A stretch of 64,000 bases of DNA, taken from Clavelina lepadiformis (lineage: Eukaryota > Chordata > Ascidiacea > Aplousobranchia > Clavelinidae). Of this stretch, positions 1 to 64,000 are shown one piece after another (the first letter of the stretch is position 1; each line of letters begins with the position of its first letter). The stretch is from assembly GCF_947623445.1 (NCBI RefSeq), contig NC_135248.1:12161820-12225819 (forward strand), given 5' to 3'. The notes under the pieces were generated by a model. That model had not been told where the DNA came from. It did no database searches and saw only the letters and a program-made list of their open reading frames with translations. The translations under genes were made by a program, and so were the position numbers.

Positions 1-1778
1 TTCATGCTGCATATCTCCTGGTTGCATAAATGTCATATCATGGGCAGATGTTGAAGAATGCATTACCTTGCTTGAATGACCACATCCTGCACAAGTTACA
101 ATGCTTAAAACGGCAGAAAATTCTTTTGAAAACTTGAAAATGTTAGGTTGCCTTCTTAGCATCCTGATATCGCTGATTAAGTGCAAAACCTAAATGAGCT
201 ATGTATATAAATATTGCATAGCTTTCTAAAAAGAATCATGAGGTAAACATGAATGTAAAAACAAAACGTGGTATAAGCAGATGGTATTACATGATAATTC
301 TTATCTCTTATAATACATTAAGGAAAGTCTTTGCACGATTTAATCCCAGTCATGAATCTTTATCACTCGAGCTCCTGTCATTGAGCTAGACTTTTAGATA
401 GGAAAGTTTACCATTTTTGGCGAAAACTTTTAGTACAAGCAAAATAGCAATTATTATCATACCTGTGCAAACAAGTACATGCAAGTGCTTAGGCTAATGA
501 GAATCATACACAGTTAGACATTGTAGTGTCCGTATTAGCGCCACCATGTAGTTACTATTTGTGTTATGTTGGAAGCACTGCGTTCTTTGTTGCGACCTTG
601 TGAGTTGTGAATAAAGTCATTCTTTTTTGGAGCGTGCTACACGAACGAGTGTTACAGACATATAGAAAACCACTAAAATTATGTTTGGGAAAGTTTTCCC
701 ATACCAGATTTCCCAGTATGCAGCAAGGTCAAATCACTACCTACTGGAAAATCGGCGCAGAAACCATCTTTCTGCACTGGATTTTACAAACACTCCAGTA
801 TAGGAGTTTTTATGATGCAGAAAGTTGTATGATGTAGAAAGAAAGTTTGTATGATATAGAAAGTTGGCTTCTGCACCAATTATTTTGGGTGCAAAGTTGC
901 CGTTTTGCCCTAGCAAATATTTTTTAGTATTACATTGGCATGCAATAGGAGTTCAAACTGAGCACATGCTGAAATGTCTTTGTGACGTCACCAATGGCAG
1001 CCTGCTGGTTTTCATGAGCACCCTGCTATCCGTAACCCCACGTGGCTGCCTTTTGGTATACCACGGTATTCATTACCACCCTGCTGTTGATGACGTCAAG
1101 AAGTTGTTGGTTAATAGTTTAGAGTGACAGGGTCGTAATGAAAAGAACAATTCGTTTTCATATATTACCCAGCTATTGGCTTGTGCTTAATAGGAAAGAG
1201 TGCGGCAGGCTTTATTTTTTATATTGTTTGTTTATCGCTGTTGGCTGTTGGGAGCGAAAAATATGGTTTCTTATGTAGGCCTAGGCTGAAATGAGGATGT
1301 TGTTAGAAGCTGCCTATACAGCTATGCTGCTGCTGAGGCTGCAAATTTCGGAAAATTCGGTATGTAGCTGTGTGAGACACATTTAGTTGTGATGTTGTAC
1401 ATTGACACCTCAAGTCAATTGAAGCAGTCATTCAAACAACCATAACTACCATTATGTCTGTATGTGACATGTTTACACACTATTGTGTTGTGGGGATGGT
1501 GATGTGGATTGCTTTAGGTTGGCCTAAAGCCAAGACTATTAGTCTTACTGTTAGACTCCTAGACAATTGTCTTTGACTCCGTTGCGTTGCTGTCTCTATA
1601 ATTTTTCTTCAAATCAACACCAGCTTCATAAAGTCTTATTGTTATATTGTCCGAATATGTCGTATCAAATTAGAAACATTTTCATCATCTTTTCACATTT
1701 AAACAAAGCTATAACTCCAATTCAGTAATGACTTCAATTCCGAATAGTTCAGCAATAACTTCAATTCAGCAGAACACA
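1..1778. other. No gene recognised
   Basis: AT-rich sequence without a convincing coding exon. Two small plus-strand reading frames (607-837, 864-1127) have no recognisable motif. Around 809-866 there is a short degenerate direct repeat of the form tatgatgyagaaagttt, so the area is probably repeat-derived. Confidence 0.5.
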
Positions 1779-1957
1779 ATGTCGGAATCGATGTCTAGTG
1801 TTACGTCATAAACGAAATGCTGGGCTACATAAAGAAAAAACTACACAGAAACTTTCATAAACGGTACTCTTGGTAGCCTTTACATTTTTTGGAATTTTAC
1901 GATTCGACTAGAAGAGCCACAAAAAACATGCCGGAGAGCCGCAGTTTGCCCACGTCT
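1779..1957 (-). mobile_element. Truncated relic of a hAT-type non-autonomous element
   Basis: Read on the minus strand this matches the first ~215 bp of the complete element at 56700-57115: GTGGGCAAACTGCGGCTC, then TTTTTTGTGGCTCTTCTAG, then a shared stretch through CCGTTTATGA and GACGTAACA. The terminal CAGGGG of the inverted repeat has decayed and the other half of the element is missing, so this is an old truncated copy of the same family. Confidence 0.75.
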
Positions 1958-2668
1958 GGATTATGCAATGCTATGCGATTAACCAATGTATGTGATTAAC
2001 CGATTTCGACTGTATTGATTTATTAGCGCAAGTGCTTAACAGTATTTAAAAACAGTTTCCTCAAAGTTTAATAAAATCTTTGTTTTCGTCAAAATTAATG
2101 GTATATAATTAGATTTTTCATATCAAGTGATTTCATTTGTTTCAAAGCACAAATATAATCAGTTTTTAAATTATAAAGGGTAAAGACATTGTATGTGATA
2201 CTTCGTAGAATTTGGTGATTCCTGAAAAAAATTGGTACTTTGCCAGTTTTACTTAAAAATGACTTTTTAAGTTTTGATACCTGTACATTTTTAACAAATT
2301 AGTTTTGTCATACAAATGAAACATGAAGGGAAAACTTTCAGGTTGTATAGTAATTCTAAATCTGTATGTCTCGTAAAAATTGTTTTCTTGAAATAGATTT
2401 TATAATTATCTTATCAATTATTTGTCATGTAATTATAGAAGTGCAGAAAAAAATTTTTGAGTTGAGTTGTAAAACCAGCCTGCTTGTAGTTTTGTGGTAA
2501 GGTCAATTAATATATTTTTATGTACACGGCCATTTGGTATTCTAATCTGCTTTCAAAACAAACTATTCGGTTTTTCTTGCATTTCCAAAGTGCAGTATAT
2601 ACACTACACTATTTGGATTGAAAAAAAAATTCTAAAAGAAACTTTTTTTAGAACATTCTAGCTAATAT

Positions 2669-3273
2669 TAGGCTTACCATACGTCCCGTTTTAGCCGGGA
2701 CAGTCCCCCTTTTTAACGTCTTGTCCCGATCGGTCAGCCAAACGTCCCGGTTTGGCATTCAGTCAGCCAGCATAGGCATACCGCATAGAAGCCATACACG
2801 AACATTAGCATGTTCTTATTATTGTTTTTGCTGTGTAGCGTACCGGTACTTTTTGAAGAAGAATTCGTGATCTTGTTTGTTATTTATTTCATTTTATTCG
2901 ATAAAAATGTTATTGTGACATCATTGTTAGCAGATAATTGGTACAGATTGTTACTTTGGGCTAGTGGTTCATTGTTAGCTAGTTCAGCTGGTTCAAATGT
3001 CGCTTTGAACGCACGATTTTTCCGGTGAAATAGAAGCAGCCATCTTTGTTACGTTAACGTCAATTCCTTCCTATTTTTCGAATTGAAACCGATATTTAGA
3101 GAACAAGCACTTGAACTTTCGATGACAATATGGTCAATGAAGACAGCTAGGGTGGGTTTAAATGTAGGCCTACGTAATAATTCCGAAAAATTTCAAGTTA
3201 AAAAATCACAGCTAAGGAATTTTGGTTGTTTGAAAGCGTCCCGCTTTGAAGCCACAAAATTATGGTAAGCCTA
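2669..3273. mobile_element. Candidate MITE-like element with 13-bp terminal inverted repeats
   Basis: TAGGCTTACCATA at 2669-2681 is the exact reverse complement of TATGGTAAGCCTA at 3261-3273. Just inside both ends lie related CGTCCCG and CGTCCCGC segments. I see no clear target-site duplication. The small open frames inside (2810-3028, 3083-3268) match nothing I recognise. Superfamily not assigned. Confidence 0.5.
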
Positions 3274-3760
3274 TGTTTAGACAAATCAGAAGGCAGCATG
3301 GTTGGTGTTGTTTTCTAGCCTAGGAATTACCCTAGCAGTTGGTGTGCTCCAATATCACAGATCGCGTACAGAATTAGGCTAAACATTAGCATGAAAGTAG
3401 CTTAAATTAGCTTTTTTAGGCCAAAAATTCTAATTTCAATTTTGCGCCGCTGTTAAAAAAGTTTGAATCATGGTTTTTTGATGGCATTTTATGGAATGGT
3501 AGTTCAAAGCATACTACTGTAAATTGACGTGCAAAATTTCAGAGATCCCCATGCTGGATTTTTGGAGTAATCAGTCTTTTAGTAAATCTACTGTATCATA
3601 AAACAAACAAAACTTTTATGGCATTACTGGTGTTTGAAGCCTCCTTAACTCATTCAAAAACCTTTCGTCATAATAGTTCATATCTTATCATACCATGACG
3701 AAAAGCATAAGGAATGCATGTAGTTGTTTGGTTTACATTTTTACATTACGAAAGGAAAAT

Positions 3761-3825
3761 TGACCCCGACGAGATTTGAACACGCAACCTTCTGATCTGG
3801 AATCAGACAATGAAAGAACGGGGAC
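3761..3825 (-). tRNA. tRNA-Trp(CCA)-like locus lacking a D-arm
   Basis: Minus strand, 65 nt. The 5' acceptor GTCCCCG pairs with the 3' CGGGGTC at six of seven positions. The anticodon stem-loop TCTGA-TTCCAGA-TCAGA carries anticodon CCA. The variable region is AGGTT and the T-arm is GCGTG-TTCAAAT-CTCGT with one mismatch. Only 11 nt (TTCTTTCATTG) lie between acceptor and anticodon stems, so the D-arm and the A-box are absent. A TTTT run follows within 5 nt. It is either a tRNA pseudogene that lost its D-arm or a D-armless tRNA; the pseudogene is far more likely in a nuclear genome. Confidence 0.55.
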
Positions 3826-3897
3826 GGCAAAGCCCCGATATGGAGATATCCACTTTTTTAAATATTGATGCGGATCCCTCAACCTCCTTTTCTTTAG

Positions 3898-5515
3898 ATC
3901 ATGGAGGAGCTTGATATGATTCAGCACCCGGAAGAATCGGGCATTGTTGCCATCATCCAGAAGCAAACGGGATCGACGAGAATTCCTCTTAAAAAGTCCG
4001 ACAAGAAAGTAAGAAAGAAATCACACCAAAGACATATCCCCTCCATATTTCTATGTAGTTTGTCAAGCTTGCGAACGATGACTCGGTCATGGTCGAAGTT
4101 GAGTTTCATCAGAACTTGATCCAGATTTTAAACTATCTTGTCTCGATTATCAGGAGAACATCGGCATGCTGACCGGGGTCAGCCTTGATGCAAAACTCTC
4201 CTCGATCTTTAAGAAAATAGGAGACAGACAACTGACTAAAGAGGTCGGTTCGGGCAGAATCTCCATGATTCTCCGACTAACTGCTTGTATCAACTGGACG
4301 TAGTTTAAACAATGCTATTTCTCATTTAATGTGGCCGGGAGTGTTTTAGTTGCTTTAACGCGCTTTAAGCTAATTAAAAATAATTCTCTAACTGGCAAAT
4401 AGCTTGTTAATTAATAAATTTCATCATCAAGGGCTTGTTGGAGTCAAACGAGTTCAAGTGCGAGAATCCTCATTATGACGTTGAGCCACGTATCAATAGC
4501 CTGGAAGTTTTTCCGAGATTACGTCAAGAGGGGGTTGAAGAAAACAGAGGAGGAGAAACGGTCGAAAGGTGACGCCATTGTTCCATTAGAATATAATTGT
4601 TTGAGAGGCGTCAAAAAAATTAAACGGCACATATTCCTTCCCGCATGTTTTAGCGTTTAGAAACGGCATATGCCTTGTCGTTGGTTTTGGGGCCATAATT
4701 CGCGCTACATGGTGCACCCGATTCTAATCGAACTCTGACGGAACATTTACTTTGATATTTCCAGGCTTGATCAGCGCTCCGAAAACCCCATTTCCCTCAG
4801 CATGGGCAAGCAATACTGACGTCTCTGACAAAGAATACTGGGAACGATTGAATGTAACTTGTTGCTACTAGATAACAGCTATCTATTCACCGTAGTTTAG
4901 TCGAGTGTAAACATATTTGCATTTTCAATTTTTTTCCAACCGATTACGTATAACCTTGCTGTATTCGCTGTAGCGACTTCCTGCCACGTGTGGCCTGGAG
5001 CCCTAAATGAAGGAAGACGTCCGGTCTAAACTGGGCCTGGAGCCAACAACGAACGGAAACGCCGAAAACAAACACTCGCACCCAACATTAACACCCTGAA
5101 CCAGCCCGACACACTCGTCCATCGTTCTATGGTATGTTTTGATCAGGCCTGTACGACTGTTCTGTAATGTGTGTTGCCAGTGTTTTTTGAACTGTCTGTA
5201 AAAACTGTCTCTTAAATTTCTTCATCAGTCAATTAAAATTTATGCTTCTGTAACTGGAGGAGAAAATTAGTCTTTTTTAATTAATTAGAATTAATTAGTC
5301 TTTAAAATTCGCGGACTCTTAAAATTTCGTAGTGTACGACCGATTCCTTGTTTTATCATGAAAGTGTTTTTTTGGATCTCACACAGAATTCCCGGTCTTC
5401 TGGCTCCGCAGTACCATCTAGCGGCAGACCCACACGGACTGGCAGCACTTCAACGAGTTTGTCAGACTTGAAGCGACGCCTGGAGCAAATTAAACAAAGT
5501 TCATCGCGGCCCTAG
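3898..5515 (+). pseudogene. CKAP5: CKAP5 (chTOG/XMAP215) C-terminal fragment with two frameshifts
   Basis: Six exon-like blocks with GT/AG borders: 3898-4008, 4154-4243, 4432-4568, 4765-4853, 5013-5131, 5387-5515. In order they encode the CKAP5 C-terminus: a MEELDMIQHPEES block, LSSIFKKIGDRQLTKEGL, a YDVEP...FFRDYVKRGL block, SDKEYWERLN, SKLGLEP, and the last-exon signature SLSDLKRRLEQIKQ before TAG. Block 3 changes frame between YDVEP and SIAWKFF (about two bases short), and block 5 changes frame near 5100 (its 119 nt break an otherwise 0-0 phase). Spliceable introns and a polyadenylation signal remain, so this is not a processed copy. No upstream TOG exons are visible to the left. CKAP5 is a microtubule polymerase that acts at plus ends and spindle poles. 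A decayed truncated duplicate is the best reading; assembly indels are the alternative. Confidence 0.72.
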
Positions 5516-5654
5516 ATCGCAACTCGCATTTGCCAAATGGAAGCATATTTCTAATTTATAGGAAATAGTCCATGTCGGTGTTAAATCGTACAATCGAACG
5601 TGACATGTTGTTACATATATCCACTGCCCTTGAATAATCCAGCAAAGTTCTGGC

Positions 5655-5660
5655 AATAAA
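5655..5660 (+). terminator. AATAAA poly(A) signal of the CKAP5 fragment
   Basis: Canonical AATAAA 140 nt downstream of the TAG that closes the CKAP5-like last exon. It supports a formerly complete 3' gene end. Confidence 0.5.
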
Positions 5661-5929
5661 CTAGTTGCTACTTTTTCTTTTCCTTGCTAGTGTCTCATTG
5701 TTGTGCTTAACTTTTTAATTAGGTTGCTATAGATCTCTCTTTGCTCCAACTGTGACCGTTTTCTGTCTCAAATGTCGTGTCTTAACGTTTCAAATTAATA
5801 CTGAATATAAATATGACTATGGCGCATCTTTGTCTGGTGCCTGGAGCTACACGACATGATGTGATAATCTTTATCTTACTGACACGGGCTGAGGAGATTC
5901 TTTGCAGACCTTAAGCTCGGCGATTATTC

Positions 5930-6235
5930 TTTATCGCTCAAGCCCCGGTTACCGAGCTAGTCTTTGTGCAAGTTTTGATTGTCACACATTTTTAATTTTG
6001 GCTTTTTCTACAGTATTGCCCGAATTTAGAACTGTCCACCAGGTCCACTGGAGCAAACGTCGTTCATACCTTGCTCAAGGACATATTAAAACCGTGCCGC
6101 CGCTGCGGATATCGAACCAGGCTTTCTACTGTTCAGTGAACCCGGTGAACAGTTCTAGATTCGGGCAATATAAGACGCTCATCGGTCGGAACCTGCACAA
6201 TCGCTAGCTCGGTAACCGGGGTTCGAGCGATATTC
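5930..6235. mobile_element. Foldback (palindromic) non-autonomous element
   Basis: The left arm CCCCGGTTACCGAGCTAG (within 5935-5960) is repeated inverted as CTAGCTCGGTAACCGGGG (6203-6221), flanked by matching CGCTC/GAGCG and TTGTGCA/TGCACAA. A second, inner inverted pair is TTGCCCGAATTTAGAACTG (~6015) and CAGTTCTAGATTCGGGCAA (~6150). A diverged partial copy lies at about 63491-63615. The plus-strand frame at 5902-6207 runs through the palindrome and is not a gene. Confidence 0.7.
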
Positions 6236-6545
6236 AGGAAATTTTAGTGTTTAGCGTGTTCTTGGAGACAAATATCCATGTTGACCTAATCTAGCATCAA
6301 CCTTCTTAACTATCCACTTCATGCTGTAAATTCTGCAGCTGAAGAAAATGGTTATTTATGCGATGAGCAAGTTCTAACCTTCAAACTCACAATTAGTTTA
6401 CAACCTGATATTTATTCTTCAAGAAAGTACAAATAAGTGACAAACAGCGATATGGTTCAATTTCCCGTCTAGCTTAGAACAATGCATTGTCCTTTGATTT
6501 AAACACGGCGTTCGCTTCGTTCAGTGGTATAAGCACGTAGCACCC

Positions 6546-7211
6546 CTATGTTCTGTTCTGTGGCCACTTGTTGTACGGCGCCGTTGCTTGCACCACAGCC
6601 GTCTTCTCGTTTAGCACTCGCTGTTCTATTCTGGTCAAGATCCGCTTATAATCGGCCACAGAAATCTTAAGAAACTGGCACGGTTCGACGGTCACCACCG
6701 AGAAAACTTTGCTGTTAATTTCGCGGCCCTCGACCTTCTGCAGGGACCCAAACCAGTCCCCCGGCTGCAGTTTTATCTGTTTTCGTCGAAGCAGAGGTGT
6801 GGGACAAGGGAAATTTTCACTGTCGTTGTCAGTTGACATTCCTTCGCGTATGTACGGCACGGTCTGCGGTCGCACGCTGCCCCTCAAGATCAAGTAAAGT
6901 CCACTGTTTCCGAACACAGTCAGCCCTGCTTCTGAGAAGTGTTCGACGGAAGCCAATTCGCGGACAACTGGGTAAGTTTTCTTGACGTCATCCAGCATGG
7001 AAACCAGCTCTGTCGGCCAGAGATCTCAGAGCAGTTGATAAACGCGTTTGTGTTCTCGCCGCGTTCGCTCGAAGGGCAGTTTTTTCATCAGAAGTCGCAG
7101 CACGCCGAGAGTGCGTTCTCTGTACAGAACGACGTCATCGTTTGATGACGCACCATCTGCACTTCGGGCACGGCGAGTGTTGGAGACGTGGTACCTGACG
7201 TCATGGGTCAC
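6546..7211 (-). pseudogene. Cyclic-nucleotide-binding domain ORF interrupted by an in-frame TGA
   Basis: A single minus-strand frame covers about 220 codons, broken only by TGA at 7028-7026. Upstream are ERTRREHKRVYQLL and after the stop DLWPTELVSMLDDVKK, the usual start of the cNMP-binding fold. Then come GLYLILRGSV (the beta-roll LxGSV motif), a QPGDWFG segment, and CQFLKISVADYKRILTRIE, which resembles the end of the cNMP domains of RapGEF/EPAC and CNBD2-type proteins. No intron can remove the TGA without a roughly 20-nt intron. The stop sits where the family often has arginine, so CGA to TGA decay would explain it. I find no other exons of a host gene, so it is either a retro-fragment or one damaged exon. 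The exact family is unresolved. Confidence 0.6.
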
Positions 7212-7497
7212 GGGGTTGGAGGATCAGCGTTGACCTTGGGCAAGACTTTCTCTCTTTGCGCGGCATAGCGCGATTTGGGCATGTTTATCTGCTGATGGGC
7301 GCGTTCGAACGATTTCGTCGTTTTGTTCGGTATAAATGTTTAAAGATTGGAGATTGTTTAAACAAACATGACGTTTCGGGGTTCAGGTAACGTTATAACG
7401 GAGCCTTCAAACAATTAGATATTACGACTTGTATATTATTACATGCATACCTTTCGTTGGCAGTATATATCCTGGTACATCAGTTATCTAGGAGAAC

Positions 7498-7569
7498 GAC
7501 TCTGCGGCGCAACGGTAGCGCGTCTGACTTAAACTCAGAAGGTTGCGTGTTCAAATCACGTCGGGCTCA
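7498..7569 (+). tRNA. tRNA-like gene: Trp-type body with UAA anticodon
   Basis: A 72-nt cloverleaf: acceptor GACTCTG/CGGGCTC with one C-C mismatch and two wobbles, perfect D-arm GCGC-AACGGTA-GCGC, anticodon stem TCTGA/TCAGA with loop CTTAAAC, T-arm GCGTG-TTCAAAT-CACGT, discriminator A. The body is that of eukaryotic tRNA-Trp, but positions 34-36 read UAA (Leu UUA codon) instead of CCA. True tRNA-Leu has a long variable arm; this one does not. Box A and B are present and a T7 run starts 9 nt after the 3' end, so transcription is possible. It could be an anticodon-shifted tRNA or a pseudogene. Confidence 0.6.
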
Positions 7570-7825
7570 ATCAATTGTTTTTTTATCTTAGTGTCATTGC
7601 AGTGACGAACAAGGGTTATCCATAGCAAGGCATTGCATGTGTAATTGTATACCTTTCATTGAAATGTTAGATACTGGCACAAATCTTGCACAAGCGCAAA
7701 TTGAAGCGTAAGCATACAGTCCTGCTTTTCTCATCGATTTGAGCAATATAGATTGCTTAGGAACCATTTTTTGATAAAAAAAAAAACAGTTGATGGTTAT
7801 GTATTAATCCAACTTCACTGAAAGA

Positions 7826-7905
7826 TACCGCTTCATAGCTCGGCTACAGGTGAAATTCATTCGGCTTTAAGGGTTCAGGGTTCGAATCCCCAGATGATAC
7901 TTTTC
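7826..7905 (+). repeat. tRNA-derived sequence (B-box present)
   Basis: Contains TAGCTCGGCTACAGG, resembling a D-arm, and GGGTTCGAATCCCC, a good B-box/T-arm core, but the acceptor ends do not pair. I read it as a degraded tRNA or the head of a tRNA-derived SINE. Confidence 0.4.
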
Positions 7906-7967
7906 CTTTTTTCTAGAACCATCACCTGATGCCAGGTTAAATACGTGAATTTACCTCTGTCCACAGT

Positions 7968-8042
7968 TGCCACTTCGTAGCTCGTATTCTTCGACACTGC
8001 ACTCGGTGCGATAGGTTGCAGGTTCGAATCCCGGCCTTAAGC
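7968..8042 (+). repeat. tRNA-derived sequence (B-box present)
   Basis: TTCGTAGCTCGTATTCTTCG followed by GCAGGTTCGAATCCCGGCC, an A-box-like and a B-box-like segment at tRNA spacing, without a paired acceptor stem. It runs straight into the GGCCNTAAGCC tandem repeat. Confidence 0.4.
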
Positions 8043-8310
8043 CATTCTAGCCCAATTCACGGCCATAAGCCGCTTAAGCTTTAATTACGGCCGTAAGCCG
8101 CGATAGATTAAACCACGGCCGTAAGCCACTCTTAACCCAACAAAGGCCATAAGCCACTCTTAAACAGTCCATGGCTTTAAGCCGCTTTGTGTCCTATCCC
8201 TCGGCCTTGGGCCACTCTAAACCCTTTAAACCCCACCCCAACCCCACCCTCCCCTCCTAATCCCTTCCCTAACCCCAACCCCATCAGTAAGTTAACGGCC
8301 TTAAGCCACC
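8030..8310 (+). repeat. Degenerate tandem repeat built on acGGCCgTAAGCCactct
   Basis: About eight diverged units of roughly 28-32 bp share a core GGCC(G/A/T)TAAGCC, followed by (a)ctcttaaaccc-type spacers; the last part becomes C-rich (aaccccaccct type). The core GGCCttAAGCC is nearly palindromic. The frame at 8187-8417 is a product of this low-complexity DNA. Confidence 0.7.
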
Positions 8311-8447
8311 TAACAATGTCTGGGACTGAGGCGCCGGCCGGGGACGCGGGTGAAGTGGCAACATTAGTGGGAAGATGTTTTTACTTGGCAAGGCGATTCC
8401 GAAGGATATATATTTAAAAATTAAACCAAAATAGAGGCGGCGTTTTA

Positions 8448-8509
8448 GCATGGTGGTAAAAGTTTTGCTTTATAGCATGAAGATAGCGGGTTCGATTCCC
8501 GGCCATGCA
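8448..8509 (+). tRNA. tRNA-Gly-like locus lacking a D-arm
   Basis: The 5' GCATGGT pairs fully with the 3' GCCATGC (one G-T), discriminator A. The T-arm is CGGG-TTCGATT-CCCG, and the 3' end GGGTTCGATTCCCGGCCATGCA-like sequence is typical of tRNA-Gly. Only 32 nt lie between acceptor and T-arm, so there is no room for both D- and anticodon arms, and no clear anticodon can be assigned. A T6 run follows about 17 nt downstream. Most likely a deleted tRNA-Gly pseudogene. Confidence 0.5.
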
Positions 8510-8511
8510 GT

Positions 8512-11339
8512 AACTGCAGAGAAAATTTTTTCTTGCATCGTGGTTGAAAGCTCAGTTGGAGTTTGATCATTAGCACCGTTTAGTGCTGAAAATTTTTATA
8601 AATCAATGTCCACGAGGAAACAATAAAAATCCCTATACTAAACCACTAATACCTCAATACGATAATTAATCAATACTTCACATTTTATTAAACAGATGCT
8701 TTTTACCTTAAATAGTTTACGCAACTTTCCGTTAAAGCTATTTAATAAAAGCTTAAGGAATCAGATCTACGCATTAAGATTAATAAACTAACTATGTTGT
8801 ATACCAGCTAAGTTAGGTTAAGGAGAATTTAGCTTTGAAATTATGGCTTTTTCGGCGAAATAGTGACAGCGTAAAAGAATTAACAGACATAAAATTCAAA
8901 GAGAACATTACGATTGAACTATTCCACTGAACACACGATCCGCAACAATTAAAAGAATTTAATTTTGCGACTTGTTTATCGATCATTTGCTAAATTCGCT
9001 CACGTCAATAAAAGTAACTGAACTTTTCCAGAAAGTGTACGTCATTGTCGGAATGTTGAGAATTGATCGGAGGTACATCGCCTGAACCTGTAAACACATT
9101 TTAAATAAAAAATTTTACAGTTTCAATAAAGGTAACGTAAAAAGCTAAACTAATAATTGCTTACAAAATAAAGTTAATTTATGAGTCTTTGTTACAAAAA
9201 TAAAATGGGATAACTTTACACCAGTTTAAATACAATTAAGTCAACAGAAATTGTTCACAATCAAATAGAAATATCAAACGGAAAGCTTCAAAAACTTCCT
9301 AATCGTCTAAGACCTAATAATGTTAATACGTATACTATATGTATATACTGCATCTGTACACATAAAGATTATGAATTATTTTTATAAACATAGGCCTATT
9401 CATCACTATTAACAAAATGTTGAACATTCAACTCACCAACGTACCAAGGAAAGCTTTCTCTCCGCGCTGTAATGTTGAGCTCACCAAGCCAACGCATAAA
9501 TTCTCTCAACTGCGACCTTCTCAGCCACCGTCAAACTGAAATGATCACAAGCTTCTTTAATCACTTGTGACGTCAACTTACATTCCACGCGTCGCGCGCT
9601 AATTACAGATGTTTTCAACTAACCAATCAAACGTCTTCGCGATTAATCACTGCGAAATTGTCATTCAGGACTTTTGTGAATACGTCATATGAGTTCATAT
9701 TTCCCGGATTATTTCCAATACCCAGAAATTTTGGTTTTCTTGGGTTTAATTACCGGGTTTGGATCGACCTGGACCATTAAGCTGAGATAACAAGATGAAG
9801 TGACCCAACTTTGTGAACTGGACTCAGGCGGCTTTGATCTTGATCTTTGAAGTTGACGGTTCATCTTGGTCCGTGCGATGGTGAACTTGTCCTAGAATTT
9901 GTGAATGGGTCCAACTCCGCTCGCGAAAGTAAAGTGATGTCTCTCCGTGTGATGTAGTCATCTTCAAGCAAGAAATCGGTTTTCTTCAGTAAATACCGTT
10001 CTTAAAATTGATTCATTTACACAAAAGTAAGAGCGACCGAACGCGATTATATTTTGTCAATCGCGACCTGGTCGGGAATCGAACTCGGGATATTTAGACA
10101 ATGAAGTTCTCGTTTATCCTGATGCGTCACGTCAAGAGCTGTTGAAATATTGCTTAAAAGTAATTTATATCTGTATTAGCTAGCATAGTTACGTAACAAT
10201 TGTATTTATTTGTCACATACGAGTTAATTGATTTTGTAAACACCGCATATGGTTGTGCTATTTTGTAGTGATGATTTCAAGATTTCTTATCATAGAAACT
10301 TGTTCATTGGTTTTCTTGATAATTATAATTAATGTTGTTTTTCTATCACTTGCGATCAGTTTGATCTCATCTGGACAACTTTGTGAACTGGACCTTCTTT
10401 CGAACATTTTTACTTGAGCGGGCAGGTAATTTCGAATGATATAAGCTTAAAATTGGCAAATAAAAGCTTTGGTTGTAAAATTTTTAATGATGGAATGATG
10501 TGTCTCTAAGTCTCAGAGTAAATGCAATGAAACTGCATCTGTTTATAGATAACACTCGTTCGTATTGACCGGTTAAAATTGTCAAAGTTTTTACACACTT
10601 TTGGCCTTAAAGACAGAAACGATTTTTACAAGAAAATATTCATACAAATACAAAAATGCGTCGAAAGAAGTTGTTCATGATTTCTGCGGCAACAAAAACA
10701 CAAAGATTGAATTAAAATCTATACCACAACACAAGCTAATGCAACCGTCTTATCATAAGTCACCGTAATACAGTAGGTGTGCTAGAAAAATAGGCCATCA
10801 ACAATATCTTAAATGTCACGTTTTACACCCCGGGCAAGGGTACCGGGTTATATATGAGCAATATTTTGAAATGTAATATTTTTAAGGCACTTAAAATATT
10901 TTTTAAAATTAACATTTTCATCAAAATATAACTGTAAGTAAATTATTAGGATTTATCTCCAAACAAGGTTGGGTATAATAGACTGTAAAGACAATGATAA
11001 TAGTTAAAAGTCATGCTTATAAGACGAATGAAGCAACAAAAATCCTTTCAATAAAAAGCTATTTGTTTTGAATTTAAATGAATTCGAAAGAAACGGTTGA
11101 AATGTGAATAAATGTAAAGATATTGAAATACTATTTTGACATGCTTCGAGTCGTACTGGACAGTGGAAAAGCGGGCATACTGAACACTTAAAAGGCGAGC
11201 TTCTTTACTACTCTTCTTTTCCTTTATATCTTGTTTATATTTCTTTACCTTCAATATCTTGTATTTAAAAGAGAGCTTCAAAAAAGAAGGCATTCGAAAT
11301 GCAGTAAAATAAAAACAAATTCCTGCTTAAACCAACGTT
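8512..11339. other. No gene recognised; one tRNA-like fragment
   Basis: AT-rich and without exon-like blocks on either strand. On the minus strand around 10105-10057 lies a tRNA-like 3' fragment (CCCGAGTTCGATTCCCGACC) with no partner acceptor arm. The 18-bp word caactttgtgaactggac occurs at 9806 and again at 10376. Confidence 0.45.
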
Positions 11340-11345
11340 TTAATT
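11340..11345 (-). terminator. ATTAAA poly(A) signal candidate of the TSP1/trefoil gene
   Basis: Minus-strand ATTAAA about 90 nt beyond the stop at 11432; no AATAAA is found on that strand between 11000 and 11431. Confidence 0.35.
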
Positions 11346-11431
11346 ACACAATGCATCCAACAAAAACTTCACTACAGTACCGCTCGTTCATGAGAATGTA
11401 TTGACTTTTTGGATGAGACAAGTAAACTATA

Positions 11432-14400
11432 TTAACCAGCAAATGGATTCAATGAATTAGTTATGAGATTGCAAAACTGCTGTCCAAAAAGACATATATA
11501 GTTGATGCAATTGCGTTGACTATTAGGGCAATATTGACACAAGTTATCCCGACAGCGGGTATAAGCATTTGTAGGTATTTCAGGGGTACAGTTATCAGAC
11601 GGTTGACCGTTCAACATACATTCCACCTTATAATTACAACACTGGGTCGGGTTGGTACGGCTACAAGCTGATACACATGTGTCTGTCCGCTGGTATGTAC
11701 CACAAAATACCGTACAGGGTGAGGTCTCTTCACTACTCTCTTGAAGTCGGCGCCTCGCCTCCGCCGTAGGCGGATTACAGTTCTCCACGCAAGGTCTTGT
11801 GCGGGTCCGTTGCCCTTTTCCGCAGCTCACAGAACACTGACCAAACTCTCTTTCCCATGGACCGAATCTTGGGCAAGCATATTCAGTGCATGGTTCAGTC
11901 TCCACACCGGAACCCTCACATTGGTTAGTTGTTGATGTTGGATCGCCTCCGGTGCATTCGCGCGTTCTCTGGCGTTGACCGGTTCCGCATGTGACCGAAC
12001 ACGAACCGAAATCTCCCCATCTGCCCCATGACGGGCAATCAAATTTGTTGCAGGTTCGGCTCTGTTCCATCTCACCTTTGCAGTCGTCTTTGTTGTTGCC
12101 AGATTGGACGCATTTTCTGTAACGCGTCTGAACGCCTCCTCCACACTTCACCGAGCACGGCCCGTATTCACCATAACCGGTCGGATAATTTGCCACTCCT
12201 GAACGCGGGGTCGCCAATTGAGATCTTGGAATGTAGCAACGATTTTGTTCGCAGCATCCATCAAATCGTCCCCTGAGACCGGTATAGCCTGGTATGGGTG
12301 GTATGTTTGTATAAGGGCAGGTGGGAACCGATGGGATTCCGGGATACAAAATATTTAAAAACGGCAGTAACGGATTTCCACCAAACGAAGGTTGACTGGG
12401 AAAACTCGGAATGCTTCCAGGATTTGGGAAACTTCCAGAATTGGGAAAACTTGGGATGCTTCCAGGATTTGGGAAATTTGGGATGCTTCCGGGATTCGGG
12501 AAATTTGGGATGCTTCCAGGATTCGGGAAATTCGGGATGCTTCCGGGATTCGGGAAATTTGGGATGCTTCCGGGATTCAGGAAATTTGGGATGCTTCCGG
12601 GATTTGGGAAATTCGGGATGCTTCCGGGATTCGGGAAATTTGGGATGCTTCCAGTGTTGGGAATGCTCCCAGTATTCGGCAAACTTGGAAGAAAACTAAC
12701 CGAGCTAGGATTAAATCCTCCTCCTGGGTTCAAATAAAGATTGCGCCCAGTGGTATCTTCGGTAGCATCGTCTATAGTAAGTTTGAAGGCTATAATTTGG
12801 TCAAATACCTGCGTGTTGACCAAATTTTGACCAAAGTTTGGACCGTATCCAGTTGGATATCCCAAGGATTGAATGAGATTATTTCGATCTATCAATTTCT
12901 GGAGCTCGCTTTGAAAATTTCCAGCATGAATATCTCCTTGGCTTACGAGGGCCCAAAACTGTGGACGCAGCTCGGGAGGAACAGAATTCAAAGTGAAATC
13001 AAAAAGATGCTGTTGAAGTTGCGGATTACCCACAGAACTATCAACAACGCATCCCGACTGTCTACAGGAGTGGTAAGAGTTCAAATAGTCCTGTGGCGTG
13101 TCTTGGACCCAGGGAAGACAGCGCTGCTGTCCGAAGGTGTCGCTCTGGCTCGGAGTCAACGAACGGAACTCGTCCTCTCCAGCTCTCACTGTGACGCCAG
13201 ACGTCTGAGAAGGATAGAAGCACTTATGGGCGCTGGGATTAATAGAAGCGATGAAGCAGCCTCCGATCAAATAACATTCATCTCGAGTGATACCTGCACG
13301 AACACACGTACGACGTTGAACATTTCGTTTTGACTTCTGGCAAATTTTGGCAAAATTCTAGGCAAATTTTAGGCAGATTAGCAGTCCTTTTGTAAATATC
13401 ACAAAACCGCTTTACTTACCCGCCCATCCGGCTTGTTTAGGACGAAATCCAGAATATTGCAAGACTTGAAGCATGTAGCAACCGGGTGGCGGTGTTTGGA
13501 TTTGAATTAGGTTTTCTTGGATGAGACATTTTGTGTGAAGAACGTTCCAAGGTTGTTGAGACTATGCAATTATGACGGTTTAATAATTGTCGTTCGAAGA
13601 TAATAACAACAATGGTTTTAAGGTTATTATCATAATCGACATCATAGGTGTGAAATGGAAAAGAAATTCAAAGAGCAAGACATTGTATGCCAAAGTTCTG
13701 TTTTACTGTTACAATTTGTCAACTTTATTCATATGATTTATTTTCAGAATAATTGGATTTGCAGAATTCATGATAAAGCTCTCACCGTTTGAATGTATTG
13801 GTTTGCTGCTAGTTGAAATTCGACATTGCGAACGGCGAGATGGCAGACGGGAACTCCAGGAAGAATCGTGTAAGGAAAACCTCGTCTTAGGCGAAACAGT
13901 TCGTCGTCAAAGTAGCATCCGGGCTTAGACAGACAGTTAAACCGATTTACATCCAGTGTTGGGTCATTGATACGACAAGGTATCCTAAAATATTTGATAC
14001 GAGTTAAATAGTATAATCAGAGCGTTAAACGTATAATCAGAGCGTTATGTTTCAATGTAGAGCGCAAACAACAAGAAATCTTTTGGGGATAGCAGGGTAA
14101 ATTAATTAATCTAAACACAAGAGTGCTCCAATTTATTCAAGAATATGATGTTCTTCAAATCTGTTTAATGTGAACAGATTCTCAAAAATTTCGACTACAT
14201 CACAAACATTTACCACAACAGACATTTTTATTGATGACAAACCTATTATGTAACGCTAATCATACCGTAAGCAGTATGGAATATCTACTGGTGCTTGAAG
14301 TAGGTCTTGAAACTGTGCAGGATTATTGTAGTTGAGGTTGCAACTGTTTGGGAACGAATTTCGTCTGCAAAAGCCATTAAGCAAATCCTCAATATTGGGC

Positions 14401-15996
14401 TGTGGGATCGGGGAGAAACCTCCGCTCCCAGTAAATGGAGGGGGAGCTGGGAAGCCCGAAGGGAAACCGCTAGATGGCGCACTTGGGAGTCCGATTGGGA
14501 GATTGGTGTTACCTACAGATACAAATGTAAAGAAAAGTAAGAAATGCAACATCATGGATATATTTTGTAAATGCAAGATGTTTCTATCCATTCTAATACA
14601 AGCAGAGGAGTAACTTGTACTCATTTCATCAACCCAAATAAAACAATCAAAATTAAAAAACAAAATTCTAAACAATTAACACCATATGTGAGAATATGAG
14701 AAAATTTATGTCTTCAGTTTGCCCATTTTTCTTTGTTTAAAAACTAATGCTAAAGTTAACAACTGAAGAATAAAAGCTGGATTAAATTAATTAACTGACA
14801 TACCGCCCAATGAAAATAATCTCTCCTCCACGTTGTCATCGGTGCTGCTGCTACTTTGTTGGGCGGCCTGGGAGGCTTGTTGTCCCAAGGCAGCTAATCG
14901 CAGTAGATCAGCCTCGCTGTTATCTCCCTGCGATGCGGCAGATGCCCGTACTAAAACAAAATTAATCAAAGTATTTAGTATTTAGTATTGTATTGTATTT
15001 AGTATTGTTTTTAGTATTGTTTTTAGTATTGTATTTAGTATTATATTTTGTATTGTATTTAGTATTTAATATTGTATTTAGTATTTAGCATTGTATTTAT
15101 GAAGTGTGTAGTACTTAGTATTTAGTAGTATTAAGTATTGTTTTCCTGTATTTAGTCACCAGAGAAAGCTCGTTATAACTTACTCAAATTTGCTCAGCAC
15201 AAAACTCTGTATTTTACTCTTTGCTCAAAGTATCTTAACAGTTTCCAAAAAAGGTGCAAAAGGTAATAAAAAGGTTTATCATAGCAACGTCGGATAATTC
15301 AAAATAATTAACCGTGTCTCTTATTCAAGTTCAAGTTAACAAAATCGTGTTGTAATTTTTATTCCTATTTTTTTTTCAACCGTTAAACGCGTTAGCAAAC
15401 ATCGATTGGTTTCTGTAAACGTTTCTGTAATTTCTGTAAATGGGTATAAACTTTTTTCCTATCATAAACAGAAATTATGAAATTGAAATAAAAACAACTT
15501 AACGCAAGAAAGAACCCAGTAATGATACTCACAAATTTTATTGTAGCAGACGCCATTGTTCATTCGGCAAAAGTTAGGGCAGCGTTCTCCTTCGCTCCAT
15601 TCAGTTTCTTCGGTTTCGTTGCAAGGCTTCAACCTGCAAATGCTGCGACCAGACTCTGAAGAATAACGAAAAACGAGTCAGATGAATTTGTAGGTACTTT
15701 TCTCTTTAGAAACATTAAAAAAAATTACGAGTATAAAATAAAATTGACGAAATAGTTGAAACATAGTAAAAAAGAGGGGTGTTGTTGGCAAGCATAAAAG
15801 TCGTACATACAGCACACACAAATCTTCTGAAAATTCACCAAAAAATTATGGAATCAAAAATTTTTGAAATAACAAATCTCTTACGTGGGAGATAACCGTT
15901 TCTTGCAATTTGTCTCAGTTTCTTCTGGCATTCTTCATCGTCGTCTTGCGCACTGGCTAAGGCGAGCAAAGCGAAAATAAGACAAATCCACTTCAT
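11432..15996 (-). CDS. Secreted mosaic protein: trefoil-like modules, 9-aa tandem repeat, three TSP1 repeats
   Basis: Seven exons (15996-15885, 15655-15533, 14950-14804, 14512-14266, 13984-13786, 13561-13420, 13293-11432) join in frame to 944 codons (943 aa). The start gives a clean signal peptide, MKWICLIFALLALASA. Exon 2 is Cys-rich. Exons 4-5 hold a trefoil-like block (NRFNCLSKPGCYFD), and exons 6-7 a clearer P-type trefoil (GWAGITRDECYLIGGCF, then CFYP). Residues ~530-620 are tandem NPGSIPNFP. Three thrombospondin type 1 repeats follow (~694-855; EYGPCSVKCGGG, SWGRWGDFGSCSVTCG, FGQCSVSCGKGQRTR), then a Cys-rich tail. There is no membrane segment, so it is probably extracellular matrix or mucus. 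I know no named orthologue. All splice phases agree, and the long plus-strand frame opposite exon 7 is a by-product of the repeat. Confidence 0.85.
12404..12665 (-). repeat. 27-bp coding minisatellite (9-aa NPGSIPNFP units)
   Basis: About eight full 27-bp units plus partial ones, nearly identical, inside the last exon of the TSP1/trefoil gene. On the plus strand a unit reads like ggaaatttgggatgcttcc. Variants include NTGSIP, NPGSIPNFL and NSGSFP. Because the unit is a multiple of 3, both strands stay open through it. Confidence 0.9.
14971..15140. repeat. AT-rich minisatellite, gtatttagtattgt type
   Basis: Irregular tandem copies of the 6-14 bp motif tatttagtat(tg) inside the intron between exons 2 and 3 of the TSP1/trefoil gene. 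Confidence 0.8.
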
Positions 15997-18900
15997 TGTT
16001 AAAAGCGAGCTCTGCAACAGAAATAACGCTAACAATAGATACATAACGTGAATTATATCAGGTATTTTAGATGCTTCTACGTGCGCTGTCCTACATTATT
16101 TTATTTTATTTTCATATAAACCACAACGCCCTCCGTGAAAATTGTTAGCAAAGGTCAATCAGCAAAGGTAAGAAAATTAGCAAAATTTGTTTTTCGCAGA
16201 CGCCGCAAGGAGCCGAATTCAAAACCAGAGTCGAATGAAGACACCGACCTCTTAATTCAGACTCACCTCTTTTCTGCTATGAGGTTTCCTCTGCACTTTC
16301 AGCTGATGTTAGCGCGTCAAAGCAAATTAGACTGCCTTGATTAAGCCGCGGGCCCAGTCTCTTTATATCTTTCCTTGTACCAAGCGGCGATGGGTTGAAG
16401 GACTTAGTAAGGAGCCCTCGGGCGTTTAGTTAAAATTGACGCATTTATTCGGCCCTTATTATCCGCTTTGCTGCTATTGCTTATAAGGCGGCTGATGCCC
16501 AAAATAAACTGTGCGAACTGTACTGACGTCACGTTTCAGTTAACTTATGACCGGTTGCTCATCTTTTACCAATGATATTACGTCGATTTACGCAAAAGTT
16601 CCGTTGAAAACATCATCAAATTGGAAATATGAAAATAAAAGAACACTTTGTGACAATTCGGACTTCCGAAAAGGATAATTAATCGAACGGTTCACGTCGA
16701 TGATGATAATTAATGGAACCGTGTTAATTCACGCTGTTTTCGGAATATTTGTAACATAATTAGTTAGAGGAAAGGCAAAGCACGTTTTCTTCAGCGAATA
16801 GGTTCAATAAAATAATGTGCCAAAATTTTCTTAAAATGGAAAAAAAAATTGTTACCGGGAAGTCGTATTTTCTCTACACTGGATTGCTTTCAATTCAATT
16901 GCATTCAATTTAGTTTTAAATATAGAGTTGGGGGTTTACGGGCTGTCTCATTGCCTGTCTCCGTAAAAAGCCTAAACATTTCCAAGACAAGAGATAGAAT
17001 TTTTGGGCACATATCGCAAAACATATCGACCAATTAACAGTGCAGCATTTCGAATCTTAGATGTAAAATGTGTTGAACAGTTCATGGCTTAAGGCGAGTT
17101 AAATTGAAACGATAAGAACGGGTAAACATTGCATCCATGTATTTGAACTAAACAAAACATAACGGAGAAGGGGCCGATTAAACTCTGTCATACGGATAAG
17201 AACTTTAAAAAAAAAGCTCTGTTAAGCTTCGGATGCGTATTTTGCATTAATTTCTAAGATGTAAATATTTTCACTACCTTCAAGGCGATGATATTGACCA
17301 ACACACTTCTTAAGACTTATTGCAGCAAGAAAAATGTCCATGGATAGATGTCACTGTACCGGTGTTTGTTTGTGCCGAATCATAGCCTAGAGCTTCGCTA
17401 CTTTGAGTTAACTTTGTTTCAGCAAAGATCAGAAGAAATTGTGTGACAAGCTGTTATTATACAACATGACTTGTTCAATTAATAGGCCGTGAAAATGTTT
17501 TGAGCTTGAATGGTAGCAATTAAATTTATCAGCAGAAGTTATCGAACCCGATCTCAGCATCATGCGCAACCATTCATAACATTCGTTGGACAACGCTCAT
17601 GATTTATTTTAATCTATCTATCGCTAACTGCGTTGTGTTTTAAATAACGTTACGTCAACGGCTAACGTTGGGACGACGTAATACGTATAAGGTGACGTCA
17701 GCTGTGACGTTACCGTTGCAAGATATTTGAGTTCTGTCTCAAAACGCCTGTAAACTTTTGTGAGAAAACACGTCATTCTCTGTTTATACTGTATATAGGT
17801 ACGCGCATGTACGAGTGTTGCCTCTCGGTGCTTCCAAGCACAAATTGTCCAGTTAATCGGGGAATTTTGAAATCATTTTAGCCCATGGTAGGGCTTTGCT
17901 TCACTGTAAAAGTGTTTTAACTTTCATAGTCTTGCTCGAGGCGCATGGTTAAGTCGACAAAAGATGGCAGTAAGTTGATTTTGCTGCGGCAAACACAAAA
18001 CTATCAAATTATGCCGAAGATGAATCTCACAGTGATAGGCACAGAGGACAAGCTGATGATTGAGACACACCTTCACATATTTGTTTTGTGAAATTAGATG
18101 CAATCGAAAGCTTCGCCTCCCATAATCGTATACTGTAATTGTTGTAAAACAGTCAAGTTATGGTGTGTGAAATTTTTAAAGTGGACGTATACATAAAAAT
18201 TGAAATGTTTTTTTTGTCGAGTTAAGCAAAGCGAACACTGAATATGATATAGGCTAATTACTTCCGAAATAACTGATCTGCGCCCATCCGGGAAATTTGA
18301 TTTTGCTTGATTGTGGATTTTCAGGACCGCTGCTAATCTTTAGATCACTTTAGACATTCCACGACAAACTCATAACAAATCTGTTAAGAAACAGGTTGAA
18401 GGTGTGGTCGCATGAACATTTTTTGATGAAACGAAAACTGTTAATATCACTTCCCATTGGTGACAGCCTTTGCAAAGTGGATTAACTTGTCACCAACTCT
18501 TAATGAAATTAAATATGAGTCAAATATGATCAAATTAAACTGAATGCACCACAAAAGTTCGTTCACCTCAGCCTTCCACTTGTGTTTTTATAACTGATTC
18601 GCCTTAGAGCTTATACAGTCTTTTTCTGGATATCATGCCGTCAGGCGTGTATGACTTTGTATAGTACTGCACAGTGATATATTTTAGAGGTATTTTTAGA
18701 TGATGGCATTCATATTGTACGACCACTCTTGCTCGCGGTGTAAACGTTAGTGTTTTTAATGTGCACCATAAACGGTAAGCAGGATTTGACGGGACAAATG
18801 CAGCTTATACATAACTCAGATCTAGTTAGCGATTGTGACAAACAATGTTCCGGGCAGCAACATTTAAGTGCCTGCTAAATCTAAACTTGCTAAATTTGTT

Positions 18901-19229
18901 GGCTTCTACCCTGAGTTCGATAAAACTGATTCGAAAAGTATGATGTCATGGAATTTGCGACGACAGAAGTTATTCCAAATTAAGCATCTTAAACGTTTTT
19001 CCTTACTCATATATTCCTGTAACTGAAAGGTATTATAGTTAAAAGTTTGCTTTTATGAATTAAAGACACTAAAAACATCGTTTTTTTGAAAATAACTACA
19101 AACAGGGCAGTGTGTTTTCATAAATCGTCATTGTTTTGCGTCAGTTATGAGGTGTTCGGCAACGTCTGGGTGAATAATGTTGGGGTACGATGCATAAAAA
19201 CTAAAAAAGTTTAAGGTTATTGTCAATAC
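15997..19229. other. No gene recognised
   Basis: Upstream flank of the minus-strand TSP1/trefoil gene and AT-rich intergenic DNA. Open frames at 16135-16344 and 16849-17037 have no domain signature or exon-like borders. CRE-like tgacgtca words occur near 17690. Confidence 0.45.
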
Positions 19230-19877
19230 GGGATCACGACATATGGCCGCGGGAAAGTGGCCGCGAACAAACTCACCGGGGTCAACTAAACGTGACGTAA
19301 ATTGACCGCGGACAAACTAACTGTGACATAAACTGGCCGGCGATGAAATTAACCGTCGATAAATTGGCCGGCGATCAAATTAACCGGCGACAAATTGGCC
19401 GTCAAAAGGTCAATGTTGTAACAATGGACTCATTGCAATAACATCGCCCACAACCTACAGTTTGCGCAATAAACTTCCTTATTTGTCAAATAACAGTTTG
19501 TGTAAATTTTAGTGCCCATATTATGTAGTGTCATATGTGTTTTGCAGTGAACGTCTTTTAATGTTGTTACTCGTATTTCTCGTATTTCCGGAAATATTTC
19601 TGTTAATTTCAATAAACGTTTCAATGTGTATTGAAATAAAAAAAAAATTTGTTAAAAACAAAGGAAATAGTTACAAACAAATATTTACATATCATATACT
19701 ACCATCAACTTAAACACAATAATTCAGCACTTGCACGGTCAATTTACCTCCCGGTCAATTTTCATTCCGGTCAGTTTATGTCACAGTCAGTTTGTCCGCG
19801 GTCAATTTACGTCACGTTCAGTTCACCCCGGTGAGTTTGTTCGCGGCCACTTTTCCGCGGCCATATGTCGTGGAACC
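19230..19877. mobile_element. 648-bp palindromic element with long TIRs and 9-bp target duplication (MULE-like)
   Basis: The flanks TGTCAATAC at 19221-19229 and 19878-19886 are identical. The ends fold back: ACGACATATGGCCGCGG... inward for over 100 bp is mirrored by ...CCGCGGCCATATGTCGT. Inside the arms are diverged sub-repeats (AAATTGGCCG, AAATTAACCGGCG). There is no transposase frame. Long terminal inverted repeats with 9-bp duplications are typical of Mutator-like non-autonomous elements; the family assignment is inference. Confidence 0.8.
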
Positions 19878-19886
19878 TGTCAATAC

Positions 19887-22789
19887 TACGTTTGATGGGA
19901 TTTTTCGCAGCAAGTCTGCTTCTTTGTAATCGATAAACACCGATGTCTATGTCTCCGTACTTCTTTCTTAAGACTGCGGCACCGTGTCGTCCAACCGCGT
20001 TATCGAAGTCTAATAAGTTGTTGAATTGTGACGTATTAGCACGATGCGCCCAGGAGGCAGAAGGCTGTTAAAGGTTTGCTCTAATAATAGCATAGGACAA
20101 CAATAGCAGTACCTAATGCAGTTTAAGCGTTATAAAAAAACTTTCTGATTTACTGACATAATGTAACCGATATAGCGATTCGTCTATTTAAAAATATCTA
20201 TGACACAGTTATTCCTGCTTGTGAAAATTAGGAAGCCCACAAGGACATAAAAATTTTCCTAAAAGATTGCTTGGTGTATTTGTATAGTTTCTTATTCAAA
20301 TGGGAAGACCCGCACATAACGTTTTGATCAACGATTCGATTAACGATTCAATTGACTGCGGGAAGCGAAATAATGGTGCTTATCTTGTTACAGAATAATA
20401 GGAAAAAACACCTGCATACAATCAATGAACGTCATAATGCACAGAAGTAACAGGTTGCCCTATACAGTGATACAAGTAGTTTTATCAAAAGCATCATATT
20501 TCCAAGTTTTTTTGTTAGTGACTAACACAGCAGCTTCCAAGTTAACTTAAATCCAGTTTATCTAATCCCGTCGAACTCGAATTCCCATCACCTTGGACAT
20601 TTATAATTACCAAACACAACTAGAAGAGCTAGGCCTGTATCAGGTATCTATATCTATATCCCTATGACCCTATACCTACCTAAATCAGATATATCTGATT
20701 CTTCTTATAGGAAATGACTTGACAGGGTGACGTTACGGAAATTAGGAAAATAACTTTACCGCATCTTACCAGGAAGATAATGTTTAAAAACAATTATTAA
20801 AAACAAAACTTGATTTGCCTTATTACAAGTGTAGTCAATTTGTCTTTTGGCGCTTTCATCATGTATTTAGCCTAGAACTATTTAGCATGTCGCTTAATAG
20901 CGTTGCAAAATCAAACACATGACCCTTTTACTTACATTGTGTCTGCATGTGTGTGTAGCATTTATATTAAAATTTTGTTTCAGACGAGTTTTACGTAACT
21001 TGGGAACGACGCAAAATAGAAAATGCAACCGTTTTTGCATAGAAATCCAAAAGTAAAGATCCTCAAAATTGGAGAGCGTAGATATTTTCCGGATGGACAA
21101 CCTTTGGAATTATTATCATTATCACCGGCATATCATCATATTGCAAGCCTGTGAGGTTGCTTCAAGATCTTCCTCTTCTACAGATTGTTTTTGGTGATCT
21201 TCGTCAAGACGATTAGGCTACACCAAGTTCCAAAATGGCTTGATGTTTTAAACTCAACTTGCGATGTATATAGTCCTATCATGTGTTAATAAACTCGTGT
21301 TAACTGATTGTGAAAGTGAAAGATCTTTTCAGCGACCAGAACGAAAATTAAATAAATTGAACGAAGAAAAAATAATTTTCCTGCCTAATTGTTTACCCTG
21401 TATATAGAATATCATATAACTCAGAAATAAGATTTTCCAAATTTGTTAAAATATTTTTTTGGGAAGGTTGGCTTTACGAACTCTTTGATGGATGATGATG
21501 CTTTACAAACTCTTTATGAGCAATGACCCTACCCAAATGACTAAGTATCCTACCAAAAAGGCACTCACTAAAGTCACAATGACTGAACACAGGCTATAAA
21601 ATGACAATGCGGGAAAATGTTATATGTCTATCATCAGCACCTATGCACGTTATGTCGCCCTCGAGTAACACAATCCTGACTAATAAAACGTTTACAGCGC
21701 CCACTACCGAGTACAAGAAACCTTGTTTGAAAGCCGATTATTGTCGTCATACTTCCTTTCACGGATTTGTAGATTTCTGAATAGCAATGCGTACGTTTGA
21801 TAAAAAACGCATGTATTTAAGTTACGTATGCATGTAATGGTATTATGCAGGTTAACATGATATTATGTAATCATATTATGCAGGTTAACAACACAACAAG
21901 CAATGCAATTCAATCATTTTATACGTAAGCCTGCTAGAATGGTTTGGCTAACAGTTTGACTCTGATTCTGACTCTATAGCATGAATAGTTCAGTTGTAAA
22001 AACAAGCAACAAACATTTGTCTCTAAATGGGAGGTTTTTGTTCTATTAGTTTGTGGTCTGGTTGCAGTTGCCACAACGTATAAACATAATTTCAGAAAGA
22101 AGGCGGATTGCTGAATGTAAAATTAAAGTTCAAAGGCAAGAATAAAATAATAACGCTTATGCGTAGACCGGTTCTCTAGTTTCAAAGTAAAGCCGAGTTA
22201 CCAAAAATTGTTAAAAAACTATCAGTGAATTGCCGAGAAAGTAAGCGAGAAATCATTTAAAACCCCGAGGCTGAAAGAGAAAAGCGGACAAGCTCAAGAA
22301 CAGATTTCACTTGTCTGTAATCAAGCCATTAGCAATAAGCATTCATTTAGAATTCCGTTATAGCTGAGCAGATGAGAAGCAAACTGGTTTGATTGGTTCT
22401 GAATTTACCTCCAGTGTGTTTGGTCAACAATCCAAGCTGATTACAACATCAAGGCAAAAGAAAACGAAAAATTGGAAGAAGGCTCAAATCAGATAACAGC
22501 AAATTTTTTAGCGGGTGATAATAACAACCGTTATCGGTGAAACAGGTGTTATTGAGGTTTTGCGACGAAGTGAACAAAAGTCTATTTCTCGTTGAAGAAA
22601 GTCAAGTTATAAGGTACACATTTTGCGATAAGTCGCATACGCAAGCATATATATTTCTGCTGTTGTAGAAATTTTACGATTTATACACAGGTAGATACCG
22701 TAAAGTTCTGAGTTATAATTACGAAAACTTATGCTTTGTCGTTCAATTGTAGATAACAATTACATACCAGTAATTAATAAAGTTTTAAA
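19887..22789. other. No gene recognised
   Basis: AT-rich intergenic DNA upstream of the LCCL gene. No splice-bounded exon or conserved motif was found on either strand; the minus frame 20894-21100 shows no domain signature. Confidence 0.45.
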
Positions 22790-25700
22790 ATGCATCGAAT
22801 TCTTCTATCCGTGACTTTTCTGATGGTGTCAATGGGCGTAAGTGTTTTCTAATTTATTCCTATTTTCTTCTATGTAATTAAGTGTATGCATATTCGCAAA
22901 ATTAAATAAGTTTTGTAAAATTTAAATCAAAATATAATCTAAAACTAACTAAGTCGCATACGAAGCTGAAAAACAAACAGAAGTTGCATCGAAGCGAGTA
23001 AATATTCGTTAAAAATATTTTAGGTCGACGCTGAAGGTTTCGGAGATGACGATAAGATACTCACATCGCTGGACATCGACAACCCTCGTATGTGTGAACT
23101 CTTATTAAAGATTTTCAAACTTTATCACACCTATAACTAGGCACTGTTTTTGTTATACTTTGGGCTACGGTTTTATTTACCCGAAACCGTAATTAGTATT
23201 TTACTTTATTGCCTTCTATATCGAGGGGCCGTGCATATATGCGTATGATTGAGCTTATTTTGACGTTTTTGGAGGTTACTATCGACATTTCTCTTATCAA
23301 CAAAAACCTTGCAACAACTCGCAGTTTATTCACGTTATGGTGTTTTTTTTATTATTTTACAGACGTGGTAAGTGAAGTACTAACCACGACAGCAGGTAAC
23401 GTAACTTTCATCCCCAAACATTTTAAGTCGGCAACTTGGCAGCCATATAATGATTGGTTTCTTGTGTTTTTTTCAGTATCATGTTACGTTGTCGCTGGTC
23501 ACATTCAAGGGGACGTGCTGACCATGTTGTGTCCTGGAGGATGCGAAAAAGTGACAGAGAAGCTGTACGGGACGAAAATCTACTCCGATGAGTCTTACGT
23601 TTGCGCGGCAGCAATCCACGACGGAAGAATATCAGGTAATAACTATTTCCTCATTTCTAGGCTATTGGTGCCGGTTAATAAGCGGTTTTAGCTTTGGTCG
23701 ATCAGCCCGGCCTTATCAAACCTGTAGATCGGGGTGGCTTAATTGACCAACACTGTACATCTATTAACCGTCATGCTAGTAGTATAATATAGGCTTAAAC
23801 ACCTTCCACCGTGCGCCCACTTTCTTGGCGAGAAACGTACACACGCGCTTCCTTTATCTTAGAATATGAGTTATTTTCCACAAAGTTTTGCTTGTGACGA
23901 GTAGCAAAATATTAAGGCTATGGTTAACCATAATCGACGAGTATAAAGGTAGTTTTGGCTCATTGTCTTGCGTTTGTTTGTTTCTCTTGGTTGATAATCC
24001 CTTTTGTGTAACCGCTATTTAAAAAATGAAACATTTATAACAACGAGAATTGCGTAGAAATTTGAAAGAGGTTAATAAACATGAACAAAATAGTTGAAAT
24101 TTGTGAAAGTTATCGGCATTCTGATTTCCAGGTAAGGACGGCGGAAAAATAACTATCCGCAAAACCCGAGGAAGAAAATCTTTCCGTGGATCCACCGCCT
24201 TTGGACTCACGAGCAAATCAGCGAAAGACTCGTACGGGTCATTCATCTTCCTCGGTAAGAATATGAAGTGTTAAACGACTCAACCAGTTTTAATAAAAAG
24301 GCTTCAGCTTTTCATTTTGGACTTATGTGTTTCAGATGCCTTTGATGGTCGCCAGTCACTTTACTCAGGTGAATATTAGCGGTTTGTGATTTGTGCGGTC
24401 GTGTAACTTGCAAATACATCAACGCCTAAAAAGTATATACGTCTTTCCTAAACCAAATGGGTTATTAACTTATTACATTTATGATGTCATGGTGTAATGA
24501 ATGATAACTGTTGTTAGAATTGTTTATAGAATTTCATACACGAAAATGATCTTTCCGATATTTTCCAAATCACGATAGCTGGTCGATAAATTCATAGCCT
24601 TGGCAAAAATATTGGCTTGATTAATGCGCACGCACTTAGCTAAACTTTATAGGGAGTTTTAGCGTCAGGCGAATGAAATCACTTAGAATAACTTCTGAGT
24701 TTTTGCAGCAAAAACCAGCGAAATTGTATCATTGGATTAAATATAATTATGGCTACGTATATTGGTTAGATTTAGGTGACGACACTAGCAATACCGTCTT
24801 AACATTTTACATGGTAACGTCAAAGTCAATTTAACTTCACCCATAAGCGTAATAGCTACACCGCAAAGGTCATTTTAATTATTTTTTGGATTTTAAATGT
24901 GGGTTTTTTGTCAGAGATTTGTCGTTACTTAAAACTTGCTCGTTCAGTTAATTAAACCCGACCTTTAAGTCATGTCATAATCGCAATTGAAACGCAGAAA
25001 TTAACAAATTCCTTTGTAAGGTTGCGCTAAAAACTTTGAAAAATCTGTTTGAGACGGGAACAAAAATATCTTGTTTTTAGTCTCCTGCCTTGCCAAAGGA
25101 GAGTTTACAAGCGAGAAGGATTTCCTCATCATATGTCCGGGAGGATGCGACGCGCTCCGTGGAGGAGTGACCGGATCCGAGCTCTACAGTCCCGATTCCT
25201 ACCTCTGCGCGGCCGGAATTCACGCGGGAAAGATCGACGGTTGGTGGTGGTTTGAGTAAATGTAAAAACCTTGTGACATCCAGCAAGCCTACAACCTACA
25301 GCTTCCTAATTCAAGCAACCATCGTAAAATGAAATGGACTAAATGTATCTTGTAAAACTATTATGTAGCTGATGCTTATAGAAAAGTTTTATTCGAGACT
25401 CTGGATTTGATGTTATTGAAAATACTCTTCCAGCGTTCAGTGGAGGAAGACTGATTGTTCATCGTCTCTCTGGTGGAGAAGAATACAAAGGAAGCTTCCG
25501 GAACGGAATCCAATCCTCGGATGGGCCGCCAACGACGTCATCCATTATGATGCAAGGTGAAGATTGTTACGTAAATTGAAGCAACTTAAACGGTGTAACA
25601 AAAATAGAGTCAAGAACTATAACTTAATTCTTCACAACCAAAAACTTACAAACACATAATCAAACAGGATTTATAGATACCGTTCAGTAAAGTCTGTATA

Positions 25701-28700
25701 AGTCTTCTTTTACTTCTAAAGAAATGCTTGGTTGTCCACACTTTTAGCTTGAGGCAAAACTTTAATATCGATCAACCATGCGAAAACAACACTAAAAAGT
25801 GCTGAAGTTTTGTTTACCAGTGGGTCAGAATCATTTCATTAGTTTGACATTTAGCCCGCAATAAAAGTGCATCGAAAAATATTTTGACTTTTTTATCGAT
25901 TTCATCGTCTGCAATGACGTATTGCCATCGACGCCCGTCGCGATATTTCCGAGACTGACACACGCACAGTGCGCAAAATATTTTGATGCAAGTATTTTGG
26001 CCGAACGTTATGATCTTAACACGTTATCATCTGCATCGGTGACGGAAAGGCGGTGACGGAAAGGCGGTGAATCACGTCATAATGGCAGTTATTAAACACG
26101 TAACGCACGAAAAGCGTGTAGTTTTATGAACTACGTCATATCGGTTCAACTTTAAATCTGATATGATCCACTTTTTTAACTTATAGTCATCACAATATGA
26201 CGAACTCGATCTACTTGTAATACACATCAGGTGATTTTCAGATGCTACGTTAAAACAATATTTTTCCGAAATTTACTTAAACTTTCTAAACAATAAGTGG
26301 ACCGAATCGTGTACTGAAATCCCTACGTTACTCATCACAACGTTATCAGACGTTACGACTTGAAATCTTGGTAAAATATGTTGAAAATTAGGTTGAAATT
26401 GAGTCATCGCAAAAACATCACACTTTCTAGAAATTTTGTAGAACAAAAACGTCTGGCCGACGACGACTGCTGAACCTAAAAAAGGTCATTCAAAGCACTG
26501 TAGCCTACTGTATAACTTGTGATCATTTATTACTTTAATATAATGTTTGTAAAATCTTTTTAGAATGCCCTCAAGACTTAACTGGAATAGTATCAAGTAA
26601 GTGATTTTGATATTTTACATTCTCCTTTAATGGGTAAAATCATTTCCGAATTTTGAGTTAACTAAACGCCGTTTGTATTGACCTTGAAGATATAACTTAT
26701 ATATAACGTACTTATACTGTGTACACCAAAAAATCTAAGTTGTGTACAACATAGACAAAACCAAACAAAACAAAATTTCAAGATAGATGTTTATTTCGTC
26801 ATTAGTCGGTTGCAGTCTTCGCGCCGATCATTTTATGGAGGAAGTGTTTAACGTCATTTGCCCACCCGGATGTAGCCAGATTTTTAGCAACGTCATTGGC
26901 AAAGGACCTTACTCAGTCAAATCCACAGTTTGCGGAGCAGCAATACACGATGGATTAATAGAAGGTTGTGTTTCCGTAATTGTTTTCAGCTCAGTTTATA
27001 CTAAGGCCTATTAATTGGTTCCCAAATGCTATACAAAGATACTTATTAACAACGCTCTGTCCTGTTACAGAGACTCTTGGCGGCAGAGTAACAGTCCACA
27101 AGATCCCAGGTGACCAAACTTATCAGGGAGTAAGAAGAAACGGAATCACCTCGGGAGCTTCAAGCTCCGCCGAAAAAGGATTTGTCGTTCAAGGTAGCCT
27201 ACTGCATGGCGATCTATATAACTTTGTATAATAGCATGCGTAAGTCCGTTTAGGAAAATTTTCTTTTAAAACATTTCGTCAACACTGAAAATCAAGGTTA
27301 TTTTGTGCTAAATGTACGCACAAACTGTAAATAAACTCTCTGACAATAACTCAAAATATTTTTTTTCAGATTCCATCCAGCCATTTCCATCACTTCTTGA
27401 AGGTATTCCAGATAAAAAAAAAATTTTAAAACCAATTTTTTAAACTTTCTGACGTTCTGACTTTCTACTGTTCCAGTTCCTTCGTGAACCATCAAACTAA
27501 AATTACTTTGTTTTGTCTAGTAACCTGTGAGACTCCTGCTTCTGCCATCTTGGAGGAGACTTTCACAGTTTTCTGCCCGGTCGGATGTGACTTACAGCAG
27601 ATACACTCAGTTTGGGGAAGCGACGTGTACACTCACAACAGCAGCATATGTTTGGCGGCAATACACAACGGCTTCATGTCAGGTTTGTTTATACCCTTCA
27701 TTCTTGGTGTACTATAATCTTGATTGTAGGTTAATTTATTTTCGTATTACCGTTGTCGCAAACCATGTCCTTGTTTTCCACAGGAGCACAAGGTGGACCA
27801 GTGACCGTCCGCAAGCTTGGAGGACAAACAAGTTTCGTTGGGTCGACTCAGAACGGTATTCAAAGTCGTGACGTCACGAGTAGCGATCCTGTCAAGGCTT
27901 TTGTGCTCGGAGGTGGGTCGCATAAGAAAGCGTTCAACTTTGAACTGGCAATGTTAAATTTTTTGTCATCATTTTTAAATAATGCGCTAACTTATTTTAT
28001 GCGCTAAGTATGTCAGACGATAATAAAGTGCGTGTGGGCTTACAATGTGAATTGCCTTTGTTTAAAAAGTTAAAGTAAAATAAAAATTAACCGAATTATT
28101 TTTTTACAGGCAACATGGAAGAGGTCAAATCTGCTTTAACAGGTATTGTTTCGCTTTCTTCTAAAACTTTCGCATGAAATCTTTCATTTTAGCAAATTAA
28201 ATGACAAGATATTTCAAAAAATTATCATTTCGTTTACAGTCTCTTGCGGCTTCAACGCTTTGTCTACATTTGGATTAGAATTCACGATCCGTTGCCCGAA
28301 AACATGCAGCGAGCAGGAAGCCATGGAACCACGAGCTCAAGTTAGAAGAGTCTTGGGAATGGACGAGCCCATCTGCAAAGCAGGTTAGACAAGCAAATAG
28401 TTGGAAAGATTTCTTTGTGTGGTTTATACGTGAAAGGTCGTGCCAGTTGGTATACCATATACCGAAGGTTCGCACTTATACCTCGTGGGGAAGATTAAAA
28501 CACAAAACTCACAAACGGTGAAATATTGACAACGCTTCATAAGTTCAAGTTTAATTAATCAAAGTAAGATTATACAAAACTATGACGTTCATAGGAAGCG
28601 CTTTGTATCACCGCAACAGTGTAAATATTGAGTAAAGTTTAGCGACTAATTGATTCCAAAATCCACAGCAAGCGACGTGGCAGGAAAGGTAATCACTGTC

Positions 28701-30528
28701 AGACGAACACCAGGTAATCTTGCTTACAGTGGAGCGTTTGAAGATGTTGTGCTTCACAGTAACCCGAAAGTTGTTGACTTCTCGAAAGGCCAAGTGGTGG
28801 TTTTGGGTGAGTCCGATCACGGATGGTTTCGCAAGAAATCGGTGCTTTGAAAGTGTACAAACTGTACATATAAGGTTACTTAAGTCATTTGAAGTTAGTT
28901 AAGTCAACCTTTTTCCGTAGCTGAATTAGCCTTAAGTCGTATTAAGTATAGCCTTAAATGTACACCTTGATGGTGTAAATATATATATAGGTACTTAAAT
29001 CGTTATGCTTGCTTACAATCGCCTACCTACAAATGTCAGAAGTATACAATAAATACCAGCAAAACCAACATTACGTCATTACGTGTTTATATGTTCAGAT
29101 AACGACTTTGACCATCCCCACATCTTGTCAGGTAAGCACTCATTGAAACTCTCCGTGAGCTAACAACTGCCTTGATAGTAGCAGCAAGGTCTTAGCTTGA
29201 AAACAGAGCGCTCGTATGATAAATATTTGATGAAAATAAGCGAATTCGTACTCGTAGTGTCCTGGGAAGTGGAAGCTGACCAATTTCACGCGGACAGCTT
29301 CTCCGTTGTCTGTCCACCGATGGTGAACTCCACTTTCGAGCAAGTTTACGGAACTGGAATCTACAGCGACGACTCGAAAGTTTGTGCAGCCGCGCTTCAC
29401 GATGGAAGGATAGGAAGTACGGTTGCGTTGACATGTTTTTTCTCGTGGAAATCTTAGTGTTTGCAAAAAGTAATAAAGCTATCTTGTTTCAGTTAACGGC
29501 GGTCAAATCACTGTGAGAAAGTCACCAGGCTTGTGGTCCTACGTCGGTTCAAGGAGCAACGGTTTCACCAGTCAGTCTCGCGACAGTCCTTGGGACACGT
29601 CGTTCGTGTTTCAAAGTAAGGGTTTACAACATAACTTGAAACTTTGAAAGTCAGCTTGAATTGTTCTGACGCAAAAATTTTTCGATACTCAATATGTTGC
29701 GTGCAGTTGTGTTTGATCCGACAGTTGACCGTAATCACTGCGTTTAATGCTGAAACGTTTCTTATTTTTTCACAGACACCTTCTATCACATGGCAACAAC
29801 GTTCACAAGTAAGTGAAAGTTTAAAAAATACCTAAAAACACCCCACCCTTCATATATAGCTCAGCCATATCCAATTAGACACTTTTAAACTTTATTCTCT
29901 GTATATCTTTGCAGTTACGTGCGATACCAAAGGTTATATGATAGAAAACCAAGAGTTTGGAGTGGTCTGTCCGTCTGGATGCGCCGACAAGAACCCAGTA
30001 ATATACGGAGACCACATCTACGCCGATAACTCGCCCTTATGTGCGGCTGGAATACACGCAGGAAAAATCACAAGTACGTCGACTTCGTGACCAGCTATCA
30101 CAGCAGAATAATATCGTTATATGTTGTTATCTATTTATGATCTAAACCTGAGTGTAATTTGTTGCTATAAGTTCAACAACAACAGGGATTTTTTGTTCTT
30201 GGTTACATACTTCTGTCCTGCTTTTAAGTTATTTAAGTTGCTTTTGAAGTAGGCCTGCTTTAGTTCTAGGCCTATAACTTTTTCAAAAGTTAGTTTTGGA
30301 GCTAATAACCAACACAAACATTACAGGTTTTAGAGTTTTTGTAACTCAACCCATAAGATTGAGTATTTCCTATCAAACCGGTAATCTGAACAAAATGTGA
30401 TTTTAGATGACGGAGGAAGACTCAATATCAAACACATGGAAGGCGAAAAGCATTATAAAGGCGGCACTTTCAACGGTATCACCTCTTTCGAATACGGGGA
30501 GAGTGATATTTCGTTTATGGTGCAGTGA
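22790..30528 (+). CDS. Secreted protein with seven tandem LCCL domains (frameshift in domain 6)
   Basis: Exons: 22790-22837, 23024-23087, 23363-23395, 23477-23635, 24132-24254, 24336-24368, 25081-25239, 25434-25556, 26564-26596, 26806-26964, 27071-27193, 27370-27402, 27521-27682, 27784-27912, 28110-28142, 28240-28383, 28669-28806, 29099-29131, 29258-29416, 29494-29615, 29776-29808, 29915-30073, 30407-30528. Signal peptide MHRILLSVTFLMVSMG, then seven LCCL domains (e.g. LCPGGCEKV...VCAAAIHDG), each from two exons (~159 + ~123 nt) and preceded by a 33-nt linker exon; almost all introns are phase 1. LCCL domains bind partners in cochlin and Limulus factor C; this LCCL-only architecture is not one I can name. 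Domain 5 lacks the CAAAIHDG motif. Domain 6 has lost two of four cysteines, and exon 29494-29615 is one base short near 29520. Without that slip the product would be about 774 aa. Confidence 0.85.
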
Positions 30529-30637
30529 AGTTGTATCAAATCCACTGTTATTTCGTTTTTACTCGTCTATTTATGCGTCGGTTTATGATGACAACTGTCT
30601 TGTACAAATTATAGAACGACGACATTTACGTACTTTT

Positions 30638-30643
30638 AATAAA
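30638..30643 (+). terminator. AATAAA poly(A) signal of the LCCL gene
   Basis: AATAAA 110 nt after the TGA at 30526-30528. It supports ending the LCCL gene there rather than splicing to the open block near 30.9 kb. Confidence 0.6.
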
Positions 30644-31651
30644 CTATCAAAATTGCTGATATAGGTTGAAATTAAAAAAAGACTGATAATCAGATAATCT
30701 AGTTAAAAACTTACGTCCTCTAGTCACATTCACTGATTAAAATCAAACAAATGATTTTTAACTTAAAAATTGTATTGACTGTTTTCAAGAAAATAACGCA
30801 GCAAAGATTGATTAGATTTCCAGAAATCGTCTTACTCATAGTTCGTAGTTGGACAGTCAACATTTTGAATTTCCTAGTTTGTTGACTGACTACTTTCAGA
30901 TGTTAAAAGCGGATTTGGCGGTCGTTGGTCGGCTTGGAGTGATCGTCAAAACAGCCCAATTTTTACATTTCCAGTTTTACAAGCTGGTATAACACAGTCT
31001 TTTAAAAGTGAAAAGAGGGATTCGCGGGTCTAGCAAAACAGAATACAATCAAAACTTGCTGCCCTGCTAAAGCGTATTTAGTAATATTGTTTTTTAAGTT
31101 TTTTTGGAACACATTTCGCCACACAGCAGTCTGATAGTCAAGTACCAGTCAGTACGCATAACTTGGTCACTTCACATTGCACATTATTATCAACTTGTAA
31201 AAATGTAACGTACCTCTCTAACGTCTGCAATCCTTTTCATTTTGACGTCACGCCAATTCCAGTCGATCACAACAGCCCGTGTGTGAGCGAGCGTAAGCGC
31301 GCCTGTCAAAAGTAAAACAAACCAAGAATAAGTTAACTTGAAAATCACTTTCCAACGATAAAGAAAAGGTCAAATTATTCGTTGCATGATCTCAAACACC
31401 AACAGCTGCCAAAGTTTCAAACAATAAGCCTAGACATGCGCACAGTTCCGGTAAAGTGGTGCGTGTGAAATCTTTGCGTAGTTTGGGTAATTACAAAACA
31501 CACGAATTAGGCGACAACTCTCTTTTTGTATTTGTGTAGTTTAGAAAATCAATTGCTTTTCCATATATCTGGTGAAATGTTTGAGAAAGTAGCACAACAT
31601 GGTTGTTGGATGTTGTTTGAATAACATGTAACAACCCATGCAAAGAAGAAA

Positions 31652-31657
31652 TTTATT
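31652..31657 (-). terminator. AATAAA poly(A) signal candidate of the LDLa/TSP1 gene
   Basis: Minus-strand AATAAA about 233 nt beyond the stop at 31890. Confidence 0.4.
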
Positions 31658-31889
31658 ACATCTGTTTAAATATGCAGTAGTTAGACAAAATAGAATAAAA
31701 GTGCCACACAAAAACACATTTAAAAACAACTCAACAAGATACAACAAAAAGCACCGATATTTAAAGAAATTGGACCAAAAAGTGAAAAGAAATCCAACTA
31801 TGTGAGCAACTCCTCAATAATACAACGTTGAGTCCAAAAACAAACAAAGCGTATACACGGTTAAAATGACGTCATGTTCAGTGACGTAA

Positions 31890-34800
31890 TTACACGCTAC
31901 GCAATTCCAGGGGTGGGGGAGGAAAATCGGAATTGGTCGCAATCAAAGCTGGGTGTGGCGGGGGTAAGTCGGTTGGGGCCGCAGGAAAATCCCCAGAATC
32001 AGAAACGACCTGGAGACGGTGGCTGCTCCAGTCCAAGGATGACGTCACAGAATTTGCATCGTCTATCCCGCTGTCCATCCCGGACAGGACAGTGGTCCCG
32101 GTGAAAGAACTCAGAGTGTGCGGTTCGTGAAGGGACGCTGAGCTCTGTCGTGATAAAAACATTAATTTCATGAACTGTTATTGTCGAACATTGTACTCAG
32201 TATAACATATCGGCCTCTTATGCTTCCATAGATATAACAAGTCTATGAGACAGCGGTGAACATTATATAAACACAACAACAAAAAGCCTGGAAGTCCGAC
32301 GACAATGGTAAAAGTAAAACATTCTGCGGCCATTGCTACTTGTGATAACCTCAAAACAAGATGATAAAACGTGCGAGTGGCAATATGGTACGCACATGAA
32401 CAACTGCTTCGAAGCAACATGCTCTGGTTAACTCTTTTTGAAGAATCCTCTGAATATTACCTCGGTGGTTGGAAGATGCTTCTCTCCTACGCCATCTAGC
32501 GGTATGTCATGATACATTCTCGGTACCTTACGGGGGCGAGGGTGGTATCGTCTGCTTGGCGTCCATTTCCCTGAAAGGAAACAAAAACTGGACTGTAGCC
32601 ACTTGTTATAAAGACGACCAAGGGCAAGCGCCGAAATCAAGTCTAAAAATTAACTGGTTTTAACATAAGATTTAATGGAAAATAATTTGCTTTACCGGTT
32701 TTGCGTTTTCTATCAGCGAAGCAGAACACAAGGGCTACGATTAGAACCAACAATATGAACGCCGCTACTCCAGTGACCACCATGATCAACGTGAAACTTA
32801 ATCTCGGTGACGTAACATAACTAAATGACGTCGTAACTTCCCCATCGGTGACGTCCCCTGTAACCACTGTATGTTCCGTGGTGGAGCTGTTCTTAACAAT
32901 TGCCGGCAGACCAGTGCTGTCACCTGAAAGTAAATAACTGAAGTTATTTTAACGCAAAATCTGGATGACTAAAAATAACCAAGTTACAGTCAGCACAAGT
33001 GATAAGCAATCATGAAAAATCTCATGAAAGTCAATAGTCAATAATAAGTCAGTAATTTTTGTTATGTGAAGATTTTATTCCTTCATTTGAATCAAAATGG
33101 GCTCTCTTTAACAAACACGCACCTGACACTAACTGGGCTGGAGTAAGCTCGAAAACTCCTACGTCAGAAGTATTAAATCCCGACGTAGTTGTGACGTAAG
33201 GTGCGGCTACAATAGTGACATCAGTTGAAACGTCACCGAACGACAAAGTCGTCATTTTCGTCGAATCCGAGGCATCAAGTTGAAACGTTGTTGACGTTAG
33301 AACGCGCGAGCTTACAACAAGGCTACCGAGACTTTGCGTTGTTGCATCCAACGTAGCAGAAGACGATTGTGTTTCGGTTGCATCTTCTACCGCTTGTGTA
33401 GTCTGTGAACGTGTTCGAGCGTCCGTTGTGATTTCGTTCTTCTGGGTCGTTGGCAAAACGGGGGGTGGCGGTATGCATGGCGGGCACAGCTCGGTTTGAG
33501 TTTCGACACTGGGGATTCCCTTGGCATCGTGATAGTCTTCTACGTCATAGCAACGTTCAGGGTCGGTGACCTCGCCGTTTCGGTTCACGCACTCACGTGT
33601 TCTGCAAGGAAATTTAAAGTTAATAGAGTACACAAAACACGATGAACAATAAATTTAGCTTGACATGCAAATGGATTTCCAAATGTATTGGCATTTTTCA
33701 AAGCCCAAACTCGCCAATAAGTCGAGATATCTCATATTAATCATCCGCAACTAACCTTGTTCTTTCGCAAACTGCCGGTGGATTACACTCGCTCCACTGC
33801 ACCCACTCGCGCCAACGATAGCAGTTGGTTTCGTCCCGCTGGTTGGCGCAGTCGACATTGCCGTCACAGACGCGAAACAAACCAATACACTGGGCCGTGG
33901 TTGTGCTCTTACGCGCGGTGGCCAAGACGTTTTCTTCGCGTTCAAAAACGGAACAACGGAACTGTTGTAAGCAGTAATGGCAATTATACTCATCAGAGCC
34001 ATCAATGCATTGCTTGACGCCGTCACAAACCTAAACGTACACGTCGAAATGAACTCATAGCCCAAATAGAGAGCTAATATCAGCTCAAGTTTGCTCAAGC
34101 CAAGCATGTTAGGGCGAGATTTGAATGCCATGCAAGTCATATTGTAACTCTTTCACGCATATCTGTGTGTGCTGTCATAAATTAACTGTAACAAATATTT
34201 AAGTTTACATTACATTCACGGATGTTTTTTGTACCTGTGAGTACGAAATGCATCTTTCATGGGGTTTGCCGCACAGAAAGCCGTCGCACCAACCCCCGTG
34301 ATATTGACAGTTGGATTCGTCCAGACCGAAATCACAATCTTTCCGGCCATCGCATACCTTGAAGTAATACTACTTTCATTATCACACAAACTAATTTAAA
34401 AACCAAAATACTGTGCGTAAGTGCAATAAATGGTGCACTGCATATGAATTTGTTGCAGAGACATTGAAGGCAGAACCAAAATATGAAAAAAATTAAAATA
34501 CGAAAAATTATTAGCAACTTAATTAACGCCACCTTATCAGTTGAAATACACGCTTCGGCTTCGTCATGGCTATTACATGAGAATTGTCCAGTCCCTGTAC
34601 AACGTCTGCATCCTACTTCGTCACTTCCGTCGACGCATTGCTTTATTCCGTCACACTGCAACAAATGGGCTGGATCAATTTCAAATAACAACTTTTTCTT
34701 AGGATGCTTATCAAGCAATATCAATTTAGGAATTCACTCTTTATATACCTGACAAGTATTTAATGTTATATAAAACATATAGAAATGGTAGGCCTATACT

Positions 34801-35184
34801 GAATAATTAAATCAATTATTAGCTCATATGAATTTAATTTGTAATCATTTAGGCTACGGCTATGCTTATTGTGACTACAGTCTGCGAATCTCTTACCTGA
34901 ATGCCATTGGAACAAGTTCCATCATTGCTTGAGTTATTTCGGCTGCAGTTGCCAATGGAAACCAGGTTACCATCGCAACACTCGTAGTCTCCGACTCTTT
35001 CGACGTCAATGATAATCGCTGATTGGCTTGAACATCGCACGCATGACTGCAGCGTGTCGTCGTACTGCACCCAACCGTCATCGGGGTAATATCCGATGAT
35101 TATGCGGCACCAACGCAACTCGGCCCCCGCAAAACCGACAACGACAATCCCGATCACCGCAAGTATCAAATAGGTAGCGCGCAT
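31890..35184 (-). CDS. Single-pass membrane protein with LDLa and TSP1 modules
   Basis: Eight exons (35184-34897, 34655-34533, 34357-34235, 34030-33756, 33601-33123, 32923-32696, 32570-32461, 32144-31890) join in frame to 627 codons (626 aa). The signal peptide is MRATYLILAVIGIVVVGFAG. A Cys-rich N-terminal block with GWVQYDDTLQSC resembles half a TSP1. Four LDL-receptor class A modules follow, shown by the calcium-cage ends CDGIKQCVDGSDEVGC, CDGRKDCDFGLDESNC, CDGVKQCIDGSDEYNC and CDGNVDCANQRDETNC. Next are a TSP1 repeat (WREWVQWSEC...RTRECV), a Ser/Thr-rich stalk (~300-470), and one transmembrane helix (~472-498, FILLVLIVALVF) before RKRK. The ~125-residue tail is Pro-rich (SDFPPPPLELRSV). 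Type I receptor-like; ligand unknown. LDLa modules meet at exon borders, with introns inside each module. Confidence 0.85.
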
Positions 35185-38100
35185 TTTTCTCTTTGCTGTT
35201 TAACCCTATGCACACAAACAAGCTCTCAGAATTTCATCGAGATTAACCCTGCAAACACACATCGTTTATCAGAGTGTATGCCAACAACATAAAACTCATA
35301 CAACGTGTTTTCATTATTAGTACAAAGCCCTCCTTCCTCACGAACTTACAATGGCTCTTAGCGCTAATTACTGTATATGAATGACTTATCTGACTTAATC
35401 TAGTTGTTACTATATTCAATAATGCACTTGTACTGTAAGCCCCTATACTCTGCATTCAACCAAAACCAGCAACTGCAATAAAGAACCTATTAATGGCTGT
35501 CAAGCTACAGGTATACCCGGACGAGCAGCAATACGTGTTATGTCTATATGTGGAAAGATACTCTATGGTTAAACGAACACAATTCAATTATTTTATATCA
35601 CGTACAAATTTGTTTGTCACCCAATTTGAATTTCGTTTTTTTAATTAATATTTGTCGGTTAAACCAAACTAAATGTTGCTGACTGTTGTGACCAAATTTT
35701 AGGACTTGCCACTAAACATACCGAACAAATGTCGAAATAACCATCTTTTTATAATTACAGTCCTGCATACGCGATTTTGTCAACAAACTAATGACAGTTT
35801 TAGGTCTTGGTAATCATATGGCTTTAACCACGTTCAATTTTGTATACTCAAGCACTTGTTGCCGCTATAACCACTAATCAGTCTAAATAATTTAACAGAA
35901 AAACAACGCTTGAAAGCAAAATATATAACATCTGGACCTCGAATATCATCATAACGTTACTGTGCATATCTGTAACTGACTAAACAAGCGCCAATATCGA
36001 AAATATTATGCTTCATGCAATACATTCTACTACAGCTACGCGCTTTTAAACAATTTAGCGGCTTAAAACGCACAAAATAGGATATAATTTATCAAGATCA
36101 ATTGACGGACGCAAGAGCATCCTTCTAACATGATTACATGCTTTTTGCATTCGAGTACTGGGTGTCCATATGGAAACGTTCAAAGTTTGGAGACGATTGA
36201 ACAAGGGACAATATCTGGTAATAAATGAAAAAAAATCATTTTTACATTGCCTTGATATGATTGTCGCGAATGCCGCTTCGGATAAATAATTTTTCTTCAT
36301 TAACATTTTTTCCAAATTTTCAAAAACAAACTAGAAACATTTTTTACACCGGATACTAAGGAGATACGTGTGACGTCAATTGTCCAATCAAAACGCAGCC
36401 AGCTTCGCGCAGGCATCACCAAAGTTCACTTCTTGTGAAAAATCTCACCCATTGACCTCCATAAGCCCTAAATGACCTTTGCAAACTAATGAAAAATAAA
36501 GGCTGGCCCAAACATATAGTATAGCTGTACTCACATGGAGCTAAAGAAGTGCTTACTTACTTACTTACATACTTATTCGTAGACGGCAGTAAAACAGTAA
36601 TTGTCAATTCACTGACACATTGGGGATTGGCGGTATAGAAACTCCAAGACGTGGTGATTAAAATTAACGCACGGCGTGTAGAATATGCAGCAAAGGCGTC
36701 AGTATTATTGGTATCGCATCATGATTTCGTGGAAAATCTAATCTAAATCTAATCAAGCCGTATCCGTGCGCTAACTGCTATAACACATCCCTCACAATTA
36801 CACGAAACATTTAGGCAATTCTGCAAAGGTCTGGCCTAAATATTTTCCTAAATTTGCAAAATCAAACAAAACTTTTACAATGCTAGTTAAAATGAATAGA
36901 TATAAGTTTTCCAGAGCTCCTGATCAAATACAGCAGAATTCTGCCCCAGTTACCATGAGACCAGATTACTCCCCTGTCTTAAATACTTAAATCTTTCAGC
37001 GTAATACTAAAATCAAAAGGTCGAAAGAAGAATCGAATTCCTGGCAATCTATGGATGAAGCAGACTGGTACGTTGTGGTACCGAGGTATCTTTATGCCGA
37101 ATGACAGGTGAGGATAGAAATATATATAGTTGAGGAAGGCTGCAATAGAAAATTCGAGAAGTCTTGCCTTTAAAACTACATCTTGGAAGTCGAATTTATG
37201 AACCCATTACATAAAAATGCTTTGATTTTGGTAACTCAGTACCACCATTATGATATCTGTGAAAGATTACAAATGACATGAATATGTAACATGGTTACGT
37301 AAGTTATGAGATATCCAAACGCAATTTAATTCAACGATGCGTTTTCTAATATTAGACACTTTTCTGACGAAAGCCTGTATGCTAAATCACAAATAGAAAT
37401 AACCACACAAACAAACATAATTTCTTGAGGGGAAACTATTTTTGCTGATGCTCTAATATTTCGTTTTCAGTCTCATAACGTGCAAAGGATCGTGCATGCT
37501 GCAAATATTCATAATTTACCGTGAAATTAAAATCGGTGCAGAGCTTCACTAAGACAGAGAAAAATCGTATTTTATTGGCTGTCATTATTGCACCAGAAAA
37601 TATCTGTACGTTTGAAGCTTTTTTTACAGCTTCTTGTTAACCTAAAACTATCTTAAATATATAATAATTATATCAACCTAATTCTCTAATTAATCTAATT
37701 CTAATTTTTAATCTATTCTCTTTTTTTAATCCAAATCTAACTTTGATAAAACCCTGAATGGCTAAAAATAAACTTTTGCATGTTCTTTCTCCTAATCAAA
37801 CCACCTATCTTCAACAACGGGTTACGTGCCCTACCTACGGTGAAATAGTCTCTCTCATTAGGCCTAATACCTTTTCATACGAAAACCGACATATCATTTT
37901 ATCGCTACTTCATATTGTAACCGTGTAAGGGTAAAATCTCTTTTAGTCAGGATCTTTCTTACAGACAATGAGGGCAAATTACCTTCCCATCTTGACCCAT
38001 ATCATCAACGTCGTTAAGTTTGTGTATTATGACGTCATAGTAGGAAGCCGAACAGGCGAAACAAATCTTTTAATATTCGCTTAACCGGAAACGGTCGATA

Positions 38101-38350
38101 GGATCAGACATAGTATTGAGTCACGATACATGTTTCTTATTTTGTAACTGATGCATCGCGAAAAAAAGGCCTTAAATTTACCTAAAACGGACAACGGCGG
38201 CAAGATCAAAGTGAATGTGGGGCAGGTATTCTTAACATGAAAGCACCTTTCATGCACAGAATGAGTTCATCATGTGAAGGCAAAGCCATGCACATGACCG
38301 AACGCTTGTATGGCAATCTGATTATAAGTTTGTTGTTGTGACAAAAAATG
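35185..38350. other. No gene recognised; contains one MITE copy
   Basis: AT-rich spacer between the LDLa/TSP1 gene and the 3' end of CMSS1. A short cttactta run lies near 36553. The minus frame at 36055-36315 (86 codons) has no motif I recognise. The MITE copy at 37571-37852 is listed separately. Confidence 0.45.
37571..37852 (+). mobile_element. MITE copy 1 (TATTTCACC-type ends)
   Basis: Shares TTTATTGGCTGTCA...T, an AT-rich centre with repeated 'aatctaat', and a right end TACGGTGAAATAGTC with the copies at 61801-62056 and 40559-40787. The ends form short inverted repeats around TGACTATTTCACC. No coding capacity. Confidence 0.65.
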
Positions 38351-38356
38351 TTTATT
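38351..38356 (-). terminator. AATAAA overlapping the CMSS1 stop codon
   Basis: The minus-strand reading TCATAAATAAAC places AATAAA directly over the last base of the stop (TAA at 38358-38356), giving almost no 3' UTR. It marks the CMSS1 3' end. Confidence 0.55.
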
Positions 38357-41300
38357 TATGACGTCACTATACCATCGATGGCGTCATCACTCCCATGGTT
38401 GTTGTTTACTTGTAAAACCAAGGCTTGCATACAAATAACATCGGTGTAAGTTATTCCATGAAAAGTAAGGGTATTCAACTTGTAAGTACCTTGTTGAATT
38501 AAAGCTTTAATTCTGGCCGGCGTGCCCACTGCAAAATGTATGACGCTATTTTTAAGCGTCTTCGCTTGTTCTTCTATTTTCATATGACGAGAAAATAATT
38601 TTACAGATCTGAAAAGATTATATAACACAGATATCAAACATTTGCAAAGATACTGAGTATACGCAAGCACTATATAATAAACACTATTCCGAATAGACAT
38701 AATGAAATAGTCACATGGACTCAGAGAAAGTAACATATCTGGAATGGTGTTCTTTTTATAAAGAAAATGGTTTATCACTAAAGCAGTGATAACGCCGGTC
38801 AAACGACGCAGAAAAATCAGTTGATCAGTTGATGTTGTTGTTTCAGTTCTTCGTGTAAAAATAACAACTTACCGGCAACTTTTTCCTTTGAATGGTTTCG
38901 ACGATGAATTCAGATTTGACGCGCGCAAAGCATTCCCGCATATTACTAATATCAAGGGCGACATCTTGTGATTGTGATCGGTACTTATTCTATGCCACTT
39001 GGGGAGCGCTAAACAGAATATAAGTAGGGTAAATAAGCAAAACATTGTATAACCTATTTTAAGTTAAAGGGTTCGTTTTTTCAGTGTAGGGTAGGAAACA
39101 TATATTTTTATACATTACGACAGAATTAATTTGAGAAATTGCAATATCTATTTTGATTTATTAGCCGGTTATGAAATACATACTCACTTTGTTTTAAATA
39201 GGAAATAACGGTGTGGGTCTTTTCAACATTGCATGTTGTGAAATGACAATCTGAAACAAAGACGACCAGTTACACAAACAGCAAATAAATCCTTAAAAAA
39301 AGACAGTAGCATAAGATAGTATTAATATATAAGATAGATAATATGGTTACATAAGATAGATAATTAACTATAGTGATAGTTAATTACAAACAAACAAACA
39401 TATGTAGCAAATAAGTTATTAAATAAAATATAAACAATTACAGTCGGCAAAAATTGAACTTATTATTACGTTTATTATTCGGTGGTAAGTGTTAGCCTGT
39501 ACCAGAATACACGACTAACGTTTCAAATAAACATTTATTTTTCATTTACCGTCCAGCGCCATGTCTTCCACTTCCAGAGTAGAGAGATCAGGAAAATGTT
39601 TATTCAGAGCATTCCTCAATGAGCTGCAGTCGCCGCCAGATGTCGGGATTTCCTCCTCTGTTATTCGCTGTAGCAAAACCAACGGCGACTTAAAAACGAC
39701 ACTTACATCCATACGTTTACTTTAGATGTCAATTATTTGTGATGATGATACGTTGTGGATTAAGGAGAGCATTTTAGAAATGGACATACCAGATAACGCC
39801 GGTGAATAGGCCACAGCGCGCAAAAAACAAATTAACCTGAATACTTTAATAACGTATGATGCATTGCTGATAGGCCATTGCAGCTTAGAAAAGCTTCCAT
39901 ATAAAATGAAAGACACCTTATGGCCGAAATGCGTAATGCAACAAATGCATAATTAATTACGCTAGGTTCAGCTTAAATCACGCCGTATATAGCCTCCACT
40001 AATACGCACGACACGTAAGTTGTCTATTTCGTGTATCACGTGTGCGCTGACGACGAGCAGGAAATGCACGCGTGGCGTGCTATAAAACAAACCATGGTGT
40101 GTGTGTGTGCGTAGCACGCGTGTGCATATGTCAGCCTAAAACATCTGACAATAAATTGTTTACTTAAATTTTGGAAAATCGACAACGATTTTTTTCATAC
40201 CGGTGCATTACTAGCACTATATGGTAGCAAACACTATGCTTGCCGTTATGACGAGGTAAGACGCCAAAGCTATTTTCACGTTTGTGTTCTATTGCCAGCG
40301 GTAGGAACTGGCACGCAGCCAGAACAGTGGGTCGGTTTGAGGAAGTTTGTAATCAGACGGTAAAAGCTTGCTAACTACGCTTTGTGGACAGAAATTTTTG
40401 CAGGACGCGCATAGCGTTTTGAGATGATAAAGTCGAAAGTGTAGGCTAAAATCACTTGAAGTTTGCTATGAAAAGCAGTTTTTGCCTGGTCGCATATATG
40501 AGGTCTGTGCAGTTCTCAATACAGATATGCAAAAAATAATACAAGTATTAGAAAACAGCGACTATTTCACCGTAGGTAGGTCACGCAGCCTGTTGTTGAA
40601 GATAGGAAGCTATAATTTAGAAGAATATGGAGGCAAAAACTTCATTTTAGCCATTTGGGTGTAATTGAAATTAGATTTAGATTAAATGCTAGAATTTAGG
40701 TTAAGTTTAGGTTACTACGTCGTTACAGTTTGGTTAGGTAAAGAGGAAATAGCTTCGAACATCAATTTTTTACAATGAAATAGTGAGCCTCACAAAAATT
40801 GTACAGTATTGTATATGCGGTAGAATAGGTCAAAGTTACATGAACAAGTAAGAGCTTAACTAGATAAACACAATGATAATGATATCTGATATCTACAAAG
40901 GCTTACCTTCCGCTTACGTTTCTTCTTTTTAACTGCTGTCGTTTCATCATCTTCGTTATCATCGCCCGAAACTTCCTTGCGCTTATAAGAATTCCCAGTG
41001 GATTCTGAAATATAAAATTAAGGGTCTATGATAAGTTACCGGTGTCATTGGCTGCTATTCTGATAACGTTAATAAATAGCACATGTGGTTGTAATGAGGA
41101 AGTATATCGTGACACTTGACAATAAGTTCAAAACCTTTGAAGGAAAACAAGACATTGTTTCCAGTATGACGTCAAACAAGGGAAACAACCATTTTAAGTA
41201 CATTTTATTCGGTAGCACAAGCAACTGAACGATCAAGCCGGTCAGGAGGTATCACGGTGCAGCAGGAATAAGATAAAATTTATATGGATCGATGGGTTGT

Positions 41301-44300
41301 TGCTCCAAGCTTAAAACTAGTACAACAACCGCGAAAACGAGATTGCCTTTTCATGAATGACGGTTATTTTTCAGGCGACTAATATAACGTTGGCGGTGTC
41401 CCGTTCTGCAAGACATCAACCAAGCAGCTATATGACCTATCGCCAAAGCGCACGCCAAACGATGGGTATAGCAAAAGCCGATAATGTAAATGCAAGGTAT
41501 AATAGGTCAACGCGAATCTCTTATAATACAGTTGCAGCAGAGGCTTTCCTTGTAAAGTCCATGGCCCTTTCCACTTTCATTATTTCCCAAAAGACCGTTC
41601 GTAAACGACATTGCAGAGTCGCGGTACCTTTATTTAATTGAACGGAGGAAACTAATGAGTGGCGGACACGTAAGGCAAATGCATATAACCGCGTTCAGGA
41701 TAGAAGCTCTGCTTGAAAAATACACGGAGAGTGTTTTAAGAATCAGTTCTTAATAATTACGGTGCAGGGGCAAAAGTGCGTGTCATTGCTATAGAAATTT
41801 TGGAGTAAGAAATGTGTGAAGATACAAGTTTTAAATAATAGCTTAATGACACATTTTAGCTGTAGCAACGGTCAAGCAAAATATGAGATCAAAAAGATCA
41901 TTCTTTTTGAATTTATATCCAATTAAGTGTCCATGAAGTCGGGACAACGCTCTGCCATCTTCAATTACTTTAAAATAACGACCGTAAATATATCGCCATG
42001 GCCAATATCTCATTAACAGCAGCAGTGTGTGCGTCAATTTTATCACCTTCATTAGGTCGACATTACGCGATAAACCAAACTCTATCGACGTTCGCTCGTC
42101 ATTCACGACACAAGCCCAGCAAACAGCGTGTTTTTTTAAAGCAGTGCTTCTCAACCTGCCAGAGAGTAAAAACTGTAGTTGCGATGAAATCTCTCGTATT
42201 TTATACTTGTAACTATTGAATTCGTTGTCGTTTTTTTTTTCAACTAGATAAAACTTTCTATTGCATTTCTGAGAGTTTCTTGCGATTTTATGGTTATTCT
42301 TCAGCAACAGCAGTTGGTCGTGCGGATGAGTAAATTGTAGAACAAAAAGTGCGAGCTGTATGGCTAAAGGTTGAAAACTCATGTTCTAAATCATTAGCTC
42401 ACGATAGCAGAGGAACGGGCTGCGAAATATAGCTGTGGTTTAAAACGTGCGCAATAAATCAACTTGCACCATCTTCCGCTCTCTTTGTGACAGTGCCAAC
42501 GAAACGAAAACCAGAGTGGCATGTACGGAGATAAAAGATAGGAATAACACCAGCCTTGCGTGGTTATCGTAGGATAGCTCAGTGAAGGTCGCATCTTTCA
42601 TGAGAACGGTCGGTTATTACTGTTGAAACAGAACTGTTGTTTGTTTTTGGAACAGTTAATTGCTTTTACTGAGTGCTTGGAGAGAGAGTATCAATTGCCG
42701 TGTTCGCTTGAAACAGAAGGCAAGAAATACGGTATCGGTTCTATCGATATTTCCTTGGTTTTGCGTTACATTTGTACAAACAGGAAATAGGCTTAGGTCT
42801 AAACAATTAAGGTAACCTTCACAGCAGCAAGTGGTATCACGCGTTATATATTCGCGTCAAACAGGCTTAATTATTACTACAACAAGCTAATGTTGTTAAA
42901 ACAACAAAGAAAACACAGACCGCCATCTACATGGTTTACAGTGCAATTGTTCTAATTTGTTCAAGGTGATTTGGTAAACAGAATAACGTCAAAACATAAA
43001 TAAATGGATAAGAGTCGAGTGAATAGAGTAGAAGAAAGAGAATAGAGTGAAAAGGGCGCAATACATAGAACACGCTCAAATTACTCATAAGGCCGGGTTG
43101 GGATCGTGATTCAGGTTATGGCTGTTTTTACAACCTACCATTTGCGAAGTGACAAAACTTTAACTGGACGTCATTTGGGGTAGTTAGCGCTGTTTAACGA
43201 CCAAACCCGCAACAATGAAGTGATACGCTAAACGGGAGTTAGATATGGAAGTTCCCGCCTCGTGGAACTCGGAAATCTTTTTCTGATACAAAATATGTTA
43301 ACTGAAAGGCATTTTTGATACATTTCCCGATGGTAATGAACATGTTTCTACTCAGCTTACCTATTCGGTCACTTATAGGCCTTTACACTTTGCTGTCCGA
43401 TAGTCACGTGGGCAGAATAGCATGGTGAACTTCCTCACAAGAAAATTTCAAAACTTTCCATCAAGACATTATTGATCTGACTTCATTTAATGATACGTCC
43501 GGATGAAATAGGCGCGCATTCAGGCTGGTAGTGGAGTAATTTGAAGCAAAAGAGAACCCGGAAAGCACGGAAGGATGTTTCGTTCGAAGAGGAATAAGGT
43601 AAGTGTGTTGCTGTTTAGCATCTTTCACCATTATATTAGTATTTTGTGTAGTGGTACGATGGTATTTTACCACAGACTGTTGTAGCATGGTAATACGGTA
43701 TCTACGTTGGGTAAAGGTTTGGGTTTGCTCTCTGTGTTTAATTAGGTTATAAAGATGGGTACCGCGCTAAATTACCCCAGATAAAGGAAAATAGTATAAG
43801 TCCGTTTCTGACAGTGCACTGGGAAATAATCTGTAAGCGCAGAAATACTTGGTAACAGATAGGACAATATAAACAAATATAATTAATGATATTTCGCGCT
43901 AAATGCATTAAAAACCGAACCCAAAGTGAAAAAAGATGACACTGAATCTCATATCGACATTGCCCGAGCAACTAAATGTAGTTCGAATGCTAGAAATTGT
44001 TCGATTCAATTATTTATTTCTTCCCCTTAGGGAACACTTCCCTTAGCATCAGTTCTCAGGCGAGTAGGCGAGCCACTGAGCTTTGAATCGTTCACTGGGC
44101 TTAGGAATGACTGTATATCGGTGTGCTTGTATATGCTTACTGTAGAAAAGGGTTAAAAAGGGTTAAACAGGCTAAGTTTGTATGCAGCGAACAACGAGCC
44201 CATTCGCTAGAACCTTGCTTTAGAAATGGGCCTAGCTGAAAGATAAACGCAAATGCTTATATTGCTCAATGTAACATGTCAAGGTCAAAGTGCTTGTTCG

Positions 44301-47300
44301 CAGGTGCAGTAGCTCTGTTGTAGCGTAGCACGGGAAATGATGAAGAATGATCGCAGAAATTAGCGGTTAACGCTTTCATTGATCAACCCGCTTATTTTCC
44401 TGGCGACATAATCAGTCATTGTCCATAAATATTTCACAAGCGGGGTAGTCAGTGGTTTCATTATGTAATCCTGAGGGTCGAAAAACTGGCCACGAACTTA
44501 GTTCAAGGTCAAACGGTTTTTCCGTAACTACATGCAGACATAAGAAGGCATGAAGCAATGTATGAAGAGTAGGGCTGGGAGTACACGTGCTGTACGACAC
44601 GATGCTTTTGTAAGTTTTGGCAACATTGGGTGTGTCTTTTCCCCATGGGTTGGTGATAACTGATAATACGGGATAGATATGTCTACTGTCATGAGCTATT
44701 TTAAGACATTATCATCGCCGAATATAGATTCGTACAAGATCAGGATACGCCAAGGTGTTGAGATAATATCTTTAATATTTATATCAATCTTGTCAATTAT
44801 CAACAAAACATCCGAGAGTATTAAACACGCGTGTTTGAAACGCAAGATAACATTAGACCAAACTCATCCCAGTTCAAAAATTGGATTGAAAAATCGGCTG
44901 TTTCGAAAGTCGCGATATAATACATGAGCTAAGGCAAACGCATCATTTAGAAATCGATAGCTGTGTGCAAGGGAATTTTTCATCAAGTGCACAATACGCA
45001 ATTTCAAGGGCATTATGAGGCCATTGCCAGCAAATAAACAATCATACGGAGGAAACGGCTGACAGAATGCAGAGAAAGCTTAGTACGTGACAGCGAAACA
45101 AACACTTAATATATGATAAAGCCGTCTTGAGTATACTGTACCTATATTCTTACAGATAAACCCTTACATACCAGACGCCAGTTTAGTTCATGAATATACG
45201 TCATGGAATTTCAGCGACATAAACGACAGAAATTACAATGTCAACCTTGCACGGACAGCAGGTAGTTAGTATGCGCACCAATGAAAACAGTTGACAAAAA
45301 GATCACTGAAATTATTCCCAAGTTGTCAAAACTGTAGAATTGGTGTGAGAAACATGTAGCTACAAGCTTATGTCAAATATTAGGCTGACAGCTGTCAGCT
45401 GTTGTAACGCAATAACGGTTTTAGGGACGAAATATAACCGAATACGCATACAGGTACTGTTGACTGCACAAAATAAGATCTTAACCAGGAAAGACAGTCA
45501 GCGTGCAAAAGTTGCTGCGACTTTGGTACCTGGACCGCAAGAAGTATGACAACCAACGATAGTGAAGACATGAACTTCAGTTTTATGGTAGGCGCAGTAA
45601 ATAATATCACTGCTGCAACTATATTGATGTGTTTTACGCGATAGATACCAAGCAAAGCTCGCACAGTATTAAATTGAATCGTAAGTTCGTAGCTAAACAA
45701 AGAATGAGGTTCGTTTTATACAAGTAAAACCCTGATAACGAAGATAGACGTTCATGCACGCCAATGTTTTCTTGATTGGCGACAATTGATAAGTTGTCGT
45801 CAGCTGATAAATCAGAGGGCTGGGTAATTATAACTAACATGCTCTAACAACGACTTTGAAATAATCATATAAATCTAGTACGACAACACAACTCACGTAC
45901 CGCATAACAACGGCAAAATAACATTGGCATGTAGGCCTAAAATGAATTGTGGAGTTCTAAATGGATTTCGTTGTAAAAAGTGTGGTTTAACATACAGGTA
46001 CCTGCTCTTTCTCCACACACAAAAGAACAAGATACTGGAACTGTTCGTAAAAATAAAAAGAAATTAAACGAAAAAGGTAAATTTGACTTTTCTGTTTAAA
46101 TCCCAAACACTGAGTAATGCTCAAAATTGCACCGTTTATAAGAATATTAAGTCGTTATGATCAGCTAAATCCCAGCCTTTGTACGGTTATATAGAACTAT
46201 ATGATCGTATTCTAATTTGAAGTTACTTCTTGCTTCTATTTAGACGACAAGTTGAGGCCGGACAGCCTGAAAGCAATAAATGAAACCCAAGTCAACGGCG
46301 ACAACTCAATGAGCGGGGTGGCAGCACAAAACCACGTTGACGAAATCGCTCAAAATCCTATCGAACCGAATATAAATTTGAGCCGGGATGAATTGCTGAA
46401 GCTACTCAGCGTATTCGAAGGGGAATTACAAGCTCGGGACGAAGTGATCGCGATCCTCAAGAGCGAATGTTCGCATAATACTGAAACAAGGTTATTCGAT
46501 ATATTTTATGATCTCAGAGAGATTGACGATGTTTCAACGATAGTATAACGCCACAGTGTACAACACGTCTCGGTTTTGCTTTATATTTACGGGCTTGTTG
46601 AATACAAACACAATAACAACACGCAACAACGTTCACATACGTAAAGTTGTCTAGGAGTATGGACAAAAGAATAGTAATTTGACACATACAGCTGCAGTTG
46701 GCTCGTTGAATGTCGTCTTTTTAGGCCTATATGCCACCACGAGAAACCGATAGCAATATAACATCGTGGTAGCAATTAGTACAACAACAAGTCCGAAACA
46801 TGTCGCTGTCAGTTTTGTGAATACGGCATGAATATATCTGTACTAGCTGTATTAATTGCAACAGCTAGATATGACAACCAGGCAATAGTGATAAGATGAA
46901 ATTCCAAAAATACGACGACAAACATAAATTTTCCAGGTACACTTTAAATAGCGAACCACTCAAGGCGCTTCAGCGTGATGCGGCGTCACTGGACATGACG
47001 TCACAGGAAGATGTCGGAGAACAGACGAAGGACCAACTAAAGAAAATCATTCAGGTAAAGATTCTGCATGTTCATGAAAACTTCCGTCTGTCAGCCGCGT
47101 AGTTTTTTGCTGATGTCATAACACCATGTGCTTAGATCAATTGCTTCACCGGTTCCCTGATTGGTTAATTTCACAAATGTGACCTTTTACCTTTAACGTT
47201 CGTACAGCATCAGAAAGAATCGTATAAGAAAGTGAAGCAGATGCATATCAGGTCTCAGGATAAATATGAGCGGATGGCGCTGGATCTTGAGGAAGAAAAG

Positions 47301-50300
47301 AGGAAGCATCAGGAGTACATGATGAAGTCTGACGATTTCGTCAATCTTCTTGGTACGTTCGCACGCGATTGATCGCGACTATTTTTGATCCAGGTTTCAC
47401 AGCTGTTATTGTACCAGGATATAACATAGCTGCAGACCTCAGTTTATAACGTATCGTCACAATGCAGTCGACCCTACTATTTCCATTCCAGAGCACGACC
47501 GTGAACGATTGAAAGAACTTGTGGAGCAGGGAAAGACGGTCCACGACCGGAGAGAACGTGAACTGCGCAGAAAACTAAAAGAAAACAAGGTAGGTCTTGT
47601 GCAGTGCGAGGACAGACTGGTGGCAAACAACATGACTCCACGCTCTGGCGCCGAACTTGCAAATATATGATGAAGTGTTGCGTATATCACCGTGGTAATC
47701 TCAAGTACGACGGGGCTGGGGCCGTTAAGTGAACATCGTGAGAGAACGCAAGAACGTTACAGCGAAGTAACCCTTCACATTATGTTCCACAGTCGTCTAC
47801 CATTTGTGTCGTTTGTCTAGGAAGAAGTCTCACGTCTCAAAGCCCTCTCGTTAGAGCTGGTAGACGAGCGACAACAGCAGCTGCAAACTCAATACGAGCA
47901 GAGTCAGCTGGCGCACTCATATAAGAAGCAAGTCGAAGAACTAGAAGCAAAGGTAAATGCCATTAACAACCGTAAGTTGAAAGTCTGTCAAAGCAGATAT
48001 TGTAATATTGCCATGATGGAATGCTGTTCGGCGTGAAATATTGTCATTGTTCCTATTAAAAATCAACTGCGCCATTTGATGTTATGTTTTATTGCATGCA
48101 GCTGGCGGTTGGGCTGCTCTAATATTTCGTCTAAAGCGTTTTATGCCCTTTTGCTCGTTACCGTAGCAACAAATGACACGGGACTTCTCGCTTTATGTAA
48201 TGTACGCGATTTAAACTAAGACGCCGACGTTTAGTTTAAAAATTTTTTATACCATAACAAAAGATTTGGTATCGCGCGTAACTGAGGTAACTTCAACGAC
48301 TTTTAACTTCGTCGGAAATAAAATAATACCAGGACTATGCGATGTGCTAAAAGAGGGTCATACTGCAAAGTGTAAAGGTTAAGCCATAAGGCATGGACGT
48401 AACAATACCCAACGATTACGACTTCAAAATAAAAAAATAACAGCAATGGATATGTGCTGGCAATTTGCCAATATAGTTAGTGGTGACGGTTTTAGCGAAA
48501 AACTTGTTCCAACATACGGTCTTACGCAGGTGAAAGAATACGACCAAATCGCATCCAGCGAGAAGGAGCATGCTTTACAACTAGAAAATGACTTGGAAGA
48601 ACAAAGCAACAAATTTTACAAAGAAAACGAAGACCTTAGAGCGAAACTCTCCTCAGAAGAAGCAAAGTCGGCACAGCTGGAAGAAAAGGTAACAATGCTT
48701 TGAATATATCAAGCTAAGAATGCCAAGAATGCACTAGAAGACTCAGCCGGATGTTGAAACAATTACATGTGGACTGTAACTTATTTCATTACCTCTGCAT
48801 TAACCTCTGCATTAACTAGTTAAAGGCAAATTTTTCGTTATCTTCTAATTTCTTAATTTTCTTTAAAGTTTTCAGTAAATATCCCTTTCCAGGTGGATAG
48901 TGTCAGCAAGCAGATGAAGAAACTGAAGTGCGTTGATAAAAATTTGCGTAAAACTGACGATCAGCTCTGGAGGATTAAGGAGAAGCTGGAACAGGAAGAA
49001 AAGTACGACGACTTGCTGGAAGAGGTTGAACTCCTCCGGAAAACTGTTGCCGATATGCAAGAGGCTGAAAAAATTTACATCCAAGTAGGAACCGAGACCG
49101 GTTTATAGTAAAAAATTACCAATAATTAGAATAAATTATTTACATTTCTGGTTAAAAGATCCTAGTAACGTACCCTATAAACAAAGCAGTGTAAACTATT
49201 AACTCTTTAAACCTCATATTAATAGCATTAATTCCCCATGACAACAACATAAGGAAACTTTTAATAAGTTCTACAATCTACATTCAATAGGCACAAGAGG
49301 AATGTACGGAGTTGCAAACAGCTCTTCAAGAGGAGTTGGTGAAGACCCGTGGTTTAAGAGCGGAAGTTGATAAGCTAAAGAAGAGCACTCGGAATAGGAC
49401 AAATGTGGAGCGATGTGTCGAGGAATCCAATTTCCGTTTCGATGAAATGAAACAAATGTTTGAGGCGGAATGTAAAAAAGCAAACTCCATGAAAGATCAG
49501 ATCGATGTAAGAGAGTTAAACTACGGCCGTTTTTAATTGTTAACTAACACTATTCTATCTTTTCTTATGCACTTGGACACTTTCGTAACATGCAACTTAA
49601 AAAGGTGACCTCAACCTTAAAGCTCAACCCTATACGACATAAACACTACAATGCAAATTCACTTTAACATAGGAGTTCAGTGAACGCCTTAAGAAGATAG
49701 ATGAAACAGAGGAAACCCTTAAACTGAGTGAGCAAAAACTTTACCAACTCAACGTAACGATAAACGACCTTCGCGACGAGAAGAGTGCCCTGGAAACGAA
49801 ATTTCAACTGGAGAAGGACAAATCATCCCAATATAAGGACATGTTAGACGACGAACAGTCTAAGGTGCTGATGCATGGGATGGTGCGACTTGTTTTACTT
49901 TAATGATCATTTATGTTGAACAAGTCGTGTCTTTAGGTTACTGAAGTCACTCAAAAAATGATCGAAGAGAGTAAGAAGGTGTTGAAGTTGAAAGAACAAC
50001 TGGCGACTGAGGAGAGGAAACGTGCCGAGGAAAGCGAAGAACTTCGTCGAAAAGTGGAAGTTGCGGAGGAATCCATGTCACAAATGATTGCTAAGGTTTT
50101 AATTTATAAAAGTCAACGCCGATCTCTTGAAAAAGATACAAAGTTAACCATAAATACCAGCAGTAAAACCAACTTTCGTTCTCCCGATAATCTAATGATA
50201 AATGCATGTACAGTTACATATGGTAACCACTATATTGTCTACAAATAGTTCCATTCCAATAATTTAAAACAAACTAAAGTTTTTCTTCAGGAAAAAGCAA

Positions 50301-53300
50301 GCCAATTAGAGATTTCTCTACACAATCTTCGTAAGCAAGTGGCCATGTTGAAAAAGAGACTTGATGAACTTGAAAATGAAAGTGACCTTAAGGATAATGA
50401 AGCTCGAATGGCAAAAGAAGAAGCTGAAAAGGCAAAAAATAACGTGAGTTGTCAAACAAGTTGCCTTTGTAACAAAGTACCTCATTTCGTCTGTCCTTAC
50501 AACTTGTCTTCATTTGTCTCCTGCAGCTCAAGATTTCAACTGAAAAGCTTAAAAAGCTGGTTGCTATGGGCCTGAATGAGCAATTAGCGATTGCAAAATG
50601 CGACGAGATCAGACAAAAACATTTGGTAAGGACCTCTAAGATTCCCAAGAGAATAGTTTTAGTACATAAAGACTACACCTAAATAGTTTCTTTCTACTGC
50701 CAGACTTTAGAAGAAGCGAACGTCCACCTCCGAAAGCATGTCATGGTGTTAGAAGGGAAGATCCAGCAACACGAAAGAATATCGAACACCAATAACAACA
50801 ATATCTCACTGAGGGTAAAACAAATGATTACAATCAACAGGAAAACATAAGTTCTGCATATCCTGTAATTGCTACCGTCCGTTCTTACATAGGGAGTAGC
50901 AGTGACAAATATTTCTACCCAAACGTCGGCTGCACCAATCGAAGACGTTAAAGAACCGTCATCTCCCCCAGTGCGTAATGTTCTAGTGACTAGAAGTTTT
51001 GCCGAACCAAGCCAGAAACAGCCGGTAATGAAAAAGGTGCCTAATAACATGGTGAACGTAACCAAGAGAGACGCAGTGGAAAGAAATCATTCAAGCTGGG
51101 TTCAAAACAAATCCAAAGTGACCGTGACTTCTCAGAGAAAGGTTACTTCAGGCTTATAGATGTTTCTAGACGAAATTGTATGGTATTGGACTTGGAGCCT
51201 TACATGATAGTAATGTACAGCAAATTAACTTAAGAAGTTTGACTTAAAGGCCACAACGTCAGCCACTCGTACTAGTCTCGACGCTAAGGACGGGGATGAA
51301 AGTGGCAAAGCCTCCGACGCAATGGGGCTTATGCACGGTGCGGGCGAGCAAAGATGTCAGTCGCCGGTTTCTATGACAATATCACACGACCCTTCGACAG
51401 AGACTACTCCCATTTTCCGTATTGTGCGGGATACGAAAACGGGAACACCTCATATTGAAACTAGCGTCACCGACAGTAAGAAGGGGATACAGATACGGAT
51501 GACAAACAAATCAATGACAGGTAAAGTGTCATGTCGGTATGAATGGGTTAGCGTTAGACTTTTACGGCTACGGGCACCTGTTAAGGTTGGTAAATTGGAC
51601 CCGATGAGCAATCCCGAATCGGAAACTCCTTTATAATCGACTGATTGTTACTTAATTGACCGCTTCACCACCGCTATTGACAGCCTTAGGAAAGGTCGCA
51701 GCGGATGTCGACGTTGAAATATTTTAGTGTAGTTGTAGGGGAAATCTCGATTCAAGTTTCCAACTGTTTTACTGGCAAGCCAATACACAACCGAACGTTA
51801 TTTTAAAAGCCTGTCATTGTGCGCAGAGACATCATCAACGCAAACCAGGCCTCCGACTGGAGGCGGGATTTTTAAAGGACCAAGCAAAGGGTCAAAAATC
51901 ATAAACAAGGTCGCTGTCCAGCCAAATTCCTCAAACAGAACAAGAAGTGATAGCAAGACTAGAAAGCCGGCAAGTGTAAATGTAAGTATACGCAAATACA
52001 GTTCAGCATCGCTTGCAGAGTAAAGTGACAATCTTGATAACAATTTAGTGGTGCCTTTTAACGAAAATCTGATTGATATAGGTCAACAGACGTCCGTCCA
52101 TATCTCCGACAAGAATACCGAAACTACGAAGCAGCACACCAACACAGGTAACACCAAGTTCACCAACAACGTCACGTTTGTCAAGAACAGCGACCACGAC
52201 TCGAACCAATCGATAAAAATGTCTAAGAAAATTCAACCCCATTGCCGTGGCAGCTTTCCGTAAAAATTTGACGCCATACACTGGGCAAGTTTAACGAGCA
52301 ACTGGTCGGCTGTCGAGCTCTGTTTTTATATTTTGCGAGCTTGCTTACAACCAACGCAAAGTGGCGTGTGTTGATACCAACACCGCAGCCTGCCTAAATG
52401 ACTGTATTTCTATTGCTTCCTTGTTACCTTCTAACAAAAGCAAATCAATTTATTCTTTCGCGCGTTATTTTATTTTAATAAAAGAAGCTTACCTTTGACA
52501 GCGAGTGCAAATTCGAATCGATGAGTTAATATTCCAATTGACACCACAAACCAATAGTGACTAAGCTTTCCTTAACAACAGATATTTCACTTTGACCATT
52601 CTGGTGTACAAAGCAAATTATGAAAGGACTGAAACTGCAGTTCGACGTGTAAAAGCAAAAGCTCAAATGCTGGATTTCGAACGCATCAAGGAAATTGAAA
52701 ATCGTGTTAAGCACAACAGTAACCTAAGAGATAAGCATTTAAAATGACATTTATAATATCAGCGAACGCAGCAGCTGAAGTATAGGAAATTCCCCACCAT
52801 TGTTGCATCATAAAAATATGCTAAATAGCCTTAAACAGGCTTAACTGCATCGGCGTGTTTTGACGTTAGTGAACTATTTCGAAACTGTTTGGCAAGTATT
52901 TGAGTTACAAGTGCAGGCATTGCTGGAAGTGACATAACAAAAAAGTGTTGTAATGATATACATGATAACTAGCGAACGTTATACTACAGCATATAACTCT
53001 TGAGAGAAATTTTGTCATCTTCACCAACGCTATAAGGCAAGGCAAGAGTTTGTTTTAGAAACGGCGTAACGCAAGAAAATAAAGCGGTTGCGCCAGTACA
53101 AAAGGCGTTACAAAATGCTGGACGGATGCACCAAGCCTACTGATTGCCATCACTTCCGTATGCGGCTGCGCTCCATCGATTGTGACGCGTGATACAAAGA
53201 TAGAATAACAAAATAACCGACGCCATTAACGAAGCTTTCGGCATCGTTGGTTCCAAAGTGTGATACTCTTTAGTGTGCAAAGGCTACTTTACAAATGGCA

Positions 53301-56300
53301 GGAAAACGTTTAGCAACAAAGTGGTAGCACGTTTCGTCTTGTGTACTATACTAAGGGTCATACAGTATTTAGATAAAGAATAGTCAGAAAAAGTTTTATT
53401 TGATATTTATCGCCGAATTTTACAACAAACTCAGGTTATTTTTACGATCCTGTTGTGGAAATGCTTCGCGCGTTAATAGTTAGGGATGTGATGTAAGTTT
53501 TTGTATTTTGGAGCATCCCAACCCGTCGAGCGTCTAATATCAACAGCAGAGTGTACGCAGTAGTATAGGAGGGATATTGCTTGTGGCTGCTTCACGCTGT
53601 GTTTAAAGGGAAGTTTTGGAAGGTTCAGCATCATCACAACTTGCGTATTTCCGGCCTACGCTTTACTTTGTTTTAATGTTACTGACAGGTGTGCCAGGAA
53701 AACCTCTATTATAAATCCAAACGGGTTGAACGAAATTATGCTCAAGGAGAGCTAGACAGGCTATGTAATCGGCTTGCAAAATGGATTACGGTCATGTAAA
53801 ACACAGCAATCGCGCTATTTCTTCGAAGTCTGGCCGGGAATCACCCGTTTTAGAGAATGCACCGGCTGTTCCACCGAGAACTGAAGCATCCAATGTTTAC
53901 ACTGAAGGACCTGTTCCACGTGCCTTCGACAGGCAAATTAAGCATATAGCACCGTGAGTATATATTTCAAGAGAAGACCAATAAATGTTATGGGCAAGTA
54001 AAATGAGATACATTTATAGGTGAAGCATTTTGTTGGCATATATACACAAGGTCTGAGAAAGGTGGAGTTAATTTTTATGGTTAGATCTGTTACCCTGTGC
54101 ATCTTCTTACCTAAAACTAAAAAAAAAACGTAAACAATATTAAGGAAACACATGTTACGTAGGGTACCTTTGCAAAGATACTCGCAGTCTCTAAAGGCTC
54201 CCACCCTCCCACCAAAGAAGTCATCCAGAACTGGCTCGCTCATTAGTAATGTAAGTCGCAAACGTGGGCTGCGTATCCATTTGGTTTAACTTCACAGGTA
54301 ACGTTGCCACGTAGGAACATGAACAACATGTTCTATTAACATCATAAACTAATTCATTTGCAGGACAAACAACATTTGTTGGAAAAATCATTATCGGTGG
54401 ATAAGTGTATGAACCGATATCAACGAACTTCAAGTCCTGATGAAGGTGAGAAACAGAGCAATTTAAACAGAGGCATCTTATTTATTCGAAATTGCACATT
54501 AGCAATCGGGGTTTCATGCTTAATGATAAGCTTGCGTAAAATAATGCTTTATTCATATTATTCAAGGGAGCAATAATATTGACAAGAACTAATTTTATTG
54601 GTATTGGTGTATGAGGAACACAATGTTTGAATGATGTTAATTTGTATTGCATTCAGAACTGTATATATCGGCAAAAGACATAGAAACAATTCCAGAAGAA
54701 TATACCAAATCCCAGATAAGTCAAAGAAAGCCTCGTCCTGCCCCACCAATATCAGGGATCCGACAGAGACTTCCACTCCATATAGACAACACAGCCACAT
54801 CACCCAAACCACCTAGGGCAGAAAACATGTATTCAGCCGGTGCTAAGCGACCAGATTTTGATTTCATGCGACCGCGGTCACCAAACCCTGTGAATGTTGG
54901 ACCGCCTGAGTGGCCGATAAATGATTCTGCTGCAAGATCTTATTCCAGTGTTGAAACGTCTAATTTTATACCAGGTAGATCAAGGATCAAGTTGTATTGT
55001 ATAATTTTTTATGAGATTTTGAAAAACTTTTGCATTCTTTGTTTCATCCTTTAGTTTCAGAAACTGCGATATACGGTGCTGCCCAAGGTAAGAGTGGAAA
55101 TCTTGTAATGGCCTTGGACAGGATAAACATAAAGCTCAACAAACTGTACAAGAAGATAGAACAGTATCACCCTGATTCAGTAGAGCTTATTGAGCTCAAA
55201 AAGCATTTGAGGTTAGACTACAATTGATGATAAGTCTGATACATAAGGTATATATTGTTTAAATAGTTTTTTTTTCATATCTTATGGATAAAACAAGTGC
55301 TTGTAAAACTTTCCTACTGAAAATCTTGAACAGAATGTGATATAAATGTTGAATGCATTCAGGCTTTCAGAACATGAAAATGCAGCTAAAGTGATGGAAC
55401 GTATTCACAAAACTCTTACCCCACCATTAACAACTGAATTAAGTAATGAAAGACGGCAGTCTGAGGAGCTGTACGTTATCAATTTTGTCAACTTTGAAAG
55501 CAAACATGATCTTCGACAACAGATTATCAATATGTTTGCAAAGCCTGGCCCTCGTAAGTATTTAACATGACAGAATATACTTCACAATGCACATTTATGC
55601 TACTAATAGAATTTGGTAAGCTTTGACAGTACTAGCTTAGACATATCGAAATCTATTAAATAGAAATAGTGGTGACCAAGTTTAATGGTCAAATTCAGTA
55701 GTTTATCAGTGTTAGAAATTTGTTATCCTGAGCAATTCTGGACTAACCTGAACCATTATTTGAAATTACAGCCTCCATATCTTACTCAAAAGTGGATGCA
55801 AAAATGGACCAAATAATCACCGAGTTCTGTGCACGAGTGGAAAGTTTACGCAACATTGAAAACCGATATGTTAAAAGCGCCGCCCATGCAAGGGCTATAA
55901 TGAAAGGTCAGAGAATAGTGAATCAAAGCAAAACTGCCATAACAATTATCAAGTTATTAAACTTTCAGTGGTTATCATTTCATTTATCTTTAACTTTATT
56001 CATGCAACTTCGACGTTTGGCAATCTTCATACTTGCGTATGTGCAAAGTATAAGTGAAATCTGCATAATTTGACTTCCTTAATGACAGGAAGTGCTATTA
56101 TTAGTCTTTATTTTTTTATGTATTTACTGTATACTATAAAAAATTAACCATAAATTTACGTAATTTTAATTGATTTTTGTAAGGGTTTGGAGATCATGAA
56201 AGTTTCATAAAGGCTCTCCACGAAAACAAACTATGGATAAAGTGGGGAACACCAAGTGGTTTACCTCCCATACCGCATCTTTACATGCACAAGCAACCGC

Positions 56301-59300
56301 CTTCTTATGAGGTTAGTGCCATATGAAAATCACTGATAACTGGGGAATTTTTTTAAATAATTGGTAAATTTAAATTAAAACTGCATTGTTCTTTAAACTA
56401 AAATTTTGTTCTTTATTGAATTAATGCACATCGTGACTTTGTTGTTAATATACCACTTGCTACATATTCTTATCAAATCAGAAAGCGTTGGTAATACTAT
56501 AAATAAATAACAAGTGTTGTCTCGCAGGTCAGGAAGGCCGTAACAATATCATCGATCGCAGAACGTCTGAGGGCGATGCCAAATATGTTCAATCTTCCAT
56601 TAAGTACAAGTTCCTTATGTCCACCAATCTACAGCCGGCTGAAAACGGACATCTTGGGTGAAATCAAGTGGCAGGTGAAAAGCTAACTACGCTCTATATC
56701 AGGGGTGGGCAAACTGCGGCTCGCGAGCCGCATGCGGCTCTCCGGCCTGTTTTTTGTGGTTCTTCTAGTCGAATCGTAAAATTCCAAAACAATTGTAAGG
56801 GCTACCAAGAGTACCGTTTATGAACGTTTCTGTCTATTTTTTTCTTTATTTAAGCCAGCATTTTGTTTATGACGTAACATTAGACATAGAATCCGACATT
56901 GTTTTCAGGTATAGATTCTATATTCTATGGCAAAGGTTGTCAAGGTGCGCCTCGCCGACATGTTTTTTATGGCTCTTCTAGCTAAAAAGTAATATCCCAA
57001 AATGACTACTAATAATTTAATAACCAAATTGACAATCATTACTGATTTTGCGGCTCGCTGGTGTTTATATTTTTCCGCAAGGGACTCTTTCATTGGACAA
57101 GTTTGCCCACCCCTGCTCTATATGTTCGATAAAGCGGTAACATCAACTAAGCATTTCTGTCCAATTTAATAAAACTCTTGTTATGTAAAATGAAGGTAAG
57201 TAAAAAAGTCAAATAAAGTTTTACTTGTTTTATGTTTACGCATTTTGCTATGAAGGAATGGTTTGGTGAAAGCCAACAGACATACTGGTAGTGGTACAAC
57301 ATTTTTAATTGGTTTGAACAGTGTTTGATTATTATACTAGCATACTGCTAAAATTACATATATACTTTCTGTATATACATATATACACTATTTATTTAAC
57401 TCAAAAAGCAAGTTTTTTGAACAAGGATTTTCCAACATGAGAAAACATCCTGGATAAAACTGGGAGAATTTAGATTTTTTTTAGCTGGCATTGCTTCAGC
57501 AGAACAATATTAAAATAAACTCCTTATTGCTTTACAGGTAACAGAATATAATCACTCTACTGGAAAGTTTGAAAATCATGAATGCCAGTTCCCATCATGG
57601 TTGGACGAAGATCAGAGTGTTATTTCATTGCTTCGTTCATCTAACAGGTTAGTAGTATCCATTAGGTATGTGCCGCGAGGAAGATTATTCGGGTTCGTGC
57701 GAACCCGAATATCATGAAGGTCGACACGAACGAATCTCGAATCTATTCGTATTAGGACCAAACAACAAAATTTCATCTAAAAGCTGTCAAGTCTTGCTTG
57801 CAAAATGATGTAATCGTTAAACAAATCGCTTTGTTTCGAAAAATAGTGTTTAAAAACGATTGAAAAAGCAAAATCGTAAGGAAAACGACCTTCATTGTAA
57901 GTACTATATTGACTCTAGTTTAGCTTTCTCGGTAAACTAGTCATCATTTCTAACGAAAGTCAGTAAATTTATAAGTAATATTGTATTCGGATTCGCCATT
58001 GTTGGTATTCGTGTTCGCCCGAATCTTCCATAAAGGCGATATTCGGCGAATCTATTCGGGTTTGGGTTCGTATAGGCCAGGGGTCGGCAACCTACGGCCC
58101 GCGGGCCGGATCCGGCCCGCCATGCGAAATCGTCCGGCCCGAGACATATTAATTAGTTATCACAAGAATACGGCCCGCCGTGTCCTATTGAGTTTCAAAC
58201 TGTAGTGTTAGCATTTAGCAATTATAGTATTAATGAAAATTCCGGCCCGCCAAAGAGTTGTACGCTCGACATTTGGCCCGTGACTAGCAAAAGGTTGCCG
58301 ACCCCTGATTTAAGGGTAAGACATTCGCGTTTCAGAAAAGCTGTCCCGGCAGTTACGGCCCGCCAGTATATTTTATTTTATCAAATTGGCCCGCGGCTCA
58401 AAAAGGTTGCCGACCCCTGGTATAGGCCCATCCCTAGTATCCATACTCAGAAAAATGTTTTGTTGTAATCTCCTTAAAAAATGCATCATACCAAATGCTC
58501 AGCCTCAACTGGTGATGATTACGTAATATGAGAGTAACAAATTGTACATTGTTCTTTTTCAAACAGAACAGTATTTAAGCAAGGAGACCACCCATACGAA
58601 CTCTATGCCATATACCTGGTTGTCATCAAAGACTTCACCATAGTACAAGATTTATCTGAATATCCCTTTGACAGTGAGTGTGCCTCACCATCCAAGTTTC
58701 AGGTAAAACAATTTAAAGTCAACCACACACCACACAAAATGAGCAAAAAATATGTTTAAATTACAAATCTGTAACGTGAGCCTAACAAAAATAATCCATA
58801 TCAAACTTAACTCTTTTTACCTCCTCATGTTAATAGTACTATATTGGCTCCTCAACCACTGGCGTTTTGTTTCGTTTTACTTGTCTGGAAGAGAGCCATT
58901 GCAAACGAACCAAAAGAATTTTGCAAGAAGCTTCTACCTTGAGTAACTATCGTTGTTACGACGGGTGTGATTTAGTTGAGGTAAAATCCCATAGTTTTTA
59001 AAACAGTCTTACTGTAATTTGATCACACGTCAAATTGAAACCAATGTTGATAAACAAACACAATAGAAGTAGGGACACAGCCCAAGGAAGTTGCAATAAT
59101 TTGTACGATTGCAGGCATGTCTGGCCCTTTCATGGATCCGACGTCAGCCAAGAGCGATTTTTGTTCTCAACTCGTTTCTCTCTGCACGTCAATCGAGCTT
59201 ATCACTTGAAAAGAAGAAACCTTTCAACGAAAAGATGCTCAGTATGGAAAAACATTTAATTGAAGGGAAAAAAATTGGTCCATTGTTCAATATGAGATTC

Positions 59301-60228
59301 GGTATGAATGGAACAACTACGGTCAAGGACCCATATGATTAAAGTCATCTCAGTTGAAATATTGCATTTAAGTTATGCATATGTAAACAGCATATATTCT
59401 AAAGTTTTACACCAGAAACTGGTGCTTTTAAATACTAGTGTGTAAAACGATTTTGTTTTCATAACTATTTCCCAGTAAATATGGATAAATTTGTGTTAGT
59501 AATGCTTGATGAAGGCTGCCTTTCAAACTGTATATTCTTGAATAATAAACAATCATACTGTTGCAGTTATCTCTTAACCAAGCGATATAAAATTTAAATG
59601 GAACGGAGGTACGGAAAAGAGTCTACAAATAGCAATGTAGTATCGAAGATGCTGCTTAATAGCATGGGGGTTTCGTTAACTAGCCCACCTAGACCAACAG
59701 CACAACAATAAACTCAACTATTTATTCAACACAGATGAAAATATCGTATAAATATACTCTGACAGCTATGTACGTAATCAGTACAATCACAGTGTCTACA
59801 AACTGACATGTATTGGACATATTATCTACTTTCCATCTTCAAAGTACCGGTAAAGCTACTTGGCAATCACAGTTTATATTTCGTAACACTACGAATGTCA
59901 CAACAATTTCGTATACTAAATGAGTTTTGACTTATCTACGTTATCGATATGACAAAAAATGAGAAAATTCTGTGCCAAGGCAAATGTGATTTACCTGACA
60001 AATGAACTCAATTGTATGTTACTAGTATATAAAGTACTTATACCTTCAAAGACATATTACAATACACAGATAATGCAAGTACTAATCACTAGTGATTCAA
60101 CATCTAGTACATACAGAAAATAAATATATTATACATGTATGATTGACAGATAATAAATGGTCACCTTGCTCCTCTGCTTCAGAATTATCTTCTTCCTCCC
60201 ACCAATTTTCACCAAGGTCATCTGCCAT
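38356..60228 (-). CDS. CMSS1: CMSS1 (Cms1 ribosomal small-subunit homologue), with a 19-kb intron
   Basis: Six exons in matching phase (60228-60165, 41004-40907, 39667-39550, 39250-39188, 39008-38873, 38608-38356) give 244 codons (243 aa; human is about 279). The start [14 protein letters not shown] is almost the vertebrate N-terminus. An acidic stretch and a KKKKRKRKR basic run follow, then [27 protein letters not shown] and VKLFSRHMK...[19 protein letters not shown], the conserved core of the DEAD-box-like Cms1 fold. The family works in nucleolar 40S subunit maturation. The last ~30 residues differ from vertebrates (the DxxxRRMMDIPE end is missing) and the stop overlaps AATAAA, so the C-terminus may be shortened, or a splice at 38478 may lead to an exon I could not find. 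Intron 1 (41005-60164) contains two plus-strand genes; the exon 1 to exon 2 join rests on phase and homology. Confidence 0.82.
40559..40787 (-). mobile_element. MITE copy 2 (TATTTCACC-type ends), inverted
   Basis: GACTATTTCACCGTAGGTAGG then TTGTTGAAGATAGG is the reverse complement of the right part of the copy at 37571-37852; the far end is AATGAAATAGTGA. It lies in CMSS1 intron 1 close to exon 2. Confidence 0.65.
41005..43570. other. Intronic DNA of CMSS1 with no recognised gene
   Basis: Long open frames exist (41357-41641 plus; 41843-42382 minus, 179 codons), but they have no domain motif, sit in AT-rich DNA and lack splice support. CAGTGCTTCTCAACC at 42142 resembles a hAT terminus, but no partner end with a target duplication was found. 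Confidence 0.4.
43575..43598 (+). CDS. Candidate first coding exon of the FILIP1-like gene
   Basis: ATG followed by FRSKRNK and a strong donor AAG|GTAAGT. Vertebrate FILIP1/FILIP1L begin MRSR, so the start is suggestive. Its end phase is 0, while the next sure exon (46244) needs one base from upstream, so another small exon between them would be required. Tentative. Confidence 0.25.
46244..52216 (+). CDS. FILIP1L: FILIP1/FILIP1L orthologue (filamin-A-interacting coiled-coil protein), 5' end incomplete
   Basis: Seventeen exons: 46244-46490, 46937-47054, 47208-47352, 47492-47589, 47821-47952, 48530-48688, 48893-49084, 49291-49506, 49673-49864, 49937-50095, 50291-50443, 50527-50625, 50704-50814, 50893-51141, 51235-51520, 51827-51981, 52082-52216. 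They join to about 947 residues; the ATG exon lies upstream. Landmarks shared with vertebrate FILIP1/FILIP1[80 protein letters not shown], then STQTSA...SFAEPSQK and the C-terminal SPTRIPKL. Exons 2-13 are almost pure coiled coil (mostly phase 0). It is probably cytoskeletal, acting on filamin and actin organisation. Since the vertebrate paralogues split later, this should be the single pro-orthologue of both. The gene lies wholly inside CMSS1 intron 1 on the opposite strand. Confidence 0.85.
52477..52482 (+). terminator. AATAAA poly(A) signal of the FILIP1-like gene
   Basis: AATAAA 261 nt beyond the TAA at 52214-52216, before any exon of the next plus-strand gene. Confidence 0.5.
52483..53780. 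other. Spacer between the two nested plus-strand genes; no gene recognised
   Basis: AT-rich with no supported exon. The frame 52526-52714 on the minus strand has no motif. The promoter of the 53.8-kb gene should lie here, but no element is evident by eye. Confidence 0.4.
53781..59342 (+). CDS. Unrecognised 630-aa protein, nested in CMSS1 intron 1
   Basis: Twelve exons (53781-53953, 54163-54250, 54364-54445, 54657-54974, 55055-55211, 55363-55553, 55772-55906, 56184-56311, 56528-56674, 57538-57647, 58567-58702, 59115-59342) join in phase to 631 codons. The N-terminal third is Ser/Pro-rich and probably disordered ([29 protein letters not shown]). A middle part is helical ([30 protein letters not shown]). 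The last third looks globular ([49 protein letters not shown]). There is no signal peptide or membrane helix, so it is likely cytosolic. I do not recognise the family and do not guess a function. The exon 2 acceptor could alternatively be 16 nt downstream. AATAAA lies at 59544-59549. Introns 9 and 10 carry hAT-type insertions. Confidence 0.75.
56700..57115 (+). mobile_element. Complete 416-bp hAT-type non-autonomous element
   Basis: Terminal inverted repeats CAGGGGTGGGCAAACT and AGTTTGCCCACCCCTG (one inner mismatch), flanked by the identical 8-bp duplication CTCTATAT (56692-56699 and 57116-57123). It sits in intron 9 of the 630-aa gene. No transposase. A truncated relative is at 1779-1957. 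The TIR sequence and 8-bp duplications are typical of hAT elements. Confidence 0.9.
57663..58436 (+). mobile_element. Second hAT-type element, itself invaded by a third
   Basis: Ends TAGGTATGTGCC and GGCCCATCCCTA (inverted, 2 mismatches), flanked by the 8-bp duplication GTATCCAT (57655-57662 and 58437-58444). Subtracting the inner insertion leaves about 424 bp of its own sequence, with repeated attcgggttcg words. It lies in intron 10 of the 630-aa gene. Confidence 0.85.
58078..58419 (+). mobile_element. 342-bp hAT-type element inserted in the 57663-58436 element
   Basis: Ends CAGGGGTCGGCAACCT and AAGGTTGCCGACCCCTG, flanked by the perfect 8-bp duplication GTATAGGC (58070-58077 and 58420-58427). 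An internal copy of the right end (GGTTGCCGACCCCTG, near 58293-58307) shows an internal duplication or tandem fusion. The interior is rich in CGGCCCGCC-type words. Confidence 0.9.
59544..59549 (+). terminator. AATAAA poly(A) signal of the 630-aa gene
   Basis: AATAAA about 200 nt beyond the TAA at 59340-59342. Confidence 0.5.
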
Positions 60229-60622
60229 TCCAGATATATATTCTTCTTGCTTGCTCAGTGCAGAAACAATTTTTGAAATGTTGATTACACTTTTGAAAAT
60301 CAAATTTTTTCCTATAACCTAAAAAATTTATACACAATATCTGGGATTTACCTATCTTTCAACAACAGTTCTTTGTGCCAAATAAGTCAACGAGAACAGG
60401 GAAAGCCAGGATAAATTTCAAATCAACTTAACTTCATAATCATTTTAAATAAATAAATTACAAACTAAAAAACATTTGCTTAACACAGGATGTTGCAAAC
60501 GTATTCATTCGACTGGAGATATTATACAACGAAATATCTTTACACAAGTACACATGACACGTATATACAATTTGACATTTTAACTACAAAATTTCCGGTG
60601 AAGGTTTCTTATAAATGTATAT

Positions 60623-60844
60623 TCAATTCTCTTTGCCCGAGGTTTGTGTTGAACTTTCATCAACCTGTGAATGGTCCGTATAGGTGTACAGACGCGTATG
60701 AAGTTCACCTTTTTCAGGCGGTATAGCAGGTATGGACATGTCAGGTCTGTACCACATATGCACAGCCTGTGACCCGGCCGCCATGGCCAAAAATGATGAA
60801 AGAATTGACTTCAAATAAAAGTTCCAGGATACTCCGTACGGCAT
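60623..60844 (-). CDS. UQCC6: UQCC6 / brawnin, complex III assembly micropeptide
   Basis: An intronless 73-codon frame starting MPYGVSWNFYLKS, matching the vertebrate MPxGVxxxxYLK start. LSSFLAMAAGSQAVHMWYRP gives the single membrane helix and the conserved (H)xxYRPD turn, then IPAIPPEKGELHT, the family's IPxIPPxxGEL signature. Human UQCC6 (C12orf73) is 71 aa; it sits in the mitochondrial inner membrane and is needed for assembly of respiratory complex III. The first in-frame ATG is ten codons upstream (60874), but homology places the start at 60844. It lies 117 bp downstream of UQCC5 and 394 bp upstream of the CMSS1 ATG on the same strand. Confidence 0.9.
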   Translation of the reverse strand: MPYGVSWNFYLKSILSSFLAMAAGSQAVHMWYRPDMSIPAIPPEKGELHTRLYTYTDHSQVDESSTQTSGKEN

Positions 60845-60961
60845 CTTAATAGTGAAGAGTATATAATATGTCAAAACACATCAAAATGTAAGAACACCAA
60901 TTACAAGCGAAGATGCAAAAAATTGTTTCTGATCCAGTTTTTGTTTAATAACCCTTTCCGG

Positions 60962-61225
60962 TTAGTCTGATTCAATAACTGAAGTAGATTTTTCTCCCAG
61001 GACTACAAGTTCTTGATTGGCTCGCAATTTATATTGCCGTTCAGATTGCTTTCTTCGCCAGACGTCGTAAAATGTTTCTCCAGCACCAGCCCCTGGAAAA
61101 TTGATCATAACATATTCCATGCAAGCACCAACAACAAAGAAAAGGGGCACCAGTCGATAGGGAGTGTGTTTTTTGAAGGGATAGTATTGCAAGAAAACTG
61201 AAACAGATTTTCTTAAAAAATTCAT
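60962..61225 (-). CDS. UQCC5: UQCC5 / SMIM4, complex III assembly micropeptide
   Basis: An intronless 87-codon frame. YRLVPLFFVVGACMEYVMIN is the single membrane helix, and GETFYDVWRRKQSERQY is the diagnostic SMIM4 motif (vertebrates: GQETFYDVYRRKASERQY). Human SMIM4/UQCC5 is 70 aa, an inner-membrane protein that stabilises newly made cytochrome b during complex III assembly. The start at 61225 (MNFLRKS) gives the same distance to the helix as in vertebrates; the ATG at 61264 would add 13 residues. It is the first of three same-strand genes (UQCC5, UQCC6, CMSS1), two of them in the same pathway. An ATTAAA follows 13 nt after the stop, and no AATAAA lies between the genes. Confidence 0.92.
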   Translation of the reverse strand: MNFLRKSVSVFLQYYPFKKHTPYRLVPLFFVVGACMEYVMINFPGAGAGETFYDVWRRKQSERQYKLRANQELVVLGEKSTSVIESD

Positions 61226-61800
61226 AACATGAAAACTTAAAGCTGCAAAATATAGATATAGCATTAAACATTAGCGTTTGGTAATAAAATTTTACTTATG
61301 GAATTTAAACTTCCAGGTGAGCATTTAGTTAATAGATCCTTTTGTCATAAAAATGCTGATTCGTTGTCATTCCTTCTCTGACTGACATCCCACGCATATG
61401 ATTTTTCAAGACATTTTAACCTCTTTATTTGCTTCTTTTAAGCTTTGTTTCATCATTTACAGTAAAAGCCAATGATATGAACATTGGCAGTGAATAGGAA
61501 AAAATCTCAATTTTCTTCAAGAAACTCATTATGTTACACACCACAGAGCACAGATTAAAAAACTATTCAAAACTGTGTTTACCAATTAAGCAGACTGCAC
61601 ACTCCAGGTATGGCCTATAACTTTTGTGTCACACTACTGCAAAGCCGCGGTTGGAAAGTACAGCAGTTTTCAAAGAGAAATCTTGCGTGCAAAGACGCAA
61701 ATTTCAACGTGTAAATCGGTATTAAAATAAAAACGCTGATGAATCTCGTGCGTATACAGGCGACACACTTGCCACTACAGGTAACGCACTATATTGCAAT

Positions 61801-62056
61801 TTTATTGGCTGTCACTATTTCACCCAAAAAAATCGTACGTTTAAAGTTATTTTTCATGGTTTCTTGTTACCCTAACTTAAAAATGTTATAACATAGCCTA
61901 TAGCCTAGTAAACTAAGCCAAATCTAAATCCATCTTCTAATCTAAATCCAACTTCAATTAGGCTACACCCTAAGTAGCTAAAACAACTTTTTACATACCT
62001 ATCAGCCTATTTTTAGCTATGGGTTGCGTGACCCACTTACGGTGAAATAGTCACTC
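61801..62056 (+). mobile_element. MITE copy 3 (TATTTCACC-type ends)
   Basis: TTTATTGGCTGTCACTATTT on the left and CTTACGGTGAAATAGTCAC on the right, with an AT-rich 'aatctaaatcc' centre as in the copy at 37571-37852. No coding capacity. Confidence 0.65.
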
Positions 62057-62639
62057 TGTACGTATTATTAATACATCACAAGTGACAAGTGCATATGACA
62101 TGCACAGTCTAGCACAGCTGAATTGTTAAAATACGTGTTTGAGATGCACCATAAACTTCTGACCCAACTGCACTTGTCTCTTTGAAATTCGGTGAAAACT
62201 CTGCTTCTATATAAACCAATGATCCAAACTCCGGTCACGCCTGCAACGCTTATGCAACTTGGTGCCAAATATACCCACATGGGAAAATAAAATAATTACT
62301 CTAAAAGCCCCTTTACACAAAACGTTTTAATAGATATCCTATATTGCACTTTTGTTGACAAAATAAACTTCTTTATTGCATGCTTGGCACTCAAGCATTT
62401 TGCAAATCTACGTGTTATATTACGTTTATTAAAGCAAACGGTTGCAAAATCAAACATTAAGTTGTGGAAAACTGTTCACCAGTTATTCATTAATCTTCCA
62501 CATTTTAGGTTACGTAAGATTTCTAATTATTAGCCTACTATACTGTATTTTATACAGAACAAAGTTATTGCAGTTGTTGCGTCATAATGTTTTCGGTTTT
62601 ATGCGAAACGACACATAAGCACCGACGAATGTAAAACCT

Positions 62640-62935
62640 CAGTTTGTGGCAGAGATTTTTTGAACGATAGTGATCAGAAACAACATATGCAAGCTCACTG
62701 TGGGGAAAACGCTTTCAATGTCTGAAGTATTATAAAAAGTAGGCTACACGTCGGGAAGATATTTACAAGTTAACATGCATTAAACCTTATTTATGTGAGA
62801 TTTGTGACAAATGCTTTGAAGCAAAAGCAGAAGTTACAAAACATTAACCTTCAAGGCTTACGAAATACGTTTTTTTTAATTTGTGAAGAATGTTACAAAA
62901 GTATAAAAGTAATATTGAAATATATGAACGATCTC
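62640..62935 (+). pseudogene. Decayed C2H2 zinc-finger gene fragment
   Basis: Remnants in order: SDQKQHMQAHCGENAF (the H-x3-H end of a finger plus a linker resembling HTGEKPF), then KPYLCEICDKCFEAKAEVTKH at about 62785-62849 (a finger with both cysteines and the first histidine), then FLICEECYKSIKVILKYM at about 62874-62930 (C-x2-C intact, histidines lost). Stops and frame changes separate them. Clearly a dead poly-zinc-finger gene; the plus frame 62795-63163 is an accident of these remains. Confidence 0.65.
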
Positions 62936-64000
62936 ATTTTGAGCATTTTAATTGCTTCTGTCAAGTTTATGACAAACAATTTTGTAGTTAGGGTGGCATC
63001 ACCCTACACACAAAGAATCACGTCCACCATTTCAGGTTCTTCATTTCGTAGGTACAACACCGTAACAGTAATCTCGAGCCGGCACATTGACGTGATTGTG
63101 ACGTTAAACAGTCCTTTCTGTACGTATAGTTTTCCAAAACGAAAAAACAGTTTAGAGGCATGATTAACTCAAAATTTTATAAAAAAAATGTTCTTTTTTG
63201 TATATAGACTGGTTTGAAATACCATTAAACAGAAAATTACTTGGGAAAACAAAGTTTTTATGTATTGGCTTATTAGCGTCACCTACCGCTACAATGCTAA
63301 CGACACAAACACCGCATGAAGAAAGGTTGCAATGAAAATAGATGTACGTAGTGAGCGCCATTGTGCCCGATCTAGTTAAAGCTTAGGAAGGGTTTTCCGT
63401 TTGGCGTAATTGTCTGATGTACAGTATTTCATTTTATATAGCCTACCTGCCCGTTGATTACGTTATAGTGATGCTGCAAGGTTTTCGCTGACCTGGTAGA
63501 CAGTTGTAAATTCGGGCAATACTGTATAAAAAATTATAAAACCACAATAAAAACTGTTTGAGAGACTTGCATAAAGAATATATTGGTAACTGGTGCTTGA
63601 GCGATAAGGAATCATCACAGACTTAAGTCGTGTAAAAACTTTTCAACGATAAAGATTTTCGTACCATACAAATAGCTACAATACACTCCCTGCCTATACT
63701 ATACCTACACCATTATTGCCGGCGTAGTTTGTTTGCTAAAAGGATATGCTAATACTTTAATTGTGATTCGTCAGTCAACTGACCCCGTATCCTTGTCCGA
63801 CGTTATACGAACTACAGATACACAGACAAAAAACAATCGGATCTTGTATTAGGGCCCATTCACGCCACTGTTATACAACATCACCTGCAGATCAAGCAGT
63901 GCTCAGTCCATATCCTACCAATAGAAACTCATTACTGATTATACATTGAAAAAAAGTGGAAGCTGATAAAACACATGGCAGATGGCACAGAATCGAACTA
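62936..64000. other. No gene recognised; contains a repeat copy
   Basis: AT-rich flank with no exon-like block on either strand. Around 63491-63615 is a diverged partial copy of the foldback element (see 5930-6235). Confidence 0.4.
63491..63615 (+). repeat. Partial copy of the 5930-6235 foldback element
   Basis: CAGTTGTAAATTCGGGCAATA matches the inner right arm and GGTAACTGGTGCTTGAGCGATA matches the terminal right arm of the first copy, in the same order and with similar spacing. Confidence 0.6.

What the first reader, a model, noticed from the sequence alone, without database searches (positions are those of the whole stretch)
38356..60228. FILIP1-like gene nested antisense inside CMSS1: an apparent chordate-wide nested pair
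CMSS1 exon 1 (60.2 kb) and exons 2-6 (41.0-38.4 kb) enclose the complete plus-strand FILIP1 orthologue. The phases of exons 1 and 2 match (1/1). From memory, human CMSS1 and FILIP1L have the same nested, opposite-strand relation on 3q12. If so, the arrangement predates the split of this lineage from vertebrates, and the shared architecture may be held in place by FILIP1L regulatory DNA within CMSS1 introns.
Basis: partly seen in the sequence, partly recalled or inferred. Interest (0 to 1): 0.9.

Follow-up and report, generated by a model that had tools for sequence, protein, structure and literature searches.

The report
Sea squirt CMSS1 hosts FILIP1 gene
In a sea squirt, the FILIP1-family cytoskeleton gene sits backwards inside the first intron of the ribosome-assembly gene CMSS1, much as in mammals, so the nesting is probably inherited from an ancestor shared by tunicates and vertebrates, though special regulation is not needed to explain it.

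Summary
The nesting is real at the level of gene models. CMSS1 (minus strand) starts at 60,228, and the FILIP1-family coding region (46,309-52,216, plus strand, 17 exons) lies wholly in its 19.2-kb first intron. The host was drawn too short: CMSS1 has 8 exons, not 6, and ends at 30,946; adding the two missed exons raises the Pfam CMS1 score from 79 to 113 bits. CMSS1 holds at least two more genes, one on its own strand. A mouse paper puts Filip1l and Cmss1 on opposite strands with shared intronic sequence, so a nest inherited from the tunicate-vertebrate ancestor is likely. Amphioxus, sharks and other tunicates could not be checked: 'chordate-wide' is untested. Nothing here favours FILIP1 regulatory DNA as the glue; nested genes simply resist separation, while TMEM30 and TBC1D23, listed in the same mouse interval, lie on other chromosomes here. 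The exon 1-exon 2 junction has no transcript support and a weak donor, and its N-terminal likeness to human CMSS1 is recalled.

The parts
60165..60228 (-). CMSS1 exon 1 ([21 protein letters not shown] + 1 nt), donor GTGACC
   Evidence: motif once in the genome held; human N-terminus recalled
40907..41004 (-). CMSS1 exon 2
   Evidence: AG/GT borders, phase 1 start
39550..39667 (-). CMSS1 exon 3
   Evidence: within Pfam CMS1 match
39188..39250 (-). CMSS1 exon 4
   Evidence: within Pfam CMS1 match
38873..39008 (-). CMSS1 exon 5
   Evidence: within Pfam CMS1 match
38490..38608 (-).
31214..31302 (-).
   Evidence: exons 7 and 8 together raise CMS1 score 79 to 113 bits
30946..31029 (-).
41005..60164 (-). 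CMSS1 intron 1, 19,160 bases, hosting two plus-strand genes
46309..52216 (+). FILIP1-family coding region, 17 exons modelled by hand, 926 aa, CortBP2 domain and long helical middle; nested antisense in CMSS1 intron 1
   Evidence: the other CortBP2 match of the genome is on C5
53781..58702 (+). Second guest of intron 1: gene with at least 11 exons, 550 aa read, no Pfam match over a cut-off and no PDB match up to E 1; 3' end not settled
31303..38489 (-). CMSS1 intron 6, 7,187 bases
31890..35184 (-). Third guest, same strand as host: membrane-protein gene with LDLa domains (signal-like start 35,184, stop 31,890, AATAAA 31,652-31,657); exons not modelled, one gene inferred
60623..60844 (-). UQCC6/BRAWNIN (C12orf73) directly upstream of CMSS1 exon 1, same strand
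   Evidence: Pfam PF14990 2.6e-18; coordinates
60962..61225 (-). UQCC5/SMIM4, 117 bases upstream of UQCC6, same strand
   Evidence: Pfam PF15114 7.2e-20; coordinates

Best explanation
This is an inherited nested gene pair. An ancestor of tunicates and vertebrates already had a FILIP1-type gene, transcribed in the opposite direction, inside an early intron of CMSS1 (a ribosome-assembly factor gene). The CMSS1 pre-mRNA starts at or before 60.2 kb, runs about 29 kb through FILIP1, the second plus-strand gene and the LDLa gene, and splices eight short exons together; FILIP1 uses its own start inside the host intron. The pair stays together mainly because nesting resists break-up: a rearrangement that parted them would have to cut CMSS1, or lift FILIP1 out cleanly, whereas ordinary neighbours are free to scatter. 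Shown: gene models, orientation, containment of the coding region, corrected host structure. Supported by papers: antisense overlap in mouse and shared introns in human. Inferred: splicing of exon 1 to exon 2, common descent of the nesting, and the passive reason for its retention.
For: 8-exon CMSS1 model open from ATG to stop across seven in-frame junctions, Pfam CMS1 113 bits over profile 10-246 of 250. One CMS1 match at E <= 0.001 in the genome, exon 6 of this gene (3 candidates scored; the same search rang below the cut-off in 4 of 14 control genomes). FILIP1-type gene inside intron 1. Three CortBP2 matches in the genome (5 candidates scored): two in this gene, one on C5 in a gene that I read, by recall of the family, as CTTNBP2-type. 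Mouse: a region that 'overlaps with two genes on opposite strands, Filip1l and Cmss1' and covers intronic regions of both (PMC8138604 passages); listed positions 57.302 and 57.353 Mb (PMC7298343 passages). Human: indel within introns of both (PMC5463068 passages). Tmem30c and Tbc1d23 are listed in the same mouse chr 16 interval (close adjacency recalled); here TMEM30-family matches are on C4 and C2 and TBC1D23 on C3. Tunicates keep few conserved neighbour pairs (54 of 595 in Ciona, 8 in Oikopleura, PMC4122922 section 7). Uniform placement would put a named gene in this intron, opposite strand, with chance about 4.6e-5.
Against: No transcript joins 60,165 to 41,004. The exon 1 donor is weak and exon 1 adds only 3.2 bits. 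FILIP1 rather than CTTNBP2 class rests on architecture, not on a tree with vertebrate sequences. Exon borders were chosen by hand with the reading frame in view. Full containment in human and the host intron number are recalled, not read. Nested pairs can be lost: 19 of 63 ancient vertebrate pairs cannot be found in frog or chicken (PMC3933685 section 17), so nesting alone is not an absolute lock. The chance estimate ignores ancestral adjacency. Only two neighbour families gave an answer; a third (COX7a) gave none.
Confidence: 0.62

Rival explanations
1. Regulatory lock: FILIP1 enhancers lie in CMSS1 introns, making CMSS1 a bystander in a FILIP1 regulatory block.
For: A mouse paper reads an intronic Filip1l/Cmss1 region with H3K27ac, H3K27me3 and CTCF as a likely enhancer, potentially of Filip1l (PMC8138604 passages). 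PMC4122922 section 7 reports that most ancient gene pairs of Irimia et al. share regulation.
Against: That region is in Filip1l's own intron as well. No conserved non-coding DNA could be tested between tunicate and vertebrate. CMSS1 introns here also hold two other genes, so large introns are not special to FILIP1 control.
Confidence: 0.15
2. Independent nesting: CMSS1 and FILIP1 were ancestral neighbours or unlinked, and became nested separately in tunicates and vertebrates.
For: CMSS1 in this genome holds other genes, one on the same strand, so it may be a permissive host. [quoted passage not shown]
Against: Same partner, opposite strands in mouse too. Chance placement about 4.6e-5.
Confidence: 0.1
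3. Not nested here: 60,165-60,228 belongs to another transcript and CMSS1 starts from an exon between 41 and 46 kb, beside FILIP1.
For: Weak donor GTGACC. The Pfam gain from exon 1 is 3.2 bits. No transcript.
Against: Of 44 ATGs with a phase-1 donor in 41,005-60,300 (11 of 64 donor triplets allowed) the one at 60,228 shares 9 of 11 residues with the recalled human N-terminus and the other 43 share at most 3. Motif once in the genome held. Five phase-1 GTs lie in the exon 1 frame: three of them would make a TAA at the junction with exon 2, and the one at base 16 would drop the conserved-looking WW.
Confidence: 0.1
4. Active antisense coupling: transcription of CMSS1 through FILIP1 (or the reverse) regulates one by the other, and selection keeps that.
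For: The arrangement forces opposing transcription across about 12 kb, 46.3-58.7 kb.
Against: No expression data seen here. Would be equally expected for any nested pair.
Confidence: 0.05

Closest known systems
Mammalian CMSS1 / FILIP1L overlap (mouse chr 16, human 3q12)
   Same: Opposite strands and shared intronic sequence in mouse, shared introns in human, same two gene families.
   Different: Here the host is 29 kb rather than hundreds of kb (recalled), holds at least two more genes, and TMEM30 and TBC1D23 matches are on other chromosomes.
LRRTM genes nested antisense in alpha-catenin introns
   Same: Old opposite-strand nesting kept in most jawed vertebrates (PMC3933685 passages).
   Different: That nesting arose in vertebrates; no LRRTM found in tunicates or lancelets. 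CMSS1/FILIP1 appears to predate the tunicate split.
Sloth1/Sloth2 (SMIM4/C12orf73) bicistron
   Same: UQCC5 and UQCC6 in tandem, reported for Drosophila, choanoflagellate, sea squirt and lamprey (PMC9681215 passages).
   Different: Only a neighbour of the finding; here CMSS1 exon 1 follows 394 bases downstream on the same strand.

Membership tests
CMSS1 (Cms1 family) | CMS1 domain over full length | tested here: met
   PF14617 E 2e-32, profile 10-246 of 250
CMSS1 (Cms1 family) | Conserved MADDLG..WW start encoded by exon 1 | tested here: inconclusive
   Motif present, once in the genome held, but the comparison sequence is recalled; paper search for it found 0 papers
FILIP1 / FILIP1L | N-terminal CortBP2 domain | tested here: met
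   PF09727 E 3.1e-46, profile 1-187 of 187
FILIP1 / FILIP1L | Closer to FILIP1/FILIP1L than to CTTNBP2/CTTNBP2NL in a tree | not tested
   No vertebrate sequences available here; assigned by long helical middle and tail, and by the separate C5 gene
Nested gene pair | Guest coding region wholly inside a host intron flanked by coding exons | tested here: met
   46,309-52,216 inside 41,005-60,164, given the exon 1-2 junction
Nested gene pair | Host splice junction across the guest shown by transcript | not testable with these tools
   No RNA data here
Ancient conserved nested pair (chordate-wide) | Same nesting in vertebrates | tested here: inconclusive
   Passages of papers show opposite-strand overlap with shared introns in mouse and shared introns in human; full containment recalled
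Ancient conserved nested pair (chordate-wide) | Same nesting in amphioxus and other tunicates | not testable with these tools
   No animal genome other than the window's own could be searched

The most novel reading that the evidence does not exclude
CMSS1 is the third cistron of the ancient UQCC5-UQCC6 operon in this tunicate, and the operon's pre-mRNA runs through a 19-kb intron that has held FILIP1 in antisense since before tunicates and vertebrates parted; an operon and a nested pair would then be locked together in one transcription unit.
Probability: 0.25. Interest if true: 0.5.

Novelty: new member of a known kind. Interest (0 to 1): 0.34.

Why it matters
If confirmed, this nested pair is older than vertebrates and has survived in a lineage that lost most ancient neighbour pairs (54 of 595 kept in Ciona). 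Such a pair is a clean case for asking whether gene order is kept by regulation or simply because one gene physically traps another.

Tried and rejected
Tunicate diagnosis by the GH6 domain and by mitochondrial COX1 failed: no match for either. The GH6 search rang in 0 of 14 control genomes, so it shows nothing; COX1 rang in 8 of 14 controls, so the genome held here probably lacks the mitochondrial contig. Species was then judged by two contig lengths: C5 24,617,235 and C9 15,725,681 against 24.62 and 15.73 Mb for Clavelina lepadiformis. Against it: the held genome has 95 contigs and 209.06 Mb, the paper 102 scaffolds and 210.1 Mb; Ascidia mentula has 95 scaffolds but 197.0 Mb and other chromosome lengths (22.35 and 15.45 Mb for 5 and 9). 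COX7a as a synteny marker gave no match (rang in 0 of 14 controls). PDB search of CMSS1 gave 27 rows up to E 1, 26 of them DEAD-box-type RNA helicases (best E 4.3e-4) and one DNA polymerase (E 0.78); of the second guest nothing up to E 1, of FILIP1's first 254 residues nothing up to E 0.01. A scan of prokaryote contigs for stray animal CMSS1 found 588 pattern matches, none a relative. Paper searches: CMSS1 with FILIP1L 18 papers, 4 of them opened; C3orf26 with FILIP1L 4, 1 opened; FILIP1L with 'nested gene' 0; the N-terminal peptide 0; a general nested-gene search gave 205, 20 listed, none opened. The passages seen of PMC9114367 (pig) and PMC4144469 (human) name both genes but say nothing on strand or nesting. 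Irimia et al. 2012 is not held and is cited through PMC4122922.

Full report
What was checked. The window is C9:12,161,820-12,225,819 of a 209-Mb, 95-contig genome. The two contig lengths that I saw, C5 24,617,235 and C9 15,725,681, round to chromosomes 5 (24.62 Mb) and 9 (15.73 Mb) of Clavelina lepadiformis kaClaLepa1.1, a tunicate (PMC10884593, passages). The published assembly is 210.1 Mb in 102 scaffolds, slightly more than is held here. Direct tests for a tunicate (GH6 domain, mitochondrial COX1) gave no match and no information.

The host gene. The stated exon 6 runs past a donor: its last residues are not CMS1-like, and the missing C-terminus lies about 7 kb further on. The corrected gene has eight exons, 60,228 to 30,946, giving 256 aa with seven in-frame junctions. 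Pfam CMS1 scores 113 bits over profile 10-246 of 250, 79 bits over 10-201 for the six-exon reading, and 109.8 bits without exon 1. The last comparison shows that Pfam says little about exon 1; its first 40 residues alone match no Pfam family. Exon 1 is supported by an N-terminus that matches the human one, as I recall it, at 9 of 11 residues. In a scan of 41,005-60,300, minus strand, 44 ATGs had a phase-1 donor (11 of 64 following triplets allowed, 54 candidate exons); the other 43 shared at most 3. The motif occurs once in the genome held. Against it stand a weak donor (GTGACC), no transcript, and a failed attempt to find the human peptide in print (0 papers).

The guests. The FILIP1-type gene was modelled by hand with 17 coding exons at 46,309-52,216, 926 aa; some of its donors are weak. 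Its first 478 residues carry a full CortBP2 domain (3.1e-46). Three CortBP2 matches at E <= 0.001 were found in the genome, out of 5 candidates scored: two in this gene, one on C5, whose open frames suggest a shorter helical part and a different tail and which I read, by recall of the family, as CTTNBP2-type. FILIP1 class is thus by architecture and elimination, not by a tree. Behind it in the same intron is another plus-strand gene, 53,781-58,702 or beyond, with no Pfam match over a cut-off and no PDB match up to E 1. In CMSS1 intron 6 lies a same-strand gene with LDLa domains (one piece over Pfam's cut-off, one just under it), start 35,184, stop 31,890, AATAAA at 31,652-31,657; its exons were not modelled. 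So the host holds at least three genes, two antisense and one in its own direction.

Comparison with mammals. In mouse a methylated region at chr16:57,391,482-57,391,657 'overlaps with two genes on opposite strands, Filip1l and Cmss1' and covers intronic regions of both (PMC8138604, passages). Another paper lists Cmss1 at 57.302 and Filip1l at 57.353 Mb, and names Tomm70a, Nit2, Tbc1d23, Tmem30c, Col8a1 and Dcbld2 in the same QTL interval (PMC7298343, passages); that these are close neighbours is recalled. In human an indel lies in introns of both genes (PMC5463068, passages). That FILIP1L is wholly inside CMSS1 in human, and in which intron, is recalled. TMEM30-family and TBC1D23 matches in the present genome are on C4, C2 and C3, not C9. 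So of the mouse-interval genes tested (FILIP1 family, TMEM30, TBC1D23), only FILIP1 is still with CMSS1. COX7a, recalled to lie near vertebrate FILIP1, gave no information.

Interpretation. A named gene placed at random falls in this intron in opposite orientation with chance about 4.6e-5 (uniform placement assumed, ancestral adjacency ignored). Tunicates have lost most ancient neighbour pairs: of 595, Ciona keeps 54 and Oikopleura 8 (PMC4122922 section 7). Shared descent of the nest before the tunicate-vertebrate split is therefore the best reading. Why it lasted is a separate question. A nested gene is hard to part from its host without cutting the host, and that passive reason suffices. It is not absolute: 63 of 91 mammalian opposite-strand coding nests reach zebrafish or coelacanth, but 19 of those 63 cannot be found in frog or chicken (PMC3933685 section 17), while many vertebrate overlaps in general are species- or lineage-specific (PMC2151771 section 5). 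The regulatory-lock idea has one mouse enhancer argument behind it and no cross-phylum evidence seen here. The presence of other guests in CMSS1 makes a FILIP1-specific reason less necessary.

A neighbour worth noting. Directly upstream of CMSS1 exon 1, on the same strand, are UQCC6 (60,623-60,844) and UQCC5 (60,962-61,225), two complex III assembly factors (PMC8719881 passages). The gaps are 117 and 394 bases; ATTAAA lies at 60,944-60,949 between the first two, and no AATAAA or ATTAAA lies between UQCC6 and CMSS1. Their bicistron is already reported in Drosophila, choanoflagellate, sea squirt and lamprey (PMC9681215 passages). About a fifth of Ciona genes are in operons, defined there by gaps under 100 bases with genes in fact abutting (PMC2760879 passages). 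Gaps here are measured between coding ends, so they neither meet nor fail that test. CMSS1 as a third cistron is possible, not shown.

Verdict. The nesting is real on the gene-model level, the host was drawn too short, the claim of chordate-wide conservation is a fair but untested extension, and the regulatory explanation is one option without direct support. It is a new, probably very old member of the known class of nested gene pairs. That the pair is described as nested in print was looked for only in the library searched (0 papers).

Noticed in passing
60,623-61,225 (-): UQCC5/SMIM4 and UQCC6/BRAWNIN in tandem 117 bases apart; an arrangement already reported as a bicistron in sea squirt, fly, lamprey and choanoflagellate. 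CMSS1 exon 1 follows 394 bases on, a possible third cistron.
   Followed up: partly
31,890-35,184 (-): A membrane-protein gene with LDLa domains lies between CMSS1 exons 6 and 7 on the same strand, with its own AATAAA, so CMSS1 transcripts must read past it.
   Followed up: partly
53,781-58,702 (+): Multi-exon gene with no Pfam match over a cut-off and no PDB match up to E 1, nested in CMSS1 intron 1 behind FILIP1; identity unknown.
   Followed up: partly
23,197-29,457 (+): Open frames with LCCL domains (3 of 3 tested pieces match over the cut-off) beyond the CMSS1 end, opposite strand; probably one gene.
   Followed up: partly
11,432-13,357 (-): Long open frame with thrombospondin type 1 repeats, a trefoil match under the cut-off and a tandem run of NPGSIPNF-like repeats.
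   Followed up: no
about 56,700-57,115 and 58,079-58,419: Two stretches whose ends look like inverted repeats beginning CAGGGGTGGGCAAACT and CAGGGGTCGGCAACC, seen by eye; they resemble short hAT-type elements (recalled), in introns of the second guest gene.
   Followed up: no
L010:4979-6718 (-): Bromodomain plus DUF3512 protein (BRD7/BRD9-like by recall) upstream of UQCC5 on the same strand.
   Followed up: no
G000:C5:5,050,689 (L007/L008): Second CortBP2 gene of the genome, CTTNBP2-like in layout by recall.
   Followed up: partly
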